DNA of 64,000 bases from Parapedobacter tibetensis (GTDB lineage Bacteria > Bacteroidota > Bacteroidia > Sphingobacteriales > Sphingobacteriaceae), in the NCBI RefSeq assembly GCF_024704835.1, contig NZ_JAMXBE010000001.1:372001-436000 (forward strand), read 5' to 3'. The notes under the pieces were generated by a model, which was not told the DNA's origin, did not search any database, and was given only the letters and a program-made list of their open reading frames with translations. Position 1 is the stretch's first letter. Each line of letters begins with the position of its first letter. This document shows positions 1 through 64,000 of the stretch, one piece after another. Both the position numbers and the translations under genes were made by a program.

Positions 1-1134
1 AACGAAGCCTCCTTGTTTTGGATGTTGGGTAGACAAGATGTGGTTAAACAATGCCCGCTCATAGAAATCGGCATACCGAACATCCGGCTCCGTTTGGAAG
101 AGTTGTTCGGTAAGTTTCAGCATGTTATAGGTATTGCACGTTTCCGGCCCTTCCACACTTCGGATCATACGGGAGAAATCATTCGTCGGATGAAAATGTT
201 CGTGTGCGCTGTTACCGCCGATGGATACGGACCGATGGAAGACCACCGCTTCCCAGAAAGAGCGTGCAGCATCACTCCATTCAGTGATACCCCCCACATC
301 CGCAACGCGCTTATAGCCGATGACCTTCGGTATCTGCGTATTGGCGTGCAGCCCCGTAAGCCTATCCTCATTAACCAACAACGGTTCCAATATCGTCTGG
401 TGTGAAAATCGCTTCGCCAACTGGAGATACCGATCATCGCCTGTGATGGCCGCTACGTCGGCAAACACCTCATTGAGGCCGCCATGTTCGCTGCGCAGCA
501 TATCCTGTATTTGCGCATCCGATAGCTTACTGACCAAGTGTAATGCCCAGTCGCTCATCTTGATCAGCATGTCCTTGGCGTCCGGGATACCTGCGATGAG
601 GTAGGCATCACGCAGTCCCGCATAGGTCTTATGAATGTTATAGAGGGGTACCCATTTTTTGTTCAGATCAAACCCGCCTGCTTGGATGTGGCCATTATGG
701 ATATCGGCCCATAGGGCAGCACCACCCGGCACGCCACCGATATATCCATTCCCCAACTTATCCTGACAACGCTTGAGTTCGGAAATCATGTAGTCCAGCC
801 GGGCCTTTACCTGTGTATCTCCGGTAGCGGCATACATTAGGGAGAGTGCGGTGAGGTAATGCCCACCGATGTGGCCGTCGAGGCCGGAATTCTCCCAATT
901 GCCGTAACTTTCGACCTTGGGTTGCAGGCCAGCCTCTCGAAGGAAAGGTGCTAGCAGCCGGTCTGCATCCAGTTCAAGCAAGTATCTTTTATTGAGCTCC
1001 TCGGCATGTTTGAATGGTCCTTCGAGTATGCGTACGTCATGGAGTGCAAAGGACTGTACCGCTGTCTGGGCATGGGCCGCTATCCTTACCGTAGTCAACA
1101 GTGCCGCTACTACAACCACAATTTTTATCTTCAT
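1..1134 (-). CDS. GH127 beta-L-arabinofuranosidase, 3' end beyond window
   Basis: Partial gene: 378 codons are open from an ATG at 1134 down to the left edge, with no stop seen. A signal peptide (KIKIVVVVAALL, then AHAQ) is followed by the DUF1680/GH127 fold. Recognisable blocks are GGHYLTALSLMYAATGD (90-106), GLHANTQIPKVIG (261-273) and ETCNTYNM (331-338). In characterised GH127 enzymes the equivalent Glu and Cys of that last block bind zinc, with a further Cys serving as nucleophile; the later cysteines lie outside the window. The expected role is exo-release of beta-L-arabinofuranose in the periplasm. It is the last visible gene of the SusC/SusD locus upstream, 49 bases after the SusD stop, so it is probably co-transcribed. 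Confidence 0.9.
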   Translation of the reverse strand, partial: MKIKIVVVVAALLTTVRIAAHAQTAVQSFALHDVRILEGPFKHAEELNKRYLLELDADRLLAPFLREAGLQPKVESYGNWENSGLDGHIGGHYLTALSLMYAATGDTQVKARLDYMISELKRCQDKLGNGYIGGVPGGAALWADIHNGHIQAGGFDLNKKWVPLYNIHKTYAGLRDAYLIAGIPDAKDMLIKMSDWALHLVSKLSDAQIQDMLRSEHGGLNEVFADVAAITGDDRYLQLAKRFSHQTILEPLLVNEDRLTGLHANTQIPKVIGYKRVADVGGITEWSDAARSFWEAVVFHRSVSIGGNSAHEHFHPTNDFSRMIRSVEGPETCNTYNMLKLTEQLFQTEPDVRYADFYERALFNHILSTQHPKQGGFV

Positions 1135-1183
1135 ATCTATTTTTACTCACAGGTAGGCGTTCAATAATTAATTACTCACGCCC

Positions 1184-2806
1184 TCAATATCCTGTGTTTT
1201 GTGTTAAATTGGAATTTTTGTTAAGCTCAATTTGGGGAATGGGAAATAAAGTTCGGTAAGCACTGCTAGGATTGTGGGAAAACCATGACTTCGTGGTAAA
1301 TACCCCAAAACGTATCAAATCCTGGCGTCGGCGCGCTTCTTCAAAAAATTCATATCCTAATTCATCGAGAAGTCGTCCGTAGGCAATATCAGCACCGCCC
1401 TCATTGGAGATTTGATGCACATCCCTACGGCCGTAGTCATATAAACTGCCTTGCATTAAATCGGCTCCGCTTACGGCAGCTTTTTCCGGGTTTTCCCTAA
1501 AACTACGCTCCCTCACCATCGTAACAAGTGTAGCAGCTTCATCTGCACGGCCTGTGCGAAGCAGGCACTCGGCTTTCATCATCAGTATATCCGCATAGCG
1601 GAAAAAGGGGAAATCATTATTCAGTATGGAAGCCGCTCCCATCTCGTATTCAAACTTTCCGAGACGCAATCCGTGGTTGGCTTCTGTGGTGTCTACCGCA
1701 GGCAATTCATTGACCAAGTTTAGCACCTGTCCTTTCTGAGTACCATTCTGCACAATTAATGTATCCCCATTGGAAGCCAGCTGCACCCCCTTAATCCAAT
1801 TTTCTGTAAAGCGTTCATCATCGATGTCGAACGTATTGATGAACTGCGGAATGGCACAGATTCCACCCCAAGGTGAGTTTTGCAGGTTATAGGTAGCCTG
1901 CATTTCCTGAGGCAGGGTCTGCATGTGGTGGTCAAAAGCATTCCAATCGTCCCAGTATTGAACAAGGTATTTATCATCATAGCCAAAAGCCCAGATAATT
2001 TCACTTGAATTCTCATTATTGGCAGCAAATATACTCTTTTGGTTAGCTTCCAATGTATATAGGTTAGCATTGATCACTGCGTCACATTGCGTAATGCCTT
2101 CGTTCCACATAGCAGTACCCGTATATACCTCAGCATTGAGATATAATTTAGCCAGTAGGGTATGAGCTACCCATTGGTTCATCCTGGTGTAAGTAGACTG
2201 ATCATTCTTATCACTCAACTCATCTATATTATCGGTAACTTCTTTAACAATAAAGTCAAACACTTCTTTCCGGGTATTTTGTTCGGGCAGATAGCCTTCG
2301 GGGACATCAAAATCGGTAACGATGGGTACATTTCCGTACATATCGCATAACACCCAATAATACGTGGCCCGAAGTACTTTTAGTTCTGCAAGGGCACTTT
2401 CTTTGAACTCCTCAACTGGAACAAGATCGTTTTCTATTTGGTAAATTACCCTATTGCAAGTGGTAATACCATTATACGCCCTTTGCCAACAAGCAGATAT
2501 AATGGCATCTTCGGTAGTCCAACGATGGGTATGAAAACGCCGGTAACCCCCATCATCTACCCAACCCCATGGACGTTTGGGTATAACCAATTGGTCTGCG
2601 GATATCTCCTGAGCCCAAAAATAGCTTTGCCATTTATTAAACAGGTCTCTCCAAGGAATATAAGCCGAGGCAATCAACGCTCCCACATCCTCTTCTGACG
2701 GGGCAAATTTATCAGATATTATTGTATTAAAATTTTGATCCTTAAGTTTTGTACATCCAGCCATTCCAAAAAATGACAGCAACAGTATGATGATCTTCGT
2801 TTTCAT
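1184..2806 (-). CDS. SusD/RagB-family surface lipoprotein (arabinose-polymer locus)
   Basis: 540-residue outer-membrane lipoprotein that captures glycan at the cell surface and hands it to the SusC porin. The start at 2806 gives KTKIIILLLSFFGMAGC, a clear lipoprotein signal with the acylated Cys about 18 residues in. A longer frame reaches 2887 but would run into the SusC stop region and bury the signal. The SusD fold shows in the TPR-like helices around ELKVLRATYYWVLCDMYGNVP, in PFFRYADILMMKAECLLRTG, and in the C-terminal EARRRQDLIRFG block. It lies 19 bases downstream of SusC, the normal pairing. The ligand is inferred, from the neighbouring GH127 and GH43 genes, to be an arabinose-containing oligosaccharide. 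Confidence 0.93.
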   Translation of the reverse strand: MKTKIIILLLSFFGMAGCTKLKDQNFNTIISDKFAPSEEDVGALIASAYIPWRDLFNKWQSYFWAQEISADQLVIPKRPWGWVDDGGYRRFHTHRWTTEDAIISACWQRAYNGITTCNRVIYQIENDLVPVEEFKESALAELKVLRATYYWVLCDMYGNVPIVTDFDVPEGYLPEQNTRKEVFDFIVKEVTDNIDELSDKNDQSTYTRMNQWVAHTLLAKLYLNAEVYTGTAMWNEGITQCDAVINANLYTLEANQKSIFAANNENSSEIIWAFGYDDKYLVQYWDDWNAFDHHMQTLPQEMQATYNLQNSPWGGICAIPQFINTFDIDDERFTENWIKGVQLASNGDTLIVQNGTQKGQVLNLVNELPAVDTTEANHGLRLGKFEYEMGAASILNNDFPFFRYADILMMKAECLLRTGRADEAATLVTMVRERSFRENPEKAAVSGADLMQGSLYDYGRRDVHQISNEGGADIAYGRLLDELGYEFFEEARRRQDLIRFGVFTTKSWFSHNPSSAYRTLFPIPQIELNKNSNLTQNTGY

Positions 2807-2825
2807 GAGTCTTGTTTTTAGCGGG

Positions 2826-5800
2826 TTAAAAACTAACATTAATGCCGACGGTAAATGTCCGAGTCGTAGGATATTTGTCTCTGCCATCGATTCCCGGATC
2901 CAACCCTGTCCAGTTCACTTCCGGATCTATTCCCTTATAACCTGTAATGGTAATGGTGTTTAAACTTGAAACATATATCCTTGCGGAATGGACAAAATTC
3001 AAATTGATCTTTCTAAAATTATACCCCAAGGTAATGTTGTCTATTTTCCAGAAATCGCCATCTTCCACATAATGGCTATTAAACTCAAGCGGTACATTTT
3101 TATTTAATACAGCTTTCCCATAAATTTTGTCGTAAGCCGATGCTAAGCGGTTATACCTTTCATCCCCTGTATTTTCGTTATACATCCGCTGGAAATTGAT
3201 AATTTGATAATCAAAAGATCCCCTCATCGTGACACCTAGGTCCCAGTTTTTGTACTTGAAGGTATTGTTCCAGCCTGCATAATACTTGGGAATCCCGTTA
3301 CCAAGCACTTGTTTGTCTTCAAATCCCCTGTTAAATTCATTATAACTAATCATATCCCCATTTTCATCTTCATAGATCCAATAACCATCATCAGAGATAT
3401 CTACCACTTTATACCCGTGAAAATCGCCAATTTTCTCTCCTATTTCTACGATATGGGTGTGGGTTTGAATCGGTACTCCTGTACCCCCAGCAGTAAAATA
3501 ATTAGTCTCCAATTGATACAGGTCATTGGACAAGCTTACCAATTTATTAGAATTAGTTGAAAATAGGAGTTGGGTAGTCCAGGTAAAGTCAGATTTCCTT
3601 ACCGGTATCATGGAGAGTTCCACCTCTAATCCCGTGTTTTCCATAATCCCTACATTGGCTCTGGTAGACGTATAAATATTGGGCGGGCTGGGCACCTGAT
3701 AGTCGTACAGCAAGCCGTCTATCCGCCGATTGTAATAATCGATAGCGCCATATATCCTGCCACTTAAAAAACTATAATCCAGACCAAAGTTCAACTCTTT
3801 TTTTTCTTCCCAACGCAAATGGGGGTTCGGATTTTGGGCTGCTCTTAGGGAACGTACCCAACTGCCATTGATCAGAAAGTAATCGGCATATTCCAGCGTA
3901 GCAACCCCGAGGAAAAGGTTATTAGGCGGGTTGCCTGTTATCCCATAACCCATCCGCAACTTGAGGTCGTCTACAAAGCCCAGATTTTTCATAAAGGGCT
4001 CTTCGTTTATCCGCCATCCCAAGGAAACTGCAGGAAAGGTACCCCAAGGTTTATCTGCTCCGTAAAGCTGGCTGGCGGCCTCGTGACGGACACTTGCCAT
4101 AAGCAGGTACTTATCTTTATAGCTATAGGTACTCCGACCAAAAAAGCTAATAAGATTGCTCTCTTCTCGGTTACTCGCTTGTGCAGCATTGCCCTCCGCC
4201 AATGCTTTTCCGTCACCTATCCGGGCATACCCGAATACATCGGTTGGGAAATCCCAGTTCTGCATCGAGGAATTGAACCTCTCGCTTTCCTGATATCCAT
4301 AGCCCCCGAGAATGGAAAGTTTATGATCCCCCATATCTTTTTTATACTCTCCGATAAGCTCTATAAACCGGTATATGTTTTCATCATTACCTATTGAGGC
4401 ATATCCGTTTCTCCCATCCCTCGTGGTGCTGATATGTTTTTTTGTTTCCGCATATCCACGGGATTGATTGTATTTGTCGTAGGCTACATTTGCCTCCAGA
4501 CGCAACGCGTCGATGGGGGTAAAAGTTAGTTTTGCGTTATACCGAGTATATTGGCTTTTGTTCCGTCCGTCGGTTTCATAAAGCCTCGCCAACGGGTTAT
4601 CATAGTCAAAGATTCCTTCCTGAAACCAATCTCCGTTCTCATTTTTAATGGGCGAGGTTGGGTTTTGAATGGTTATCTGCCTGTATATCCACCCATCAAA
4701 ACTACTGCCGTCACCAGTAGTGGTATACGAGTTTTGCCGGCCTATGATGCCGAGATTAAATTTAAGCTTGCGGTCAAACATATTGTGCTCCACATCTACC
4801 CTCCCGTTAAAGGTTTCGTTGTCTGATTTGCGCATGATCCCATTAAAATCTCTATAATTTACGTTAAATAGGTAGTTGGTCTCGGCATTCCCTCCCCGAT
4901 ACGTCAGATTATGGAGCTGGGAAAACGGAGTCTGCGTAGCTTCTTCAAACCAATCTGTCGTATTTCCGTTATCCCAGGATGCGTCGCGAGTGCCTTCAGT
5001 TATCTGCCTCCGGTAATCCTCGGCAGTAAGCATATCAGCCTGTCTGGCAATTGTTTGTGCGCTTAATTGTGTGCTGTATTCTAATGCGTTGATCTGCCCT
5101 TCTTTAAATCGCTTGGTGGTGATGATGATAACACCGTTACTACCGCGCACGCCGTAAATAGCTGCCGCGGAACCGTCTTTTAGGACATCTATGGATTCAA
5201 TATCTTCCGGCGCCACAGTATTCAGGTCTCCGGGAATCCCGTCAATCAGCACCAAGGGATTCGCATTGGCTCCAAGAATAGTTGTATTTCCCCTCAACAG
5301 TACGGCTACCCCACTTGTAGGATCTCCACTAGAAGAGGCAATCGTCAAACCGGCAACTTTACCTTGCAATAACTGTCCGGCGTTTTTAACGGGAGCCTGG
5401 ATAAAATCTTCTGATTTTACCGAGGCAATCGAACTGGTTACATCAGCTTTTCGCTGCGTTCCGTACCCCACGACCACCACCTCATCCAAATATTTATTTT
5501 CGCGTGTCAATACAATTTCCAGATTACCTTGCCCACTGTAGCCTATATTCTTTGCCAAAAAGCCTGTATAGGAAATATATAAGGTATCACCTATGGACAC
5601 GCCTGCCAGCGCGAAACGGCCTTCTGAATCTGATAGCGTACCCTTGCCCGTACCTTTGAGCACAATACTAGCGCCCGAAATCGGATTGCTACTTTCATCC
5701 AGTACGGTACCATTAGCCTGTTGTTGCCGAACAGCGGGGGCTACAGCAGATGATGATGGTTCTTGCAAAGGTTTGAAAATAGCTATTTGCTTGCCGGATA

Positions 5801-6125
5801 TCCGGTAGGAGATTTCCATATGCTTGAATAATGCATCAAGTATTTCTTGTATAGGGCGGTCTTTCATGGAAATGGACACCGCTTCATTCAAAGCAACATC
5901 GCTGCTGCGTATGAGGATGGAATAACCAGATTTGCGTTCAATCTCTTCCAATGCTTTGGCTAATGGGACAGTGTTCAATTGAATGCTTATTTTATTATTT
6001 TGATGCGCTGAAAGCACTAATGGAACAAAAAAAGAAATCGAGCATACGGCCACTAACATGAGAACGTAAAGGAAAGGGATTCCTTTCCTCAAATTGAAAA
6101 TCGGACTTGGTTTGACATGTATCAT
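2826..6125 (-). CDS. SusC-family TonB-dependent transporter with STN signalling domain
   Basis: 1099-residue outer-membrane transporter. After the signal anchor comes an STN (secretin/TonB short N-terminal) domain at about 45-115 (VPLAKALEEIERKSGYSILI). Next are a carboxypeptidase-D-like regulatory domain (GTVLDESSNPISGASIVLKG), the SusC signature LDEVVVVGYGTQRKADVTSS, the plug (GVRGSNGVIIITTKR) and a 22-strand-type barrel ending in an aromatic residue (GINVSF). The STN domain is the part that contacts a FecR anti-sigma factor, and fecR and a sigma gene lie directly upstream. This SusC therefore probably both imports the oligosaccharide and signals its presence. Confidence 0.94.
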   Translation of the reverse strand: MIHVKPSPIFNLRKGIPFLYVLMLVAVCSISFFVPLVLSAHQNNKISIQLNTVPLAKALEEIERKSGYSILIRSSDVALNEAVSISMKDRPIQEILDALFKHMEISYRISGKQIAIFKPLQEPSSSAVAPAVRQQQANGTVLDESSNPISGASIVLKGTGKGTLSDSEGRFALAGVSIGDTLYISYTGFLAKNIGYSGQGNLEIVLTRENKYLDEVVVVGYGTQRKADVTSSIASVKSEDFIQAPVKNAGQLLQGKVAGLTIASSSGDPTSGVAVLLRGNTTILGANANPLVLIDGIPGDLNTVAPEDIESIDVLKDGSAAAIYGVRGSNGVIIITTKRFKEGQINALEYSTQLSAQTIARQADMLTAEDYRRQITEGTRDASWDNGNTTDWFEEATQTPFSQLHNLTYRGGNAETNYLFNVNYRDFNGIMRKSDNETFNGRVDVEHNMFDRKLKFNLGIIGRQNSYTTTGDGSSFDGWIYRQITIQNPTSPIKNENGDWFQEGIFDYDNPLARLYETDGRNKSQYTRYNAKLTFTPIDALRLEANVAYDKYNQSRGYAETKKHISTTRDGRNGYASIGNDENIYRFIELIGEYKKDMGDHKLSILGGYGYQESERFNSSMQNWDFPTDVFGYARIGDGKALAEGNAAQASNREESNLISFFGRSTYSYKDKYLLMASVRHEAASQLYGADKPWGTFPAVSLGWRINEEPFMKNLGFVDDLKLRMGYGITGNPPNNLFLGVATLEYADYFLINGSWVRSLRAAQNPNPHLRWEEKKELNFGLDYSFLSGRIYGAIDYYNRRIDGLLYDYQVPSPPNIYTSTRANVGIMENTGLEVELSMIPVRKSDFTWTTQLLFSTNSNKLVSLSNDLYQLETNYFTAGGTGVPIQTHTHIVEIGEKIGDFHGYKVVDISDDGYWIYEDENGDMISYNEFNRGFEDKQVLGNGIPKYYAGWNNTFKYKNWDLGVTMRGSFDYQIINFQRMYNENTGDERYNRLASAYDKIYGKAVLNKNVPLEFNSHYVEDGDFWKIDNITLGYNFRKINLNFVHSARIYVSSLNTITITGYKGIDPEVNWTGLDPGIDGRDKYPTTRTFTVGINVSF

Positions 6126-6195
6126 ATGAAAACGTCGTTAATAAATGGTGAATAATTGGTATATATATAGAAGATGTAGGGTTATTCGTCTATAA

Positions 6196-7206
6196 TTATT
6201 TCTTGGATCTATCAGCTATAGTGACTATATCTCCGTTTAATTGCCATTGGTATTTACGGTCAACATCTAAATAGTGCAAAACCTCTTGTATGGTGAGGTC
6301 CTGGTCAATGCTGCCTGAAAAATGTTCGTCATCCATCCGGTTACTTTGGATGATAATTTCCACCGCAAACCTCCGTTCAAGTGTTTTCATGATCTCCCGT
6401 AACGATGCTTTATTGAAATATAACTTGCCGGTGGTCCACCATACAGACCTGGAGGCCTCAACTTCTTCCTTGATCCACTGCCTATCAGCTTTTTGGTAAA
6501 CAAGCTGCTGATTGGGCAACAAGGACACGGATTCCTTATCAGGTATGGCAATGTCTACACTTCCCGATAAAAGATTGACCGCTACCTCATGATCCCCTGC
6601 ATAGGCATTGACATTAAATTCCGTCCCCAGTACGTTGATGGTCAACTGTTTGGTATGTACGACAAAGGGGCGACTTTCATCTCTTTCCACGTCAAAAAAG
6701 CCTTCCCCGTCCAAGTAGACCTCCCGTACATCTTCATTGAAATCGGAACGATATTTTAGTGTAGAGGTAGCATTGAGCCATACCACGGTTTGGTCGGGGA
6801 GCACTAGTTTTTTCTTGCCCCCCGCGGGTACACTAACCTTTGAAAATGTGTTTGCTTGATTGTATGGGGGTGCTCTTTTCAGATACAAAAAGGTTGTTGC
6901 GATGGAAACGCCAATGAAGATTGCTGCTGCTATTCGCCACCATTTTTGTCTGAATTTAAGGAAGATACTTTTCTTCTTGCTCAACCCGATTTTATTGGCC
7001 AATGCTTTAAAATTCGTCTGTTTGACCGACTCAAACTTGGGTATAGATGAACTTGCGTGAAATTTTACCAGACTGGAATACATTTCCTGAAAAGCGTTAT
7101 CCGACTCCAAAAGGTCTTTCAACTTTTCAGCATCTGTTGTTGATAACTTACCGGCCAAGTAGGCCTTCATCAATTCTTTAAAAATGTTATCCTTATGCTG
7201 ATCCAT
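6196..7206 (-). CDS. FecR-family anti-sigma factor
   Basis: 336-residue inner-membrane regulator. The cytoplasmic N-terminus (about 1-85) would hold the sigma factor and is followed by one membrane helix (WWRIAAAIFIGVSIATTFLYL, about 88-108). The periplasmic FecR domain starts at VSVPAGGKKKLVLPDQTVVWLN, and a C-terminal DUF4974-type region (LYFNKASLREIMKTLERRF) follows, which resembles the STN fold. It lies 70 bases before the STN-bearing SusC and 83 bases after the sigma gene, giving the standard sigma - FecR - SusC order. The expected action is release of the sigma factor when SusC binds ligand. Confidence 0.93.
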   Translation of the reverse strand: MDQHKDNIFKELMKAYLAGKLSTTDAEKLKDLLESDNAFQEMYSSLVKFHASSSIPKFESVKQTNFKALANKIGLSKKKSIFLKFRQKWWRIAAAIFIGVSIATTFLYLKRAPPYNQANTFSKVSVPAGGKKKLVLPDQTVVWLNATSTLKYRSDFNEDVREVYLDGEGFFDVERDESRPFVVHTKQLTINVLGTEFNVNAYAGDHEVAVNLLSGSVDIAIPDKESVSLLPNQQLVYQKADRQWIKEEVEASRSVWWTTGKLYFNKASLREIMKTLERRFAVEIIIQSNRMDDEHFSGSIDQDLTIQEVLHYLDVDRKYQWQLNGDIVTIADRSKK

Positions 7207-7289
7207 GGTTAGCCAATGCGGTGCCGCTTTGTATGTAATACACCCCTCGGTCAGAAATCATTTAAAACGACTTGAAAAAAATCGGCTTT

Positions 7290-7919
7290 TTATTTAAGTT
7301 TTTGGTTCAAAATAAAAATAAGGAGCCCTGCATAGGGGCCGAGGTTTGTCTTTATGCGGTCTAAGGCTATCTTTACCTGCACGCGTACGGTATTAACACT
7401 TAGCCCCATCTCTTCTGCTATTTCTTTTGGGGATCTTCCAGCATAAAGATATCGTTCAAAAATCGCCCTGCATTTTGAGGGTAAGGACTGCACTGACAGT
7501 TCGATTTGCTTTTCCAATTCCCTGAATTCGCAAATATCAAAGGGGGTTTCCTGCCTCAATAGCTGAATTTCCTGCAATCGCAGTGCTTCTTTGCCATATT
7601 CATCCGCCATTGAAAGCCTGGCTTTTTTTGACCGAATATGGTTGAAGCAACCGTTGCGTACACAGGTTTGTAAGTATGGGTGAATCGGGTAAGTTAACCC
7701 TTCTCTTCCTGTCCAGATTTTTATGAAAACATCATTTACGATTTCCCGAGATAAGTCTGCATCGAATATATAATAGGTAGCGGAGGTACATAAAAAAATG
7801 AAGTAACATTCATATAGGGTCTTAAACGCTTGTTCATCCCCCATCGAAATCCGTACGATGATTTCTTCATCAATATCATAGATGATTGATTTGGATATAG
7901 TACCGCCTGTTTTGTTCAT
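7290..7919 (-). CDS. FecI-like ECF RNA polymerase sigma factor
   Basis: 209-residue ECF sigma factor. Region 2 is at about 25-95 (DEQAFKTLYECYFIFLC, then SREIVNDVFIKIW). Region 4 is at about 140-195 and contains the helix-turn-helix RSPKEIAEEMGLSVNTVRVQVK. It is the first gene of the locus and is followed by its FecR partner. A Bacteroidota-type promoter lies about 140 bases upstream (8061-8090). The N-terminus is about 20 residues longer than in many relatives; a later in-frame Met (SMGDEQ) could be the true start. Confidence 0.92.
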   Translation of the reverse strand: MNKTGGTISKSIIYDIDEEIIVRISMGDEQAFKTLYECYFIFLCTSATYYIFDADLSREIVNDVFIKIWTGREGLTYPIHPYLQTCVRNGCFNHIRSKKARLSMADEYGKEALRLQEIQLLRQETPFDICEFRELEKQIELSVQSLPSKCRAIFERYLYAGRSPKEIAEEMGLSVNTVRVQVKIALDRIKTNLGPYAGLLIFILNQKLK

Positions 7920-8060
7920 AGCAGCTTATCGTTTGCAAGGACTCCCTCCCCATTTTCAACACATCTTTACTCAAGATACCGCATGAATGCGACCTATAAG
8001 CTATGGGTAGTTTGTCGTTTATAACTGTCCCGTCAATTGCAACGGAACTACAATAATAAG

Positions 8061-8093
8061 CAAATATTTTATAAACGTCAATTAAACAAATAT
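8061..8093 (-). promoter_or_regulatory. Candidate promoter of the sigma/FecR/SusCD operon with a shared element
   Basis: Reading the minus strand, TTTG (8090-8087) is followed after 18 bases by AATATTTG (8068-8061). This is close to the Bacteroidota TTTG - N19 - TAnnTTTG promoter. The spacer holds TTGACGTTTATAAA, which recurs almost unchanged upstream of the tandem GH43 gene at 11332-11361. The recurrence lies outside the core promoter consensus and may be an operator. Confidence 0.5.
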
Positions 8094-8159
8094 TTTTTCA
8101 TTTTGCGATTTTGCAGCTAGACTCAGTCATTTTATGAGGTTTTGGTCTTCATTGCTTAC

Positions 8160-9155
8160 TTATAAAGGTTTGCCTACGATAATCCGGTCACCGGTATCAT
8201 CCACCTCAAAAAGCTGGGGAATACGTATGTAACGTCCGTTTTCACCCACGCTGTGGGTATGTCCGGCCATCAGTAGTTTGCCTTCAAATGTCCGGAATAA
8301 CATGCCGTGTCCATAATTGGATGGCGTAATCGGCTCACTTTCGTGTATCCAATGGCCGTCCAGCATACCGCTTTCGGAATACGCCACACCTTGAGTATAT
8401 ACATCAAACACCCAACTGGTCCACAGCATACCTAGCTTACCGGTTTGCGTGCGGAACAGAAAAGGTCCGTCGGTTACCTTGTTGGGCACAATCCTGCCGT
8501 CTTCATCGTGCTCCTTGCTCCAAGGCGAGTCACTCGCTCGGAACAGTACCTTGCCCTCACCAACGGAGCCGCTTAAGTCTGGTTTCAACTCAATCTTTTC
8601 CATCGTTCCGTTCCAATTCTGCAGCCATTCGTGGCAGTAAATCATATAAGGCTTACCGTCTTCCTCCACCCAAAACGTGCCGTCCAACGTCGGCATATGG
8701 CCCGGGAGGTAGGTGGAATCAGCCATTGGAACATACGGGCCGTCGGGTTTACCACTGACCAGCACATGGGAGGCACGGCGTTCAATCACATTGCCTCTTA
8801 CCGTATCAATTTTTACATCGCGGTTCGTAAAGGTGGCAAAATTGTAATATTTGCCCTTGTACATATGCAATTCGGCTGCCCAAATCATTGGTCGTGGCCC
8901 CATCCATGATTCAGGGTCATGTTGAATGACGTTAAACGGTCCGGTCCACGCCTTCAGATCCTTACTCTTCCACAGCATTCCACCGGTACCTGTCATGTAG
9001 TAAGTAGATGTTTTTTCATCTGCCAAAATGAACGGATCGCTTAGGCGAATGGAATCCAATGGTATGTCTGTTCTTATTGCTGGTTCCCTGTTTTGTGGAA
9101 AAACCGACACCAGGTTTACTGCAACCAATGTAAATAACAATAGCATCGTTTTCAT
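8160..9155 (-). CDS. GH43-family glycoside hydrolase, single domain
   Basis: 331-residue secreted enzyme (signal peptide to about residue 20). It has the five-bladed propeller motifs of GH43: RLSDPF with the base Asp at 40, TLDGTF with Asp 158, and VTDGPF at 228-232, where the general acid is expected. The last site carries Asp where many GH43 enzymes carry Glu; I believe this occurs in some subfamilies, so it is not proof of inactivity. The likely role is arabinofuranosidase or xylosidase trimming in the periplasm or at the surface. It lies downstream of the tandem-GH43 gene, separated by a 166-base gap that holds an enzyme remnant, and upstream of the sigma operon promoter. Confidence 0.85.
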   Translation of the reverse strand: MKTMLLLFTLVAVNLVSVFPQNREPAIRTDIPLDSIRLSDPFILADEKTSTYYMTGTGGMLWKSKDLKAWTGPFNVIQHDPESWMGPRPMIWAAELHMYKGKYYNFATFTNRDVKIDTVRGNVIERRASHVLVSGKPDGPYVPMADSTYLPGHMPTLDGTFWVEEDGKPYMIYCHEWLQNWNGTMEKIELKPDLSGSVGEGKVLFRASDSPWSKEHDEDGRIVPNKVTDGPFLFRTQTGKLGMLWTSWVFDVYTQGVAYSESGMLDGHWIHESEPITPSNYGHGMLFRTFEGKLLMAGHTHSVGENGRYIRIPQLFEVDDTGDRIIVGKPL

Positions 9156-9171
9156 AAGCTAACTGCAACAA

Positions 9172-9318
9172 TCATAAATTCGTTAAATTCCATTCATACT
9201 CCCATTGGATATACGGTGTATCACCATCCAAACGAATAAGGCAACCAAATATACCTGCTGTCTTTCAAGTCACCAGGGCTCCAGCGATCTGTCATATCGC
9301 ACAACATGCAATGCTCTT
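9172..9318 (-). pseudogene. Frameshifted C-terminal remnant of a carbohydrate-active enzyme
   Basis: Between the two GH43 genes the minus strand encodes DMTDRWSPGDLKDSRYIWLP followed by YSFGW and a stop. One base out of phase it continues DGDTPYIQWEYEWNLTNL and stops at 9172. The two halves join into one tail if a single G is removed near 9235. The DSRYIWLP...IQW pattern is a typical end of Bacteroidota glycosidases. No N-terminal part or start codon remains: the preceding frame runs into the coding region of the upstream gene. It is read as the stump of a third enzyme lost by deletion. The family assignment is tentative. Confidence 0.5.
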
Positions 9319-9321
9319 CGT

Positions 9322-11256
9322 CTAGAAGCGCGTGATTCCTCCATGCGTAGGTTTCACGGGAAGGATGCGTCCATCCGTATCGAATTCCATCCGATCGATA
9401 CACACTTCCCGGTTATATCCTGCGGCGTCGCCCAAGAGGATGCCATCCGGATAGCGAAACCGATGGTAAACAATATACCATTCATCCTTGCCCGGAATCT
9501 GTAGTACCGAATTGTGTCCCGTCCCGTAGATACCCAAGCCTGGGTCTTTGGAGAGGATCAGGTTATCATCGGGCACGTTTATCGGGCCAAGTGGCGAATC
9601 GGAAGTGCCGTACCGAATGCGGTAATTCGGGCTGCGGGTATCATCTTCCGACCATAGGAAATAATACGTCCCATTGCGATAAATGATGTAGGCGCCTTCA
9701 CGGAAGGTTCGGTCGGGCGTGATCACCCGGATGGTTTCCCGCTTGATGGAAACCATGTCGTCGTTCAGCTCCGCGACAGCCATATAACCATTGCCCCAAT
9801 ACAGGTAGCTTTTGCCGCTCATCGGATCGGTAAACACATCCGGATCGATTTCCTGTCCACCACTCACCCCTTCCGGTTTGAAGTCAATCAATGGTTTACC
9901 CAAATCCCTGAACGGCCCCGTTGGGTGGTCGGCCACCGCCACACCGATTTTCTGGGCGCCCGTAAAGTAAAAAAAGTAACGGTACTGCCCATCGATTTCC
10001 TTCTCTTCGATACAAGGTGCCCACGCGTTGCGCCCTGCCCAGGGCACATCGGCCTTCAAGTCGAGGATAACCCCCTCATCTTCCCAGTGCACAAGATCAG
10101 TCGACGAAAACACCTTGAACGCATAGCCACCCCACCCATCGAACCCGTCGCTGGTGGGGTAGATATAGTATTTGCCGGTCTTGCTGGAATAAAGGATATC
10201 AGGGTCGGCATACGAGCCCTTCAGCACCGGGTTGCGCCGTGTGCTGTCGGTCAGATTTGCTTCTGCGAAGTCCGAAGGCATGCCCCAACGATCCGTCAAC
10301 CGCTCCAATTCGTCGGCAGTGATGGGTATCACCGTGCCATGGCGCGGCTTGAAATCCATGGATATCCCTTCTTCGATGGCATCGAAGTGCCGCAAATCCG
10401 TACTTTTCGTAAATTGATAGCGCCCTTTCATATACACGTCGTACATGAGGATGTGGGTCTCGCTATCAATCAATTTGACCACACAAGATCCTTCCACCGC
10501 GTCGACAGTCTGCTGCTTATAATCTGGTTGTTCCTGCCAGCTGCCCGCGGTCAGGGAGCTCGCAGTTGCCACTTTGATGCCATTGCCATCGCCCTCGGTT
10601 TTATAAAACAGGTGGTAAACACCATCTTTTAAAACAATGTCGCCATCAATGCAAGATTTACCATTTTCAGGCAAGAACAAGGGTTTAGGTTCCCCCTCGA
10701 AACCAGTAAACGCAGCATTAGCATATGCATAATAGATGATATCCGGCCCGTCGCCATGCTTCATCGACCAATACACCATATACTTTCCGGCTCCCGGATC
10801 ATAAATGGTCTGCGGAGCCCATACACGCAATAGGTCGTCTTGCTTGGGATAAGTCTCCTGGATGTTGACCACAGTAGACGTCCAGTTGACGAGGTCTGTG
10901 GATTTCAGCAATACCATCGCCCGGTTGGAGTTCCAGCCATTGGCGGATACCATATCCGTAAGCACCATGTAGAAGGTCTCCCCATCGGCACCCCGCAGGA
11001 TATGCGGATCGCGCACCCCTCCCGTGCTGCCGATGGTTTCGGAATCCAGCACCGGTCGGTTGCCATTCAATGCCCGGTAGTTGAGCCCGTCATAGCTGAT
11101 GGCATACCTCACGGCTTCGCCGGATTTGTCATTCCCGGTGAAGTAGGCGAAGAGGTAGCCTGCATATTCAGTTGATTGTATTGCAGCCGAAGCCGGTAAT
11201 GCCGTACTTCCGGAGAGTATGACAAACAGCAAATATATAAAACGTTTCACATTCAT
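9322..11256 (-). CDS. Tandem two-domain GH43 glycoside hydrolase
   Basis: 644-residue secreted enzyme (signal peptide ending near ASAA, about residue 25) with two complete GH43 propellers. Domain 1 (about 30-315) shows Asp 83 in VRDPHIL, Asp 204 in CIDGD and Glu 255 in VEGSCV. Domain 2 (about 342-640) shows Asp 351 in YADPDIL, Asp 471 in IDPDVF and Glu 520 in REGAYII. Both catalytic triads are intact, so both domains may be active on arabinose-rich side chains. A promoter-like element shared with the sigma operon lies 76-105 bases upstream. It heads the GH43 cluster of the arabinose locus. Confidence 0.9.
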   Translation of the reverse strand: MNVKRFIYLLFVILSGSTALPASAAIQSTEYAGYLFAYFTGNDKSGEAVRYAISYDGLNYRALNGNRPVLDSETIGSTGGVRDPHILRGADGETFYMVLTDMVSANGWNSNRAMVLLKSTDLVNWTSTVVNIQETYPKQDDLLRVWAPQTIYDPGAGKYMVYWSMKHGDGPDIIYYAYANAAFTGFEGEPKPLFLPENGKSCIDGDIVLKDGVYHLFYKTEGDGNGIKVATASSLTAGSWQEQPDYKQQTVDAVEGSCVVKLIDSETHILMYDVYMKGRYQFTKSTDLRHFDAIEEGISMDFKPRHGTVIPITADELERLTDRWGMPSDFAEANLTDSTRRNPVLKGSYADPDILYSSKTGKYYIYPTSDGFDGWGGYAFKVFSSTDLVHWEDEGVILDLKADVPWAGRNAWAPCIEEKEIDGQYRYFFYFTGAQKIGVAVADHPTGPFRDLGKPLIDFKPEGVSGGQEIDPDVFTDPMSGKSYLYWGNGYMAVAELNDDMVSIKRETIRVITPDRTFREGAYIIYRNGTYYFLWSEDDTRSPNYRIRYGTSDSPLGPINVPDDNLILSKDPGLGIYGTGHNSVLQIPGKDEWYIVYHRFRYPDGILLGDAAGYNREVCIDRMEFDTDGRILPVKPTHGGITRF

Positions 11257-11331
11257 ATAGCCCTACCTCATGGTCTTGAGTTTTGTTTATAATGGCTTTG
11301 CTTGTTAAGCACCGCATAAACAAAAATAGGG

Positions 11332-11361
11332 AAATATTTATAAATGTCAACCAAACAATAT
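11332..11361 (-). promoter_or_regulatory. Candidate promoter/operator of the tandem GH43 gene
   Basis: On the minus strand the run TTGTTTGGTTGACATTTAT followed by AAATATTT matches the element at 8061-8093 at most positions, allowing one gap. Two clear matches within 3.3 kb, each upstream of a gene of the same locus, suggest shared control. The -7 box is less good here (TATTTCCC, or TATTTTTG a few bases further on), so the exact promoter is uncertain. Confidence 0.4.
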
Positions 11362-11416
11362 AAAAAGGTCAGGGCAATCGGGCATTATCGGGTATTTCGG
11401 GGTATAATGTCCCGTT

Positions 11417-12277
11417 TAACGGTATTGTTTAGTCGCTTAACAGTACTGTTCAATCGCTCAACAGTATTGTTCAGATGCTCCGTTGTACTGTTGGAACGCT
11501 CCGTGGTATCATGGAGCGGCTCAAGGATACTGCTGAACAGCTTAACAGTATCACGGAAACGCTCAACAGTATTGTTCAGATGCTCCGTTGTACTGTTGGA
11601 ACGCTCCGTGGTATCATGGAGCGGCTCAAGGATACTGCTGAACAGCTTAACAGTATCACGGAAACGCTCAACAGTATTGTTCAGATGCTCCGTTGTACTG
11701 TTGGAACGCTCCGTGGTATCATGGAGCGGCTCAAGGATACTGCTGAACAGCTTAACAGTATCACGGAAACGCTCAACAGTATTGTTCAGATGCTCCGTTG
11801 TACTGTTGGAACGCTCCGTGGTATCATGGAGCGGCTCAAGGATACTGCTGAACAGCTTAACAGTATCACGGAAACGCTCAACAGTATTGTTCAGATGCTC
11901 CGTTGTACTGTTGGAACGCTCCGTGGTATCATGGAGCGGCTCAAGGATACTGCTGAACAGCTTAACAGTATCACGGAAACGCTCAACAGTACTGTTCAGA
12001 TGCTCCGCAGTACTGTTGGAACGTTCCTTGGTATCATGGAGCGGCTCAAGGATACTGCTGAATAGCTTAGCAGTATCACGGAAACGCTCCACAGTATTGT
12101 TCAGATGCACCACAGTACTGTTGGAACGCTCCGTAGTATTGCGGAAACGCTCCACAGTACTGTTCAGATGCTCCACAGTACTGTTGGAACGCTCCTTGGT
12201 ATCATGGAGCGGCTCAAGGATACTGCTAAATAGCCCGGCAATATCACAGAGATGCCAACAGCATTGTCCAAACAGTT
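11417..12277. repeat. Phased 21-bp tandem repeat array with 105-bp higher-order unit
   Basis: Forty 21-bp units run without any insertion or deletion from 11417 to 12256, and a decayed 41st reaches 12277. Most units end in GCT and centre on AGTAYTG. Five successive units form a 105-bp block that appears identical in five copies starting at 11459, 11564, 11669, 11774 and 11879; a sixth at 11984 and later units are diverged. Some units contain the 12-base palindrome AACAGTACTGTT. Because 21 is divisible by 3, long frames stay open on both strands (plus 11344-12303 and 11475-12065, minus 12176-11385) and read as heptads such as LRGIMER LKDTAEQ. No frame has a convincing start context or recognised domain. 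Confidence 0.9.
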
Positions 12278-12537
12278 TCCTTTACGACTCATGCTCTGCC
12301 TGATTTGTGAACTACGCTTTATTAGTTCATTTTTAAAAGATGGCAAGCATATTGGACACCACAATCAGAGCGTGTAACTTATCACTAGGGGTCCTATTGT
12401 TCACTGCCATCTTCAATGTCTGTATAAGTAGTCTGTTCTGCACACATCGTCTCACTTAATGCCCAACCTATTATCTTTCGGTCAGCAAGGTCCATCACCG
12501 CCGTTAGGTATTTCCAAGCATTGGAGGTGGATCGCTC
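12250..12537 (-). pseudogene. Decayed IS3-family (IS150-like) transposase fragment
   Basis: Reading the minus strand from about 12537, one frame gives WKYLTAVMDLADRKIIGWAL and SETMCAEQTT, then a stop. The sequence continues in other frames as LKMAVNNRTPSDKL, then HSDCGVQYACHLFKNELIK, and finally QSMSRKGNCLDNAV. These are consecutive blocks of the rve (DDE) domain of IS3-type OrfB, including the HSD..QY region and the SMSRKGN.xDNA block. At least two frameshifts separate them. The end, where ESFF would be expected, is replaced by the edge of the 21-bp repeat array. No terminal inverted repeats or orfA were found. Confidence 0.8.
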
Positions 12538-12576
12538 CCCTGAATGCCTCCTGCTCTAATAGGATTCAACGGATGA

Positions 12577-12616
12577 TAAAAAAACAGCCCCCGTCCATCG
12601 GATGAACAAGGGGCTG
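12577..12616 (-). terminator. Rho-independent terminator of the M16 peptidase gene
   Basis: On the minus strand CAGCCCC (12616-12610) pairs with GGGGCTG (12591-12585) across an 18-base loop and is followed by a run of seven T. It lies 30 bases beyond the peptidase stop at 12646, the normal place for its terminator. Confidence 0.75.
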
Positions 12617-12645
12617 CTTACAAACACATGATAAAGACTTTTTCG

Positions 12646-15513
12646 CTACTGCGCCTCGGGCATCAGCACAAATTTGAACAGGCGGTCTTCCTGAAGGTAT
12701 TTATTGGCCACGGCTTTCACGCTCTCAACGGTCACTTGGTTCAGTTCGTCGAGGTAGCGCAGGATGTATGCCGGGTCTTCGTTGTTCTGGTAAGATCCGG
12801 ACAGATGGCTCATCCAGAAACCGTTTTCCCGCAGCTGCACTTCCAGCACGCGCCTCTGCTCGATCACAAACTTATCGATATCCACCTGTTCGGGGCCATT
12901 CCGCTTGATTTTATTGACCTCGTCAAACACGGAAGCCAGCAGCGGCTCCGCTCGCTCGGGACTGGTGCCATAAGCGATGCTGAATGAATACCGCTGGCGG
13001 GGATATTTGGCATTGGAGGCCCTGGCCGAAACACCGTACACCCCGCTTTCCGCCTCGCGGATCCGTTCAATCAACTTGATATTGAGGATGCTTTCCAAGG
13101 CATCAAGCTGCATATTCTCGTCTTCGGAATAATCGTAGTCGCCGAAGTAATACAATCCTACGCTGGACTTCTGTTCCTTCCCTTTATAGACCGTGCGCTC
13201 CAGACCTTTCGCAGGTGGGTATAGCCCCAGATCGCGGGCCTGCTCCTTCCGGTGAAGCGCAGGCAACCCACCGATATACTGCAACACCAGCGGCATGATT
13301 TCCGCTTCGGTAAAGCTGCCCACGATGGTTACGGTGAAGTCAGACGCATCGGCAAAGCGTTCCCTGAAAATATCGTATGCACGTTGCGGATCCACCCAAT
13401 CCACCTGCTCCACGGTCATGCTGGTGCGGCGGATATTGTTGTTGTAAAGCACTGCATTGACAGAATCCCCGAACACTTCATTCGGGTCGTCCAGTCGGTT
13501 TGTCAATGAAGCTTTCACCCGCTGCATATACCCCCGGAACACCTCTATATCCAACCGGGGCACGGTAAAATAGCCATGGATGAGCTCGAAGGCGGTCTTG
13601 AGATCTTTCTTGCCGCTCGACGCATTGAAACCTTCTGTGCGCTCCGCGATAAATGGACTCACGGAAACCTTCTTCCCGCTCAGGTATTTGGTAAGCTGCG
13701 TGGCGTTATACGGACCCAAACCGCTGCTTCCCACCACGGTCGCGGCATAAGCTGCAGACCGGTAATCTTCGTCGCCATATAGTGAGGTGCCCCCCGGGCT
13801 GAATGCCGAGATGCTGATTTCATCGTTCTTGAAGTCGGTGGGTTTAAGTATCACCCGCACACCGTTGCCCAACGTCAGCTCCGTTACGCCCAATTCCGGA
13901 ATCTCCTTCCGGCCGGCTACCGTGCCTGCCTCCGGTTCCTTTTCCAGCAATGGTACATCCTGTACATCATCCTCATAAGGTGCGATATCGGCGGATTTGA
14001 TGGCTGCCAGCCAATTGTTCACGGTATCCTCACCGGGCAGGTCCGCTTTTTCGCGATCAGGTGCCATGATGAGCACATCACGGTTGTTATCCACAAAGTA
14101 CTGCCTGCCCATTTGATTCACTTCTTCCAATGCGATGGTGCCGATCAGCTGTTTGCCCAAGCGGTACCGGTCTTCATTGCTCAGTACATTCTCCCCTTCC
14201 AGAAAATGGTTGAGGTAGCTGCCCACGTAACTTTCCGATTTACGTTTGTCGCGCTCAGCATACGCCGATTCGAAACTTGTAAAGAAGTTATTCCTGGCCC
14301 GCTCCAGCTCGGTATCGGTAAATCCGTATCGCTTGATGCGCTCAAATTCGGTCAACAGCGCTTTGAACCCCCGCTCCATCTCGCCCGGTTTGGCGGTAAA
14401 GCTCATGGTGAACGCATCCAGCCCGCGCAGGAATCCGCCGATACTCCCCCCGCCGTTGATGAACGGCGGATCGGACTGGCGCATCAGCTCCGCGAAACGT
14501 GCGCCTGCCAGTTGGTTGAAGAGCGATTTGGTAAGCTGCGCGCGGTAGTCGCCAATCGTCTTCACTTCTGCTTCGGTATGTTTGGTGATGATCTGCACGA
14601 CTGTTTGCGGCATCTCGGGATCGGTTACCGCCATGAACTGGTTCTTGCCCGAGAGCGGTATGCGGTATGCATCGCGTGCCGGCGCATCCTCCGGATTTTT
14701 CAGGTCCGAAAAAGGCGCTTTCACCCGTCGCTCCATATCCGCCACATCGATATCGCCTACGATGATCAGCGCCTGCAGGTTCGGCCGGTACCATTTGCGG
14801 TGGAAGTTGCGCACTGTTTCATAGCTGAAACCCTCGATGATCTCCTTGGTACCGATGGGCAGCCGCTGTGCATAGCGAGATTGGTTTAGGATCATCGGGA
14901 AATACTGGTCGCGCATGCGCTGCTGTGCGCCACGGCCACCCAGCATCTCGTGGAGTACCACGCCGCGCTCCTTGTCGATTTCCTCGCCGTCGAGCAACGC
15001 ATCCTGCGCCCAGTCGCGCATCACCTGAAGGCCATTGCCCAGCAATTCGGGATTGTCCGATGGGATGGGCAACTGGTATACGGTCTCGTCAAACGAGGTA
15101 TAGGCATTCAGGTCGCCGCCAAAGCGCACACCAGCCTTCTGCAGGTAATCGACCAGCTCATTCTTCGGGAAATGCTTCGTGCCGTTGAACTGCATATGCT
15201 CCAAGAAATGGGCCAGACCGAGTTCATCCTCGGTTTCCAATATGGATCCTACCTTGGTGGCCAGGTACATCACCACCCGGTCTTTCGGCTCCGTGTTGCG
15301 GAGGATATAATACTGGAATCCGTTGGGCAGCGTACCGCGGAGCACGCCCTTGTCCATGGGTAGTTCATCGGAGAGACGCAGGGAATCCCGGGTAATTCTG
15401 ATATGTACCTCAGATCTTACGCCGAGGGCGGAAAGCATAAAAATTGAAAAAAGCAAGGTTGCCGCTAAGCTTCTTAAACTATAAAATAACATTTGAGTAT
15501 TAATCATCATCAT
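12646..15513 (-). CDS. M16-family zinc metallopeptidase (PqqL/pitrilysin type)
   Basis: 955-residue exported peptidase. The inverted zinc motif HFLEH is at 102-106 (AHFLEHMQFNGTKHFPKNE), with the downstream Glu region DKERGVVLHEM completing the site. A second M16 half begins near ELTLGNGVRVILKPTDFKNDE and has no zinc motif, as usual for two-domain members of this family. The N-terminal hydrophobic segment (about 14-32) looks like a signal peptide. It is a single-gene unit with its own terminator, between the repeat array and a transposase-like scrap. It may process peptides, possibly serving the TlpA/FKBP/SusCD locus upstream, but that link is only positional. Confidence 0.92.
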   Translation of the reverse strand: MMMINTQMLFYSLRSLAATLLFSIFMLSALGVRSEVHIRITRDSLRLSDELPMDKGVLRGTLPNGFQYYILRNTEPKDRVVMYLATKVGSILETEDELGLAHFLEHMQFNGTKHFPKNELVDYLQKAGVRFGGDLNAYTSFDETVYQLPIPSDNPELLGNGLQVMRDWAQDALLDGEEIDKERGVVLHEMLGGRGAQQRMRDQYFPMILNQSRYAQRLPIGTKEIIEGFSYETVRNFHRKWYRPNLQALIIVGDIDVADMERRVKAPFSDLKNPEDAPARDAYRIPLSGKNQFMAVTDPEMPQTVVQIITKHTEAEVKTIGDYRAQLTKSLFNQLAGARFAELMRQSDPPFINGGGSIGGFLRGLDAFTMSFTAKPGEMERGFKALLTEFERIKRYGFTDTELERARNNFFTSFESAYAERDKRKSESYVGSYLNHFLEGENVLSNEDRYRLGKQLIGTIALEEVNQMGRQYFVDNNRDVLIMAPDREKADLPGEDTVNNWLAAIKSADIAPYEDDVQDVPLLEKEPEAGTVAGRKEIPELGVTELTLGNGVRVILKPTDFKNDEISISAFSPGGTSLYGDEDYRSAAYAATVVGSSGLGPYNATQLTKYLSGKKVSVSPFIAERTEGFNASSGKKDLKTAFELIHGYFTVPRLDIEVFRGYMQRVKASLTNRLDDPNEVFGDSVNAVLYNNNIRRTSMTVEQVDWVDPQRAYDIFRERFADASDFTVTIVGSFTEAEIMPLVLQYIGGLPALHRKEQARDLGLYPPAKGLERTVYKGKEQKSSVGLYYFGDYDYSEDENMQLDALESILNIKLIERIREAESGVYGVSARASNAKYPRQRYSFSIAYGTSPERAEPLLASVFDEVNKIKRNGPEQVDIDKFVIEQRRVLEVQLRENGFWMSHLSGSYQNNEDPAYILRYLDELNQVTVESVKAVANKYLQEDRLFKFVLMPEAQ

Positions 15514-15688
15514 AATTTTTTAGTCCGGCTAGCGGGATTACCATCGCCGGAGTTCGCTGGAAATAAACACAACAAAACTGTCAATTATTGGAAGAAGATG
15601 CAATAGAACCATCAAAATACCATAAATTATTTGGTAATATCAAAAAAAAGCAGAAAATTAAACGGAATCAAACTTAAACAGCAACCAT

Positions 15689-15815
15689 TTACCGAATGTA
15701 ATCATCCAGCAACATGGCGATTCGCAGGTTAAAACGCAGGTAGGCAAGAGCCATCATGTACAGGCTCGCCACCCTGGCGAGGATAGACGCTATAAAGCAG
15801 TGCTCTTTTTTTACT
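15689..15815 (-). pseudogene. Possible C-terminal fragment of a transposase
   Basis: The minus strand reads KEHCFIASILARVASLYMMA, then LAYLRFNLRIAMLL and DDYIR, ending in TAA at 15689. It has no start codon of its own and begins immediately after the stop of the 257-residue gene. The alternating Ala/Leu/Arg helix resembles the C-termini of DDE transposases but contains no catalytic motif, so the assignment is weak. The rest of the 305-base gap (15514-15688) is AT-rich and includes an inverted TACCA...TGGTA at about 15619-15640, upstream of the peptidase gene. Confidence 0.3.
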
Positions 15816-15818
15816 GTA

Positions 15819-16592
15819 CTAATAAACCGTAAAATTTATTCTATCAAGCCCTACGTTTCCTTCCTTTGGGTCATAAGCATATACCTGTACTTCATAATCT
15901 CCCTTGCCAGCGATGGGTAGCATTACTTCAAAGATATTATTCGTGTCCGTAATTTTCAACGGCACCTCCGTTATGCGGTCCCCATTTCGTTTTATAATGG
16001 CCGCCACATTATAATCCTCTGAGTTCCATGTGCCGTCCTTTGAAATGACACAACCGCAAGCCATGGTCACACTGGCTTTCAAGGATAACCTACCATTCGT
16101 TATGCTTGCCAGTGTGATATACTGCTGGGTGGTCGGTGAGAGGACATCCACAATGAATCCCGGTATTTCCACGATTATCCCGTCTCCTAAAATATGCTTA
16201 CCAGGGATCAGCCATGTCTGCGTGGTCACCTTCTTTGTCCCGTTTCGGCGGTTAGCGGGCGCTACGACCTCGATGTCTACGAACGTCGGTTCGGAAATAT
16301 CCACAACGGCCTCAAATTTTGAGGTTGTACTATCGGCCAGCGCTTTACCCCTGACGGCCGGCTCATACATAATTTGTTTGGTATTGCCGGATCCTCCCGT
16401 CGCCAAGCCCTTAGCGAGCACCTCTCCCGTTAATGCGTTTTTGACAACGACATGTACACCCAATGTAGCGCCTACGAATTTGGCATCGCGGGCTTTAGCC
16501 CGTATTACAACTTTTGTAGGCTGCGCCACCGCGGAAACAATACCGCACAGGAGTATTAAACTTGCGAGTATTATAATCTTTTTAATCATCAT
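15819..16592 (-). CDS. Exported protein of unknown function, last gene of locus A
   Basis: 257 residues with a clear signal peptide (IIILASLILLCGIVSAVAQ). I do not recognise the family. The mature part is rich in beta-strand-like stretches (TKVVIRAKARDAKFVG, ATLGVHVVVKNALTGEVLAK, FVDIEVVAPANRRNG) and has a CGC motif in TMACGCVISKDGTW. Near the end KGDYEVQVYAYDPKEG resembles an immunoglobulin-like fold. It starts 5 bases after the FKBP stop, so it is translated from the same message. Its role is probably periplasmic; a substrate-binding or chaperone-like function is only a guess. Confidence 0.75.
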   Translation of the reverse strand: MMIKKIIILASLILLCGIVSAVAQPTKVVIRAKARDAKFVGATLGVHVVVKNALTGEVLAKGLATGGSGNTKQIMYEPAVRGKALADSTTSKFEAVVDISEPTFVDIEVVAPANRRNGTKKVTTQTWLIPGKHILGDGIIVEIPGFIVDVLSPTTQQYITLASITNGRLSLKASVTMACGCVISKDGTWNSEDYNVAAIIKRNGDRITEVPLKITDTNNIFEVMLPIAGKGDYEVQVYAYDPKEGNVGLDRINFTVY

Positions 16593-16597
16593 AATTT

Positions 16598-17254
16598 CTA
16601 ATTCAGTTTTTTAACAACCTTTATTAATTCAACGTCAAAAATTAAAACTGATCCAGCTGGAATCCTAGGCCGATCCATTATACCGTAGGCAAGTGTATAA
16701 GGTACATAAAATTTGTATTTCGACCCTTCAGTCATTAACTGCAGACCTTCCGTCCATCCTCTTATAACTTTTAATAGATCAAAGGTAATAGGTTCATCCC
16801 GCTTGTACGAACTATCAAATTCAGTTCCATCGGTTAAACGCCCCGTATAATGTGCCGTTACAGTGTCCGTCAGGGTCGGCTTTATGCCACCACCTTTTGT
16901 GACAACTTTATATTGAAGACCAGACGTAGTAGTCTGTACGCCTGGCTTCAATTTATTATCCGCTAAAAACTTTCGTCCGGCCTGGATAGTTTTAGCTATT
17001 TGCGGATTAGTTATTTTCACTATAGCCAAATCTGCTTGCTCTTCGGTAAACTTTGACTTGGTATGAATCAAAACGTCGTCAATTGCCCGTGACACAATCA
17101 AACCGTTGATGGACTTCATACCCTGTTTAACGTAGGCGTTAGCAATCTTGACACCTATGGCGTAACTGGCAGAATCAGCTGCTTTCTTTAGATCCATCTG
17201 GGCATGAACACCCGCCGAGAAAAGGACGAACAATAACAATAATATGCTTCTCAT
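16598..17254 (-). CDS. FKBP-type peptidyl-prolyl cis-trans isomerase, exported
   Basis: 218 residues with a signal peptide (SILLLLFVLFSAGVHAQ). An FkpA/Mip-type N-terminal dimerisation region (about 20-105, DLKKAADSASYAIGVKIANA) precedes one FKBP domain (about 115-215). The domain shows GLQYKVVTKGGG, VTAHYTGRLTDGTEFDSSY, VIRGWTEGLQLM, AYGIMDRPRIPAGSVLIFDV. Such enzymes catalyse proline isomerisation during folding of periplasmic and outer-membrane proteins. It lies 7 bases from the upstream TlpA-like gene and 5 from the next, so it is part of the same operon. Its presence inside a SusC/SusD locus is unusual and suggests handling of a proteinaceous or folded cargo. Confidence 0.92.
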   Translation of the reverse strand: MRSILLLLFVLFSAGVHAQMDLKKAADSASYAIGVKIANAYVKQGMKSINGLIVSRAIDDVLIHTKSKFTEEQADLAIVKITNPQIAKTIQAGRKFLADNKLKPGVQTTTSGLQYKVVTKGGGIKPTLTDTVTAHYTGRLTDGTEFDSSYKRDEPITFDLLKVIRGWTEGLQLMTEGSKYKFYVPYTLAYGIMDRPRIPAGSVLIFDVELIKVVKKLN

Positions 17255-17261
17255 AACCCCG

Positions 17262-18338
17262 TTATTTACCGAAAAGCTCTGCTAGCTTTTCATTCAGTAA
17301 TTGTCCTCTCAGGTTTCTTGCAATGATCTTTCCTTGAGGGTCAACCAGCAACGTGCTTGGTATGGCGCTAATTCCATAGTATGTTGAAACTTCGTTTTCC
17401 CATCCTTTTAAATCGGATAATTGTGCCCAGGGCATTCCGTCTTCCCGAATCGCCTTTTTCCAGTTTTCACCATTATCATCGAGTGATACGCCCACAACCG
17501 TAAAGTTTTGATCTTTGTATTTATTATAAGCTTTCAATACGTTAGGGTTTTCAGAACGGCAAGGCCCACACCAACTAGCCCAAAAGTCTACAAATACATA
17601 TTTACCTGCAAAGGCAGAAAAACTTACCGGCTTTCCATTCATATCATTCTGTGTGAAATTTAGGATGGGAGCGCCTATTGCACTTCGCTTTAATACGGCC
17701 ATCCGCTCAGTCAACGCCCTGCCGTTGGCACTAGACTTAAGCCTGTCGCTTAAACTATCATAAATACGTTTAACATCTTCATAGGCACCCATAGCCGAAT
17801 GGTCAGTAGCTAGAATCAAAGTGTAAGGGCCGTCTGGATGTTCTTTCGCATACTTAACAGCAGCCTCAAATTTTTGGCGCCTCACGTCTTGAAATTCCTT
17901 TTCAACCTTCAACCGGGCCTCTTTATCTGTTGTCCGAAACCTGGGTACCATGGCCGACTCAAGTTTTTCCAGCGGTTGCAGTATTTCAGCATACGCATCG
18001 GCGTCATCTTGCACTTTGGAGCCTGTAATCTTCACCCTTTGTAAAGAATCCGCATTGCCTTCCATAGTAATCTCACCACTTTCAGCATGCAACGGCACCA
18101 CCCTTTTTTCAAATTGAAAATACACTTTTTGAGGTCCAGGCAGATTGGCAACCCATGTAAATTTTCCGTTCTGAGCCTTAACCGTATCAGATATCATGGT
18201 TTGACCATTCATATAATTAATGGCAAACTCTTCGTTACCCAAACCTTTAATATTACCTTTTAGCCTAACTTGTTGCCCAAAGCAGGCTGATCCTACCCAT
18301 AGCAGCATTGCTGCGATTCCTACCATTTTTTTCATCAT
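17262..18338 (-). CDS. TlpA-like thioredoxin with DUF4369 N-terminal domain (locus A, second)
   Basis: 358-residue exported thiol-disulfide oxidoreductase. Signal peptide to about residue 21; a DUF4369-type beta domain at about 24-115 (VRLKGNIKGLGNEEFAINYM); a helical linker; then an AhpC/TSA-thioredoxin fold from about 222 with the active site WCGPC at 256-260 and the cis-Pro block AIPSTLLVDPQGKI. It is strikingly close in length, order and wording to the gene at 33116-34201 (both have NPNVLKAY, GMPWAQ and EVSTYYGI), so the two are paralogues. It probably reduces or isomerises disulfides in the periplasm. Confidence 0.93.
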   Translation of the reverse strand: MMKKMVGIAAMLLWVGSACFGQQVRLKGNIKGLGNEEFAINYMNGQTMISDTVKAQNGKFTWVANLPGPQKVYFQFEKRVVPLHAESGEITMEGNADSLQRVKITGSKVQDDADAYAEILQPLEKLESAMVPRFRTTDKEARLKVEKEFQDVRRQKFEAAVKYAKEHPDGPYTLILATDHSAMGAYEDVKRIYDSLSDRLKSSANGRALTERMAVLKRSAIGAPILNFTQNDMNGKPVSFSAFAGKYVFVDFWASWCGPCRSENPNVLKAYNKYKDQNFTVVGVSLDDNGENWKKAIREDGMPWAQLSDLKGWENEVSTYYGISAIPSTLLVDPQGKIIARNLRGQLLNEKLAELFGK

Positions 18339-18379
18339 AACCGTAATTTCTATTTATTTAAAATCCTCAGCTAAGCAGC

Positions 18380-20317
18380 CTATAATTTAATTTTAATTTC
18401 TTGTTCCACTGGCGGATAACAAATATTATCATTACAGCACTGATAACTGATGCGACAAATCAGTTCACCCTCCCCTCTCCCTGCAAATTCCTGAGTAAAA
18501 ATCGCCGATTCTTTAAATATCGTTGTCCCGCTAGCGCCATACAACTTGGCAATAGGAACACCCAGAGGGGTCATACTCGCATATCCTGATGGCGGCACAA
18601 TGCTGACTTCTGTCTTAATGAACGGGTCAGCTCCTGCCACCGAATTATAAATGTGATACCCCGGATGTATTTTAAATTTGATGACAACTTCTTTATTTCC
18701 ATTATCAAGGTCAACAATCCCTGCGGCAACGCTTACCGGCTCCTGGTCAGAAGTTTCGCCTGTAGTTATCTTACCGTATGCCAAAACCTTCTTTTTTAAA
18801 TAGTTATTCTCTTTACTAAAGTCTAATGAATTAACAAGGAAATAATAACCCCCGCTTTCCGTAAAGAACAACTTGCTCTTGTTTGCTTCATACCATTTTC
18901 TCCATGCTTCTGGCGTATCAAAATCTACTAAAGCATACCTGCTGAGCAGGCGCTTTCCTTTCTCTATATCTTTACCGGTTTCCCAAAGTTTAATAGCTGT
19001 ATTCAGCACCTCAGGATCTGACTTTTTTAACTTAAGACTTTTCAAATCTTCATCTATTTTGCCATCTCCATAGAAATAATCCATGTTCTCGTCATAGTAT
19101 TTTTGATAGGCCTTGAGGTCAGTACCAAATTTGGAATATAACGGGTTTCCGGACTTCAAATATTCTTCAAGCGTTTCTGGCGTTGGCGTTTCTACTTGTC
19201 TATTTACAATACCAAGTTCCTCCTCACTAATTGGTATGCCTTTAGACTGCTTGGTTTTGATCTGCTCAATTTGCCGTTTGTGTCTTTCCGCCAACCCTGT
19301 ATAGTAGACATTCATTAGTTGGTGAGCTTTATTGGAGGCTGCATATTTTTCGGTCTGAAACTCGTAGGTAGTTTTTATACGGGCATTGAATTTCCTTGCT
19401 ATCACTTTCTCATCTTTCATTTTAGACATATGGACAAGCGTATTTATGAATACCACTTTTGCCTCCTCTGTCATATGATCGGGTGAGGCGGCAAAACCCC
19501 AATGGAAATAGTTCCCATGACGCCCCAAAGCCACGGCATTACCTTCTTTGAGCGAAACTCCTCCTGAAATATATTCCGAGTCTGGTGAATCCTCAAATCC
19601 GGCTCCATGGCAGATCAGACCCGGTTTTATATCGTAAGTCATATCTTCATAAGATAGCGTTTGCACCTTCCACATAGGTACTTTAGCGGGAAAGATCTTG
19701 TCTTCTCTATAATTTAATACCGATGCTTCCAAGGGCAGTGGTTTAGATGTCATGGTGATCTTAACGGGGTAAGGACCCGAGAAAATACCATGCTCAGTTT
19801 TGATGTTATAGGCATCGGCTGCCAGGCACAAGCAATACCAATCGAATTTGAGACCTATGTTATAACCTAGTTTGTAACCAGTTTCTCCGACGAACACCAT
19901 TGGAGCCGAGAATTTTTCATCCAGCACCTTCACTCGCTCTGCAATAGAAATCCGGTCCTTATAAAAATCATAACCAGGTTCGTAACGCTTTGAGCCAGGG
20001 ACAGCATCCATAACCGTCACGTCATAATTTGTAGACATACCTGGTTGGTAATTTTTAGCATGTACAACCGTGACTTTATTAAAATACTGGTTTAACAGTG
20101 TTTCGAAGGATCTTATCCTTTTTTCAACATCTTTATCCCAGGCTTCTTTAGTCGGTTTGTGACCCGTCTCTGAATAATTTGCTGATCCTCCTACATAGAG
20201 CACATTTAAATCAGTTTTTTTGATCTGCGCACGCATTTCGCTTATATTTGTGAAACCCAATATGGCGAACATCAAGATGATCTTCAAATGCGCTCTTATT
20301 TCCTTTCCAATTTTCAT
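18380..20317 (-). CDS. ThuA-like / DsbD-N-terminal-domain fusion protein
   Basis: 645 residues from an ATG at 20317, one base after the previous stop; a longer frame to 20398 would overlap that gene. A signal-anchor segment (LKIILMFAILGFTNI) leads into a ThuA/glutamine-amidotransferase-like domain (about 30-310: LNVLYVGGSANYSETGH, PGLICHGAGFED, GNAVALGRHGNYFHWGF). A Lys/Glu-rich helical middle follows. The end (about 540-645) matches the DsbD periplasmic domain (HPGYHIYNSVAGADPFIKTE) and carries SYQCCNDNICYPP, where Cys 627 and Cys 633 have the C-x5-C spacing of the nDsbD redox pair. It may pass electrons to the flanking TlpA-like proteins. The fusion is unusual and the ThuA part may not be catalytic. 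Confidence 0.78.
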   Translation of the reverse strand: MKIGKEIRAHLKIILMFAILGFTNISEMRAQIKKTDLNVLYVGGSANYSETGHKPTKEAWDKDVEKRIRSFETLLNQYFNKVTVVHAKNYQPGMSTNYDVTVMDAVPGSKRYEPGYDFYKDRISIAERVKVLDEKFSAPMVFVGETGYKLGYNIGLKFDWYCLCLAADAYNIKTEHGIFSGPYPVKITMTSKPLPLEASVLNYREDKIFPAKVPMWKVQTLSYEDMTYDIKPGLICHGAGFEDSPDSEYISGGVSLKEGNAVALGRHGNYFHWGFAASPDHMTEEAKVVFINTLVHMSKMKDEKVIARKFNARIKTTYEFQTEKYAASNKAHQLMNVYYTGLAERHKRQIEQIKTKQSKGIPISEEELGIVNRQVETPTPETLEEYLKSGNPLYSKFGTDLKAYQKYYDENMDYFYGDGKIDEDLKSLKLKKSDPEVLNTAIKLWETGKDIEKGKRLLSRYALVDFDTPEAWRKWYEANKSKLFFTESGGYYFLVNSLDFSKENNYLKKKVLAYGKITTGETSDQEPVSVAAGIVDLDNGNKEVVIKFKIHPGYHIYNSVAGADPFIKTEVSIVPPSGYASMTPLGVPIAKLYGASGTTIFKESAIFTQEFAGRGEGELICRISYQCCNDNICYPPVEQEIKIKL

Positions 20318-20318
20318 T

Positions 20319-21536
20319 TTATTCTGGATTAATCGATTGTTTATTAAAAATTTGTGCCAGCATTTGATCCATTTCCTGATCTCCCCTAATGCCAACAAAG
20401 CGACCTACGATCATTCCATTCGGATCGATTAAGATTTTTGTAGGCAGCGTGTATACGGCATAATTTGCGGACACGTCTTCGCTTATGTCGACTTTGTCTC
20501 CATCAACCTTCAGTCCTCGAAGGATATGTTTCCATATACCGATTTTATCGACCTCTATTGCCTGCTTCCATTTATCTACATTAGTATCATCATCAGAAAC
20601 GCCAATAATTTCGAATCCCTTACGCTGGTACTGCGCATATAATTTTCTTAAATGCGGATTACTTTTTCTGCATGGCACGCACCAGGTTGCCCAAAAGTCG
20701 AGCAATACATATTTACCTTTGAAATCGGTTAGACTCAATCTTTCACCACGCAACTCTGTTGAAGTAAAGTTGGTTGCAATACTACCAGGTGATCCCTTCT
20801 TAATGTCTTCCAAAGTCGAAGAAAGAATTCTTCCCAGACTACTGTTTTTAAAACTTGCTGGGATTTTCTCGTAAATAGATGCGCTCTGCATATAAGGAAT
20901 TCTGGGCGCATTATTCATTAATAATATACCGGCAGTAACCGTATTGGGATTTTGTAGTATATAGTTTATGTCGATATTGGTAATATCCAACTGTAACATT
21001 GCCTGGGCCATATTCAAAGAATCGGCCCGTTTCTTTATGGTGTTTAGCGTAGCTTCATCTTTGTTGGCGGCTATCGCAGCCTTATAATCTCCATCAGCTT
21101 TGCGCAATTCATTCAATAAAGGCGACCTTTTTGAGCGTATCGTAGCTTTCTGCTTTTCTAGTTGGTTGATATTGTCTTGAACGACAGAACCCTTTAAGGT
21201 TCCTTCAGCTAACTTTCCATCTACAAGATTCAACTGCATCACTCCCGGCTCCATAAACGCTGTAAATACATCATCTCCCCTGGTCCCGTCCGCGGAGAAG
21301 GTAGTGCTGATTGTTGCATAGACGACACCGTCGACCTCGCCTTTCAAGACAAACTTCCCGTCATTTATCAAACCACTGTCTACATGCTTTGTACCCTTAT
21401 GGTCTGTAGCATAACTTAGATAGATTTTTCCATTTTTTTTGCCATCTATCGTACCTTTGATGGTATAAGGTCTCGTCTGAGCACTTGCTAAAACAAGCTG
21501 GCCGGCGGTCACTAAAAATAACAAACTTTTTAACAT
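20319..21536 (-). CDS. TlpA-like thioredoxin with DUF4369 domain (locus A, first)
   Basis: 405-residue exported protein: signal peptide ending SAQ at about 20, DUF4369 domain (PYTIKGTIDGKKNGKIYLSY) to about 115, a helical linker, then a thioredoxin fold with WCVPC at 285-289 and the cis-Pro block YTLPTKILIDPNGMIVGRF. It is the paralogue of 34247-35449, which shares the IYLxY start, the GxPGS linker, GFEIIG(V/I)SDDD and KIGxWKHxLRGLK. It directly follows SusD (68-base gap) and precedes the ThuA/DsbD fusion with one base between. Role: periplasmic disulfide reduction or isomerisation. Confidence 0.93.
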   Translation of the reverse strand: MLKSLLFLVTAGQLVLASAQTRPYTIKGTIDGKKNGKIYLSYATDHKGTKHVDSGLINDGKFVLKGEVDGVVYATISTTFSADGTRGDDVFTAFMEPGVMQLNLVDGKLAEGTLKGSVVQDNINQLEKQKATIRSKRSPLLNELRKADGDYKAAIAANKDEATLNTIKKRADSLNMAQAMLQLDITNIDINYILQNPNTVTAGILLMNNAPRIPYMQSASIYEKIPASFKNSSLGRILSSTLEDIKKGSPGSIATNFTSTELRGERLSLTDFKGKYVLLDFWATWCVPCRKSNPHLRKLYAQYQRKGFEIIGVSDDDTNVDKWKQAIEVDKIGIWKHILRGLKVDGDKVDISEDVSANYAVYTLPTKILIDPNGMIVGRFVGIRGDQEMDQMLAQIFNKQSINPE

Positions 21537-21604
21537 GATATTGATATTTGGTTTTTAATAACCAGCACTCTAGCAGTGCTGGTTAGATATTTCGAGCGGT
21601 CAGT

Positions 21605-23059
21605 TTAATAATTTGGTGTCAACGTAGGGTTAAAATCTGAAGAGTTTGTAGGGAACGCAAATATCCAAAGCGGTGAATTCGGGTTCAGCGTAAACGTCTC
21701 ATCTACAGCTGGAGTATTTCCAGATGCAACTCTTACAATTCTTCTGGTGATTGTTATGGGGTACTTACCCTCACGATTCCATCTCTTAATCTCAACAAAA
21801 TTTTGCCAGCTGAACAGATATTCAATACGAGCTGTCCTCTGCAGGTGCAAGATGGCCTGTCCTTCAGTAGCTGCAGAAAGATCTGTAGCGGCAGGATCAG
21901 ATTGGTCGTTACGATGTTTTCTGATCAGGTTAATTATATCCATACCCCCAGAGATGTCACCGGCTCTGATCAAACACTCGGCCTTCATCAGGTATAAATC
22001 TGAAGTAGTCATCCCTCCGCTATTGGTATCATAGGTGGTACCCAACGGATAAAACCATGCAGTCCCGCTCACTCTACTGGTCAAGCCTACAGAGGAATAG
22101 TCATAAATGCTGTTCTTATATCTTAGAATGTTGGCTGATTCATAAAGCCCTGCTTGCGGAACGCCGCTGGTAACTCCTAATATTTCGCGGGATACATTCA
22201 TTCCAGCAGGGAATGCCCTCGATTGTGAGGCATAGAATAAATTTTCCCTGGAACTCTGAAATTGTTTGTTCAAGGAATTATTTGGCAAGAATTTATTGTG
22301 GTCATCAATAAAGCTGTTGATCGCCAAAGCTTCGTTACAGGCCTTAAGCGCTTCACTATAATTTCCCATTGACATCATTACCCTGGCCCTAACAGCCAAC
22401 GCAAAACATCTACCTACGCGCATGTTATTCTTACCTTCAGCAGATAAAGAATTTAAGGCAAAAGCTGCATCCAAATCTTTAATGATGTTCTCATACACCC
22501 TAGCGACGCTCAGTTTCTCATTTACCGTTTCGAGATTCAAATCTGTTGGGTAAGGGATTCCCCCGTCGGTTGCAGCCATGCTTTTGTCATAGGCCTTTGC
22601 AAATACGTTCACCAATAAATAGTGCATATAGGCTCGCAATACGTACGATTCCGCCTTAATCTTACTCAGCAATGCCTTGTCGCCCGATGCTTCATCTGCC
22701 TGGTTCAGCACGATATTGCAAACCTTCACAATATTTCCATATATGCCTTCATAAGTAGGATCCGTCACTGTAAGCGCCGAGCGATTTAAGGTTTCATCAT
22801 ATGTTAGCAAGGCGTAATCCAGGTTCTTAACGTTGCCCGTAACCACCTGTGGTACATTGGTATTGGATGGATAAGAATCATTTATCAGTAATGTTTGCCT
22901 GGCAAAATCGAAGGTTTCCGCCGAACTGAAATTCATATGTCGATCAAGATCTGTTGCGGTATTCAGCAAATTAAATCCTTTTGGTTTGACGTCAGTGTAT
23001 TTTTCACAACCCAATAAGGTTAGTCCTAATACAATTCCCGTTAAATATTTTATTTTCAT
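21605..23059 (-). CDS. SusD-family lipoprotein of locus A
   Basis: 484-residue outer-membrane lipoprotein; KIKYLTGIVLGLTLLGC gives the lipobox Cys at about 18. It has a shorter SusD type of core: SYVLRAYMHYLLVNVFAKAY, DLYLMKAECLIRAGD and RIEYLFSWQNFVEIKRWN. It sits 12 bases after SusC, so transfer to that porin is expected. Its size and order match the locus B SusD (478 residues). No glycosidase accompanies it, so the ligand class cannot be named. Confidence 0.92.
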   Translation of the reverse strand: MKIKYLTGIVLGLTLLGCEKYTDVKPKGFNLLNTATDLDRHMNFSSAETFDFARQTLLINDSYPSNTNVPQVVTGNVKNLDYALLTYDETLNRSALTVTDPTYEGIYGNIVKVCNIVLNQADEASGDKALLSKIKAESYVLRAYMHYLLVNVFAKAYDKSMAATDGGIPYPTDLNLETVNEKLSVARVYENIIKDLDAAFALNSLSAEGKNNMRVGRCFALAVRARVMMSMGNYSEALKACNEALAINSFIDDHNKFLPNNSLNKQFQSSRENLFYASQSRAFPAGMNVSREILGVTSGVPQAGLYESANILRYKNSIYDYSSVGLTSRVSGTAWFYPLGTTYDTNSGGMTTSDLYLMKAECLIRAGDISGGMDIINLIRKHRNDQSDPAATDLSAATEGQAILHLQRTARIEYLFSWQNFVEIKRWNREGKYPITITRRIVRVASGNTPAVDETFTLNPNSPLWIFAFPTNSSDFNPTLTPNY

Positions 23060-23071
23060 TGTCGTCGAGTT

Positions 23072-26000
23072 TTAGAAATTTAAGTTAATACCAAACACAT
23101 ATGAGGTAGGCGTAGGTAAACCAAGTGTTTCAATATCAATGTGAACATCTTTCTGCTTTGCCCACAGGATTCTCGGATTGTTTACCTGAAACCTCAGTTG
23201 TGCACTTCTTGCTTTAAATTTAGACACCAGGCTTTCAGGAAGATTATATCCTGCTACTACGTTTCTGATGCGTATAAAATCAGCAGGTCTTACCCTAATA
23301 TCTGCATGTACCAATTGATTCTGGTTAGCATTGTATCTAAAATATTGGCCACTTGCCGGAACATTAGTATCTGTATTAGTCGGTGTCCAGGAATCCAAAA
23401 GGTAATTTTCCATAGAACCATACAGAGGCCACTCTTCGGCTCTAGTATTCGTTAACGCTCTCGCTACGTGACCGCCGTAATACACCATAAAAGCCGACAA
23501 GCTAAAACCCTTATATCGTACTTCATTGTTAAGGGAGGCTGATGTGATCGGTTCTGAGCTTCCGGAGTAAACCGGAACGTTCAAGTCGGAAGGCTGACTA
23601 AACCGCCTCAATGTCGGCTCACCATTGGCATCATAAAACAGCGGTTGTCCTGTTTCATTTAGCCCGGCATACCTAAAAGAGAAAATTGACCTTACCGGAT
23701 AACCCAATCTGAAACCACCATCTGTAATTTCGAACGGAGAAGTATAAGCCATATCGATATAAGTCACTTTATTGGTATTTCGTGCCAGGGTAAGCGCGGA
23801 AGTCCAGCTAAAACCATTCGCAGTTGGATTTTTGAACCAATCATAGTTCAGGTTGAGTTCTACCCCTTTATTTAGCATACTTGCTGCGTTTATGGTTAAC
23901 GTTGTAAATCCTTCTGACGCATCCATTCGTTGATCAGCAAAAAGGTCTGTCCCCTTCCTTCTAAACAAATCAATATTACCCGCAATCCCATAGATGTTGA
24001 AATCGACACCAACGTTTATGCTTTCGGTTTTTTCCCAGCGCAGTGTCGGGTTCGGCGCATTTTCAATGGTTGAGTTTTGCAGCAGGGTGTGTAAATTATT
24101 TCCAGAAGTGGCAGCTAACCTGGCAGTAGACCCTTCCCTGATATTACCCGTAAATCCATAGGACGCTCTCAACCTTAAATAACTGATTGCCGGTAAGGTT
24201 TCCATAAAACGCTCTCTGTTAACTATCCACGACATACCTGCAGACCACAATGGCTTACCGCGATACTTAGGATCACCTCCAAAAATATCCGCATAATCCT
24301 TACGAATTGATCCAAATAAATTGTACCTGTTTTTATAGGTGTAGGTCATATTAGCATACGAAGAAGCAAAGCGGTTCCAATTCTCGCGGATGTATTCGGA
24401 TTCCAGACTTTCGGTTGAAGGGGAAGCCAATGCACTGAAAAGCGTTGTAGGAAGTCTATTCATCAGCTCCAGATTAATGGAGTTGGTAGAATGGGTTTGT
24501 AGTGCATCATCGTATCCGACATATACAAAACTGTTCCCATTAGATCTCGTTTGCCGAATCTCCATTCCAGCAAGCGTCAGGAATTCGTGGTCGCCGAATT
24601 GTTTGTTATAGTTAAATTGACCCCTCACTGTCAGAGACGGTGTCCTTAAGTATGATTTTCTTAGCTTTCCACCCACCGGCAAGTAATTGGTATCTATTAA
24701 AACGCCATTTCGATCCACCTCTTGTACAAATGTGTTACTCAGGTAACGCATCGTATAACTTTCAGCTTCAGAATAATTTGATGTATCAGCTCGGTTATCT
24801 TCAAACTGAAACATGGGAGTGAATGATAAACCTGGCAAAAGCTTTGCATTTAACCGAATGTAATATCGGGTATTCATGCTGTTGGTTTTATCAAAGTCGC
24901 GCTCTAACTCGTCTAAATGATTAAACCGGAGTGAAACCAGAGATGGTCTTTCGCCGGTTTCGGTTATGCTGCTGTATTCATTGATTTCTGGAAAGTAGTA
25001 GTTTCTGCTACCGTCTGAATTAACTAACTTATAATAAGACGGAACATTGAAAGGGGTAGTAGCAATTTCACTGGCATGACTTCTTCCGGAGCCAATAACT
25101 GTATTTACCCCATACTCCGCTATAAACCATTTGGCAACTTCGACACTCCCCTTATAATTTATATTTAATTTCCTGTTATAGGCATTGATGATCCCGCCGT
25201 TATCTGTTGTATAATTAATTACCAGGTTGGACTGTGACTTCCCATTGTTCGTCCTCAACGCGAAATTGGTCTGTTGAATAACCATGTTTTTAAGCGCATG
25301 TTTACGATACTGACTGTAGAAATCATTTTGCCGCAAGCCTGCAACAAGCTGATCAATCTGCGATTGAGGATACGCGCCGGGATTTTGGAAATTCATTTCA
25401 TAAGCATAATGAATCGGCGACATTGGAACGCCGAAAGCCAGAAAAGCCTCGCCTAAACTAGGATCCGCATCAGGATCATTGTAAACCCATTTGAAATAAT
25501 CGGTTTCCCAATCAATCTGTTGATTTGGAGTCATGTAGTTGTAGTAGCTATAATCTAGCTTGTCGCTGATCGTGGTATTACTGGAAACCTGGATGGTGGT
25601 TCTGTCAACTTCCTTAGCTTTTTTTGTTGTTACTACGATAACCCCGTTCGATGCCCTCGCCCCGTAAATGGATGCTGCTGCTGCATCCTTTAGGACGTTA
25701 ATGCTTTCTATATCATAGGGATTAATATCCTCTATTGTGCCTTCGATTGGCAAACCATCTACAACCACAAGAATATCCCTGGATGCGTTGATAGTTCCCA
25801 GACCTCTGATGGTGGTATTACCGCGAAACCGTACCAGACCTGGCACAACTCCCTCCAGATTATCAAGAATGTTTACCGTATTACGTTTTTCCAGTTCCGC
25901 AGCTGTAACAGTGACAACAGCCCCTGTACTTTTCTCCCTGGCTATCGTCTGATATCCGGTGCTGACTACGGTTACTTCTTCCAATTCTCTCAACGAAGAA

Positions 26001-26590
26001 CAAAGAATAACGCGCTGTAGTGAATCGTTTGTCGCTGATATGCGTAAAGGCGTATATCCTATGGAACTGAACACGACAGTGGATTCGTCATCCGGTATCA
26101 GGATAGTCCATTCGCCTGCCGCATCGGTCTTGGTGATCGCTCTACTACGGATCCCCTGAGGAAGAGCTTGCCAATTCTCAATGCCAACAGTCACCTGGGG
26201 GATAGGGGTACCATCTATCTCGACTACCCTACCTGTTACAAAACGACTACCCTTTTGTTGGGGATCAGTTGACAAGAAAGGGTGCGCCGAATTATTTGGC
26301 CTTGTTGCGGCAGCGCGTCGTGTGATGGTGTACGATTTTTCAGCGACATACAGGAAGATGAGCTCATTGGGGTACAGTACGTTTCGAAGCGCATCTTCCA
26401 ACTTGTCGGTTTTTAATGCTTCAGCGGATATGAATTTGTTGTTTAACAAATTGTGCTCGTAGCTAAGGTTGGCATCAAATCTGTCTTGGATGCGGCGGAT
26501 CGCTTCTGCCAGCGGTATTCGGCTTTCCTGGGCAACGGCATTGTAACCGAGACAAAAGGTCATAAGAACTAGCAGCCAACTGAAGCTCAT
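23072..26590 (-). CDS. SusC-family TonB-dependent transporter with STN domain (locus A)
   Basis: 1172 residues from the ATG at 26590, with GGGAG four bases ahead and a signal peptide SWLLVLMTFCLGYNAVAQ. A TTG at 26620 would add KVRKKNGRT to the n-region and remains possible. An STN domain (about 25-90, PLAEAIRRIQDRFDANLSYE) precedes a carboxypeptidase-D-like domain (VVEIDGTPIPQVTVGIENW), the plug (LEEVTVVSTGYQTIAREKST, then YGARASNGVIVVTTKKA) and a barrel ending in NLNF. With FecR and sigma genes upstream it should act as the signalling importer of the locus. Confidence 0.93.
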   Translation of the reverse strand: MSFSWLLVLMTFCLGYNAVAQESRIPLAEAIRRIQDRFDANLSYEHNLLNNKFISAEALKTDKLEDALRNVLYPNELIFLYVAEKSYTITRRAAATRPNNSAHPFLSTDPQQKGSRFVTGRVVEIDGTPIPQVTVGIENWQALPQGIRSRAITKTDAAGEWTILIPDDESTVVFSSIGYTPLRISATNDSLQRVILCSSLRELEEVTVVSTGYQTIAREKSTGAVVTVTAAELEKRNTVNILDNLEGVVPGLVRFRGNTTIRGLGTINASRDILVVVDGLPIEGTIEDINPYDIESINVLKDAAAASIYGARASNGVIVVTTKKAKEVDRTTIQVSSNTTISDKLDYSYYNYMTPNQQIDWETDYFKWVYNDPDADPSLGEAFLAFGVPMSPIHYAYEMNFQNPGAYPQSQIDQLVAGLRQNDFYSQYRKHALKNMVIQQTNFALRTNNGKSQSNLVINYTTDNGGIINAYNRKLNINYKGSVEVAKWFIAEYGVNTVIGSGRSHASEIATTPFNVPSYYKLVNSDGSRNYYFPEINEYSSITETGERPSLVSLRFNHLDELERDFDKTNSMNTRYYIRLNAKLLPGLSFTPMFQFEDNRADTSNYSEAESYTMRYLSNTFVQEVDRNGVLIDTNYLPVGGKLRKSYLRTPSLTVRGQFNYNKQFGDHEFLTLAGMEIRQTRSNGNSFVYVGYDDALQTHSTNSINLELMNRLPTTLFSALASPSTESLESEYIRENWNRFASSYANMTYTYKNRYNLFGSIRKDYADIFGGDPKYRGKPLWSAGMSWIVNRERFMETLPAISYLRLRASYGFTGNIREGSTARLAATSGNNLHTLLQNSTIENAPNPTLRWEKTESINVGVDFNIYGIAGNIDLFRRKGTDLFADQRMDASEGFTTLTINAASMLNKGVELNLNYDWFKNPTANGFSWTSALTLARNTNKVTYIDMAYTSPFEITDGGFRLGYPVRSIFSFRYAGLNETGQPLFYDANGEPTLRRFSQPSDLNVPVYSGSSEPITSASLNNEVRYKGFSLSAFMVYYGGHVARALTNTRAEEWPLYGSMENYLLDSWTPTNTDTNVPASGQYFRYNANQNQLVHADIRVRPADFIRIRNVVAGYNLPESLVSKFKARSAQLRFQVNNPRILWAKQKDVHIDIETLGLPTPTSYVFGINLNF

Positions 26591-26678
26591 CGTTCTCCCA
26601 TTTTTCTTTCTTACTTTCAAGATATTCAGGTTAATTATTCAATAATTATTTTGGTTATTTATCGTTGCAGTTCTGTAG

Positions 26679-27710
26679 TCATTTGCTATTCAATATTATC
26701 GTATCTCCTTTGGTCTCTATTCGCGCTTCAAGAATATTGGCTAAGGAATATAAAATACTCTCTCGGGAGCTGAGTGACACACGGCCATCTATGCGCTTGT
26801 TCAGCAAGGCTGTGTCTCGCACTACGATTTCCTGTCCGTACAGGTGTCGGAATTCTTGGATCATCTCAGCAACCGAAAGATTTACCGCCACCATATTGCG
26901 CGAGGTCCAGGACGTAGATTGACGAACCGGTTCGCCTACCGGTAACACCTGGGAGAGCCGACCCAATTGATACTGTACCTCGTCGCCGGCAACTAAAGTT
27001 CGTATGTCTGTAGGCGCATTTCTATCCCGTAGCTTGATTTTTCCTACTAGTAGCGAAACTGTAATGCTATTATCGCGGTTTTTGATATTAAATGTAGTAC
27101 CAAGCACGTCGATGGCTAGGTCTCCCGAGTAGGCGGTAAATAGACCTGATGCGGCCTTCTTACTTGGATCTACATTCAAATGCTTGACGTTGAGCATCAC
27201 CTCGCCCGTGGTATACACTTCTCTCCTGTCAAACCACTGCCAAGCACGACGGTACGTGACGGAAGAATTTGCATTGAGGTGTATGATGCTACTATCTGGC
27301 AGCGTTGCTGATCTGATCTCTCCGTTTCCCGTACTGATCGTGACGGTAGCCTGTACATACCATAGGATACCCAAAAAAAATCCAACGAACGCCGCTGCCG
27401 CACTTCCAATCCGGGCATAACGACGGATTCTTTTGCGGGTCTCCGCACGACTAGCGATGGCCGTGTCTATATCGGCATATAGTGCATCCGTAAATTGATC
27501 CGAAGGAATTATACGCGCTACCGACAATAGACGCTCAGCAACTAATCGTGCGTTATCGTAAGCCTCTGCATTAGGTGGATTCGATGCACGCCAGTCTCGC
27601 AAGGTCAATGCGGAGTCCAGGTCAGGATTTTTCAGGTGCGACATAAAGTCGGGATCGTCCAAAAAATCGAAGATTGTATAATCACAATATTTACCCATCA
27701 TTAAGGCCAT
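26679..27710 (-). CDS. FecR-family anti-sigma factor (locus A)
   Basis: 343 residues from the ATG at 27710 (ALMMGKYCDYTIFDFLDDPD); a TTG at 27731 would add seven residues. Cytoplasmic part to about 130; a single membrane helix near IGSAAAAFVGFFLGILWYV; FecR domain with STGNGEIRSATLPDSSIIHL and DLAIDVLGTTFNI; then a C-terminal STN-like DUF4974 segment (NLSVAEMIQEFRHLYGQEIV). It lies between the sigma factor and SusC genes, so it should couple ligand binding by SusC to sigma release. Confidence 0.92.
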   Translation of the reverse strand: MALMMGKYCDYTIFDFLDDPDFMSHLKNPDLDSALTLRDWRASNPPNAEAYDNARLVAERLLSVARIIPSDQFTDALYADIDTAIASRAETRKRIRRYARIGSAAAAFVGFFLGILWYVQATVTISTGNGEIRSATLPDSSIIHLNANSSVTYRRAWQWFDRREVYTTGEVMLNVKHLNVDPSKKAASGLFTAYSGDLAIDVLGTTFNIKNRDNSITVSLLVGKIKLRDRNAPTDIRTLVAGDEVQYQLGRLSQVLPVGEPVRQSTSWTSRNMVAVNLSVAEMIQEFRHLYGQEIVVRDTALLNKRIDGRVSLSSRESILYSLANILEARIETKGDTIILNSK

Positions 27711-27808
27711 GTTAAAAGGAAGACAATTCAAGAGTTCATTTTACCCCATGAAATTTTTATTTTTTTTGCAAAAAAATTAATACACTTAGCAGGAAGAAAA
27801 ATAAGGGG

Positions 27809-28405
27809 TTAGTAGTTCGAATATAACATTTTGACAAATGTTAAGAGCAGAACAATATCAGCTTTTGGCATCGACAAAAATTCCTTAAGCGATTCAATAG
27901 CGCGATGGTTCAATTTGTAGAGGCTTTTCACCGAGATGTTAGTAAGCGTTGCAATTTCCTCGTAACTAAGCTCTTCGAAATAGCGAAGATAGATGACCTC
28001 GCGCTGTTTGGGCGTCAGCTGATCTAGGGCGCGGATAATTTGTTGAGCCCGTCTATTATCTTCTTCATTTTTGATGATCTGGTTTTCCAGATTGAACTGC
28101 AGGGCAAATTCTTCTTTATACGTTATAGGACTCAACTTACCTTCCTTCAGCTGTGCATTGAGCAAGCGATTCTTTAGGGCTACCATCAGATAGTGCTTTG
28201 GGCGGGATATTTGGCTTAATTTTCCACGTCCCTCCCATAGCTGTTCGAAAATATCCTGAATAGCGTCTCTAACGAGCGCTTCATCTCCTACCTTACGCAT
28301 GCCATATTCATACAAGGGAGGTAGCAACATCCGATAGATGTACTCGAAGGCGGTTTTATCGCCAGAAAGGAAAAGGCTCCATTGTATATCTATCATATTG
28401 GTCAT
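27809..28405 (-). CDS. FecI-like ECF sigma factor (locus A)
   Basis: 198 residues. Region 2 lies at about 10-80 (DKTAFEYIYRMLLPPLYEYG, then VRDAIQDIFEQLWEGRGKL). Region 4 lies at about 130-185 (LTPKQREVIYLRYFEELSYE, with the HTH EEIATLTNISVKSLYKLNHR). It heads locus A. A TACATTTG box, matching the Bacteroidota -7 element, lies upstream on the minus strand at 28466-28459, about 55 bases from the start codon. Confidence 0.92.
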   Translation of the reverse strand: MTNMIDIQWSLFLSGDKTAFEYIYRMLLPPLYEYGMRKVGDEALVRDAIQDIFEQLWEGRGKLSQISRPKHYLMVALKNRLLNAQLKEGKLSPITYKEEFALQFNLENQIIKNEEDNRRAQQIIRALDQLTPKQREVIYLRYFEELSYEEIATLTNISVKSLYKLNHRAIESLKEFLSMPKADIVLLLTFVKMLYSNY

Positions 28406-28458
28406 CAGTCAGCGTGCCGAATAGGCTGTCTCTTCATTTGATCACTATTCACTGGTTA

Positions 28459-28466
28459 CAAATGTA
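28459..28466 (-). promoter_or_regulatory. Candidate -7 element of the locus A sigma operon
   Basis: The minus strand reads TACATTTG, an exact match to TAnnTTTG. The same eight bases lie upstream of the locus B sigma gene (42386-42379). No clear TTTG at the -33 distance was seen, so this is half a promoter only. Confidence 0.35.
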
Positions 28467-28481
28467 AACATACATTTCCAA

Positions 28482-28904
28482 ATGGATTTACAGCGCCCGT
28501 GCAGCGGGTGCACGACAAAATGCAGATTAAGCGGCAGATTTAGCAAAATCCTTCCTCGAATTGGATATACCGCTTCGGTTGACGCCATGCTGTGCGACCT
28601 GGTGATCATGCGTATCCACATCGATGTATTATTCGAACATGCCGCAGACGAGCAGTTGATAAAAAACTACCCATGGCCAAAATATGTCGCCTACCATCCC
28701 AGCGAAAAAGAAGTCGGCCTGGTCATGCTTTACGCCATCGAATTCATCCGGCAACCAAATGAATCGTCAGTGAGGGATGTGTATATCCATGACAGGAATA
28801 ATGCGGAATGCGGACACGTTTGTAAGGAAATCTTCGACCGGAAGGGGAATAATCCTTCGGCGATGCTGTGTAGATATATACAAGGGTTTAAGAGGAAATC
28901 GTAA
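28482..28904 (+). CDS. Small protein of unknown function on the accessory island
   Basis: 140 residues; I do not recognise it. The first in-frame ATG is used, but the conserved-looking part begins near residue 42 (MRIHIDVLFEHAADEQLIKN), so a later start is possible. It has six cysteines (CSGCTTKC at the N-terminus, then AMLCDL, AECGHVC and AMLCRY), which could bind metal, and a basic tail (GFKRKS). No signal peptide or membrane segment. It is divergent from the locus A sigma gene and 63 bases ahead of the HTH/nucleotidyltransferase pair on the same strand. It could be a relict gene. Confidence 0.45.
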   Translation: MDLQRPCSGCTTKCRLSGRFSKILPRIGYTASVDAMLCDLVIMRIHIDVLFEHAADEQLIKNYPWPKYVAYHPSEKEVGLVMLYAIEFIRQPNESSVRDVYIHDRNNAECGHVCKEIFDRKGNNPSAMLCRYIQGFKRKS

Positions 28905-28921
28905 TATTTTAACATCGATTC

Positions 28922-28963
28922 ATAATTCATGATTTGTGAATTGTGAATTATTTGCGATATTTG
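28922..28963 (+). promoter_or_regulatory. Promoter with overlapping palindrome, probably giving a leaderless message
   Basis: TTTG (28933-28936), 19 bases, then GATATTTG (28956-28963) fits the Bacteroidota promoter with one mismatch. The expected transcript start falls at or within a few bases of the ATG at 28968. A perfect 8-base inverted repeat, ATAATTCA (28922-28929) and TGAATTAT (28944-28951), brackets the -33 box. It would suit a dimeric repressor such as the HTH protein encoded next. Confidence 0.55.
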
Positions 28964-28967
28964 GTTT

Positions 28968-29492
28968 ATGAAGCAACACAAAGGGATGCGCCCTCATGAT
29001 ATTGCTGTTTTGCTCAAGATAGCAATTACCGAAGGTACATGGATGAGCAAGGATTTGTCTGATGCGCTGAAAATAAGTCAAGCAGAAATCAGCTACTCAC
29101 TCAATCGCTCTGCCACAGCTGGTCTAATAGACCACACGAAACGCAAGGTGATGCGCAACGCATTACTTGAATTTATACGGTATGGTCTGCCCTATATATT
29201 TCCTCCAGAAAAGGGGCCAATGGCAAAGGGCGTACCCACTGCGTTTTCTGCGCCTGTAATGTCGTCGCAGATAGTGGGGAGTGGAATCGTGGTATGGCCA
29301 CATATGCAGGGAAATGCAAGAGGAGAATCAATATCGCCACTTTACCCGAATGCAGTAGACGTGGCGCTGCAGGATGAACAGATGTACGACCTACTGGCAT
29401 TGATAGATGTGATGCGCATAGGAAAGGTGCGGGAAAAGGAAATCGCCATAAAACAACTTAAAAACCTGATAGGAAATAAAATACATGCATGA
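28968..29492 (+). CDS. HTH (MarR/winged-helix-like) regulator, likely antitoxin partner
   Basis: 174 residues, cytoplasmic. A helix-turn-helix occupies about 20-62 (EGTWMSKDLSDALKISQAEI, then SYSLNRSATAGLIDH). The C-terminal part (about 75-174) holds a Pro/Gly-rich stretch (YGLPYIFPPEKGPMAKGVPT) and a closing helix (REKEIAIKQLKNLIG). Its last codons overlap the next gene by 8 bases, so the two are translationally coupled. The arrangement of a small DNA-binding protein followed by a nucleotidyltransferase is that of type IV-like toxin-antitoxin pairs (AbiEi/AbiEii style). A palindrome over its promoter fits autoregulation. Confidence 0.8.
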   Translation: MKQHKGMRPHDIAVLLKIAITEGTWMSKDLSDALKISQAEISYSLNRSATAGLIDHTKRKVMRNALLEFIRYGLPYIFPPEKGPMAKGVPTAFSAPVMSSQIVGSGIVVWPHMQGNARGESISPLYPNAVDVALQDEQMYDLLALIDVMRIGKVREKEIAIKQLKNLIGNKIHA

Positions 29493-30177
29493 AAACCTAG
29501 TAAGAATAAGTGCCGTATCCCGGATACTTGAAGGATTGCAACAGCCGTATGTATTCGTAGGCGGTGCTACGGTATCACTGTATGCTTCTGAACCCATCGT
29601 TGCCGAACACATCAGACCAACAGATGACGTGGACGTAGTGATTGAACTTGCTTCTTATGCGGGATATGCGCAAATAGACGAACGTCTCAGGGATATCGGC
29701 TTCGTAAATGATGTGGAATCAGGCGTACTGTGTAGATATCGTGTACACGGGATAATAGTGGATATCATGCCTACTGACTCATCTGTAATCGGCTTTAGCA
29801 ATCGTTGGTATCCCGATGCTTTCCGGCAAGCAGTGCCAAGGATGCTCTACGATGGTACAGAAGTTTTGATTTTTTCGCTACCCTATTTTGTCGCTTCGAA
29901 ATGGGAGGCTTTCCTGTCGCGGGGAAAGGGCGACTACAGGATGAGCAAGGATTTTGAAGATCTTGTGTACATTTTTCAACACTGCAGGGATTTTCAAGGG
30001 CAAATGGCCATCGCTCCAGGGGATGTAATGGATTATCTAAGAAACGAACTAGGTAACCGGATAAACTCAGTTGATTTTGAAGAAGGGATATTGTGCCATA
30101 TGGAAGGAGGCTACTACGGAGTTGATGTGGTTGAAATTATATCCAAAGTAAAACTCAGCTTGAACATGGAATTATAA
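29485..30177 (+). CDS. Nucleotidyltransferase, AbiEii-like candidate toxin
   Basis: 230 residues, cytoplasmic. The Pol-beta-type core is visible: YVFVGGATVSLY with Gly 26-Gly 27, then RPTDDVDVVIEL with the metal-binding Asp 48 and Asp 50. Later blocks are IIVDIMPTD, GFSNRWYPDAF and KWEAFLSRGKGDYRMSKDFE followed by DLVYIF, the pattern seen in AbiEii-type proteins. Such enzymes transfer nucleotides to tRNA or other targets and can arrest growth; the target here is unknown. It overlaps the HTH gene by 8 bases. The catalytic residues look complete, so the module may be active. Confidence 0.82.
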   Translation: MHENLVRISAVSRILEGLQQPYVFVGGATVSLYASEPIVAEHIRPTDDVDVVIELASYAGYAQIDERLRDIGFVNDVESGVLCRYRVHGIIVDIMPTDSSVIGFSNRWYPDAFRQAVPRMLYDGTEVLIFSLPYFVASKWEAFLSRGKGDYRMSKDFEDLVYIFQHCRDFQGQMAIAPGDVMDYLRNELGNRINSVDFEEGILCHMEGGYYGVDVVEIISKVKLSLNMEL

Positions 30178-30257
30178 ATCTAAGCATTTCGGCGTCAACT
30201 GGAAAAATTATGCGAACTATACCTGCACTGAAGCTCACTTACCTTTTTCCAACTACA

Positions 30258-30500
30258 TTAGACTCTCGAGAGGCGGCCACCCGTTTTTATTCCGGTTTCT
30301 TTTTGGAACGAATTTAACTTATACTGGCTACGGAAAAATTCAGCAAACTGAGGATCACCTTCGTTAAACTCAATGTGCGGTTTGTAGCAGCCCAGCGGGT
30401 CTTCCTTGCGGCTTATGAATCTTTTGCGCTCCCAAAAGTAAAAGGATACAGTGGCTGAAATAAAAATCGCGATAATTGGCAAAAACGATGTGATTTCCAT
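30258..30500 (-). CDS. Small single-pass membrane protein, unknown
   Basis: 80 residues. One hydrophobic helix at about 5-23 (SFLPIIAIFISATVSFYFW) is followed by a basic loop (ERKRFISRKEDP) and a soluble tail with no known motif. An N-out or N-in anchor cannot be told apart. It converges with the nucleotidyltransferase gene and no terminator was seen between them. The open frame is plausible but short, so it may be spurious. Confidence 0.4.
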   Translation of the reverse strand: MEITSFLPIIAIFISATVSFYFWERKRFISRKEDPLGCYKPHIEFNEGDPQFAEFFRSQYKLNSFQKETGIKTGGRLSRV

Positions 30501-30586
30501 GGTAAAAGACTATAAAATTAAGAAACAAAAATACCATTTTCATTTGACCTGAGGCTACCGGGTGCACAGATTTCCGTTACTAACTT

Positions 30587-30790
30587 TTATCGTCCCCGTT
30601 TGCAACGGGGACGGGCGAGAAAGGCGATTGCATCCATCCGCCCGATGGGCTGCCTGTTGGTAAACGTGTCTGACACACTGATTCGGTCTTTTGGCACCGT
30701 CTCCAGAATGGCTTCCGTATTTAGTAATTTCAATAAAAAAGTAGGGGTTCCCGTGTCGTACCAGAATGGCTTGTATCGTTTGTTCAACCA
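30587..30790 (-). pseudogene. C-terminal-side fragment of an AAA-ATPase-like/PD-(D/E)XK protein
   Basis: The minus strand reads RYKPFWYDTGTPTFLLKLL, then a segment ending PKDRISVSDTF. The W(Y/F)-TGTPTFLLKLL block is characteristic of the common Bacteroidota protein that has an AAA-ATPase-like domain followed by a PD-(D/E)XK-type domain. Only about 65 residues survive: the frame is closed by a stop just upstream and ends ARPRCKRGR inside a hairpin. No start codon other than TTG exists. It is a relict of a former accessory gene on the island. Confidence 0.6.
30591..30613. repeat. REP-like perfect hairpin
   Basis: CGTCCCCGTT (30591-30600) and AACGGGGACG (30604-30613) form a perfect 10-bp stem with a 3-base loop. 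It lies at the end of the ATPase-like fragment. On the minus strand it is followed by ATAAAAG, too poor in T for a good terminator, so an extragenic palindromic element is the better reading. Confidence 0.55.
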
Positions 30791-30813
30791 TTACACCCCA
30801 TCTATTCCATCTA

Positions 30814-31998
30814 TTAGGACATTGCCTTTGCCAGCGCCTGGTCAATTTCGTCCTTCGAGGCTTTATACAGGATGATCTTTCCCCCCTTATCCAGCAGAAT
30901 GTATGTAGGTAAGTAGGGAGTCATGTACAGTTCACCCACCCGGGCCGGCATGTTTTTTCTTGGGAACTCATCAGCCACCTGGATCCAGGGCATCTGCTCG
31001 GCTTCCAGGGCCTTGAACCAGTCCGACCACTTGGAATCGTTGGTGATGCCGACGATTTCTAATCCTTTGTCGTGGTACTTGGCGTATACTTCCTTCCAAT
31101 GCGGGATGGCTTGCCGGCACGGCACGCACCAGCTAGCCCAGAAGTCGAGCAGCACGTAGTTGCCCCGCAGGGACGACAGCGTGAATTCAGTACTGTCCGG
31201 CGTAAGCAATGTAAAGTCAGGCGCTACATTCCCCGGCAGGAGGGTCTTTCTTTTTTCCACAGCGGAGGTCAAGCGCTTGACATAAACCGAGGTATCGGCC
31301 GGCGCCCGGAAGGTGGCCAATAGGCGTTCCAGCTCCTCCAACGACATCGATTCGTTGAACGTGTGGTAGTTTCCCAACAGGTAGGCCCCGGCGGCCTGTT
31401 TCGGATTGGCGGCCACCACGCTGTCTATCCAACGGATTTCCCATTGATTTTTTTTCTGGGAAAGGGGTTGTATCTGGGCACGGACGGCCTCTCTGGTTTC
31501 CTGATCAGCGGCGGCTTCATATTGTTTGTTAAATAACTCAAATTGCTGTTTGAACCTTACATGCTGGGGGTCATTCTCGAAGGCGGTAAGGATATCCTGG
31601 TTGGCTGAGCCGCTCACCGCATATTGCGTGATAGTCGCACCGACGACCCCACCATAGGCAGAATAATCATAATGTTTGGCGTCAGTCGTATCGGCTTCCA
31701 CGGTCAGTTTGTCGGGCTCAACGAAAACAGGGAAAGACCAGTTGCCCGGTTCAATGGTGAGTGTAAGCAACTCGGGCTGCGTGATGGTGCCCTGCAGCGT
31801 AAATCGGCCACCTTCAAAGGCCACGCTGTCTACGGTATGGCTGCTGCGGTCCGTGGGGTCCGAGCGGATCAGTTTGACGCTTCCTTCGGGAATGCCCTCC
31901 AGCTTGCCGGTCAGTATGTATGTGTCATTCGGTGTGTTTGACGCGCAGCCATAGCCTAGCCATAGCACCAGTGCGCAGTAAAATGGGGTATTCTTCAT
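30814..31998 (-). CDS. TlpA-like thioredoxin lipoprotein (locus B, fourth)
   Basis: 394 residues. The lipobox LVLWLGYGCAS anchors it to a membrane. A DUF4369-type domain (YILTGKLEGIPEGSVKLIRS) is followed by a helical linker and a thioredoxin fold with FWASWCVPCRQAIPHWKEVY and the cis-Pro block MTPYLPTYILLDKGGKIILY. Its start codon overlaps the stop of the preceding TlpA-like gene (ATGA), so the two are coupled. It closes locus B. Unlike the other three of the locus it is a lipoprotein. Confidence 0.92.
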   Translation of the reverse strand: MKNTPFYCALVLWLGYGCASNTPNDTYILTGKLEGIPEGSVKLIRSDPTDRSSHTVDSVAFEGGRFTLQGTITQPELLTLTIEPGNWSFPVFVEPDKLTVEADTTDAKHYDYSAYGGVVGATITQYAVSGSANQDILTAFENDPQHVRFKQQFELFNKQYEAAADQETREAVRAQIQPLSQKKNQWEIRWIDSVVAANPKQAAGAYLLGNYHTFNESMSLEELERLLATFRAPADTSVYVKRLTSAVEKRKTLLPGNVAPDFTLLTPDSTEFTLSSLRGNYVLLDFWASWCVPCRQAIPHWKEVYAKYHDKGLEIVGITNDSKWSDWFKALEAEQMPWIQVADEFPRKNMPARVGELYMTPYLPTYILLDKGGKIILYKASKDEIDQALAKAMS

Positions 31999-33107
31999 TT
32001 GTCTAAAATTTCTGCAAGTGTTTCTTCCAATGCTTCGCCTCGAAGGTTTTTTGCAACGATCTTACCGTTGGGATCGACCAGGAAGTTGGCCGGGATCGAT
32101 CCCACGGCGTATTGCTTGGACACAGCATTGTTCCATCCCTGCAGGTCGGATACCTGCGTCCAGGGCAAGCCGTCCTTTTCGATGGCTGCCAGCCAGTCGG
32201 CTTTCTTGCCGGGATTGTCGAGCGAAACACCAAGCACCGTGAAGTTCTTGTCCTGGAATTTTTTGTAAGCGGCCACTACATGCGGATTTTCCTTGCGGCA
32301 GGGTACGCACCAACTCGCCCAGAAGTCGATCAGCACGTATTGGCCGCGGAAGTCGCGCAGGGATACCGGCTTGCCGTCGGGATCGTTTTGCGTGAAATCG
32401 GGTGCGGACTGGCCTACGGCAGTCGCTTTAATGCCCGCGATGCGTTGGGCCAGGTCCCTGGCAGGCGTGTTGTTTTTGGCCGTCTCATCCAGCCCATCCA
32501 GTAGCTTTTCCTGCTCATCGATATCCAGCTGCCGGAGTTCCATGCGGATAGCCCATGCGCTGATGGGAGACGCGGGATGGCCTTTAATCCATTGAATGGT
32601 TTTTTCCTGCCGCTTGGCCGAGAAGCGATCAAGCTCGGGCTGGAGGGCTTTCAGCGCTACTGTGTCCTGCTCGCTGTATAGTTCATTCGCCTTCTGGTAT
32701 ATTGCCTCGGCTTCTTTGTCGCGGGTGGTGGCAACGAAATCGCTATACGCTTCCACCCAAGGACTTCCGGACAGTGCTGCGTCCTTAAACAACGGGCCGT
32801 CGCCGTTGATGCTCAGGTTGCCCGGATCCAGGTAAAGGCTGAGCGTTGAATTCGGGTCTCGGTAGTTGCGCCCGATGCTGAACAAGTACATATTGCCTTC
32901 GCCGGGGGCGATCGGGATGGACAGAGAAAATCCGCCCAGTTCGGTTTTCACCGAATCGCGCCGATCGTTGCCGCCCTGTTCGCGGTAGTACACCCATTGG
33001 TCTGCGGGCAGGTTTTTAATGTGCGCCGTGACGGTAAGGCCCGGCTGCTGCCCCGAACCCGATAGGGCTACGGCGAGCAACGTGATTGATAGGATTGTCT
33101 TTTTCAT
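31995..33107 (-). CDS. TlpA-like thioredoxin (locus B, third)
   Basis: 370 residues from the ATG at 33107; an upstream TTG at 33119 would overlap the preceding gene. Signal peptide KKTILSITLLAVALSGSGQ, DUF4369-like domain (LTVTAHIKNLPADQWVYYRE), then a thioredoxin fold with FWASWCVPCRKENPHVVAAY and SIPANFLVDPNGKIVAKNLR. It overlaps the next gene by 4 bases. The C-terminal half is close to 33116-34201 (both end in AKNLRGE...L.E(I/L)), so it may be a local duplicate. Confidence 0.93.
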   Translation of the reverse strand: MKKTILSITLLAVALSGSGQQPGLTVTAHIKNLPADQWVYYREQGGNDRRDSVKTELGGFSLSIPIAPGEGNMYLFSIGRNYRDPNSTLSLYLDPGNLSINGDGPLFKDAALSGSPWVEAYSDFVATTRDKEAEAIYQKANELYSEQDTVALKALQPELDRFSAKRQEKTIQWIKGHPASPISAWAIRMELRQLDIDEQEKLLDGLDETAKNNTPARDLAQRIAGIKATAVGQSAPDFTQNDPDGKPVSLRDFRGQYVLIDFWASWCVPCRKENPHVVAAYKKFQDKNFTVLGVSLDNPGKKADWLAAIEKDGLPWTQVSDLQGWNNAVSKQYAVGSIPANFLVDPNGKIVAKNLRGEALEETLAEILDK

Positions 33108-33115
33108 GGTATCGA

Positions 33116-34201
33116 TCAATTAAAAAGTTCTGCTAGTTTTTTCTGGAGCATTTCCCCCCGTAGGTTCTTTGCAATGATTTTTCCCTCGGGATTGACCAGC
33201 AACGTGCTGGGGATGCCCTGTATCCCATAATAGGTAGACACTTCGTTACGGAAGCCTTTCAGGTCAGAGACCTGCGCCCAGGGCATGCCGTCCTCCTGGA
33301 TGGCTTTTTTCCATTTTTCACCATCTTCGTCCAAAGATATGCCAACCACGGTGAAGTTCTTGTCCTTATACCGGTCATAGGCTTTCAGGACGTTGGGATT
33401 TTCAGCACGGCAAGGCCCACACCAGCTGGCCCAGAAATCCACCAGCACATACTTGCCCTTGAAGTCCGAAAAGCGTACGGGTTCACCTGAGGTATCGGGC
33501 AGGGTAAAATCGAGCATCGTGGAACCTATCGAGCTGCGCTTCAGTACGTCCAGTCGTTCGGTAAGCTGCTTGCCGGCCGCCGTCTGGATGGCGGAAGCGT
33601 CCAAGAGACCGTACATTGATTTTATATCTTCATAATCGCCCATCACTGCACGGTCTGCCACGAGACTAGTGCTGAAGGCGCTTTTCGGATGAGCCGCAAT
33701 GTATTGTTGAGTCCTTTCACGCCGTTGGGCGCGGATGGCTTCCAATTTCTCCTCGATTGCAAGCTGTTCTTCCGGGCTGACCTTTCCGTACTGCCGGTAG
33801 AGCGGCGATTGCTGGTCGGTCAGGTCCTTCAGCGAACGCGCAAATGCATCGGCTTCGTCCTGTACGCTGGATCCACTGACTTTCAGTTCGTTGATCGCAT
33901 CGGCCTTTCCTTTGATCTTGATTGCACCTTGCTCGGCGAAGAACTCGAAATACCGAGCAGGGAACTTCAGGTATACTTTCTGCGGCTCCGGCATTTCGGC
34001 CTGCCAGGTAAACCGCCCCCCCTTCGTGTATACCGTATCCGATTTGGTGGTATCACCTTGCCGGTAACTGACGGTAATCTGCGTGTCTTCCAGCCCGTCG
34101 ATATTGCCTTTCACGCGGGTTTTCTGGGCATGGGCTCCAACTACTGCAAACAGCGAGAGCAGGACACAAAAAATCGATTTCTTATTGTTATACATCATCA
34201 T
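33116..34201 (-). CDS. TlpA-like thioredoxin (locus B, second)
   Basis: 361 residues with signal peptide to AHAQ (about 25), DUF4369 domain (TRVKGNIDGLEDTQITVSYR), a charged helical linker (about 120-190) and a thioredoxin fold with FWASWCGPCRAENPNVLKAY, then STYYGIQGIPSTLLVNPEGK. It is the counterpart of 17262-18338 in locus A, with near-identical wording around the active site and the same length. It lies 45 bases after the first TlpA-like gene and 8 before the third. Role: periplasmic thiol-disulfide exchange. Confidence 0.93.
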   Translation of the reverse strand: MMMYNNKKSIFCVLLSLFAVVGAHAQKTRVKGNIDGLEDTQITVSYRQGDTTKSDTVYTKGGRFTWQAEMPEPQKVYLKFPARYFEFFAEQGAIKIKGKADAINELKVSGSSVQDEADAFARSLKDLTDQQSPLYRQYGKVSPEEQLAIEEKLEAIRAQRRERTQQYIAAHPKSAFSTSLVADRAVMGDYEDIKSMYGLLDASAIQTAAGKQLTERLDVLKRSSIGSTMLDFTLPDTSGEPVRFSDFKGKYVLVDFWASWCGPCRAENPNVLKAYDRYKDKNFTVVGISLDEDGEKWKKAIQEDGMPWAQVSDLKGFRNEVSTYYGIQGIPSTLLVNPEGKIIAKNLRGEMLQKKLAELFN

Positions 34202-34246
34202 GTTTTTGATTAGGGATATAAGTGAATATTTTAGTTAATTATCAAA

Positions 34247-35449
34247 TTACGACCCGAATAGCTCGGCCAGTTTTTTGTCCATCGCTTCATCATCCTGGCT
34301 TCCGCTACCATATCGACCGATGATGATGCCATTGGGGTCTACCAGTATCTTAGTAGGCAGCGTGGAAATCCCATATCGGTCCGAAATCGATGCGCTGCGA
34401 TCAAAACCACCATCCGAGGTCCTTTTCAAGCCACGCAGCACATGTTTCCACACGCCGATTTTATCTTCGTCTACGGCTTTTTTCCATGCCGCCTGGTTGC
34501 TGTCGTCATCCGATATACCGATGATCTCAAAGCCTTTGTCTTTGTATGTTGAATATAACTCCAACAGGTGTGGATTGCCCCTGCGGCAGGGGACACACCA
34601 GGAGGCCCAGAAGTCAAGCAGCACATACTTGCCGCGGTAGTCTGCAAGGCTCAGCTTCCCGCCGCTCAACTCCTCGGATGAAAATACATAGGCCTCGGCT
34701 CCCGGGGATCCAGCCTGTAGCTCATCCAACTCCTTTTTGATGTCTTTACCCAGCGCGCTATTCTTTACGCCGTCCGCCAGTTTGGCGTAACGATCCTTTC
34801 CCTCGTTTAAGGGCATACGGGCGATTTGGAAGCGCAATATGGAAGCGGTTACATAAGAAGAAGGGTATTTGTCCATAAACTCCCGCTCCACTTCGCTTAG
34901 TTGTGCAAAGTAGGGATTCATCGCTTCCCTTTCTCTTTCGGCGACCGCCTTCAGTGTCTCCAGCGTGGCTTCGTCCTTGCCGACTCTCCGGGCCTCGATA
35001 TAGGCGCCGTTGGCTTTATCATAGGCTTCCCGCAGCGGTTTCAGTTTCGCCATGATGGGTGCTTTGGCCTTGTTGAGCATATCCGCTTCCACCTGTACGG
35101 AAGAGCCCGTAAGTACGATGCCCTCATCCGTGAAGTCGTTATAGTCCACCGAAACCTGCATCTTACTTGGCTCGATGTATAGCTGGGCATATTTGTCATA
35201 GCTACGACCGTTTTTGTCAATCATGACAGTAGCCTGAGCAGGCCCATCTAACATTCCATCGAACACAAACTCCCCATTTTTGATCAGTGCGCTATCTATA
35301 ACGCGATTGCCTACATTTCCATACATCAGATAAATGTAAGTAGCTGTTTTTCCCGTGATATGTCCGTTGATAGTAAAAGGCTTTTCTTGTGCATTGAGCA
35401 TGCAGGTGGCTGTCAAAAAGCCGATAGCGGCGATTAGTTTCTTTCTCAT
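34247..35449 (-). CDS. TlpA-like thioredoxin (locus B, first)
   Basis: 400 residues from the ATG at 35449 (RKKLIAAIGFLTATCMLNAQ signal peptide); in-frame ATGs at 35476 and 35506 would add up to 19 residues ahead of the signal. DUF4369 domain (PFTINGHITGKTATYIYLMY), helical linker, thioredoxin fold with FWASWCVPCRRGNPHLLELY and STLPTKILVDPNGIIIGRYG. It is the counterpart of 20319-21536 in locus A and, like it, directly follows SusD. Confidence 0.92.
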   Translation of the reverse strand: MRKKLIAAIGFLTATCMLNAQEKPFTINGHITGKTATYIYLMYGNVGNRVIDSALIKNGEFVFDGMLDGPAQATVMIDKNGRSYDKYAQLYIEPSKMQVSVDYNDFTDEGIVLTGSSVQVEADMLNKAKAPIMAKLKPLREAYDKANGAYIEARRVGKDEATLETLKAVAEREREAMNPYFAQLSEVEREFMDKYPSSYVTASILRFQIARMPLNEGKDRYAKLADGVKNSALGKDIKKELDELQAGSPGAEAYVFSSEELSGGKLSLADYRGKYVLLDFWASWCVPCRRGNPHLLELYSTYKDKGFEIIGISDDDSNQAAWKKAVDEDKIGVWKHVLRGLKRTSDGGFDRSASISDRYGISTLPTKILVDPNGIIIGRYGSGSQDDEAMDKKLAELFGS

Positions 35450-35529
35450 GACTGTGCAGAACCATTTGATGTTCATATTCGTTACTTTCTTCGTAAAAAA
35501 TTCCATTCTTGTATTACAAGCGACAATTT

Positions 35530-36966
35530 CTAAAATTCCCGTTCATACCCCGGGTTTTGCTCGCCAAATTCCAGATTATACCGGAACTCATCAGGCGGAA
35601 CCGGCAGGATGTACTGTATATCGCTCACGATACCGGGTCTTAGTTGCTGAACCGTTGCAAATGGCAGACGCAACAGGGCAAGCCATTCCTGCCCATCCTC
35701 GGCGAGGAGCGATTTGACGGTTTCATAATACGTATACAGCAACAGGTCTTCCGGATCATCCATGCTGTCCAACTCGCTGAAATCCGTCAGACCTGCATGT
35801 TGTCCAATCAGTCTGAGTATCGTCTTCGCGCTTTCCGGATCTCCACCCGAACGCAAAATTGCCTCGGCCTTCAGCAAGTACACCTCGGTGAGCCGCAGCG
35901 CGTAGCTTGTTTCTGAGACTTCCGTAGGCACGCCCTCTTCAGGGATATACTTGGTAAACCAATAATTGGCATTGGCTTCACGAAAAGAACCAACCATCCA
36001 ATCCCTTGGGTCGTCTGCCAAAAGCTCATGAAAGGCTCCGGTAGCGCAGTACAATGCCGATGCGCCGGGATAGAACTGCCTGCTTCGGTTATAAGGATAC
36101 TCCACCTGATTGGGTTGCGGCTGAATACCCAGGATCACCTCACTGCTGTTTAGCCCTTTGCTGCGGAAGAGGTCTTGTACTTGGGGTTCCAACACATAGG
36201 GGCTTGTGGTGATGATTTCATCGGCGAGTCGGATAGCTTCCTGATAGTCGCCCGCCTGTGCGCGGCACATCAATACCCGTATTTTCAGCGCCTTGGCTGC
36301 CCACTTATTGGCATAATAGGCCGCCAGTTCATCGGGCGCCTCAGCGGCCGCCGCATCCAGATCGGCAAGGATAAAAGCATAGCTATCCGCCACACTGCTG
36401 CGTGCTTTGGGTATATTGCCCAATAGGGTAGGCTCCTCGCGGATCAGCACCCCGTAGGGGCTGGCATGATCAAACCATTGTCCGTAATAGCTCAGCAACT
36501 TGAAATGCCCGTAAGCCCGCAGGAAGCGGGCTTCACCTGTGATAGACACCCGGGCATGCTGCTCAATCTGACCTCCCGCCAATTGTTCAACTCCTTGGAT
36601 AACGGCGTTCGCAGTGTTGATGATCTGGTAGGCATAAGACCAATAGGTTGTGTAAGATCCCAGCATGTTGTTACCCTCAGGCGAACTGGCGCCTGTTCCG
36701 TATCCATAGATCAGGTAGCCCGCCAACTGACCGGGCAACCGTTCATTAACGGACCAGGTGGTGGTATTGGAACCGGCCACATTGGCAAACCGATAGTATG
36801 CACCATTCAGTGCTGCCCGGGCGGTAACTTCGTCCCTGACGGCATTGGCATCCACCAAGGCATTTTCGGGCAATGCGTTCAATTCCCTGTTGCAGGATTG
36901 GAGGCTCGATAAAAGTACCGATGCATTGAGTATGATGATGTAATGTAAACGCTTCATATGATTCAT
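35530..36966 (-). CDS. SusD-family lipoprotein of locus B
   Basis: 478 residues; HYIIILNASVLLSSLQSC gives a lipobox Cys at about 24. A second ATG at 36957 (KRLHYIII) is an equally good start. SusD blocks include GEARFLRAYGHFKLLSYYGQ and LTEVYLLKAEAILRSGGD, with a C-terminus ending GEQNPGYEREF. It sits 5 bases downstream of SusC. Size and position match the locus A SusD. Ligand unknown. Confidence 0.92.
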   Translation of the reverse strand: MNHMKRLHYIIILNASVLLSSLQSCNRELNALPENALVDANAVRDEVTARAALNGAYYRFANVAGSNTTTWSVNERLPGQLAGYLIYGYGTGASSPEGNNMLGSYTTYWSYAYQIINTANAVIQGVEQLAGGQIEQHARVSITGEARFLRAYGHFKLLSYYGQWFDHASPYGVLIREEPTLLGNIPKARSSVADSYAFILADLDAAAAEAPDELAAYYANKWAAKALKIRVLMCRAQAGDYQEAIRLADEIITTSPYVLEPQVQDLFRSKGLNSSEVILGIQPQPNQVEYPYNRSRQFYPGASALYCATGAFHELLADDPRDWMVGSFREANANYWFTKYIPEEGVPTEVSETSYALRLTEVYLLKAEAILRSGGDPESAKTILRLIGQHAGLTDFSELDSMDDPEDLLLYTYYETVKSLLAEDGQEWLALLRLPFATVQQLRPGIVSDIQYILPVPPDEFRYNLEFGEQNPGYEREF

Positions 36967-36971
36967 TAGTT

Positions 36972-39900
36972 TTAAAGTCCAAACCGAAAACCGATAGTAT
37001 ACTGACGTACAGCCGGATAGGTTCCCGGATCATTTGTTCCATTGATCAAGCTATACGGATCGTTGCTCACTTCCGGATCTGCACCGGGATAATTCGTGAT
37101 GGTAAACACATTGGTGGCGGATCCATAAACCGTCGCATTTGGCAATCTCCACTGCTGCAGTATCCTGCTCGGAAGCTGATAAGTCAGGGTCATCGTCCGG
37201 AGTTTGAAGAACGAAGCATCGTACACCGCACTGCTACTGGTGTAGGTCGTCGAATTTCCACCGTAGATCAGGCGCGGACGGGTTGCCGACGGATTGTCGG
37301 GTGTCCAGCGTTTCAGGACGTCTGTGGTTTTGTTGGCACGGTTGCCCACACTCTGATTTTGGATATCTCCGAGGTACAATACATCACCACCATAGGCGAA
37401 TGTAAAAAGGGTAATCAAGCTCAGCCCTTTATAGCGCAACGTATTGGAATAGCCACCATAAAACTTCGGTTCGGCATAGCCGATCACATTATTGTCGTGG
37501 AAATTTTCCCCCTCCGAAATCCGGTACATCGGGTCGCCGACTCCCAAATACGGATCGAAATAGGTATGAAGCACATATCGCTCACGATAATCTTCAGCTT
37601 GTTCTTCATTTTGAATGATCCCCTCAAACACTTTTCCATACAGCAGTCCTATTGGCTGTTCCTCGCGGATGATGGCGTTGCCTAGGTTGAACTCGTTCGC
37701 GTTTGCCGGATTGGTGAAATCGCGGTTGACATTCGTGACCAGCGACCGATTGAACGACATGTTGTAGGCGCCTATCCAGGAAAATGCCGGTTTGTCTACA
37801 AATGTGGTACGAAAATCGATTTCCAATCCCCGATTGCGGATACTCGCCAAATTGGCAATGACGCTGTTATATGCCGAACTCGGTGCCACATTCGTAGTGA
37901 AAAGGATATCATTGGTCTGCTTCTCGTAAAGCCCGACACTCAACATGAAGCGGGAGTGGAAGAGCGAAAGGTCGATACCGACATCCTTTTGTAAGGTAGA
38001 CTCCCATTTGATATTGCTATTCCCCAGCTGGGTGGGAACCATGGCATTTGCGCCTCCGTAGGCGTAGGGGCTGAAAAGAGTATAGAACATGTAATCGCCG
38101 ATGTTCTGTGTGCCGGTATAACCGGCACTGGCACGCAGTTTCAGTTCGTTCAGCCATTCGGCCGACTGCATGAACGGCTCATCCGATATGCGCCAGGCAA
38201 TACCCCCCGAAGGGAAATACCCTGTACGGTTTTGCAGCGGAAACTTGGATGACGCGTCCGAACGTCCTGTAAACGTAAACAGGTAACGCTCCTTGAAGGC
38301 ATAGTTGGCACGCAGGTAAAAACTGAGGAGCGAATTTTGACCGCTGACGCCTTCAGCTGCAGTCACCAAACTGGCAGACGACAGATTGTTCAGCACATTA
38401 TCATCGGGATACCCTTGCGCAGTCACCCCAAAACGCTGCATTCGTGTCTTCTGCCACGTGGTACCTACTACTGCATTGATGCGATGCTCGGTGCCTAGCT
38501 CCTGTTCCCAAGTGAGTGTATTCTCGAAAAAAGCATCCGTATCTTCGGATTGCGCCTGGAAGCCGGTACCAAAGTTAGAACTCCCCACGCCGTTCGAAGC
38601 CGTGATCAGGACATCGCTGGGCGCATAGTTGCGCTGGTGCACGCTATTGTAGTTAATGGATGCGATGCTTCTGAACGTGAGGGAGGGAAGTATTCGATAT
38701 TCAGCGGATACGGATCCCAACAATGCGTTTGTACGGGCTCGATTGATGCCATTGAGTAAAACCAACGGGTTTTGGAAACCTTGATAGTCGGATCCACCCA
38801 GCGTGCTTCCCGAATAACGGAAAATACCACCTTCCTCGTTGTAAGCCGGGTAGGTGGGCGGCGCAAACAGGGATTGGGTATACAAACCATTGGTGATATT
38901 ATTAACGGTATAACCATAATTAAGTGTACCCAGAATACGTAGCTTATCAGTTATGTCGTTGTCTAAACTTATTTTTCCCGTCATCCGGGTAAAATCTGTG
39001 CCCTCCACCGTACCTTTGGTTCCGTTATAGCCCAGCGAGATGAAATACCGCGAGGCGTTGCCACCACCACGGATAGAAAGGTCAGCATTATCTGCCTGGC
39101 CGGTGCGGGTCACGTAGTCAAGCCAGCTTGTATTGGCCGTCCCGTAATAATTAGGGTCATTCAACCGGTTATTAAAGTCCTGATGCTGCTCCTCAGTGAT
39201 TGGATTGCCGGAGGCGAGCATGGCATTATAAAGGTTTTGATTGGCCTCGCGCATCACCATCAGGTATTGATCGCGGCTGAGCACTTGCAGCGGCTGTTCC
39301 ACGCTGAAGCCATGGTAGTAATTGGCTTCCAGCGTTGGTTTCTGGTCTTTCTTGCCCCGTTTGGTGGTGATGATCACCACACCATTAGCTGCCCGAGAAC
39401 CATAGATGGCCGTTGCCGACGCATCTTTGAGGATATCGATCGACTCGATGTCGTTGATATTGAGTCCGGCGAGGCTATTCAATCCACGGGCAAATGACCC
39501 GGATACCGCACTGTTTCGGCTATCACTGCCAAAATTATCAATCGGGTTTACCAGTTCAGCCGAACTCTCCGCATACCGGTTTTGCACCGTTACCTGCACA
39601 CCGTCGATAATATACAGCGGGTCGTTTCCTCCCATCAACGATGTGCCGCCCCGAATACGTATCTTCGCCACCCCTCCCGGAGAACCATCGGCCTGTACCA
39701 CCTGTACGCCGGCCGCTTGTCCGGTAAGGGCCTGGTCAATACTGGTAAAAGGGACGTCCCTGACTTTTTCCATGTTTACTGAAGCCACAGAGCCCGTCAA
39801 GTCCCTGCGTTTAACGGTGCCGTAGCCAACAGCGACAACTTCTTCCAGCGTTTGATCCTGCGGTTCCAGGCGGATGATGATGCCGTCCGATGCAGCGAGT

Positions 39901-40472
39901 TCCTTGGTCTTGTAGCCGAGATAGGTGACCACCAGGGTCGCCGTTTGCTCATTTGGCGCGGTAAGCCGAAACCGGCCATCTGATGATGTCTTCGCGGCGA
40001 TTTGCGTATGCTTTATACGCACTGAGGCACCTTCCAGCAGTGCTCCAGCTTCATTTAATACCGTTCCTGTCAGCATACGCTGCTGATTGCTGTTGCTTCT
40101 GCCTGCCGGATCGGTCTTGCCAGAAATGATAATGTCTTTGTCGGCCAGCTCATAGGTCAAAAGCGGTTGATCGGCAAAAATCAAGTCCAGTACTTCTTTA
40201 AGCGATTTACCTTCGCTCTTTATGGTAACAGGCCGAGATTTGGTCAAGAGGTCGCCGGTTAATATGAAATCATATCCTGTCTGCTTCTTGATTTCCCGCA
40301 GGACTCCAGCCAGGTTTGAGTTTTTGACATCAAGCTGAACGGTCTGTCCATAACCGGCGAACAGTTGAATATTGATGCAGAGCACGAATGTGCAAATTAG
40401 TTTAATCGGTTTGCCGATCAGACACAGCTTTCGTGGGCACCTTAACGGTTTGTAAGGTAAAATTCTGTACAT
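36972..40472 (-). CDS. SusC-family TonB-dependent transporter with STN domain (locus B)
   Basis: 1166 residues from the ATG at 40472; the longer frame to 40505 would need a TTG. The long basic N-terminus (YRILPYKPLRCPRKLC) precedes a hydrophobic signal segment ending FAGYGQ. STN domain about 55-115 (NLAGVLREIKKQTGYDFILT), regulatory domain (GTVLNEAGALLEGASVRIKH), plug (LEEVVAVGYGTVKRRDLTGS, then YGSRAANGVVIITTKRG) and a barrel ending IGFRFGL. It is preceded by a strong intergenic hairpin (40559-40586). Expected to import the ligand and signal to FecR. Confidence 0.93.
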   Translation of the reverse strand: MYRILPYKPLRCPRKLCLIGKPIKLICTFVLCINIQLFAGYGQTVQLDVKNSNLAGVLREIKKQTGYDFILTGDLLTKSRPVTIKSEGKSLKEVLDLIFADQPLLTYELADKDIIISGKTDPAGRSNSNQQRMLTGTVLNEAGALLEGASVRIKHTQIAAKTSSDGRFRLTAPNEQTATLVVTYLGYKTKELAASDGIIIRLEPQDQTLEEVVAVGYGTVKRRDLTGSVASVNMEKVRDVPFTSIDQALTGQAAGVQVVQADGSPGGVAKIRIRGGTSLMGGNDPLYIIDGVQVTVQNRYAESSAELVNPIDNFGSDSRNSAVSGSFARGLNSLAGLNINDIESIDILKDASATAIYGSRAANGVVIITTKRGKKDQKPTLEANYYHGFSVEQPLQVLSRDQYLMVMREANQNLYNAMLASGNPITEEQHQDFNNRLNDPNYYGTANTSWLDYVTRTGQADNADLSIRGGGNASRYFISLGYNGTKGTVEGTDFTRMTGKISLDNDITDKLRILGTLNYGYTVNNITNGLYTQSLFAPPTYPAYNEEGGIFRYSGSTLGGSDYQGFQNPLVLLNGINRARTNALLGSVSAEYRILPSLTFRSIASINYNSVHQRNYAPSDVLITASNGVGSSNFGTGFQAQSEDTDAFFENTLTWEQELGTEHRINAVVGTTWQKTRMQRFGVTAQGYPDDNVLNNLSSASLVTAAEGVSGQNSLLSFYLRANYAFKERYLFTFTGRSDASSKFPLQNRTGYFPSGGIAWRISDEPFMQSAEWLNELKLRASAGYTGTQNIGDYMFYTLFSPYAYGGANAMVPTQLGNSNIKWESTLQKDVGIDLSLFHSRFMLSVGLYEKQTNDILFTTNVAPSSAYNSVIANLASIRNRGLEIDFRTTFVDKPAFSWIGAYNMSFNRSLVTNVNRDFTNPANANEFNLGNAIIREEQPIGLLYGKVFEGIIQNEEQAEDYRERYVLHTYFDPYLGVGDPMYRISEGENFHDNNVIGYAEPKFYGGYSNTLRYKGLSLITLFTFAYGGDVLYLGDIQNQSVGNRANKTTDVLKRWTPDNPSATRPRLIYGGNSTTYTSSSAVYDASFFKLRTMTLTYQLPSRILQQWRLPNATVYGSATNVFTITNYPGADPEVSNDPYSLINGTNDPGTYPAVRQYTIGFRFGL

Positions 40473-40558
40473 TTGAATTCCTTTAATTGATCGGATTAGC
40501 GCCAACTAATCCGGCGGTTAATTAATAGCTTAATTTTAAGTTATTTACATTGTACTTG

Positions 40559-40586
40559 GAGTTATCCCATTCCATTGGGATAACTC
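40559..40586. other. Strong hairpin between fecR and susC of locus B
   Basis: GAGTTATCCCA (40559-40569) and TGGGATAACTC (40576-40586) form a perfect 11-bp stem with a 6-base loop. Six T and then GTTTT follow on the plus strand, so it looks like a terminator for that direction, yet no gene reads that way. On the minus strand it would lie in the leader of the SusC message, 87 bases before the start, where it may act in processing or in setting the transporter level. Confidence 0.55.
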
Positions 40587-40600
40587 TTTTTTGTTTTCAT

Positions 40601-41701
40601 TTAGGTCATTACGATTACCCTCCTTCCCTCAATTTTGAACCTGAAAATGCCTGTTCTTTGTAACGTTTTCAGTGCATCCTCAATGTTTTTCTTCTTGGAA
40701 ATAGTGCCAATTATTTTCTCTTGGCTGATGGTCCCGTCGTATTCCACCTCGCAGTCATACCACCGGCTCAGCTTTGCCATAACGTCTTGGATGGAACTGC
40801 CGTTGAATGTAAAATACCCGTCCTTCCAGGAAACAAATTCTTCCGTATCGACCCCCTCGATGGCGATGGCGCCTTCAGCATTGCGTGTGGATTGTTGGCC
40901 GGGATGTAGGATCGTGTCATCTATTTTGATAACGCCATGCACCAGCGTGGAAACTATGTTTTGATTTTCGGGGTAAGCCGATACGTTAAACCGGGTACCC
41001 AAAACCAACAACTCTTGGTGATTGCTGATGACCTTGAAGGGCTTGTCTTTGTTGGATGTGACATCGAAATACCCTTCGCCCGTGAGGTAGACTTCGCGGT
41101 ACCCTTGGTTCAAAAAATCAGCATTGAACCGGATTTCAGACTCAGCATTGAGCCATACCCGCGAGCCGTCTGCTAATTCGATCATCAGCTCTTCACCTTT
41201 TTCTGTCCGGAAGACATTGAATTGAGCCGACGGACTCTCCTCAACAACCAAATAAACATCCCCTGTGGAATCCTTTTTGACAATGACTCCTTTTTCGGCG
41301 ATGATTTCTGGATTCGGAAGCTCATCCAATATAATTTCGTCTCCACCATCCAATACAAACCGGCCGTTCTTCTTGCCGATGGTGATGGTGTTATCTCCTA
41401 CGGTTGGATTGGGATGGTCCGCCGGGGTGGGGAAATAGTAGACGCCAATCGCCAAAAGGACCGATGCCGCGACGGCATAAGGGATAAACCGGATCAGGTT
41501 GTTGGTCCTGCGGCCGGAGGTCGCCCGATCAATCCGATCCCAGATATGAGATTGAAGCTCCTCCGTGGTTTCCTGCGTAGGTTCCGCGCTGTTTTTATTG
41601 GCATATTCCAGAAACCATGCTTCCACGAGCGCTTTCTCTACTTCTGTACAATGCCCGTTGTTGTATTTGTGAAGTAGCTCTTCGGCTTTTTTACGATTCA
41701 T
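40601..41701 (-). CDS. FecR-family anti-sigma factor (locus B)
   Basis: 366 residues. Cytoplasmic sigma-binding part about 1-72 (RKKAEELLHKYNNGHCTEVE), one membrane helix about 73-94 (RFIPYAVAASVLLAIGVYYF), FecR domain with TEKGEELMIELADGSRVWLN and PFKVISNHQELLVLGTRFNV, and a C-terminal DUF4974-type region (SSIQDVMAKLSRWYDCEVEY). It is 62 bases downstream of the sigma gene. Confidence 0.92.
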   Translation of the reverse strand: MNRKKAEELLHKYNNGHCTEVEKALVEAWFLEYANKNSAEPTQETTEELQSHIWDRIDRATSGRRTNNLIRFIPYAVAASVLLAIGVYYFPTPADHPNPTVGDNTITIGKKNGRFVLDGGDEIILDELPNPEIIAEKGVIVKKDSTGDVYLVVEESPSAQFNVFRTEKGEELMIELADGSRVWLNAESEIRFNADFLNQGYREVYLTGEGYFDVTSNKDKPFKVISNHQELLVLGTRFNVSAYPENQNIVSTLVHGVIKIDDTILHPGQQSTRNAEGAIAIEGVDTEEFVSWKDGYFTFNGSSIQDVMAKLSRWYDCEVEYDGTISQEKIIGTISKKKNIEDALKTLQRTGIFRFKIEGRRVIVMT

Positions 41702-41763
41702 ATCGTTCTTTTTCTTCTTATAAGAACGATACCGTAGTAAAAAGTAGTAGGTGGTAAGGAGAT

Positions 41764-42330
41764 TTATAGAAAAATAGTGAAGAAGGAGCTTAATTTTGCT
41801 TTTAGTGTTCTCCTAGCATTGTTTAGCTGTTTGCGGACGGTATTCTCAGAAATGCTTAGTAGGTCGCTTATTTCTTTATATGAATATTCTTGCTCGCGAA
41901 GCGTATAAATTTCCCGCATTTTTTCCGGCAACAACGATTTTTCTTTTTCGAATGCTCGTTCCAGTTCATTGGCAAGAATTTCGAGGTCCAAGGAAGGTGT
42001 CGCTGTTTCAAGAAACGACGAAAAGCTGTCGATATAGTTCGTGCGGCTTTTAGATTTCTCAAAATACTTCAATATCCGATTGCGGGTGCATTTATATAGA
42101 AAGGCAGAAAGATTCAATATCTCCGATTCCAGGTTTTTTTTCCAGAGGATAATAAACACGTCCTGAATGATGTCTTCTGACTCCTGCTCATCGCAGACAA
42201 GTCGGAGCGAAAAGGAATATAAAGTAAGCCAGTACTTATCATAAATGAACTTGAAAGCAGACCTGTCACCCGACTTACACAAATCGAGTAATTCTTTATC
42301 GTTTAATGGACTGCTCACTTTAAAATCCAT
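41764..42330 (-). CDS. FecI-like ECF sigma factor (locus B)
   Basis: 188 residues. Region 2 about 20-85 (DRSAFKFIYDKYWLTLYSFS, then ESEDIIQDVFIILWKK); region 4 about 125-180 (LPEKMREIYTLREQEYSYKE, HTH ISDLLSISENTVRKQLNNAR). First gene of locus B. A TACATTTG box lies upstream on the minus strand at 42386-42379, about 50 bases from the start codon. Confidence 0.92.
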   Translation of the reverse strand: MDFKVSSPLNDKELLDLCKSGDRSAFKFIYDKYWLTLYSFSLRLVCDEQESEDIIQDVFIILWKKNLESEILNLSAFLYKCTRNRILKYFEKSKSRTNYIDSFSSFLETATPSLDLEILANELERAFEKEKSLLPEKMREIYTLREQEYSYKEISDLLSISENTVRKQLNNARRTLKAKLSSFFTIFL

Positions 42331-42378
42331 GTCTAGGGTAGGATAATGGATGGATATTAAATTATGTTAGTTATTAAG

Positions 42379-42386
42379 CAAATGTA
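42379..42386 (-). promoter_or_regulatory. Candidate -7 element of the locus B sigma operon
   Basis: TACATTTG on the minus strand, identical to the box upstream of the locus A sigma gene. The surroundings are very AT-rich and no convincing TTTG at the -33 distance was seen. The remainder of the 385-base gap up to 42715 holds only the hairpin at 42446-42478. Confidence 0.35.
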
Positions 42387-42445
42387 AAAATTAAATTAAT
42401 ATTTAATGCGGACATTCAATATTCTGTAATTTTTTTGTTATTTAA

Positions 42446-42478
42446 GCTGCATGGCCGAATAAAAGTCGGTTATGCAGC
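42446..42478. other. Imperfect intergenic hairpin downstream of the GH16 gene
   Basis: GCTGCAT (42446-42452) pairs with ATGCAGC (42472-42478), with an inner CCGA/TCGG extension. It lies between the GH16 stop and the locus B sigma promoter. Neither side carries a good T-run, so it is a weak terminator at best. Confidence 0.35.
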
Positions 42479-42715
42479 CGTGGTTATGCTGAAATACGAA
42501 CGATATTTGGGCGTGGGTTAGGGATACTCAACCATAGATTGGATGCATAAATAGGCAATCCATTATCCATTACCATCGTAGCATCGGCCATAAATTTAAA
42601 ATCAGTTTAATAGTAAGTCAATGTGCAACGGGAATAAACTCGTTATTTAGGAACGGCTATAATCAAAATCGTTGGTAGGTATACAAGGGATGAATTAGTC
42701 AATAATCAACAACCG

Positions 42716-43579
42716 TTAATCTTTTTGATAAACCCTTACATAGTCGATTTCATAGCTTGCAGGCAATAAGCTATCATCGATAACACCACCATTTATGCCC
42801 CCCAATGCAAAATTCAGCAAGATGTAATGCGGCTGTTTGAATGGATTTATACCGGTTCCATCTTTATTGACCAAGTTGGCTAAAGGCGCCTTATTTAACA
42901 GCACGTCATCCATGTATAAGGCTATCGCCTCTTCATCCCAGTCCATCCGCCAAGTGTGAAACTGCGATGCCCATTCAGCCCCACCTAAATCAGCCACCGC
43001 CCTCGTTTCGCTATACCATGCTGCTTTCCACCGCTCTTGGGTACCACACGCAATATTGGCCAAAATCTTTCCATCATAATACTCCATGATGTCGATTTCC
43101 CCATTGGATGGCCATTGCCCATTAACCCCCAAGGTCCAAAAGGCCGGCCATAAGCCATCGCCTATGGGTATCCGCGCCCGCATTTCAAAACGCCCGTATT
43201 GCCAGCTGTGTTTGCCTCGCGTATTAATGGATGCCCCGGTATATGCTATATCCGGGCGTGAGCGCCCCCAATGGGCGCTACCTCGCTCATAAGTGGGGTT
43301 GGGCTTGCCTTCCTTCCTCGCTTCGATGATGAGCTGGCCGTCCTTGCAATATGCATTGTCCTCTTGGTACCATTGGTCTTCTTCGTTGCGTACGAAACCT
43401 TTTTCAAAACCCCAGCTTGATAGGTCAACTGGTCCATCGACATTGAATTCGTCGGACCATACCAATCGGTATCCTTCGTTCGTGTATTTTCTTACTTGAT
43501 CACGTTGTTCGTGCTGGGCTGAAACGATTAAAACACATACTGTCAATACGCTTACTAAAAATGGAATGTCCTTGTTCAT
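42716..43579 (-). CDS. GH16-family endo-beta-glucanase (laminarinase-like)
   Basis: 287 residues from the ATG at 43579 (a TTG lies two codons ahead), with a signal peptide to about ALQ-like SAQ at 19-21. The catalytic motif is GEIDIMEYYDG at 160-170: Glu 161 (nucleophile), Asp 163, Glu 166 (acid/base). The extra Met before the last Glu gives the EIDIME spacing of laminarinases rather than the EIDIE of lichenases. Conserved flanks YGRFEMRARIPIGDGLWPAF and WGRSRPDIAYTG support the family. It probably cleaves beta-1,3-glucan. It is the last gene of the 42.7-56.7 kb locus. Confidence 0.93.
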   Translation of the reverse strand: MNKDIPFLVSVLTVCVLIVSAQHEQRDQVRKYTNEGYRLVWSDEFNVDGPVDLSSWGFEKGFVRNEEDQWYQEDNAYCKDGQLIIEARKEGKPNPTYERGSAHWGRSRPDIAYTGASINTRGKHSWQYGRFEMRARIPIGDGLWPAFWTLGVNGQWPSNGEIDIMEYYDGKILANIACGTQERWKAAWYSETRAVADLGGAEWASQFHTWRMDWDEEAIALYMDDVLLNKAPLANLVNKDGTGINPFKQPHYILLNFALGGINGGVIDDSLLPASYEIDYVRVYQKD

Positions 43580-43614
43580 GGGCAATTTTTATATCCTTTA
43601 TGGGTTAATTAAGG

Positions 43615-43632
43615 GTTGGCTCCGAAGCCAAC
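43615..43632. other. Intergenic hairpin before the GH16 gene
   Basis: GTTGGCT (43615-43621) and AGCCAAC (43626-43632) form a perfect 7-bp stem with a 4-base loop. It lies between the HExxH lipoprotein gene and the GH16 start. No T-run follows on either side, so a processing or stability signal within the operon is more likely than a terminator. Confidence 0.4.
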
Positions 43633-43686
43633 TCCAAGCGGACTCGCGCACAGGGCGAAACTTATTAGCGATAAAAAGCAGCCTCT

Positions 43687-44646
43687 TTAAGGTATGTAAG
43701 TCCCGCTATGCGTCAACCCATCTTTACGCATGGCCTCAATGATTAAACAATTATATACAAAATCCCAACTAGAAGTTACTTCGGAATTTTGATTTAGGCC
43801 ATAAGGCCACCAATGGTGGCTATCCCCGCTTAATATAGCGGCATCATCATTGGTAATGCGCTTCAACACTGCGTTGGCGTTAACCGGTTGATACTTCCCC
43901 GCTGAAATGGCCGTATTCCACCACCAACTGGTGGTGCCTGTGCCAAAGGTATGGTTCATCTCATGCAGCATGGTTCGCAGGTTTTGGAAACCGGCATTGG
44001 CGCCGAACCGCATCCAGCCTTCGTTGTTGGCATCGGCGGTCGGTACATTGGGGTCATAGTTGACCCATACATGCTTGGTAGCTGAGGTGTAATTGTTGGC
44101 ATACCATACGGCACTATCGATGGCTATTTGCAATCGTGCATAGGCCTCCAGCTGCGCCGGTGTGGGATTAGCTGCCTGATTAAAGGTATAGGTCACATTT
44201 CCTTGACCGATAGTGCGAAACGGGATGTTATCGCTGTAGCTCACCCCGGCAGCGTCGATGGCATAGGCCCGGATGTAATAGTCGGTTCGTTCGGAAAGTC
44301 CGGTGATGTTACACCTATATTTGCCCATACCGGCCTGGCCATGTGTTATTTTTGGCCCGTCAACGGTCGGATCAGGTGCTTGCCCCCAACAGATGCCCCG
44401 CTCGGTAATGCTACCCCCACCATTGCCGGTAATCTCCACATCATACGAAGCCCGGGATGATCCAATGATGAATACAGGCTGGGTATCGAAAATGACCGAC
44501 TGCATCGCCTCGGTTGTGAGGGTTGCGGCATTAAGGTGCGTTGTATCCACTAGCTCCGTGCTGTCTTGCTTGCTGCACGAAGCCAGGGAGAACGCGCCCA
44601 ATAACAGGGCTCCAGCAATGGATTGATACTTCTTTTTTCTGTTCAT
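43687..44646 (-). CDS. Lipoprotein with Ig-like domain and HExxH metallopeptidase-like domain
   Basis: 319 residues; lipobox LLGAFSLASC with Cys 24. Residues about 45-145 look like a fibronectin/Ig-type domain common in Bacteroidota surface lipoproteins (ITERGICWGQAPDPTVDGPK, then YYIRAYAIDAAGVSYSDNI). Residues about 150-319 carry LRTMLHEMNHTFGTG, with the zinc motif HEMNH at 228-232; the third ligand is not obvious. Trp-rich SWWWN and HHWWPYG could form a carbohydrate- or peptide-binding face. It lies between the surface glycan-binding-type lipoprotein and the GH16 enzyme, so it should act at the cell surface. Whether it is a protease is unproven. Confidence 0.75.
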   Translation of the reverse strand: MNRKKKYQSIAGALLLGAFSLASCSKQDSTELVDTTHLNAATLTTEAMQSVIFDTQPVFIIGSSRASYDVEITGNGGGSITERGICWGQAPDPTVDGPKITHGQAGMGKYRCNITGLSERTDYYIRAYAIDAAGVSYSDNIPFRTIGQGNVTYTFNQAANPTPAQLEAYARLQIAIDSAVWYANNYTSATKHVWVNYDPNVPTADANNEGWMRFGANAGFQNLRTMLHEMNHTFGTGTTSWWWNTAISAGKYQPVNANAVLKRITNDDAAILSGDSHHWWPYGLNQNSEVTSSWDFVYNCLIIEAMRKDGLTHSGTYIP

Positions 44647-44690
44647 GTTACATAGGGTTAAATGTTATTTAAAAAATTGATTAAATGACT

Positions 44691-45932
44691 TTACTCAAGT
44701 TCCTCCCGCGAGTAAGCGATCCCCCGTACGTTGAAAAATTGATCGGCATCACTAGCATAATTGCATACAAACCCAACAGACACCTGCTTCGTTTCTGTTA
44801 TTGTGAACTCGAAACGCCTGATGCGGTACTGTGAGGGTTCCACAAAATTCAGCTCTTCAAAAGCAATGGATTCCGCAGGCACCTCCGCGGCATTAGGCAA
44901 GGTATCCCCTTCAGCTGCCAAGAAATACACCACGTTATTGGCAGGATTAGCCACGTCGCCGGCATTCCGGTTAAACTCGATATCGAAAATATATTTACCA
45001 GGAGGCAAAATTACCGTTTGATAGATTTTGCCATTGTGGATCTGCGGCGTACCCCAACCCGCCTCGAAAGAAAGGACCCCCGTGCCGGTATTGGTGTCGT
45101 GTCCGCCGTATCCATTGACGTTCTTTGCCGCATCATTGGTTATCCAGTCGGATAGGATACCCCAGCGACCGCTATTGGATGAACGCTGAAAAGGATACCC
45201 CAGGTTGCGAAAGAAATTGATATTGGGGCGCACTGTGGCGTATTCGGTATAAAACGTATCGATACATAGCGTATCGGGCAGAAACCAGCTCCGGTGTTTA
45301 AAGGGCGTCCCTATCTTGTAATCTGTGGTCAAGACGCTATCCCTGGAAATAGGCAATATAACGGTTTGTTCGGCATTATCCACGTCTGTATAGACCAACT
45401 CGGTGGCAAACACGCCACTGGTCAAGTCCATTTTGCCATATATGACCGAAAATACGGTATCCCAAGCAGTTAGCAAATGCTGGTTGATTGGCCGGTTGTA
45501 TAGAGATGCTTGATAACGTTCCCCATATACCGTTCCAATCCTATTCACGGTAATCGATTTGTTGCCTTCGCGATCATAGGTCACGACTTCGAAATTGTGG
45601 ACGTTTTCTTCTATGTTTTCAATCAACACCCGCAGCGTATCGATGTTTCCTGACCGGGTAATCGGTACAGATATCGAGTCATTCCGGCTGTTCCAAAAGA
45701 TACGGCATTCGATTATTTTAGGGTCGGCGGACAACAAACCCTCCACTAGCACTCGGTTCTTGCCGGAATAGATTTTCAGCGAATCCACTTTGCCGGTATA
45801 GGAAACCTCTCCCTCTACCGTGTACTTCTTGTAATCATCCATTTTGGAGCAGGCTAGGAATCCGCCTGCTGCCATTGCCACCAGAATCGCCCAAACTGGA
45901 GCTATCCTTGTGATCAGTTTATATAAGTTCAT
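44691..45932 (-). CDS. DUF4998-type surface lipoprotein of the beta-glucan locus
   Basis: 413 residues from the ATG at 45932, whose signal (AILVAMAAGGFLAC) has a lipobox Cys at about 28; an in-frame ATG at 45959 is the alternative. The N-terminal half (about 35-230, VEGEVSYTGKVDSLKIYSGK, then VRVLIEN-like IDTLRVLIENIEENVHNFEV) matches DUF4998. The C-terminal part (about 250-410) is a jelly-roll-like domain with GWGTPQIHNGKIYQTVILPP and FEFTITETKQVSVGFVCNYA. Such proteins accompany SusC/SusD and bind glycan at the surface. It is 31 bases from the preceding gene. Confidence 0.8.
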   Translation of the reverse strand: MNLYKLITRIAPVWAILVAMAAGGFLACSKMDDYKKYTVEGEVSYTGKVDSLKIYSGKNRVLVEGLLSADPKIIECRIFWNSRNDSISVPITRSGNIDTLRVLIENIEENVHNFEVVTYDREGNKSITVNRIGTVYGERYQASLYNRPINQHLLTAWDTVFSVIYGKMDLTSGVFATELVYTDVDNAEQTVILPISRDSVLTTDYKIGTPFKHRSWFLPDTLCIDTFYTEYATVRPNINFFRNLGYPFQRSSNSGRWGILSDWITNDAAKNVNGYGGHDTNTGTGVLSFEAGWGTPQIHNGKIYQTVILPPGKYIFDIEFNRNAGDVANPANNVVYFLAAEGDTLPNAAEVPAESIAFEELNFVEPSQYRIRRFEFTITETKQVSVGFVCNYASDADQFFNVRGIAYSREELE

Positions 45933-45963
45933 AGTCTCTTGCTTAAATAAATCCATCATCTAA

Positions 45964-47169
45964 TTATCTAGGGTCGCCATAGACCTGAATCTCCGAGATG
46001 GCCATATAGGTGGTACCACCCCAGTTTCTGGTGCTCCGAACACGTAGGTACCGCACTTTAGGCGCATCAACATCAAACTCCCAACTGAGACCGGCATTGG
46101 CTGTCTGGTAATCTTCGTCGTTCTGTATTCCAAAAGGCAACCCCGAGGGTTTGACGGCATTGTAACGACCCAATAGATGCCAGTTATTAAAGCTACCGTC
46201 GGTGGGTGGGTCATTCGATCCCCATATTTCGAACTCCTTGAGATTACCGAGATAGTAATACGTCCGACCATAACCTCCACTACTATAATATTCGGGATAA
46301 TCCCAAACAACAATGCGACTAAGCTTGGCCAATTGCCCTACATCAAAAGTAATGACGTGGGGTCCGGGATGGGCATTCTGCGTCATGTATAGACCAGACC
46401 AGTTGATAAATTCGCCATCCCACATACCTGTCATCGCGGTGGAGGGATGGTGCGGTGCATCACCGGGGAGGTTTCTTCCTGCATAGCCCGACTTCGGAAT
46501 GGTGGTCTCATACAACGGCTTGATGTTGGTATATAACGTATCGGTATAATTGAGCCAGCGATCACGCACGACAAAGGCAAATGGCCGATCTAACGTATCC
46601 ATACCGCGGATGGTGTGGGCAATGGAATCTGTAGCCGTGTAGACGCTATTCTGATGGATTTCCCATTCGTCATATTCATTTTTTCCCATCACCAAAATCG
46701 CGACATCCTCGCGTGTCGGATTATCGGCATCCACGCGTATGCCGCCAAACGCGGGGCGCGTACTAACGCTCCGGAAAATTTCCCAAATGGGAGACTCCTG
46801 CGGCCTGATGGTCACTGTTATTGGTGCGGAAGCCACCTCACTCCGGTTCACGGCATACAAGGTGACCTCGTGCTCAGCTTCATCGGAAAAGCCTTCCACC
46901 AGTAGCGAACTGTTGTAATAGGATGCTCTGACCTCCATTTCCCTGCCTGTGGCGAGGGTGTAGGTGGCCTTCACATAGAGCAGATCCTGCTGGCCGGGCA
47001 ACGTGTAGGATATGCGGGCTTTTCCCGGCAGGTTTTCTATGTGGACGTTGCTCACTGCATCCGGTGCCTCGGTATTGTGTTCCAAGGGTTGTCGCAGCCC
47101 GTCTTCCGCGCAGGAAACGAGGAGCATGGTGGCAACCGTTATAAAAAATATGTAGCTATATGTCTTCAT
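45964..47169 (-). CDS. DUF4959/DUF5126/DUF5000-type surface lipoprotein (discoidin-like C-terminus)
   Basis: 401 residues from the ATG at 47169 (KTYSYIFFITVATMLLVSC, lipobox Cys about 20); an ATG two codons ahead is equally possible. Domain order: DUF4959-like Ig domain (about 30-120, AVSNVHIENLPGKARISYTL), DUF5126-like Ig domain (about 125-225, RPAFGGIRVDADNPTREDVA) and a C-terminal discoidin-like DUF5000 domain (about 240-400, HVITFDVGQLAKLSRIVVWD, then VRYLRVRSTRNWGGTTYMAI). It replaces SusE/SusF in many loci and probably holds polysaccharide at the surface for the GH16 enzyme. Confidence 0.85.
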   Translation of the reverse strand: MKTYSYIFFITVATMLLVSCAEDGLRQPLEHNTEAPDAVSNVHIENLPGKARISYTLPGQQDLLYVKATYTLATGREMEVRASYYNSSLLVEGFSDEAEHEVTLYAVNRSEVASAPITVTIRPQESPIWEIFRSVSTRPAFGGIRVDADNPTREDVAILVMGKNEYDEWEIHQNSVYTATDSIAHTIRGMDTLDRPFAFVVRDRWLNYTDTLYTNIKPLYETTIPKSGYAGRNLPGDAPHHPSTAMTGMWDGEFINWSGLYMTQNAHPGPHVITFDVGQLAKLSRIVVWDYPEYYSSGGYGRTYYYLGNLKEFEIWGSNDPPTDGSFNNWHLLGRYNAVKPSGLPFGIQNDEDYQTANAGLSWEFDVDAPKVRYLRVRSTRNWGGTTYMAISEIQVYGDPR

Positions 47170-47199
47170 GATCATATCATTATGTAAACTATTAATCGA

Positions 47200-49116
47200 T
47201 TACCATCCCGGTGCTTGTACCAGATTCTGGTTCTGTATAACCGCGTTCTCGGACAATGGCCAGAAATAATCACGTGGAGCAACAAACTGCTGCTGGTATA
47301 CTGTGCTGATTTGGTAGTACGACACCGCATTTTCGCCCAGCATATTCCAACCTGTAATAGGCGCATTCAGGTAGGCTGCGGCTTTTTTCCAACGGCGCAA
47401 GTCCCAAAACCGATGCCCTTCAAAAGCCAGCTCGATAAGCCGCTCCTGGTGGATAATTTCGCGAAAGCCATCTTTTGTCGCAAATTTGGATGGGTTATTG
47501 GAGAAATTCATCCACGACTCCTTCACTCCTTCCAAACCGGCCCGGGCGCGTACTTTATCGAGGTAAACAAATGCCTCGGCATTGTCCGGCCCATTTAACT
47601 CATTAAGGGCTTCTGCATACATCAGGTAGAGGTCGGCCAAGCGCACCTGTGGCCAAGCATAGGCTTTGTAGGTAGCTCCAGAGGAGCTCATCGTTTGGTT
47701 CCAATCGATTAGTTTCTTGATGAAATATCCGGTTACATTATGGTGGAATGCATGGGTACTGCCTGCATAGTCGATCCGTTTACTCCGTACCACAAACGTA
47801 TTTTCGTCCGAATTGCCGGGACTGTCGTATTTATACCATACCGCCCCGTCAAAAGCCAGGCTGGAATAGAAACGCGGCTCCCGATCAAAATGCAGGCGCG
47901 AAGTCTGGAAACCCTCGGCGATATAGAAACGTTCCTCATAGGTGGCAGTGCGCAACTCCGTGTCATCCAAGAAGCTCATCGTCTTATCTTCATTGATAGG
48001 TACGCCATTACGCGTGTAGAATTGCCGAGCAATCTTCAATGGAGGGGATAATATCTTTCGGGCATTGTTGTGGTTATGATCAGCGGCCAGTGGAGGCATG
48101 GCTTGGAGCTGTAAGTCGACCGTTGTGCTGTTCGAATTGGCCCAGATTTGCTCGGGGTTCCATCGCTCGCATATCGCTTGGCGAAGGCCAAGCTCAATCA
48201 TGGTCGTATCCGAAAGGCCAAATGAGGTCGTAGGCATAAAAAAGAGTGCATGTCCAGCCTGTTCTGCAACATCAATTGCCGCCTTGGCTGCTTGCGCTGC
48301 GTGTTCCCATTTGGCCTCATCATACGTAGGGTTAAACAGCTGCTCCCCATCCTTGTTGCGGAAGTTGGCATAATCGGTATTGCCATTGAAAAGCGGGCTG
48401 GCCGCCATCAATAACAATTTGGCCTTTATGGCCAATGCCGTAGGCCGGGTAATCCGCCCCATTTCCGTGGTCCGGTCAGCGATTTGAACTGGCAACTTTT
48501 CCGCAGCAACATCCAACAGGTCTGCGATATAATCCACACATTCATCCACCGGATCGCGCGGCACAGCGATTTCCTCTTTATTGGCATCAATGCCTAGGTT
48601 TTCACGGATAAGCGGGATCGGCCCATACATTCGCAGTAGGTAATAATGGAAATAGGCTTTAAGAAATTCAGCCTCGCCCAACCAACGCCTGCGCTCAGTG
48701 TCCTGCATGTCGCGCACTTTAGTCGGATCGCTTACGTTTTCCAAAAATATATTGCAGTGCCTGATACCTTGGTACATTCGCGTCCAAGATCCCATAAAAG
48801 GGTTTGTGACCTGCTGGCTACCCCGGGCGATATCAAAGCCTAGGTTAATTAGGCTGGTTCGGTAGGGTATCCAGATCTCATCGCCAGCCAACATGCCGAT
48901 ATTGCTGTTGGTCCCTTGCACACTTCCATCCGCGGGCAAATAAGAATACAGGGTAAAGAGGTATTTCTCTGCCTCATTGCGTAGCCTGAAGGCATGCTCA
49001 ATCGTGGATACATTATCGGGCACCACATCTAAATAGCTATCACAGGATTGCCCGGCAAACATCGCCAATGCGATAAACACGGCCGCAGCTTTCCTTGTTA
49101 TCTTTTGTTTCATCAT
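47200..49116 (-). CDS. SusD-family lipoprotein of the beta-glucan locus
   Basis: 638 residues from ATG 49116, chosen because GGAG lies 8-10 bases ahead and the lipobox (AAVFIALAMFAGQSC) then falls at the N-terminus; the longer frame to 49155 overlaps the SusC stop. Large SusD with WLGEAEFLKAYFHYYLLRMY, VRLADLYLMYAEALNELNGP and ELAFEGHRFWDLRRWKKAAA near the C-terminus. It is 39 bases downstream of SusC. The ligand is inferred from the GH16 as beta-glucan oligosaccharide. Confidence 0.94.
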   Translation of the reverse strand: MMKQKITRKAAAVFIALAMFAGQSCDSYLDVVPDNVSTIEHAFRLRNEAEKYLFTLYSYLPADGSVQGTNSNIGMLAGDEIWIPYRTSLINLGFDIARGSQQVTNPFMGSWTRMYQGIRHCNIFLENVSDPTKVRDMQDTERRRWLGEAEFLKAYFHYYLLRMYGPIPLIRENLGIDANKEEIAVPRDPVDECVDYIADLLDVAAEKLPVQIADRTTEMGRITRPTALAIKAKLLLMAASPLFNGNTDYANFRNKDGEQLFNPTYDEAKWEHAAQAAKAAIDVAEQAGHALFFMPTTSFGLSDTTMIELGLRQAICERWNPEQIWANSNSTTVDLQLQAMPPLAADHNHNNARKILSPPLKIARQFYTRNGVPINEDKTMSFLDDTELRTATYEERFYIAEGFQTSRLHFDREPRFYSSLAFDGAVWYKYDSPGNSDENTFVVRSKRIDYAGSTHAFHHNVTGYFIKKLIDWNQTMSSSGATYKAYAWPQVRLADLYLMYAEALNELNGPDNAEAFVYLDKVRARAGLEGVKESWMNFSNNPSKFATKDGFREIIHQERLIELAFEGHRFWDLRRWKKAAAYLNAPITGWNMLGENAVSYYQISTVYQQQFVAPRDYFWPLSENAVIQNQNLVQAPGW

Positions 49117-49154
49117 CTTCGATTCTCCTTTATTTGTTTGAATCATCTGCTCCA

Positions 49155-52100
49155 TTATAAATCTACCCGTACGCCCATGTTGTACACCGACTGTACGGGA
49201 TATCCAATCCCTCTATCACCCATTTCCGGATCCCACATCTTAAATTTACTCCATACCCACAGGTTGGATCCACTCAGATACACCCGCAGCCTGCCCAATC
49301 CCCAGCGGGAAGCGGTTTTCGTAGGGATATTGTATCCTATCTCGACATTTTTCAGCCGCAGGAACGCTCCATCACGCATCCACCAGGTGGAGGTTAGGTA
49401 GTTATTTTCGATAAATCGATCGCTCAACCTCGGCCAAAAGGCATAAATATCCCGGTTCTCCTCGGACCAATGGCTATTGGCCACTACATCCAGTAAACCG
49501 TTTTGCGCCCTTCCATTGATGACAAAAGGCGAAATATTATCTGGCCTGATAAAGAATGAAGAACGGGCCGATCCCTGAAAAAATACACTGATGTCAAAGT
49601 CCTTGTAGCCTACTGTACCGCCAAAACCATAAGTGATTTCAGGTGTGGTAGGATACCCTAGGGCAACCATATCATTGGTAGTGATCACCCCATCGCCATT
49701 CATATCGCGGTATTTGATATCCCCACCCATATATTCTCCGAATTGCTGGGGAGCATTGGCCACCTCGATATCGTCCACAAACAAGCGCTCCGCAATAAGG
49801 CCGAAGACCTGCTTGACTGGATAACCTCTACGATAGAGATAGGACATGTGCTCTGGATAGTCGAGTTCATCTTTCTTAAGCATCTTACTGGTGGCATATG
49901 TAAAAGTGCCCCGCAGGGTGGTCCACCAATTGCTGGAAAAACTGTTGTTGTAATTGATGGAGGCATCCACCCCCCGGCTTTCGGCCTCGCCCGTATTGGC
50001 TTGGGGTATAGCCATTAGCCCCATGGTGGAGCTGATCTCCGAGCGCCATTCCAAGATGTTGTACCTCCGCTGCCGGAAGGCATCCACAATCAGCTCGGTC
50101 GATCTATTGAATAATGTCAAATCCATACCCAGGTTAATCTGCTCGGATTTTTCCCAGGTAATCAAAGGATTGGCATAGCGCGAGATGGATACCCCCGGAC
50201 GGCCATAGCGAAACTCTTCACCAAATACTGCTCCATAGCCGCCATCATTGAGATTCACATTGGACAGGTAGAAAAAGCGGTCAGACCGCTCTCCAATCTG
50301 GTCGTTGCCCACCCAGCCAAAGGTAGCCCGTAGCTTGAAATCGTCAATGACATTACGTAGGGGCTCAAAATATTTTTCATTGGATATCCGGTAAGCTAAG
50401 CCAAACGATGGAAAAAAACCAAAACGGTAGCCACTGGCAAAACGCTCGGAACCGTTGTACCCAAAATTGGCCTCGACTAGGTAGCGATCGTCATATCCAT
50501 AGGTGAAACGACCGGAAATCCCTTGGTTGCGCTGCTCCAGGGAAGATTGTACGCTCCCTGCATTGCCTGTTTGATAGCTTGAGAGGATGGTAATCAGCAT
50601 ACCCGATACATCATGCTTGTCGCCGAACCGCCGGGCATAATTGACGGCGGCCTCCATGTACAGCCGCGAATCCAGGTTCTTGTCGCCCTCACCGTAATTG
50701 AGATACTCCGACCCAGTAGCGCCTATGGAATTGGTACCGCCATCATTCAGTACCCGCAACTCTATTTCGTCGGATACCGGATTTCGAAAAGCCGAATAAT
50801 AGAAGGGGTTATATTGCCGCACCACATTGAAATAGGAATATCGTTTCAGGTAACCCATGGCCCTAGCCGACAGCCCTTCCGTGAGGAAACCCAAGTCCTG
50901 CTTGATTTCCAGTTGGGGTTGTAGCGTGGAGGTCTTGTATACTTCGTACCCCCGCACCATTTCGGCATAGGGGTTGGACAGCAAGGTGGTACTACCATAA
51001 CCGGTGATTGCCCCGCCAAAAAGTGGGTGCTCCGTATAAGGCGAAAAAGACGCCGGATAAACGGCTGGGAACATGACCGGATTGGACCATATCGCCCGCT
51101 CGAAAATATGCCTTCCCCCATGGATGCGGTTTCCGTCGTTGTCGTAACTTCCCACCGGTCCGCTGTAGTCGTCAAACTGTCCATACACCTTGATGCTGGC
51201 TTCCGTTGTACTGGTGAGTGTGAGATCGATGTTGGTACGGATGGAATAATTAAGCAACTTGATGTTGTTGTTAAAATTGTTCAGTCCATCTACCTTGAGT
51301 ACGCCATTATCTACATTATAGGTGCCGGCAACGTAATACCGCGCCCGTTCCCCTCCTCCACTCGCACTGAGGTTGTAGCCCTGGTTGTATGTGTAATCCT
51401 TGATGAGCTGGTCAATCCAATTGTTGCTTGGATACAACAACGGATTATCGCCCATCGCGGTACGATCAATCTTAGTCTGCGTATAAGGCAACAGCGCATG
51501 CGGATTACGGGTCAAGGCGGCTTCGTTAGCCAAGTTCATGTACGTGATGTTGTCGGCAAATTTAAAATTACGGGTATTGGATGATACTCGGTTTTCGGCC
51601 CGGAAGCTAAACTTGGTTTTGCCTGCGGCACCTGATTTGGTGGTCACGAGAATGACCCCATTGGCTCCCCGCGCCCCATAGACCGCAGCGGCCGTGGCAT
51701 CTTTCAACACGGAAAAAGCTGCAATGTCATCGGGCTGCAAGCGGGCCAGATCTGTAGGTGACGATTCGATGCCATCCATCAGGATCAATGGATCGACTTT
51801 ACCCGCCCCGAACGAGCCGAGGCCTCGAATAAAAAATTCGGCGTTATCCGCTCCCGGCTCACCGCTTTGTTGGTAAGCTATCATCCCAGATATCCGCCCG
51901 GCCATCATGGTGGTCAGGTTGCTGGTTGGCCCTTTTAGTTCACCGGGGTTGACGGAGGTGATGGAGCTCACTAGACTGGCCTTGCGCTGGGTACCAAAGC
52001 CCACCACCACGGTCTCATCCAACATACCAGCTTCCGTGCTTAATTCTACGTTAACCGTATAAACCCCATCGGCATTGGGTCGGCGGCCCGATAATGTAAT

Positions 52101-52355
52101 CTCCTGAGGCGTATAGCCTACCGAACTAAAGGTAATCACGGCATTTTGCGACGCATTCAATCGGTACTGTCCTTCTGCATCGGTCATCACTTGTGCGCCG
52201 CCGCGTACCGATACCGTGACACCGGGGATGGGGCCTTGCTCATCCCTGACTACGCCTTCTACGCGGGTGTCTTGCGCCCAAGCCTGATACATCAGGCAAA
52301 ATGACAGCAAGCATAGTATTGCCCCGCTTCGAAGAAATGTAAAGTTTCTTGTCAT
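49155..52355 (-). CDS. SusC-family TonB-dependent transporter of the beta-glucan locus (no STN)
   Basis: 1066 residues. Signal peptide to WAQ (about 28), then directly the carboxypeptidase-D-like domain (GVVRDEQGPIPGVTVSVRGG), the signature LDETVVVGFGTQRKASLVSS, the plug (YGARGANGVILVTTKSG) and a barrel ending GVRVDL. There is no STN domain, which fits control by a hybrid two-component system (the next gene upstream) rather than by FecI/FecR. It imports the oligosaccharide caught by SusD. Confidence 0.94.
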   Translation of the reverse strand: MTRNFTFLRSGAILCLLSFCLMYQAWAQDTRVEGVVRDEQGPIPGVTVSVRGGAQVMTDAEGQYRLNASQNAVITFSSVGYTPQEITLSGRRPNADGVYTVNVELSTEAGMLDETVVVGFGTQRKASLVSSITSVNPGELKGPTSNLTTMMAGRISGMIAYQQSGEPGADNAEFFIRGLGSFGAGKVDPLILMDGIESSPTDLARLQPDDIAAFSVLKDATAAAVYGARGANGVILVTTKSGAAGKTKFSFRAENRVSSNTRNFKFADNITYMNLANEAALTRNPHALLPYTQTKIDRTAMGDNPLLYPSNNWIDQLIKDYTYNQGYNLSASGGGERARYYVAGTYNVDNGVLKVDGLNNFNNNIKLLNYSIRTNIDLTLTSTTEASIKVYGQFDDYSGPVGSYDNDGNRIHGGRHIFERAIWSNPVMFPAVYPASFSPYTEHPLFGGAITGYGSTTLLSNPYAEMVRGYEVYKTSTLQPQLEIKQDLGFLTEGLSARAMGYLKRYSYFNVVRQYNPFYYSAFRNPVSDEIELRVLNDGGTNSIGATGSEYLNYGEGDKNLDSRLYMEAAVNYARRFGDKHDVSGMLITILSSYQTGNAGSVQSSLEQRNQGISGRFTYGYDDRYLVEANFGYNGSERFASGYRFGFFPSFGLAYRISNEKYFEPLRNVIDDFKLRATFGWVGNDQIGERSDRFFYLSNVNLNDGGYGAVFGEEFRYGRPGVSISRYANPLITWEKSEQINLGMDLTLFNRSTELIVDAFRQRRYNILEWRSEISSTMGLMAIPQANTGEAESRGVDASINYNNSFSSNWWTTLRGTFTYATSKMLKKDELDYPEHMSYLYRRGYPVKQVFGLIAERLFVDDIEVANAPQQFGEYMGGDIKYRDMNGDGVITTNDMVALGYPTTPEITYGFGGTVGYKDFDISVFFQGSARSSFFIRPDNISPFVINGRAQNGLLDVVANSHWSEENRDIYAFWPRLSDRFIENNYLTSTWWMRDGAFLRLKNVEIGYNIPTKTASRWGLGRLRVYLSGSNLWVWSKFKMWDPEMGDRGIGYPVQSVYNMGVRVDL

Positions 52356-52597
52356 AGTAAAGTTTGTTGCTTTAAGTTATTAATTGAGTTGGTTAATAAT
52401 TCAGGTTATTAAAACCGTTGCGTCACTGGTTGCTTATCCTACTCTATCGGCTTATGCTAAGAAAGGTGTAGTTACGGCTTATGGTTAAGCACCATGATTC
52501 ACGGTACAATTATCGCTACTTGTATGGTAACCCATGAGGGGGATATTCATCCAATGAAAGGGTGAAATTGGTCGTATGGGGTATTCTAGGATATATC

Positions 52598-55500
52598 TTA
52601 TCCTTTATTCAGGTTGTAATGCTGTCCGAACGTGTCCCGGTATTTCTTTTTATACTCCGAAGGCCTCACCCCGAACAGTTTAAAAAATTGCTCCCTGAAA
52701 TACTTCATGTCATTGAATCCTGCAGTAAAAGCCGCTTCGCTGATGTTGAGGTCGGTACTGATCAGCAACTGTGCCACTTTACGCAACCGGATATACCGGA
52801 CAAATTCATTTGCCGTTTTCCCCGAAATGGATTTAACCCGCTTGTATAAAGCGGAATGGCTCATGCCCACCTCGTCGGCCAGCAGCTTGATGGTAAAATC
52901 GGGATTATCCAGGTGTTGCTCAACGGTTTGTATACATAGCTGCAGGAAATCGCTGTACTCCGACGATATTTTATAATCATTGTGCTGAAGGGTCACTTCG
53001 TTATAAAAATAGCGCTGCAATTGGTTTCGGCTTTTGAGGATGTTGGATACTCGGGCTACCAATATTTCGTTGTCAAAAGGTTTGGTGATGTAATCGTCTG
53101 CCCCCCCTTCAATACCCTTGAGTTTGATCTCATCCGAGGAACTTGCGGTCAATAGGATTACGGGGATGTGGCTTAGGCTTTCATCTTGCTTTACCCTTGC
53201 GCAAAGCTCAATACCGGATATGCCTTTCATCATCACATCACTTAACACGATATCAGGTTGATAAGTACGTATCATTTCCAATCCTCCTTCGCCGGTATCC
53301 GCTTCGTATATGGCATAGCCATCCTCGAAAATTTTCTGGATATACTGCCTAATCTGAGCATTGTCATCCACCACAAGCATCACGGGGAGGTCGGAGACCA
53401 CTTCCGTTACTTTTTTTATTTGATCATAACCGGTTTCACCAATTCCATTTCCCCCTAAGAGCTCGTCGGACGCCAGCTCATCCAGGAATATGGATCGTTC
53501 GCTGAGATCCTCAAACACAAATTGTCCATCAAACTGCCCCTTGCCCTTGCATAATGTAAGCGTGAATAGGCTACCTTTATTTGGAGTGCTGCAATAGATG
53601 ATAGTACCCCCATGAGCATCGACAAACTTTTTCACCAGATACAGTCCTATGCCAAATCCTGCCACCCCTTTTCCGTTTCCTTCGAAATCTCGGTAAAACT
53701 TCGCAAATAAATGATCTCCCACCTGCTCGGGAATGCCACAGCCTGTATCTTCCACCTGTATTTCCACCCCATCGGGGGTTTCTTGGATCTGGATGCTGAC
53801 CTTTCCGCCATCGGGTGTGAATTTAATGGCATTGCTAAGCAGGTTGAATAGGGTAATCTCCAGTTTTTCCCGATCACCGTATAGTTCTACAAACTCCCCG
53901 ACACTTGCAAATTGATAATTCAAATGCTTTGATTCAGCCTGCTGTTTGAAGCAAAGGAATACCTCATGGCACAGCTCCACGATATTCAGCCGCACCAGCC
54001 TTAGCTTATCAGCTTCGCTGTCTGCCTTGCGAAAAAGCAGCAATTGGTCGACTAGGCTAAGCAGTCTTTTGGAATTGCGATACACCACGGTCAGTTCCTC
54101 ACTGTCCACCATCTTATCCTTGCTGTATAACAACTCTTTGATGGGATTGACAATAAGTGTGAGCGGTGTTCGGAATTCATGAGAAATGTGGGTAAAAAAC
54201 GAGAGTTTCCGTTCATTTAATTCCTTTTCTTTCTCCACTTCCATATGGGCCAGTTCAACCTCATATTTCAACCTGGTCCGCCGCCGGACATCGTACACAT
54301 AACTATAGATACCCGCAAAAAATAACACCGCGTATATGCCATAGGCCCAAAAAGTACGCCACCAAGGGGGCAGTACCTTAATGGACAAGGTACGCTCGAA
54401 AGGCGACCATGTTCCGTCTGCATTGGTGGATTTTATCCGCAACACATAATTTCCTTCATTCAGTCGGGAATAATGTGCATTCCGCTGATTTTCTATATAG
54501 TTCCAATCCTTATCCCATCCTTCTAGGAGATAAGCATACCGGATATTTCCGGGAGAAGAAAATTCCAATGCGGCAAATCCAAAGGACAATACGGCATCCT
54601 GATAGGGGATGGTCAACTCTTCAATCGTCAGCAAGTCGCCCATCCCATTAAACCGCTGATCATGCTCATAAGATTTATTATTTATCCGCAAATCCGTAAG
54701 TACAACATGAGGAAGCAAAATATCGCGTCTGATGCTGTCTGCGAAAAAGATGTTGAAGCCTTTAATGCCGCCAAAAGCAAATTCGCCGGATGCCAATCGG
54801 AGCGCGGCATTGTAATTGAATTGATTGCTTTGCAAACCATCAGATTCATGATAGTTAAGGATTTGGTTGGTCCGGGGATTGAACTTAGCCAGACCATTAA
54901 AGGTAGACATCCAGAAATTGCCCGAATTATCTTCTAGTAAATTCAATACGGTATTACTGGGCAACCCTTCGGATTCAGTCCATCCGCGGTAATTTCCTGA
55001 CTGTTTATCAATACGGAGCAACCCCTTCCCTTCAGTACCCAACCAAAGGCTATCGGTTTTTCCCGCACGTATGTCGCGGACGGCTTGGCCTATGTAGTGC
55101 CGGGATACGGTATGAAGCTTGGTATCCAATCTAATCAACGCATCAAATGTACCTAGCCAAAATATCCCCTCCTCATCTTCCATCATCGATAATACATTCT
55201 GGATAGCTGCATCGTATAGCTCAAAAGCGGTCCGTTCTGCATTAAGCCGATATAATCCACCGGATGATAGCGTACTGGCCCAAATGCTGCCTTGACTATC
55301 CTCAAATAATTTCCAAACGTTCCGATGTTCATAATTTGCAGCGTGATTAAAACAAGCATACCGCTTAAACGTGCCTTTCTGGCGTTCGAGCCGGTTTATT
55401 CCTCCTCCATATGTGGCTGCCCAGATATCACCATTGCGGTCACATAATAAGCTTGCTACGTTGTTGCAGCTCAAGGAACCTGGATTATTCGGCTGATGTT

Positions 55501-56689
55501 TGTAATGCTTAAATGTATTGTTTACCCTGTCCCAATGGGTTAACCCTTCGCCATCTGTACCTATCCATAAAGAACCATCACCATCTTCTGCGAAAGATAA
55601 AATGAAATCTTGAGGAAAAATAGCCTCTGTTGATTTATTTTGCCGGATCAACTGGAATCGCCCCTGATGCGGATCGATGATATTGATGCCACCTCGTAAG
55701 GTGCCAATCCATTGGCGCGATTCTGCATCTTCATAAGCTGCGAATACCGCGCTACTGGTTAAAGCTCCTCCATGCTGGCTGCCTTTTACATAAGTAAATT
55801 CACCGGAAGGGAGGTGTATTTTGGTCATACCGCCCCCGTCGGTACAGACCATCAAGGTATGATCACTCCCCAAACTCAGCGAAGCAATGATATTACCGGA
55901 TAAGCCGTTTCCTTGGTTGTAATGCTGATAGCGGTCGCTGCCTATATGATAGGCATACAGCCCTTGGTCGGTGCCTAACCAAATATTGCCCAAATCATCC
56001 GTAGTCATGCAGGTTGCTGATTTTATAGCTGGCGATTTTAACCTCAGCACCGCTGCCGCTTGGTCATAAAAACAGAGCCCTACCCCATGCACCAAGGACC
56101 ATAGTACGCCGTCATAATCTACGGCAATGGCCTGTACATTGTAATTGATTTTTACGCCATTGGATTGAACTAAAGGGGTTTGTTTAGCGTGGGTGATTTC
56201 TTGGGATCCTGTTGGAACCCTAAGTAGACCTGCACGTTCAGAAGCTGCAAATATGTCACCCTTGGGATGGGATACCAAATGATGAATCGAAAAATCTATG
56301 GCATGTATGGTGTTGTCATTGATATCTACGTATTCCAAGTGAGAAAAATTGCCCCGACCATCCATGACGGATGCGCCTTTCTTGGTCGACACCCAAATAA
56401 GCCCCTGACCATCTTCCACGATACCGGTTATCCGATTGTCCAGCAATGATTGGGTATGGCCAGGCTGGTTTTTATATACCTTGAACTGATACCCATCGAA
56501 ACGGTTAAGCCCATCATAGGTACCAAACCACATAAACCCATGGCTATCTTGAAAAATTTTGGTCACCGAATTATTGGATAGCCCATGCTCGATTCCTAAA
56601 TACCGCACTCGAATAATAGATGTCGAATATACACTTATTGAACTAAACAATAGAACTATTGCGGTAATAATCAATGACTTACTTTTCAT
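52598..56689 (-). CDS. Hybrid two-component system regulator (HTCS)
   Basis: 1363 residues combining sensor and response regulator in one chain. After a signal segment (IITAIVLLFSSISVYS) come two seven-bladed propellers of Reg_prop repeats (GLSNNSVTKIFQDSHGFMWF is the first; about 25-690) and a Y_Y_Y domain. A membrane helix (FWAYGIYAVLFFAGIYSYVY, about 780) follows. The kinase has His at about 832 (FFTHISHEFRTPL) and an ATP-binding domain (NLLSNAIKF, DTGCGIPEQ). A receiver domain carries the phosphoacceptor Asp near 1148 (IVLSDVMM), and an AraC-type DNA-binding domain ends the protein. It should sense an oligosaccharide in the periplasm and activate the adjacent SusC, and possibly also the 56.9-62.2 kb locus. 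Confidence 0.95.
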   Translation of the reverse strand: MKSKSLIITAIVLLFSSISVYSTSIIRVRYLGIEHGLSNNSVTKIFQDSHGFMWFGTYDGLNRFDGYQFKVYKNQPGHTQSLLDNRITGIVEDGQGLIWVSTKKGASVMDGRGNFSHLEYVDINDNTIHAIDFSIHHLVSHPKGDIFAASERAGLLRVPTGSQEITHAKQTPLVQSNGVKINYNVQAIAVDYDGVLWSLVHGVGLCFYDQAAAVLRLKSPAIKSATCMTTDDLGNIWLGTDQGLYAYHIGSDRYQHYNQGNGLSGNIIASLSLGSDHTLMVCTDGGGMTKIHLPSGEFTYVKGSQHGGALTSSAVFAAYEDAESRQWIGTLRGGINIIDPHQGRFQLIRQNKSTEAIFPQDFILSFAEDGDGSLWIGTDGEGLTHWDRVNNTFKHYKHQPNNPGSLSCNNVASLLCDRNGDIWAATYGGGINRLERQKGTFKRYACFNHAANYEHRNVWKLFEDSQGSIWASTLSSGGLYRLNAERTAFELYDAAIQNVLSMMEDEEGIFWLGTFDALIRLDTKLHTVSRHYIGQAVRDIRAGKTDSLWLGTEGKGLLRIDKQSGNYRGWTESEGLPSNTVLNLLEDNSGNFWMSTFNGLAKFNPRTNQILNYHESDGLQSNQFNYNAALRLASGEFAFGGIKGFNIFFADSIRRDILLPHVVLTDLRINNKSYEHDQRFNGMGDLLTIEELTIPYQDAVLSFGFAALEFSSPGNIRYAYLLEGWDKDWNYIENQRNAHYSRLNEGNYVLRIKSTNADGTWSPFERTLSIKVLPPWWRTFWAYGIYAVLFFAGIYSYVYDVRRRTRLKYEVELAHMEVEKEKELNERKLSFFTHISHEFRTPLTLIVNPIKELLYSKDKMVDSEELTVVYRNSKRLLSLVDQLLLFRKADSEADKLRLVRLNIVELCHEVFLCFKQQAESKHLNYQFASVGEFVELYGDREKLEITLFNLLSNAIKFTPDGGKVSIQIQETPDGVEIQVEDTGCGIPEQVGDHLFAKFYRDFEGNGKGVAGFGIGLYLVKKFVDAHGGTIIYCSTPNKGSLFTLTLCKGKGQFDGQFVFEDLSERSIFLDELASDELLGGNGIGETGYDQIKKVTEVVSDLPVMLVVDDNAQIRQYIQKIFEDGYAIYEADTGEGGLEMIRTYQPDIVLSDVMMKGISGIELCARVKQDESLSHIPVILLTASSSDEIKLKGIEGGADDYITKPFDNEILVARVSNILKSRNQLQRYFYNEVTLQHNDYKISSEYSDFLQLCIQTVEQHLDNPDFTIKLLADEVGMSHSALYKRVKSISGKTANEFVRYIRLRKVAQLLISTDLNISEAAFTAGFNDMKYFREQFFKLFGVRPSEYKKKYRDTFGQHYNLNKG

Positions 56690-56847
56690 CGCTATGGGGA
56701 AAACGTGTTTATAATTAAGTATTAACCAGTAAATATAGTAAAAAGTTGCAGACTTAATAGCGGTGCAATTTATTAAAAATTAATACCTATTTTAATGGAG
56801 ATTACAAGTAAGCCGCTCCGTAATGAGAATTAAGGTAAGGCTACCGG

Positions 56848-56880
56848 TAAAAAAAAGGGATGCTCATGATGAACATCCCT
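56848..56880 (-). terminator. Rho-independent terminator after the right-hand SusD gene
   Basis: On the minus strand AGGGATG (56880-56874) pairs with CATCCCT (56862-56856) across an 11-base loop and is followed by a run of eight T. It is 50 bases beyond the SusD stop at 56930, so it separates the right-hand locus from the HTCS gene. Confidence 0.8.
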
Positions 56881-56929
56881 AATAGTTGGCCTAATGGAAT
56901 TATCCTAAGGCTTGCTTTATTTCAGTTTT

Positions 56930-58828
56930 TCAATAGCCTGGATTCTGCACCAGCTGATTGTTCCGGTTGATTTCATCACGATGAATTGGGATGAAATACA
57001 TTTTATCCAACCACTGCCTGTTTTCGATACCCGGATCGATGGTGCTTACCGTGTAGGTATAGTTATAATGCTCAGGATCATATCGATACACCGATACAGA
57101 GCTTCCGTTTTTCAGTCGCCCAAATACGCGAATGATGCCCACTTTACGGCCCAGTGTTTCTGCAGCAATCATCCATCTACGGGCATCGTGAAAGCGATGT
57201 TCCTCGTAGGCCAGTTCAATACGCCGCTCTTTCCGATAGGCCTGCATGAGGGCTGTACCGGAAGCCGTAATAGCGGGTAATCCGGCCCGAAAACGGATTC
57301 GGTTGAGCCACGTCCTCGCCTCAGCGTCTTCACCCAATTCGATGCAGGCTTCGATGTAATTCAGTACAACCTCCGTGTACCGCAATACCGGCCAGGGAAT
57401 AAACTGCCGAGTATTCTGATCAACCACAGCCGGATCAGGATCTATAAATTTGCGCATGTAGTAGCCGGTATACGAGCCATTCCAATCCTCTACGCTACTA
57501 TTACGCGTATCCAATCCATAGTGGATGACCTTGTTTCCGCCTTGCGTCACCTCATATTGACCGGTTTGGATTTGATTGGCGGGATCCCGACCTGCCACAT
57601 CGGCTGTACGAGGTTTCCAATCGGCACCATCATAGAGAATCGTTGCATAAAAACGGGGATCGCGGTTTTCATATGGTGCCGCCGCATGCTCAGGATTATT
57701 CCAATCGAAAGTGGCCCCATCTATCATGCCATAGTCATCTACCAATAGCTGTGTCGGAGTGTTTCCGGCCCAATTGTGGTAACCATTCGGACCATTATTT
57801 CGGCCTACGTAATTGCCCCCTTCGTCTTTCAAGTCAATAAAAAATCGCCCGAGTATCAAATCCGCTTTACCATCGGAAGAGACAGCTTGACTACCACCGC
57901 CCAAGGAAATGGATAGGTAATTTTGGGTACCTTCTTCGGGTGTAACAGGTGCCGTAAGATCCATCATGTACCCTGGGCCATGCATATCAAGGACATCCTT
58001 GGCTGCTTGCTGCGCCCTTTCCCAGCGTGCTTGCTGATTGCCGTTGGTATATCCTAAATACGCTGGGTTCGAATATCCCGCTATAGTTGCTGAATTGGCC
58101 GAGGCCGTCGGGATATCATGCAGGTCGCTGGCGGCCTTGGTTAATACCCGGCTCTTCAAAACCAACGCAGCGGCTACAGAGGCCCGGCCATCCACTACCG
58201 GTGCATCTGCCAACAATTCGGCTGCCCGGTCGCAATCCGCCGCGATAAATTCCACATGCTCTTCAAATGTATTTCTTGCGATCGTGTAATCTTCCTCGCC
58301 CAATCCATAGATGCTATCGATCAGGGGGACGGCTCCATAATACCTCATCAGTTCGGTATAGAAAAAGGCACGGAGGAAATGGGCTTCCCCCATCAATTGG
58401 TCCGCAATGTTTGTGGAGTTGTCAAACTGCGGGTTCGCAAGATTCTGAATGGCGATGTTGGCTGCCCGGACACGCTGGTACAAGCTGCCCCAGTTGTGGG
58501 TTCCAGCACTAATTTGACTATTCCAACCTTGATCGGCATCGTTCGATCGGGCCTCTGTGATGATATTAATTCCCCGGCCTGGGTGCGTAAACATTGCCTC
58601 GTCTGATAACGAAGCCAACATTTCCTCGTCGAACCCACCTTGACCAAATCCATTGTAAATCTCGGTTACGAAGGCTTCGGCGAGCCCGGCGTCCTGCCAT
58701 GTATCTTCCTGGGGAACCTCATCAAGTGGTCTGGTGTTTACGAAATCATCATTACATCCAGCCACACACACGAATAACAACAATGCGAACGGCACTATTG
58801 TTATGCTATATTTTCTTGTCATTTTCAT
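56930..58828 (-). CDS. SusD-family lipoprotein of the right-hand locus
   Basis: 632 residues; ITIVPFALLLFVCVAGC gives a lipobox Cys at about 25. SusD blocks: LMGEAHFLRAFFYTELMRYY, VLRYTEVVLNYIEACIELGE, IELAYEEHRFHDARRWMIAA, with a C-terminus NRNNQLVQNPGY. It lies 147 bases after SusC, longer than the usual gap, and that space holds no visible gene. A strong terminator follows. Ligand inferred from the GH51 upstream to be an arabinose-containing oligosaccharide. Confidence 0.94.
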   Translation of the reverse strand: MKMTRKYSITIVPFALLLFVCVAGCNDDFVNTRPLDEVPQEDTWQDAGLAEAFVTEIYNGFGQGGFDEEMLASLSDEAMFTHPGRGINIITEARSNDADQGWNSQISAGTHNWGSLYQRVRAANIAIQNLANPQFDNSTNIADQLMGEAHFLRAFFYTELMRYYGAVPLIDSIYGLGEEDYTIARNTFEEHVEFIAADCDRAAELLADAPVVDGRASVAAALVLKSRVLTKAASDLHDIPTASANSATIAGYSNPAYLGYTNGNQQARWERAQQAAKDVLDMHGPGYMMDLTAPVTPEEGTQNYLSISLGGGSQAVSSDGKADLILGRFFIDLKDEGGNYVGRNNGPNGYHNWAGNTPTQLLVDDYGMIDGATFDWNNPEHAAAPYENRDPRFYATILYDGADWKPRTADVAGRDPANQIQTGQYEVTQGGNKVIHYGLDTRNSSVEDWNGSYTGYYMRKFIDPDPAVVDQNTRQFIPWPVLRYTEVVLNYIEACIELGEDAEARTWLNRIRFRAGLPAITASGTALMQAYRKERRIELAYEEHRFHDARRWMIAAETLGRKVGIIRVFGRLKNGSSVSVYRYDPEHYNYTYTVSTIDPGIENRQWLDKMYFIPIHRDEINRNNQLVQNPGY

Positions 58829-58975
58829 CTGTATATAATTTGTTTTTAAAAGGCGATGAAGCTATCAGATTTTTCACAACTGTTTACTAAATGGGTGTTC
58901 AAGAGCTCGCAAGCTCGGTTTATTCATCCCACTGTGTGGTCTGAAAAATCATGATGGTTTCATTTCTCTTCAATC

Positions 58976-61900
58976 TTAAAAGGTTACAGCCAATCCAGTA
59001 TTGATAAGTCGGGCTTGCGGATAATATTGCCCCAATTGGTTCAATGATTCAGGGTCATAGACACCAATTTTGCTCCAAGTAAATAAATTAAACCCGCTTA
59101 CATAAACCCGCAGACTCTTGATGCCGGCAGGTTCCATCCATTGCCCGGGAAACGTATATCCTAATTCCAGGTTCTTCAATCGGATATAATCTGTACTCCT
59201 AAGCCAATAGGTATTACCGGAAGAGTAATACTGGTCGCTACGGTCTGTAATTCTTGGATGCTGGTCGCTCGGACTATCCACTCGCCAACGGTTTTCGTAA
59301 AAATCAAGGAGGTAATTGCCGATAGCACCTGATTCATCGGTTCCGACACGCAATTCACCCCCAGTAGCCCCTTGGAAGAGCACTGTTAGGTCAAAGCCCT
59401 TATACTGCAAGCCAATATTCAGTCCGCCTTGAAATGTAGGTATGGTATTCTTGTCGCGCCGCACACGGTCATCCGATGTAATGGCACCATCGCCGTCGTA
59501 GTCCACATACCTCATGTCTCCTGGCCTCAATGAATTGGTTACCGCACTATAATCCAATGTATTTGCTGAAATCTCGGCCTCGTCCCTGAAAACACCGTCA
59601 TAGATGTAATACAGTTCAGAATTGATCGTTCTGCCCGTGGACTGTTGCCATTCCGGTGCTCCCGGTGCCTCATCCCAAAAGATAATTTTGTTCTTGGCAT
59701 AGCCACCATTCAAACTTACATTTAAGTTGAAGTCGCCAAACTGATCGGTATATCCCACATTGAAGTCCCAGCCGCTATTCTCTACGATGCCAATATTTTC
59801 AGCAGGCAGTGTCATGCCGGTAGTTTGCGGGATAGATGCGTTGCGTCTCCATAGGATACTTTCACGTCTGTTTTTAAACCACTCCAATACAAAGTTGAAC
59901 TTTCCGTCCATCAGTTGTCCATCGAGCCCAATATTGTAGTTGTTGGCTACCTCCCAAGTGATGAACATATTCGGTACGCGGCTCTCATACAGGGTTTTGA
60001 CCAGCTCATTGCTGATAACGTAAGTCCCGAAGCCGTATGTGGGAAAGTACTGGTATTCTTGCAACGTTGCTTCTCCGTTATTATCGTGATCATAGAAAAT
60101 ATTGTCGTTTCCCATCTGGCCATATGAACCTCGTAGCTTCAGGTAATTGACAAAAGGCACACCATCCTTCCAAAAATCCTCTTCTGAAATCATCCATCCT
60201 GCCATAATGCCTGGAAAGAAACCGTAGCGGCTATCTTCGGGAAACATATACGAGCCATCATACCGCCATAAGAACTCGGCAATGTATTTACTTTTGTAAT
60301 TATATCCTACGCGCCCGAAATAGTTGAGCCTTGCCCGCTCCCAAGCTCCACCGTTATTATCCTTTTCAGCTTCGCCTCCTGCAAACAAGTAATCGATTGC
60401 CGAAGAGACAAAATACCTGCGGAATGCTTCGAAGTTATCGTTGCGAATCGTTTCCCGGTTAACGCCGGCCAATAGATTAACGGTATGGTCGCCAAATGTA
60501 CGGTCATACGTTAATACCCCGCCGAGCAGCACATTCATTTGATCCTCATCACTCTGAGTGAGGCGTGGATCCGCAGGACCCCGCTCGCCCCGCACTAATA
60601 GTGGAGTTACACCGTCGTCTTCATAATCGCCTTGCCAAGTATATAGGTACCAAGGGATTTCCCAGCGCTTTGTTTTAGCGACATATTTATCTATTGACGC
60701 CGTACCGCTGAACTTGAGTCCTTCCACCCAAGGTATGGTGATGTCGACTTGCCCATTCGTTTGGAAATAATAACGTTTGTCTCTATCATAACCTGTCTGG
60801 TCAGTTGTAATGACCACCGGATTTTCCCCGTATTCGATGTCTGGACCGGGCAACCCATTTGGCCAAAAGGCCGGTTCTGTAGGGATGCCTCGCATCAGCA
60901 TCCGGAAAATCGTGCCCGCTGATTTCGTGGGGAATTCGCGATCTTCCTGCCTTCCCAAAACACCGATTTTCGTGCTGACGTATTTATTAATATTCGCATC
61001 CAGATTGATCCGGATATCGTATTGCGAGTACCCGGTAGCCGAATTTTTATAATAGGCGTCCTGATTTTGATATCCGATGGAGGTCATGTATTTGATGTCT
61101 TCCGTACCGCCACTGATTTGAAGGTTATGTTGCGATTGCGGCGACCATGTTTTTAGCGTGGCATCATACCAATCGGTATTGGGGTGGCCCCAGGGGTCCG
61201 AGCCATCGGCGAATAACTGCAAATCTTCGGGCGAGAACGGAGCAGTAAGCACGGTGTTGTCTGGTCGGGTGTATGATCCGGATTCCTGAAATGCCATTTG
61301 GGCTGCCGACCATTCCGATACAGACAGCTTGAAAATCTCCAGCTCATTACGCATCTCTGCATATTGTCCCGCATCCGCTAAATCGGGGATTACCGTTGGC
61401 TGTGAAAAAGCTTGGTTGAACGTATATTGCAGCAATGGCTTTCCGGAATGGCCACGTTTAGTGGTAATGAGGATAACGCCATTAGCGGCCCGCGCACCAT
61501 ATATGGCTGCGGAAGCGTCTTTCAACACGGATATGTTATCGATATCCGCTGGGTTAAGGCGCTCAAAACCGCCGACACGGGCCGGGATACCATCAATGAC
61601 AACCAACGGATCACTATTCCCGAGCGTATTTGTACCCCGGATACGAATCTGGGCGCCGTCATAGCCAGGTTCAGCGCTACCTTGCGTGGCAACCACACCT
61701 GGCAAACGACCCGCCAACGCATTGGACAGGTTTACTGTGGGCGACTTCATGAGTTCGGCGCTTTTTACCGAGGTGACTGATCCGGTGATGTTTTCCCGAC
61801 GTTGGGTACCATAGCCTACAACGACCACTTCTTCTAGGTTGGACATGGTGGCATCAAGTTCCAGTTGCACATCTATCCGTTCGCGATCTGCCGTATGTGT

Positions 61901-62248
61901 TTGGGAAACATACCCGATGTACGAATAGACCAATGACGCTCCTTTTGTCGCTTCAATCGTGTAATTGCCTTCGTCATTGGTGGTTGTGCCGAGCGTGCTT
62001 CCAGCAACAGCTACACTCGCTCCTGCAATTGGCTCTCCCTGCGCATCGGCAACCTTTCCTTGCACCACAATGGCGCCTTCTTGGGCAAACAAAGCGTTAC
62101 TTGGAAACAATGTGGTCATCCATAAGACCACAAAAGATACCCTAAACAGGGTACGGCAAAAATAATTCAGTTTGTCTTGAAATCGTAGCGATTTCATTGC
62201 TCCCATCCAAGAATCGCTTTGGATAAAAGCATTTGGCATTTGCATCAT
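58976..62248 (-). CDS. SusC-family TonB-dependent transporter of the right-hand locus (no STN)
   Basis: 1090 residues from the ATG at 62248; an in-frame ATG at 62197 (KSLRFQDKLNYF) is the better signal-peptide start if the first 17 residues are not translated. After the hydrophobic segment ending NALFAQ come the regulatory domain (GKVADAQGEPIAGASVAVAG), LEEVVVVGYGTQRRENITGS, the plug (YGARAANGVILITTKRG) and a barrel ending NTGLAVTF. No STN domain, so an HTCS or another regulator controls it. A 600-base leader region with a structured element precedes it. Confidence 0.93.
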   Translation of the reverse strand: MMQMPNAFIQSDSWMGAMKSLRFQDKLNYFCRTLFRVSFVVLWMTTLFPSNALFAQEGAIVVQGKVADAQGEPIAGASVAVAGSTLGTTTNDEGNYTIEATKGASLVYSYIGYVSQTHTADRERIDVQLELDATMSNLEEVVVVGYGTQRRENITGSVTSVKSAELMKSPTVNLSNALAGRLPGVVATQGSAEPGYDGAQIRIRGTNTLGNSDPLVVIDGIPARVGGFERLNPADIDNISVLKDASAAIYGARAANGVILITTKRGHSGKPLLQYTFNQAFSQPTVIPDLADAGQYAEMRNELEIFKLSVSEWSAAQMAFQESGSYTRPDNTVLTAPFSPEDLQLFADGSDPWGHPNTDWYDATLKTWSPQSQHNLQISGGTEDIKYMTSIGYQNQDAYYKNSATGYSQYDIRINLDANINKYVSTKIGVLGRQEDREFPTKSAGTIFRMLMRGIPTEPAFWPNGLPGPDIEYGENPVVITTDQTGYDRDKRYYFQTNGQVDITIPWVEGLKFSGTASIDKYVAKTKRWEIPWYLYTWQGDYEDDGVTPLLVRGERGPADPRLTQSDEDQMNVLLGGVLTYDRTFGDHTVNLLAGVNRETIRNDNFEAFRRYFVSSAIDYLFAGGEAEKDNNGGAWERARLNYFGRVGYNYKSKYIAEFLWRYDGSYMFPEDSRYGFFPGIMAGWMISEEDFWKDGVPFVNYLKLRGSYGQMGNDNIFYDHDNNGEATLQEYQYFPTYGFGTYVISNELVKTLYESRVPNMFITWEVANNYNIGLDGQLMDGKFNFVLEWFKNRRESILWRRNASIPQTTGMTLPAENIGIVENSGWDFNVGYTDQFGDFNLNVSLNGGYAKNKIIFWDEAPGAPEWQQSTGRTINSELYYIYDGVFRDEAEISANTLDYSAVTNSLRPGDMRYVDYDGDGAITSDDRVRRDKNTIPTFQGGLNIGLQYKGFDLTVLFQGATGGELRVGTDESGAIGNYLLDFYENRWRVDSPSDQHPRITDRSDQYYSSGNTYWLRSTDYIRLKNLELGYTFPGQWMEPAGIKSLRVYVSGFNLFTWSKIGVYDPESLNQLGQYYPQARLINTGLAVTF

Positions 62249-62501
62249 AATTGTGTGTTTTTTAGTGATGTAAAAGATTAATTGTGGTTGTTTTGTCTAC
62301 CTGCGACAGGCATTAACGAATCATAAATAGCTCATAAAAATCTAATTTGGTTAAACATTTGGTTTCTAACTTCCTAAGTAATCCCTTAAAGCATATACGA
62401 TAAGCAAGTCATATAGCATGTTGTACGAGCCTGAATTGCCAATCCCGTTGGAAAACAAGCACAGCGAGGACTGTAAAAGAGTGAGTTATCCGAATCCTAA
62501 T

Positions 62502-62569
62502 GTGAAGCCAATATTAGTCGGGCATGCGCCGACTAACACCATGACTGATGTCAAAAAAATAGGCTTCAC
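62502..62569. other. Nested inverted repeats that could fold as a three-way junction
   Basis: An outer stem GTGAAGCC (62502-62509) / GGCTTCAC (62562-62569) encloses TTAGTCGG (62514-62521) / CCGACTAA (62529-62536) and a short TGAC/GTCA pair (62542-62552). All three stems are perfect. It lies about 250 bases upstream of the SusC start. The rest of the region 62249-62874 is AT-rich non-coding sequence in which I see no gene. The structure may be an RNA leader element or a relict of a mobile element end. Confidence 0.4.
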
Positions 62570-62874
62570 CAGAACGACTACTATGCAAGCATGTCCCTTG
62601 CTGCACTAGGGCAAAACAAAGCAACACGATAGTTATTTATCGTTAAATAAACACTTATTACTTCCCTAAGAAAAAAAAGCATGATGACTCCAATCACCTC
62701 CTTCATCTGTTCTAACGATGTGCGCTCGACGTTAACACTCCAGAAAAGGCTTATGAATTAGTTACGATGGTAAATGCGTGTGTGTGTGTTTTTAATTTGC
62801 ATAACATGGTTCATAAGTAAGGCAATGATAATCGATTCTCTCCAAATAATCAAATTCTGTAAGCAAACAATTAT

Positions 62875-63039
62875 TTATTTAATCGATAAAATACTGACAA
62901 TCAATAAAATGAAAAGTAATTTAGTCGTTACAGAAAGTAACAACTCGTCGCCTTCATTGGCCTTATCCAATGTTTTCCAACCCACGGGTTTATCCACTGT
63001 CACCGTCAATACCTTGTTTTGGGCATAAGACGCAAGCAT
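62875..63039 (-). CDS. Micro-ORF downstream of GH51, doubtful
   Basis: 54 residues, starting 11 bases after the GH51 stop: LASYAQNKVLTVTVDKPVGW, then a stretch ending in a hydrophobic run (LLFILLIVSILSI). The SYAQ-NKVLTVTV start looks like the tail of a signal peptide followed by a mature N-terminus, as if a larger downstream gene had been deleted. No family recognised. It may equally be chance. Confidence 0.25.
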   Translation of the reverse strand: MLASYAQNKVLTVTVDKPVGWKTLDKANEGDELLLSVTTKLLFILLIVSILSIK

Positions 63040-63050
63040 ACCGGAAACGG

Positions 63051-64000
63051 TTACTCCAATTCAAGCACCACCACCGAAAACGGCGGCAACGCTACCGAGA
63101 GCTTGTCGCCCTTGAGCGATGCACCGTCAAATACAGAAGGTTTTATCTTATCAGGATTATCGAATGAATTGAAGTCGCGCAGGTTGGCCGATGTTAATAT
63201 CCGTCCCGCGGCTTTGCCATATACTTTGTCAAGCGATAACTCAACCGCTTGGGTGGTATTGGGGTGTATATTTGTCAATGACACATGTGTTTTACCTAGT
63301 GAATCCACTGATGCGGAGACTGATACCGCTGGCAACTTTTCTTCCCCAAACACATAATCGCTACAATTGACCGTTACAGGGATGAGTGTAGCATCTTGGT
63401 GTACCTTGTACATTTCCATCACATGGTAAGTAGGCGTCAGTAATAGTTTGTTCCCTTCGGTAAGGATAACAGCTTGCAACACATTGATGGTTTGGGCCAG
63501 GTTGGCCATACGTACCCGTTCGGCGTGGTTATGGAAAATGTTGAGCGTTATTCCGGCAATCATGGCATCACGCATGGTGTTCTGTTGGAAAAGGAATCCT
63601 GGATTGGTTTCTGGCTCCACATCATACCAACCACCCCACTCGTCAACCACAAGTGCAACTTTTTTCTCCGTGTCGTATTTGTCCATAATGGCTGAATGCT
63701 TGGTCACCAGTTCTTCCATATGCCACGCAGACTTCATCGTCTTGAAATATTCCTCATCCGAAAACGTGGTGGAGGGGCCCTTTTCTTGCCAATCAATAAC
63801 AGCATAATGGTGTAAAGCCACCCCCTCCAGCAACTGATGGGGAATTTTCTTCATCAACGTTTCCGTCCAGTTGTAATCACTACTGTTGGCACCGGATGCG
63901 ATGCGAAATACACCGCCGGAATTATTCCAATTGGCCATAAATGTGGCATACCTCCGGTATACATCGGCGTAATAATCCGGCGTCATATTACCCCCACATC
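63051..64000 (-). CDS. GH51 alpha-L-arabinofuranosidase, 5' part beyond window
   Basis: Partial: 316 C-terminal codons, with the frame open to the right edge. CGGNMTPDYYADVYRRY at the edge is the block that follows the acid/base Glu of GH51, which lies just outside the window. The nucleophile Glu is present in VALVVDEWGGWYD. The C-terminal beta-sandwich (VSLTNIHPNTTQAVELSLDK, ending PPFSVVVLELE) is complete. The enzyme releases alpha-L-arabinofuranose from arabinan or arabinoxylan oligosaccharides. It is the most upstream gene visible of the right-hand locus; 800 bases with no certain gene separate it from SusC. Confidence 0.93.
   Translation of the reverse strand, partial: CGGNMTPDYYADVYRRYATFMANWNNSGGVFRIASGANSSDYNWTETLMKKIPHQLLEGVALHHYAVIDWQEKGPSTTFSDEEYFKTMKSAWHMEELVTKHSAIMDKYDTEKKVALVVDEWGGWYDVEPETNPGFLFQQNTMRDAMIAGITLNIFHNHAERVRMANLAQTINVLQAVILTEGNKLLLTPTYHVMEMYKVHQDATLIPVTVNCSDYVFGEEKLPAVSVSASVDSLGKTHVSLTNIHPNTTQAVELSLDKVYGKAAGRILTSANLRDFNSFDNPDKIKPSVFDGASLKGDKLSVALPPFSVVVLELE

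Follow-up and report, generated by a model that had tools for sequence, protein, structure and literature searches.

The N-terminal domain of DsbD (nDsbD) normally reduces thioredoxin-fold proteins such as TlpA, and ScsB is a membrane DsbD-like protein. Among the SusC/SusD uptake systems, PMC10653852 describes that in P. gingivalis peptides are imported through RagAB and then digested by periplasmic DPPs. Many Bacteroidota nutrient loci carry TlpA-type genes, as both the target and the control loci of this work illustrate, and the protein described here, X, is a handle on why: it is conserved and locus-specific, and it combines a known electron-input domain with a separate invariant cysteine pair. 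A literature search, which included passages of PMC10434189 and PMC10653852, returned no paper on X or on a ThuA-DsbD combination.

Genetic organization of the locus

The gene of X lies in the window, that is, the whole stretch of 64,000 nucleotides of Parapedobacter tibetensis DNA that was analysed. It is one intact ORF of 645 aa with its ATG at 20317 and its stop at 18380; the extent given in the initial annotation stood, and the strand had to be corrected to MINUS. The gene belongs to a tight minus-strand array with the order FecI-FecR-SusC-SusD-TlpA1-X-TlpA2-FKBP-257-aa gene and gaps of 1-77 nt throughout (Table 1). We take the first two to be FecI-like and FecR-like genes from their sequence and position.

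Table 1. Features of the X locus and of the split DsbDs of the same genome. Positions are those of the window unless another locus is named.
Feature	Position	Strand	Remarks
X, predicted exported protein	18380..20317	-	signal peptide ~1-30, CxC domain ~34-300, helical middle ~301-505, nDsbD ~515-645
N-terminal domain of X, residues 34-300	19418..20218	-	without Pfam or PDB sequence match
CxC motif C162-L-C164 in KFDWYCLCL	19826..19834	-	29/29 homologues and 10 further copies
nDsbD (DsbD_N, PF11412), residues 515-645, Cys pair C628/C633	18383..18775	-	Pfam, profile, model
FecI-like ECF sigma factor (presumed)	27809..28405	-	similar ORFs in homologous loci
FecR-like anti-sigma regulator (presumed)	26679..27731	-	similar ORFs in homologous loci
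SusC/RagA TonB-dependent receptor	23072..26620	-	in 7-row clade of X-linked receptors only
SusD-like lipoprotein	21605..23059	-	family search
TlpA1: DUF4369 + thioredoxin-like (WCVPC)	20319..21536	-	1 nt upstream of X
TlpA2: DUF4369 + thioredoxin-like (WCGPC)	17262..18338	-	41 nt downstream of X
FKBP-type peptidyl-prolyl isomerase	16598..17254	-	family search
257-aa exported protein	15819..16592	-	without significant family match
M16-like peptidase	12646..15513	-	305 nt downstream of 257-aa gene; GC3 0.68
Two split DsbDs of the window's genome	L060:6069-8296 and L061:5780-7945		

From its signal sequence and the gene spacing, X would be exported and co-transcribed with SusC/SusD. The chain begins with a hydrophobic stretch followed by MRA-Q, which agrees with the exported protein proposed earlier. 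Such an A-Q after a Sec signal fits the Bacteroidetes Q-rule as given in PMC10653852. Among the homologues, a Q after a small residue was found in the N-terminal region of 13/29 and a lipobox in 1/29, by a simple pattern that is crude and misses the copies of L084 and L085, lipoprotein-like by eye.

The M16-like peptidase was not accepted as a certain member of the operon, given the 305-nt gap and a GC3 step from 0.51 to 0.68. The block from SusC to FKBP has GC3 values of 0.39-0.43 against the 0.68 of M16, which suggests that the peptidase gene may be an older neighbour lying outside the acquired block discussed below. No minus-strand terminator-like site was found between the 257-aa gene and M16, and one was found past M16, in a scan whose hits do not outnumber those in its shuffles. 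Between the M16 gene and a glycosidase-like gene (named by eye), positions 11455-12139 hold a 105-bp unit repeated 6.5 times in tandem with 97% matches, where several frames are open on both strands. In addition, a second FecI-FecR-SusC-SusD operon is present at 30814-42330. Behind it come four consecutive TlpA/DUF4369-type genes, X is absent, and the identity between the SusC proteins of the two operons is only ~24%.

The C-terminal part of X is an nDsbD domain

The only family matched by the whole of X in Pfam was DsbD_N (PF11412; residues 534-642, E 3.5e-10, 40.4 bits over a curated cut-off of 25), and this family was matched in 29/29 aligned homologues (E up to 0.1). A profile built from these homologues matched solved nDsbD structures (best E 7.2e-6), with the cysteines of X and of the E. 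coli protein in register. The model of residues 510-645 reached a pLDDT of ~80-92, and the top 11 rows of its VIA comparison were all nDsbD or ScsB (Z 10.4-11.7, 102-123 residues aligned); Foldseek placed the N-terminal domain of ScsB (6c29) at the top, with nDsbD also leading. The C-terminal part of X is thus a genuine nDsbD domain, as first annotated. Neither DsbD_TM nor a C-terminal thioredoxin domain was matched by Pfam in the chain, so X is not a full DsbD.

The pair C628-x4-C633 is invariant in 29/29 homologues, whose identity to X goes down to 30%, and the motif around it, of the type YQxC....C.PP, is conserved. It aligns with the redox cysteine pair of E. coli nDsbD, which we take to be C103/C109. 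The initial annotation had described a C-x5-C pair: a conserved pair is present, and its spacing is x4 counted from C628, since the alternative C627, which gives x5, is a Cys in only 21/29 homologues. It had also made its case depend on an nDsbD fold and on conserved cysteines; both checks came out in its favour, with the fold seen in the model and the cysteines kept in all 29 aligned homologues. We infer that the domain is a redox-active electron carrier.

A membrane partner was expected elsewhere in the genome, and two were found. Each is a split DsbD, in which a DsbD_N ORF (148-149 aa, C-x4-C) lies directly upstream of a 563-aa DsbD_TM-Trx protein. A DsbD_TM protein was found in 25/27 carrier genomes.

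The N-terminal domain carries an invariant CxC and is not recognizable as ThuA by sequence

In our view, the most telling feature of X is a CxC that the initial annotation did not contain, a second cysteine pair apart from that of nDsbD, in the part of the protein that no known family covers. Both C162 and C164 are invariant in the 29 aligned homologues and in 10/10 further copies covering the site; of the 14 copies added for this count, four that are broken or without coverage of the CxC were set aside (L058, L073 and two fragments of L093). His176 is likewise invariant (29/29). Judged by its sequence relatives, X is a member of an undescribed family and not a one-off, with the CxC as its hallmark.

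The ThuA-like domain annotated at this end could not be upheld at the sequence level. No Pfam family was found in the N-terminal and middle parts of X or of 28 homologues. In the whole set of 29, six families were matched, all of them apart from DsbD_N at E >0.01 and in at best one member each. The nine copies that lack nDsbD gave scattered weak Pfam matches only, the best with an E of 0.00095, under the cut-off of that family. ThuA itself (PF06283) was matched neither in the 29 homologues nor in these nine copies. Furthermore, a sequence-profile search of the PDB with the N-terminal domain gave no match, and hhalign against 15 real ThuA domains returned a non-significant probability of 1.2%. 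The hhalign alignment is near full length (177-178 columns) and collinear, including around an HPI-like motif, and the CxC of X is absent from its ThuA row. Among 100 block-shuffled decoys, 11 reached the real ThuA score and none aligned >=150 columns. ThuA membership by sequence was rejected on these grounds.

The fold was modelled twice, in the full chain and as a domain alone, both times weakly, probably owing to the only four eligible sequences; the domain alone had a pLDDT of 48.6 and a pTM of 0.59. In VIA, this low-confidence model placed the ThuA-like 1t0b first of 1000 chains (Z 9.4, 163 residues aligned, 3.9 A), and three more GATase1/ThuA-like rows followed at Z 8.0-8.6. The rows of this model aligning >160 residues were ThuA/GATase1-like proteins and one aminodeoxychorismate synthase, of which the aligned part is presumably its amidotransferase domain. 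However, many unrelated receiver domains score within 1 Z of 1t0b with the same low-confidence model, which makes the ThuA ranking no more than suggestive, and Foldseek on the domain model gave nothing at E <= 0.001. We would describe the N-terminal domain as possibly GATase1/ThuA-like in fold rather than as ThuA. The region between the two domains is helical in the model, as first proposed.

Fusion and fission of the two domains

The CxC is kept in all nine copies without nDsbD, and for 7/9 of them an nDsbD is found elsewhere in the same predicted operon (operons were predicted from strand and gaps <350 nt). A separate nDsbD ORF of 166-174 aa shares the operon with an N-terminal plus middle protein in L083 (twice), L086, L091 and L101, and a full-length copy accompanies the nDsbD-less one in the operons of L072 and L082. 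The exceptions are L081, without an nDsbD in the operon, and L092, which stops at the contig edge. Since the nDsbD is fused in most copies and is a neighbouring gene in others, this arrangement suggests that the CxC and nDsbD domains work together.

The cluster of L083 (positions 1-13411) contains two N-terminal plus middle copies of X together with two stand-alone nDsbD genes, a fragment of a TlpA gene and a third X copy, which is truncated and was kept in that form. Beside this third copy, at the downstream end, lie a full DsbD (DsbD_N, DsbD_TM and thioredoxin) and an M16 peptidase.

Association with SusCD systems, TlpA and peptidases

SusC-like genes were found in 21/23 target loci of ~19 kb and TlpA genes in 16/23; the figures for 40 control stretches of 19 kb, evenly placed in seven carrier genomes, were 12/40 and 7/40. 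TlpA genes also occur near SusC without X, in the second operon of the window and in controls L107, L129, L131, L132 and L133.

In the SusC tree, the receptor of the window falls in a clade of seven rows that holds X-linked receptors only (SH-aLRT 100). The idea that all X loci share one SusC clade was rejected: 12 label changes were counted, 9 of them forced by starred branches, vs 18.0 with shuffled labels. This is a quick LG+G4 tree of 53 rows, from which L100 (a near-copy of L077) was dropped and short receptor fragments were left out; L070 is labelled as unlinked because two ORFs break the chain, with X nearby all the same. Because X is linked to several receptor lineages, the tree indicates that X is a recurrent companion of different SusCD pairs.

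Other neighbours in the X operons are DUF4843 and PKD_2 lipoproteins, further thioredoxins, a trypsin-like peptidase, an M60 peptidase (L017) and one GH95 glycosidase. Peptidases are present in a minority of X loci, three of which share one Met-zincin/S9 cassette. In these three (L076, L084 and L085), two DUF4953 Met-zincins, X, a short TlpA and an S9/DPPIV-type peptidase follow SusD; L076 was scanned directly, and L084 and L085 were assigned by family tally with matching gene order and sizes. Of the loci that lack a TlpA gene within 2.5 kb, many have X as the last gene of the operon and carry no peptidase there. Neither TlpA nor a peptidase is obligatory near X.

Distribution and origin

The first full-length relatives of X, 41% identical, came from one Odoribacter MAG and two MAGs of Opitutaceae. 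A profile of four sequences, run across Bacteroidota, matched 1/395 sampled genomes, that of the window itself. With X as the query, 12 of 100 genomes including its own gave a match, at full length in its own only and over the C-terminal region only in the other 11; eight congeners showed no match to X at the threshold of that search. In the family centred on Odoribacter, 20/56 genomes matched, with up to seven places in one of them (G531, partial ones included). The order of the Odoribacter genome gave 6/344, and the Opitutaceae 2/150, both already known. These profile searches use a fast first look at the genomes and may miss distant copies. Among viral contigs, the 125 pattern matches included no relative of X.

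For the SusC of the window, the closest receptors are of the Odoribacter type (40% identity and 809 blastp bits with L074), whereas in 60 searched genomes other than its own the best score was 414 bits with the genome search and 401 bits with tblastn. In the second operon, GC3 is 0.57-0.68 for SusC, SusD and TlpA, vs 0.39-0.43 in the SusC-to-FKBP block. This block was probably acquired horizontally.

Proposed role of X

We propose that X assists SusCD uptake systems as a periplasmic thiol-redox accessory, a reading to which we assign a probability of roughly 45%. The elements on which it is built were computed here, namely the nDsbD identity, the two invariant Cys pairs, the fusion and fission of the domains, the linkage with SusCD and TlpA, and the presence of DsbD in the genome. 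Once exported, X would carry electrons through C628/C633 of its nDsbD domain. This pair would be charged by membrane DsbD, directly or via the TlpA proteins, a step that leans on the biochemistry of nDsbD in E. coli. The joint invariance of the two pairs and the fusion/fission pattern point to the CxC as main customer of the nDsbD, in the same chain or in a neighbouring chain where the genes are separate, and C162/C164 would be kept reduced in this way. The CxC domain would in turn act on the cargo imported by SusCD, most likely reducing disulfides in peptides for the periplasmic peptidases; this last step is our guess from the neighbouring genes. The invariant CxC, located in the opposite half of the chain from nDsbD, strengthens the case for the substrate-bound reductase considered in the initial annotation.

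Should the CxC domain act as a reductase of cargo, the substrates of Odoribacter-type SusCD pairs would be predictable as disulfide-containing peptides. A broader and rather doubtful extension is that an undescribed family of periplasmic CxC proteins couples SusCD import to the electron supply of DsbD. X loci would then be reductive uptake loci, each with a dedicated reductase that reduces the cargo as it enters, be it a thiol-bound nutrient or peptides that are Cys-rich or disulfide-linked. As X is associated with more than one SusC lineage and a genome can hold several paralogues, such a step would then be needed for many substrates.

The other use foreseen in the initial annotation was a shared relay, in which the nDsbD takes electrons from DsbD and passes them to the two flanking TlpAs, the N-terminal part serving just to place it, at SusC/SusD for instance. 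The reduction of TlpA would be the normal activity of nDsbD, the gaps to the TlpA genes are of 1 and 41 nt, and a TlpA gene lies <=2.5 kb from X in 24/39 homologous loci. However, none does in the remaining 15/39 (several of them on short contigs), which weakens the relay as a general rule; it also leaves the invariant CxC unexplained, and the copies that shed nDsbD keep the CxC. We consider it unlikely.

Equally improbable, in our estimation, is that C162/C164 and His176 bind a metal, imported or catalytic, with the nDsbD having no other task than to keep the cysteines reduced, in the way that TlpA of Bradyrhizobium serves Sco/CuA. The invariance of all three residues in 29/29 homologues is consistent with such a site. 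Regulation of the FecI/FecR type and TonB-dependent receptors fit a regulated uptake of scarce nutrients, and ScsB, whose N-terminal domain is the top Foldseek match of the nDsbD part, is a copper-tolerance protein. Nevertheless, no metal transporter or metallochaperone appears among the 25 listed of the 64 families from 69 operon ORFs, the spacing of the CxC and His176 is unlike any metal motif that we can name, and the N-terminal model is too weak to show a site. If the CxC were a metal site, it would represent a new route for DsbD electrons into metal uptake. Lastly, a C-terminal domain that serves only as a structural immunoglobulin-like module without a redox role is very improbable: such folds are common binding modules and the model also matches adaptin ears, but at lower Z, with nDsbD and ScsB filling the top 11 VIA rows and C628/C633 conserved in 29/29 together with the surrounding motif.

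Comparison with known systems

X is built from known parts and an undescribed CxC domain family. It shares with the nDsbD of DsbD (1jpe and 1vrs of E. coli, 6dps of N. meningitidis) the fold, the size, the YQxC....CxPP motif and the Cys pair, although in the profile alignment the spacing is one residue shorter, x4 in X and x5 in E. coli. It differs from DsbD in the fusion to ~480 residues of undescribed protein and in lacking the DsbD_TM and thioredoxin domains. The periplasmic domain of ScsB (6c29, Proteus mirabilis) is likewise of the nDsbD type, whereas X, signal peptide aside, lacks a membrane domain. With respect to ThuA and class I glutamine amidotransferase-like proteins (PF06283; 1t0b, 4e5v, 2gk3, 3rht), superposition of the low-confidence model covers 163-172 residues (Z 8.0-9.4), but X is predicted to be exported, is fused to nDsbD and has no significant sequence similarity to them. 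Finally, the X loci resemble RagAB and other SusCD loci for peptide or glycan uptake in their SusC/SusD pair and downstream exported helpers, among which some loci have S9/DPP-type and Met-zincin peptidases. They differ in carrying redox modules in the operon: X, TlpA, a separate nDsbD and, once, a full DsbD nearby.
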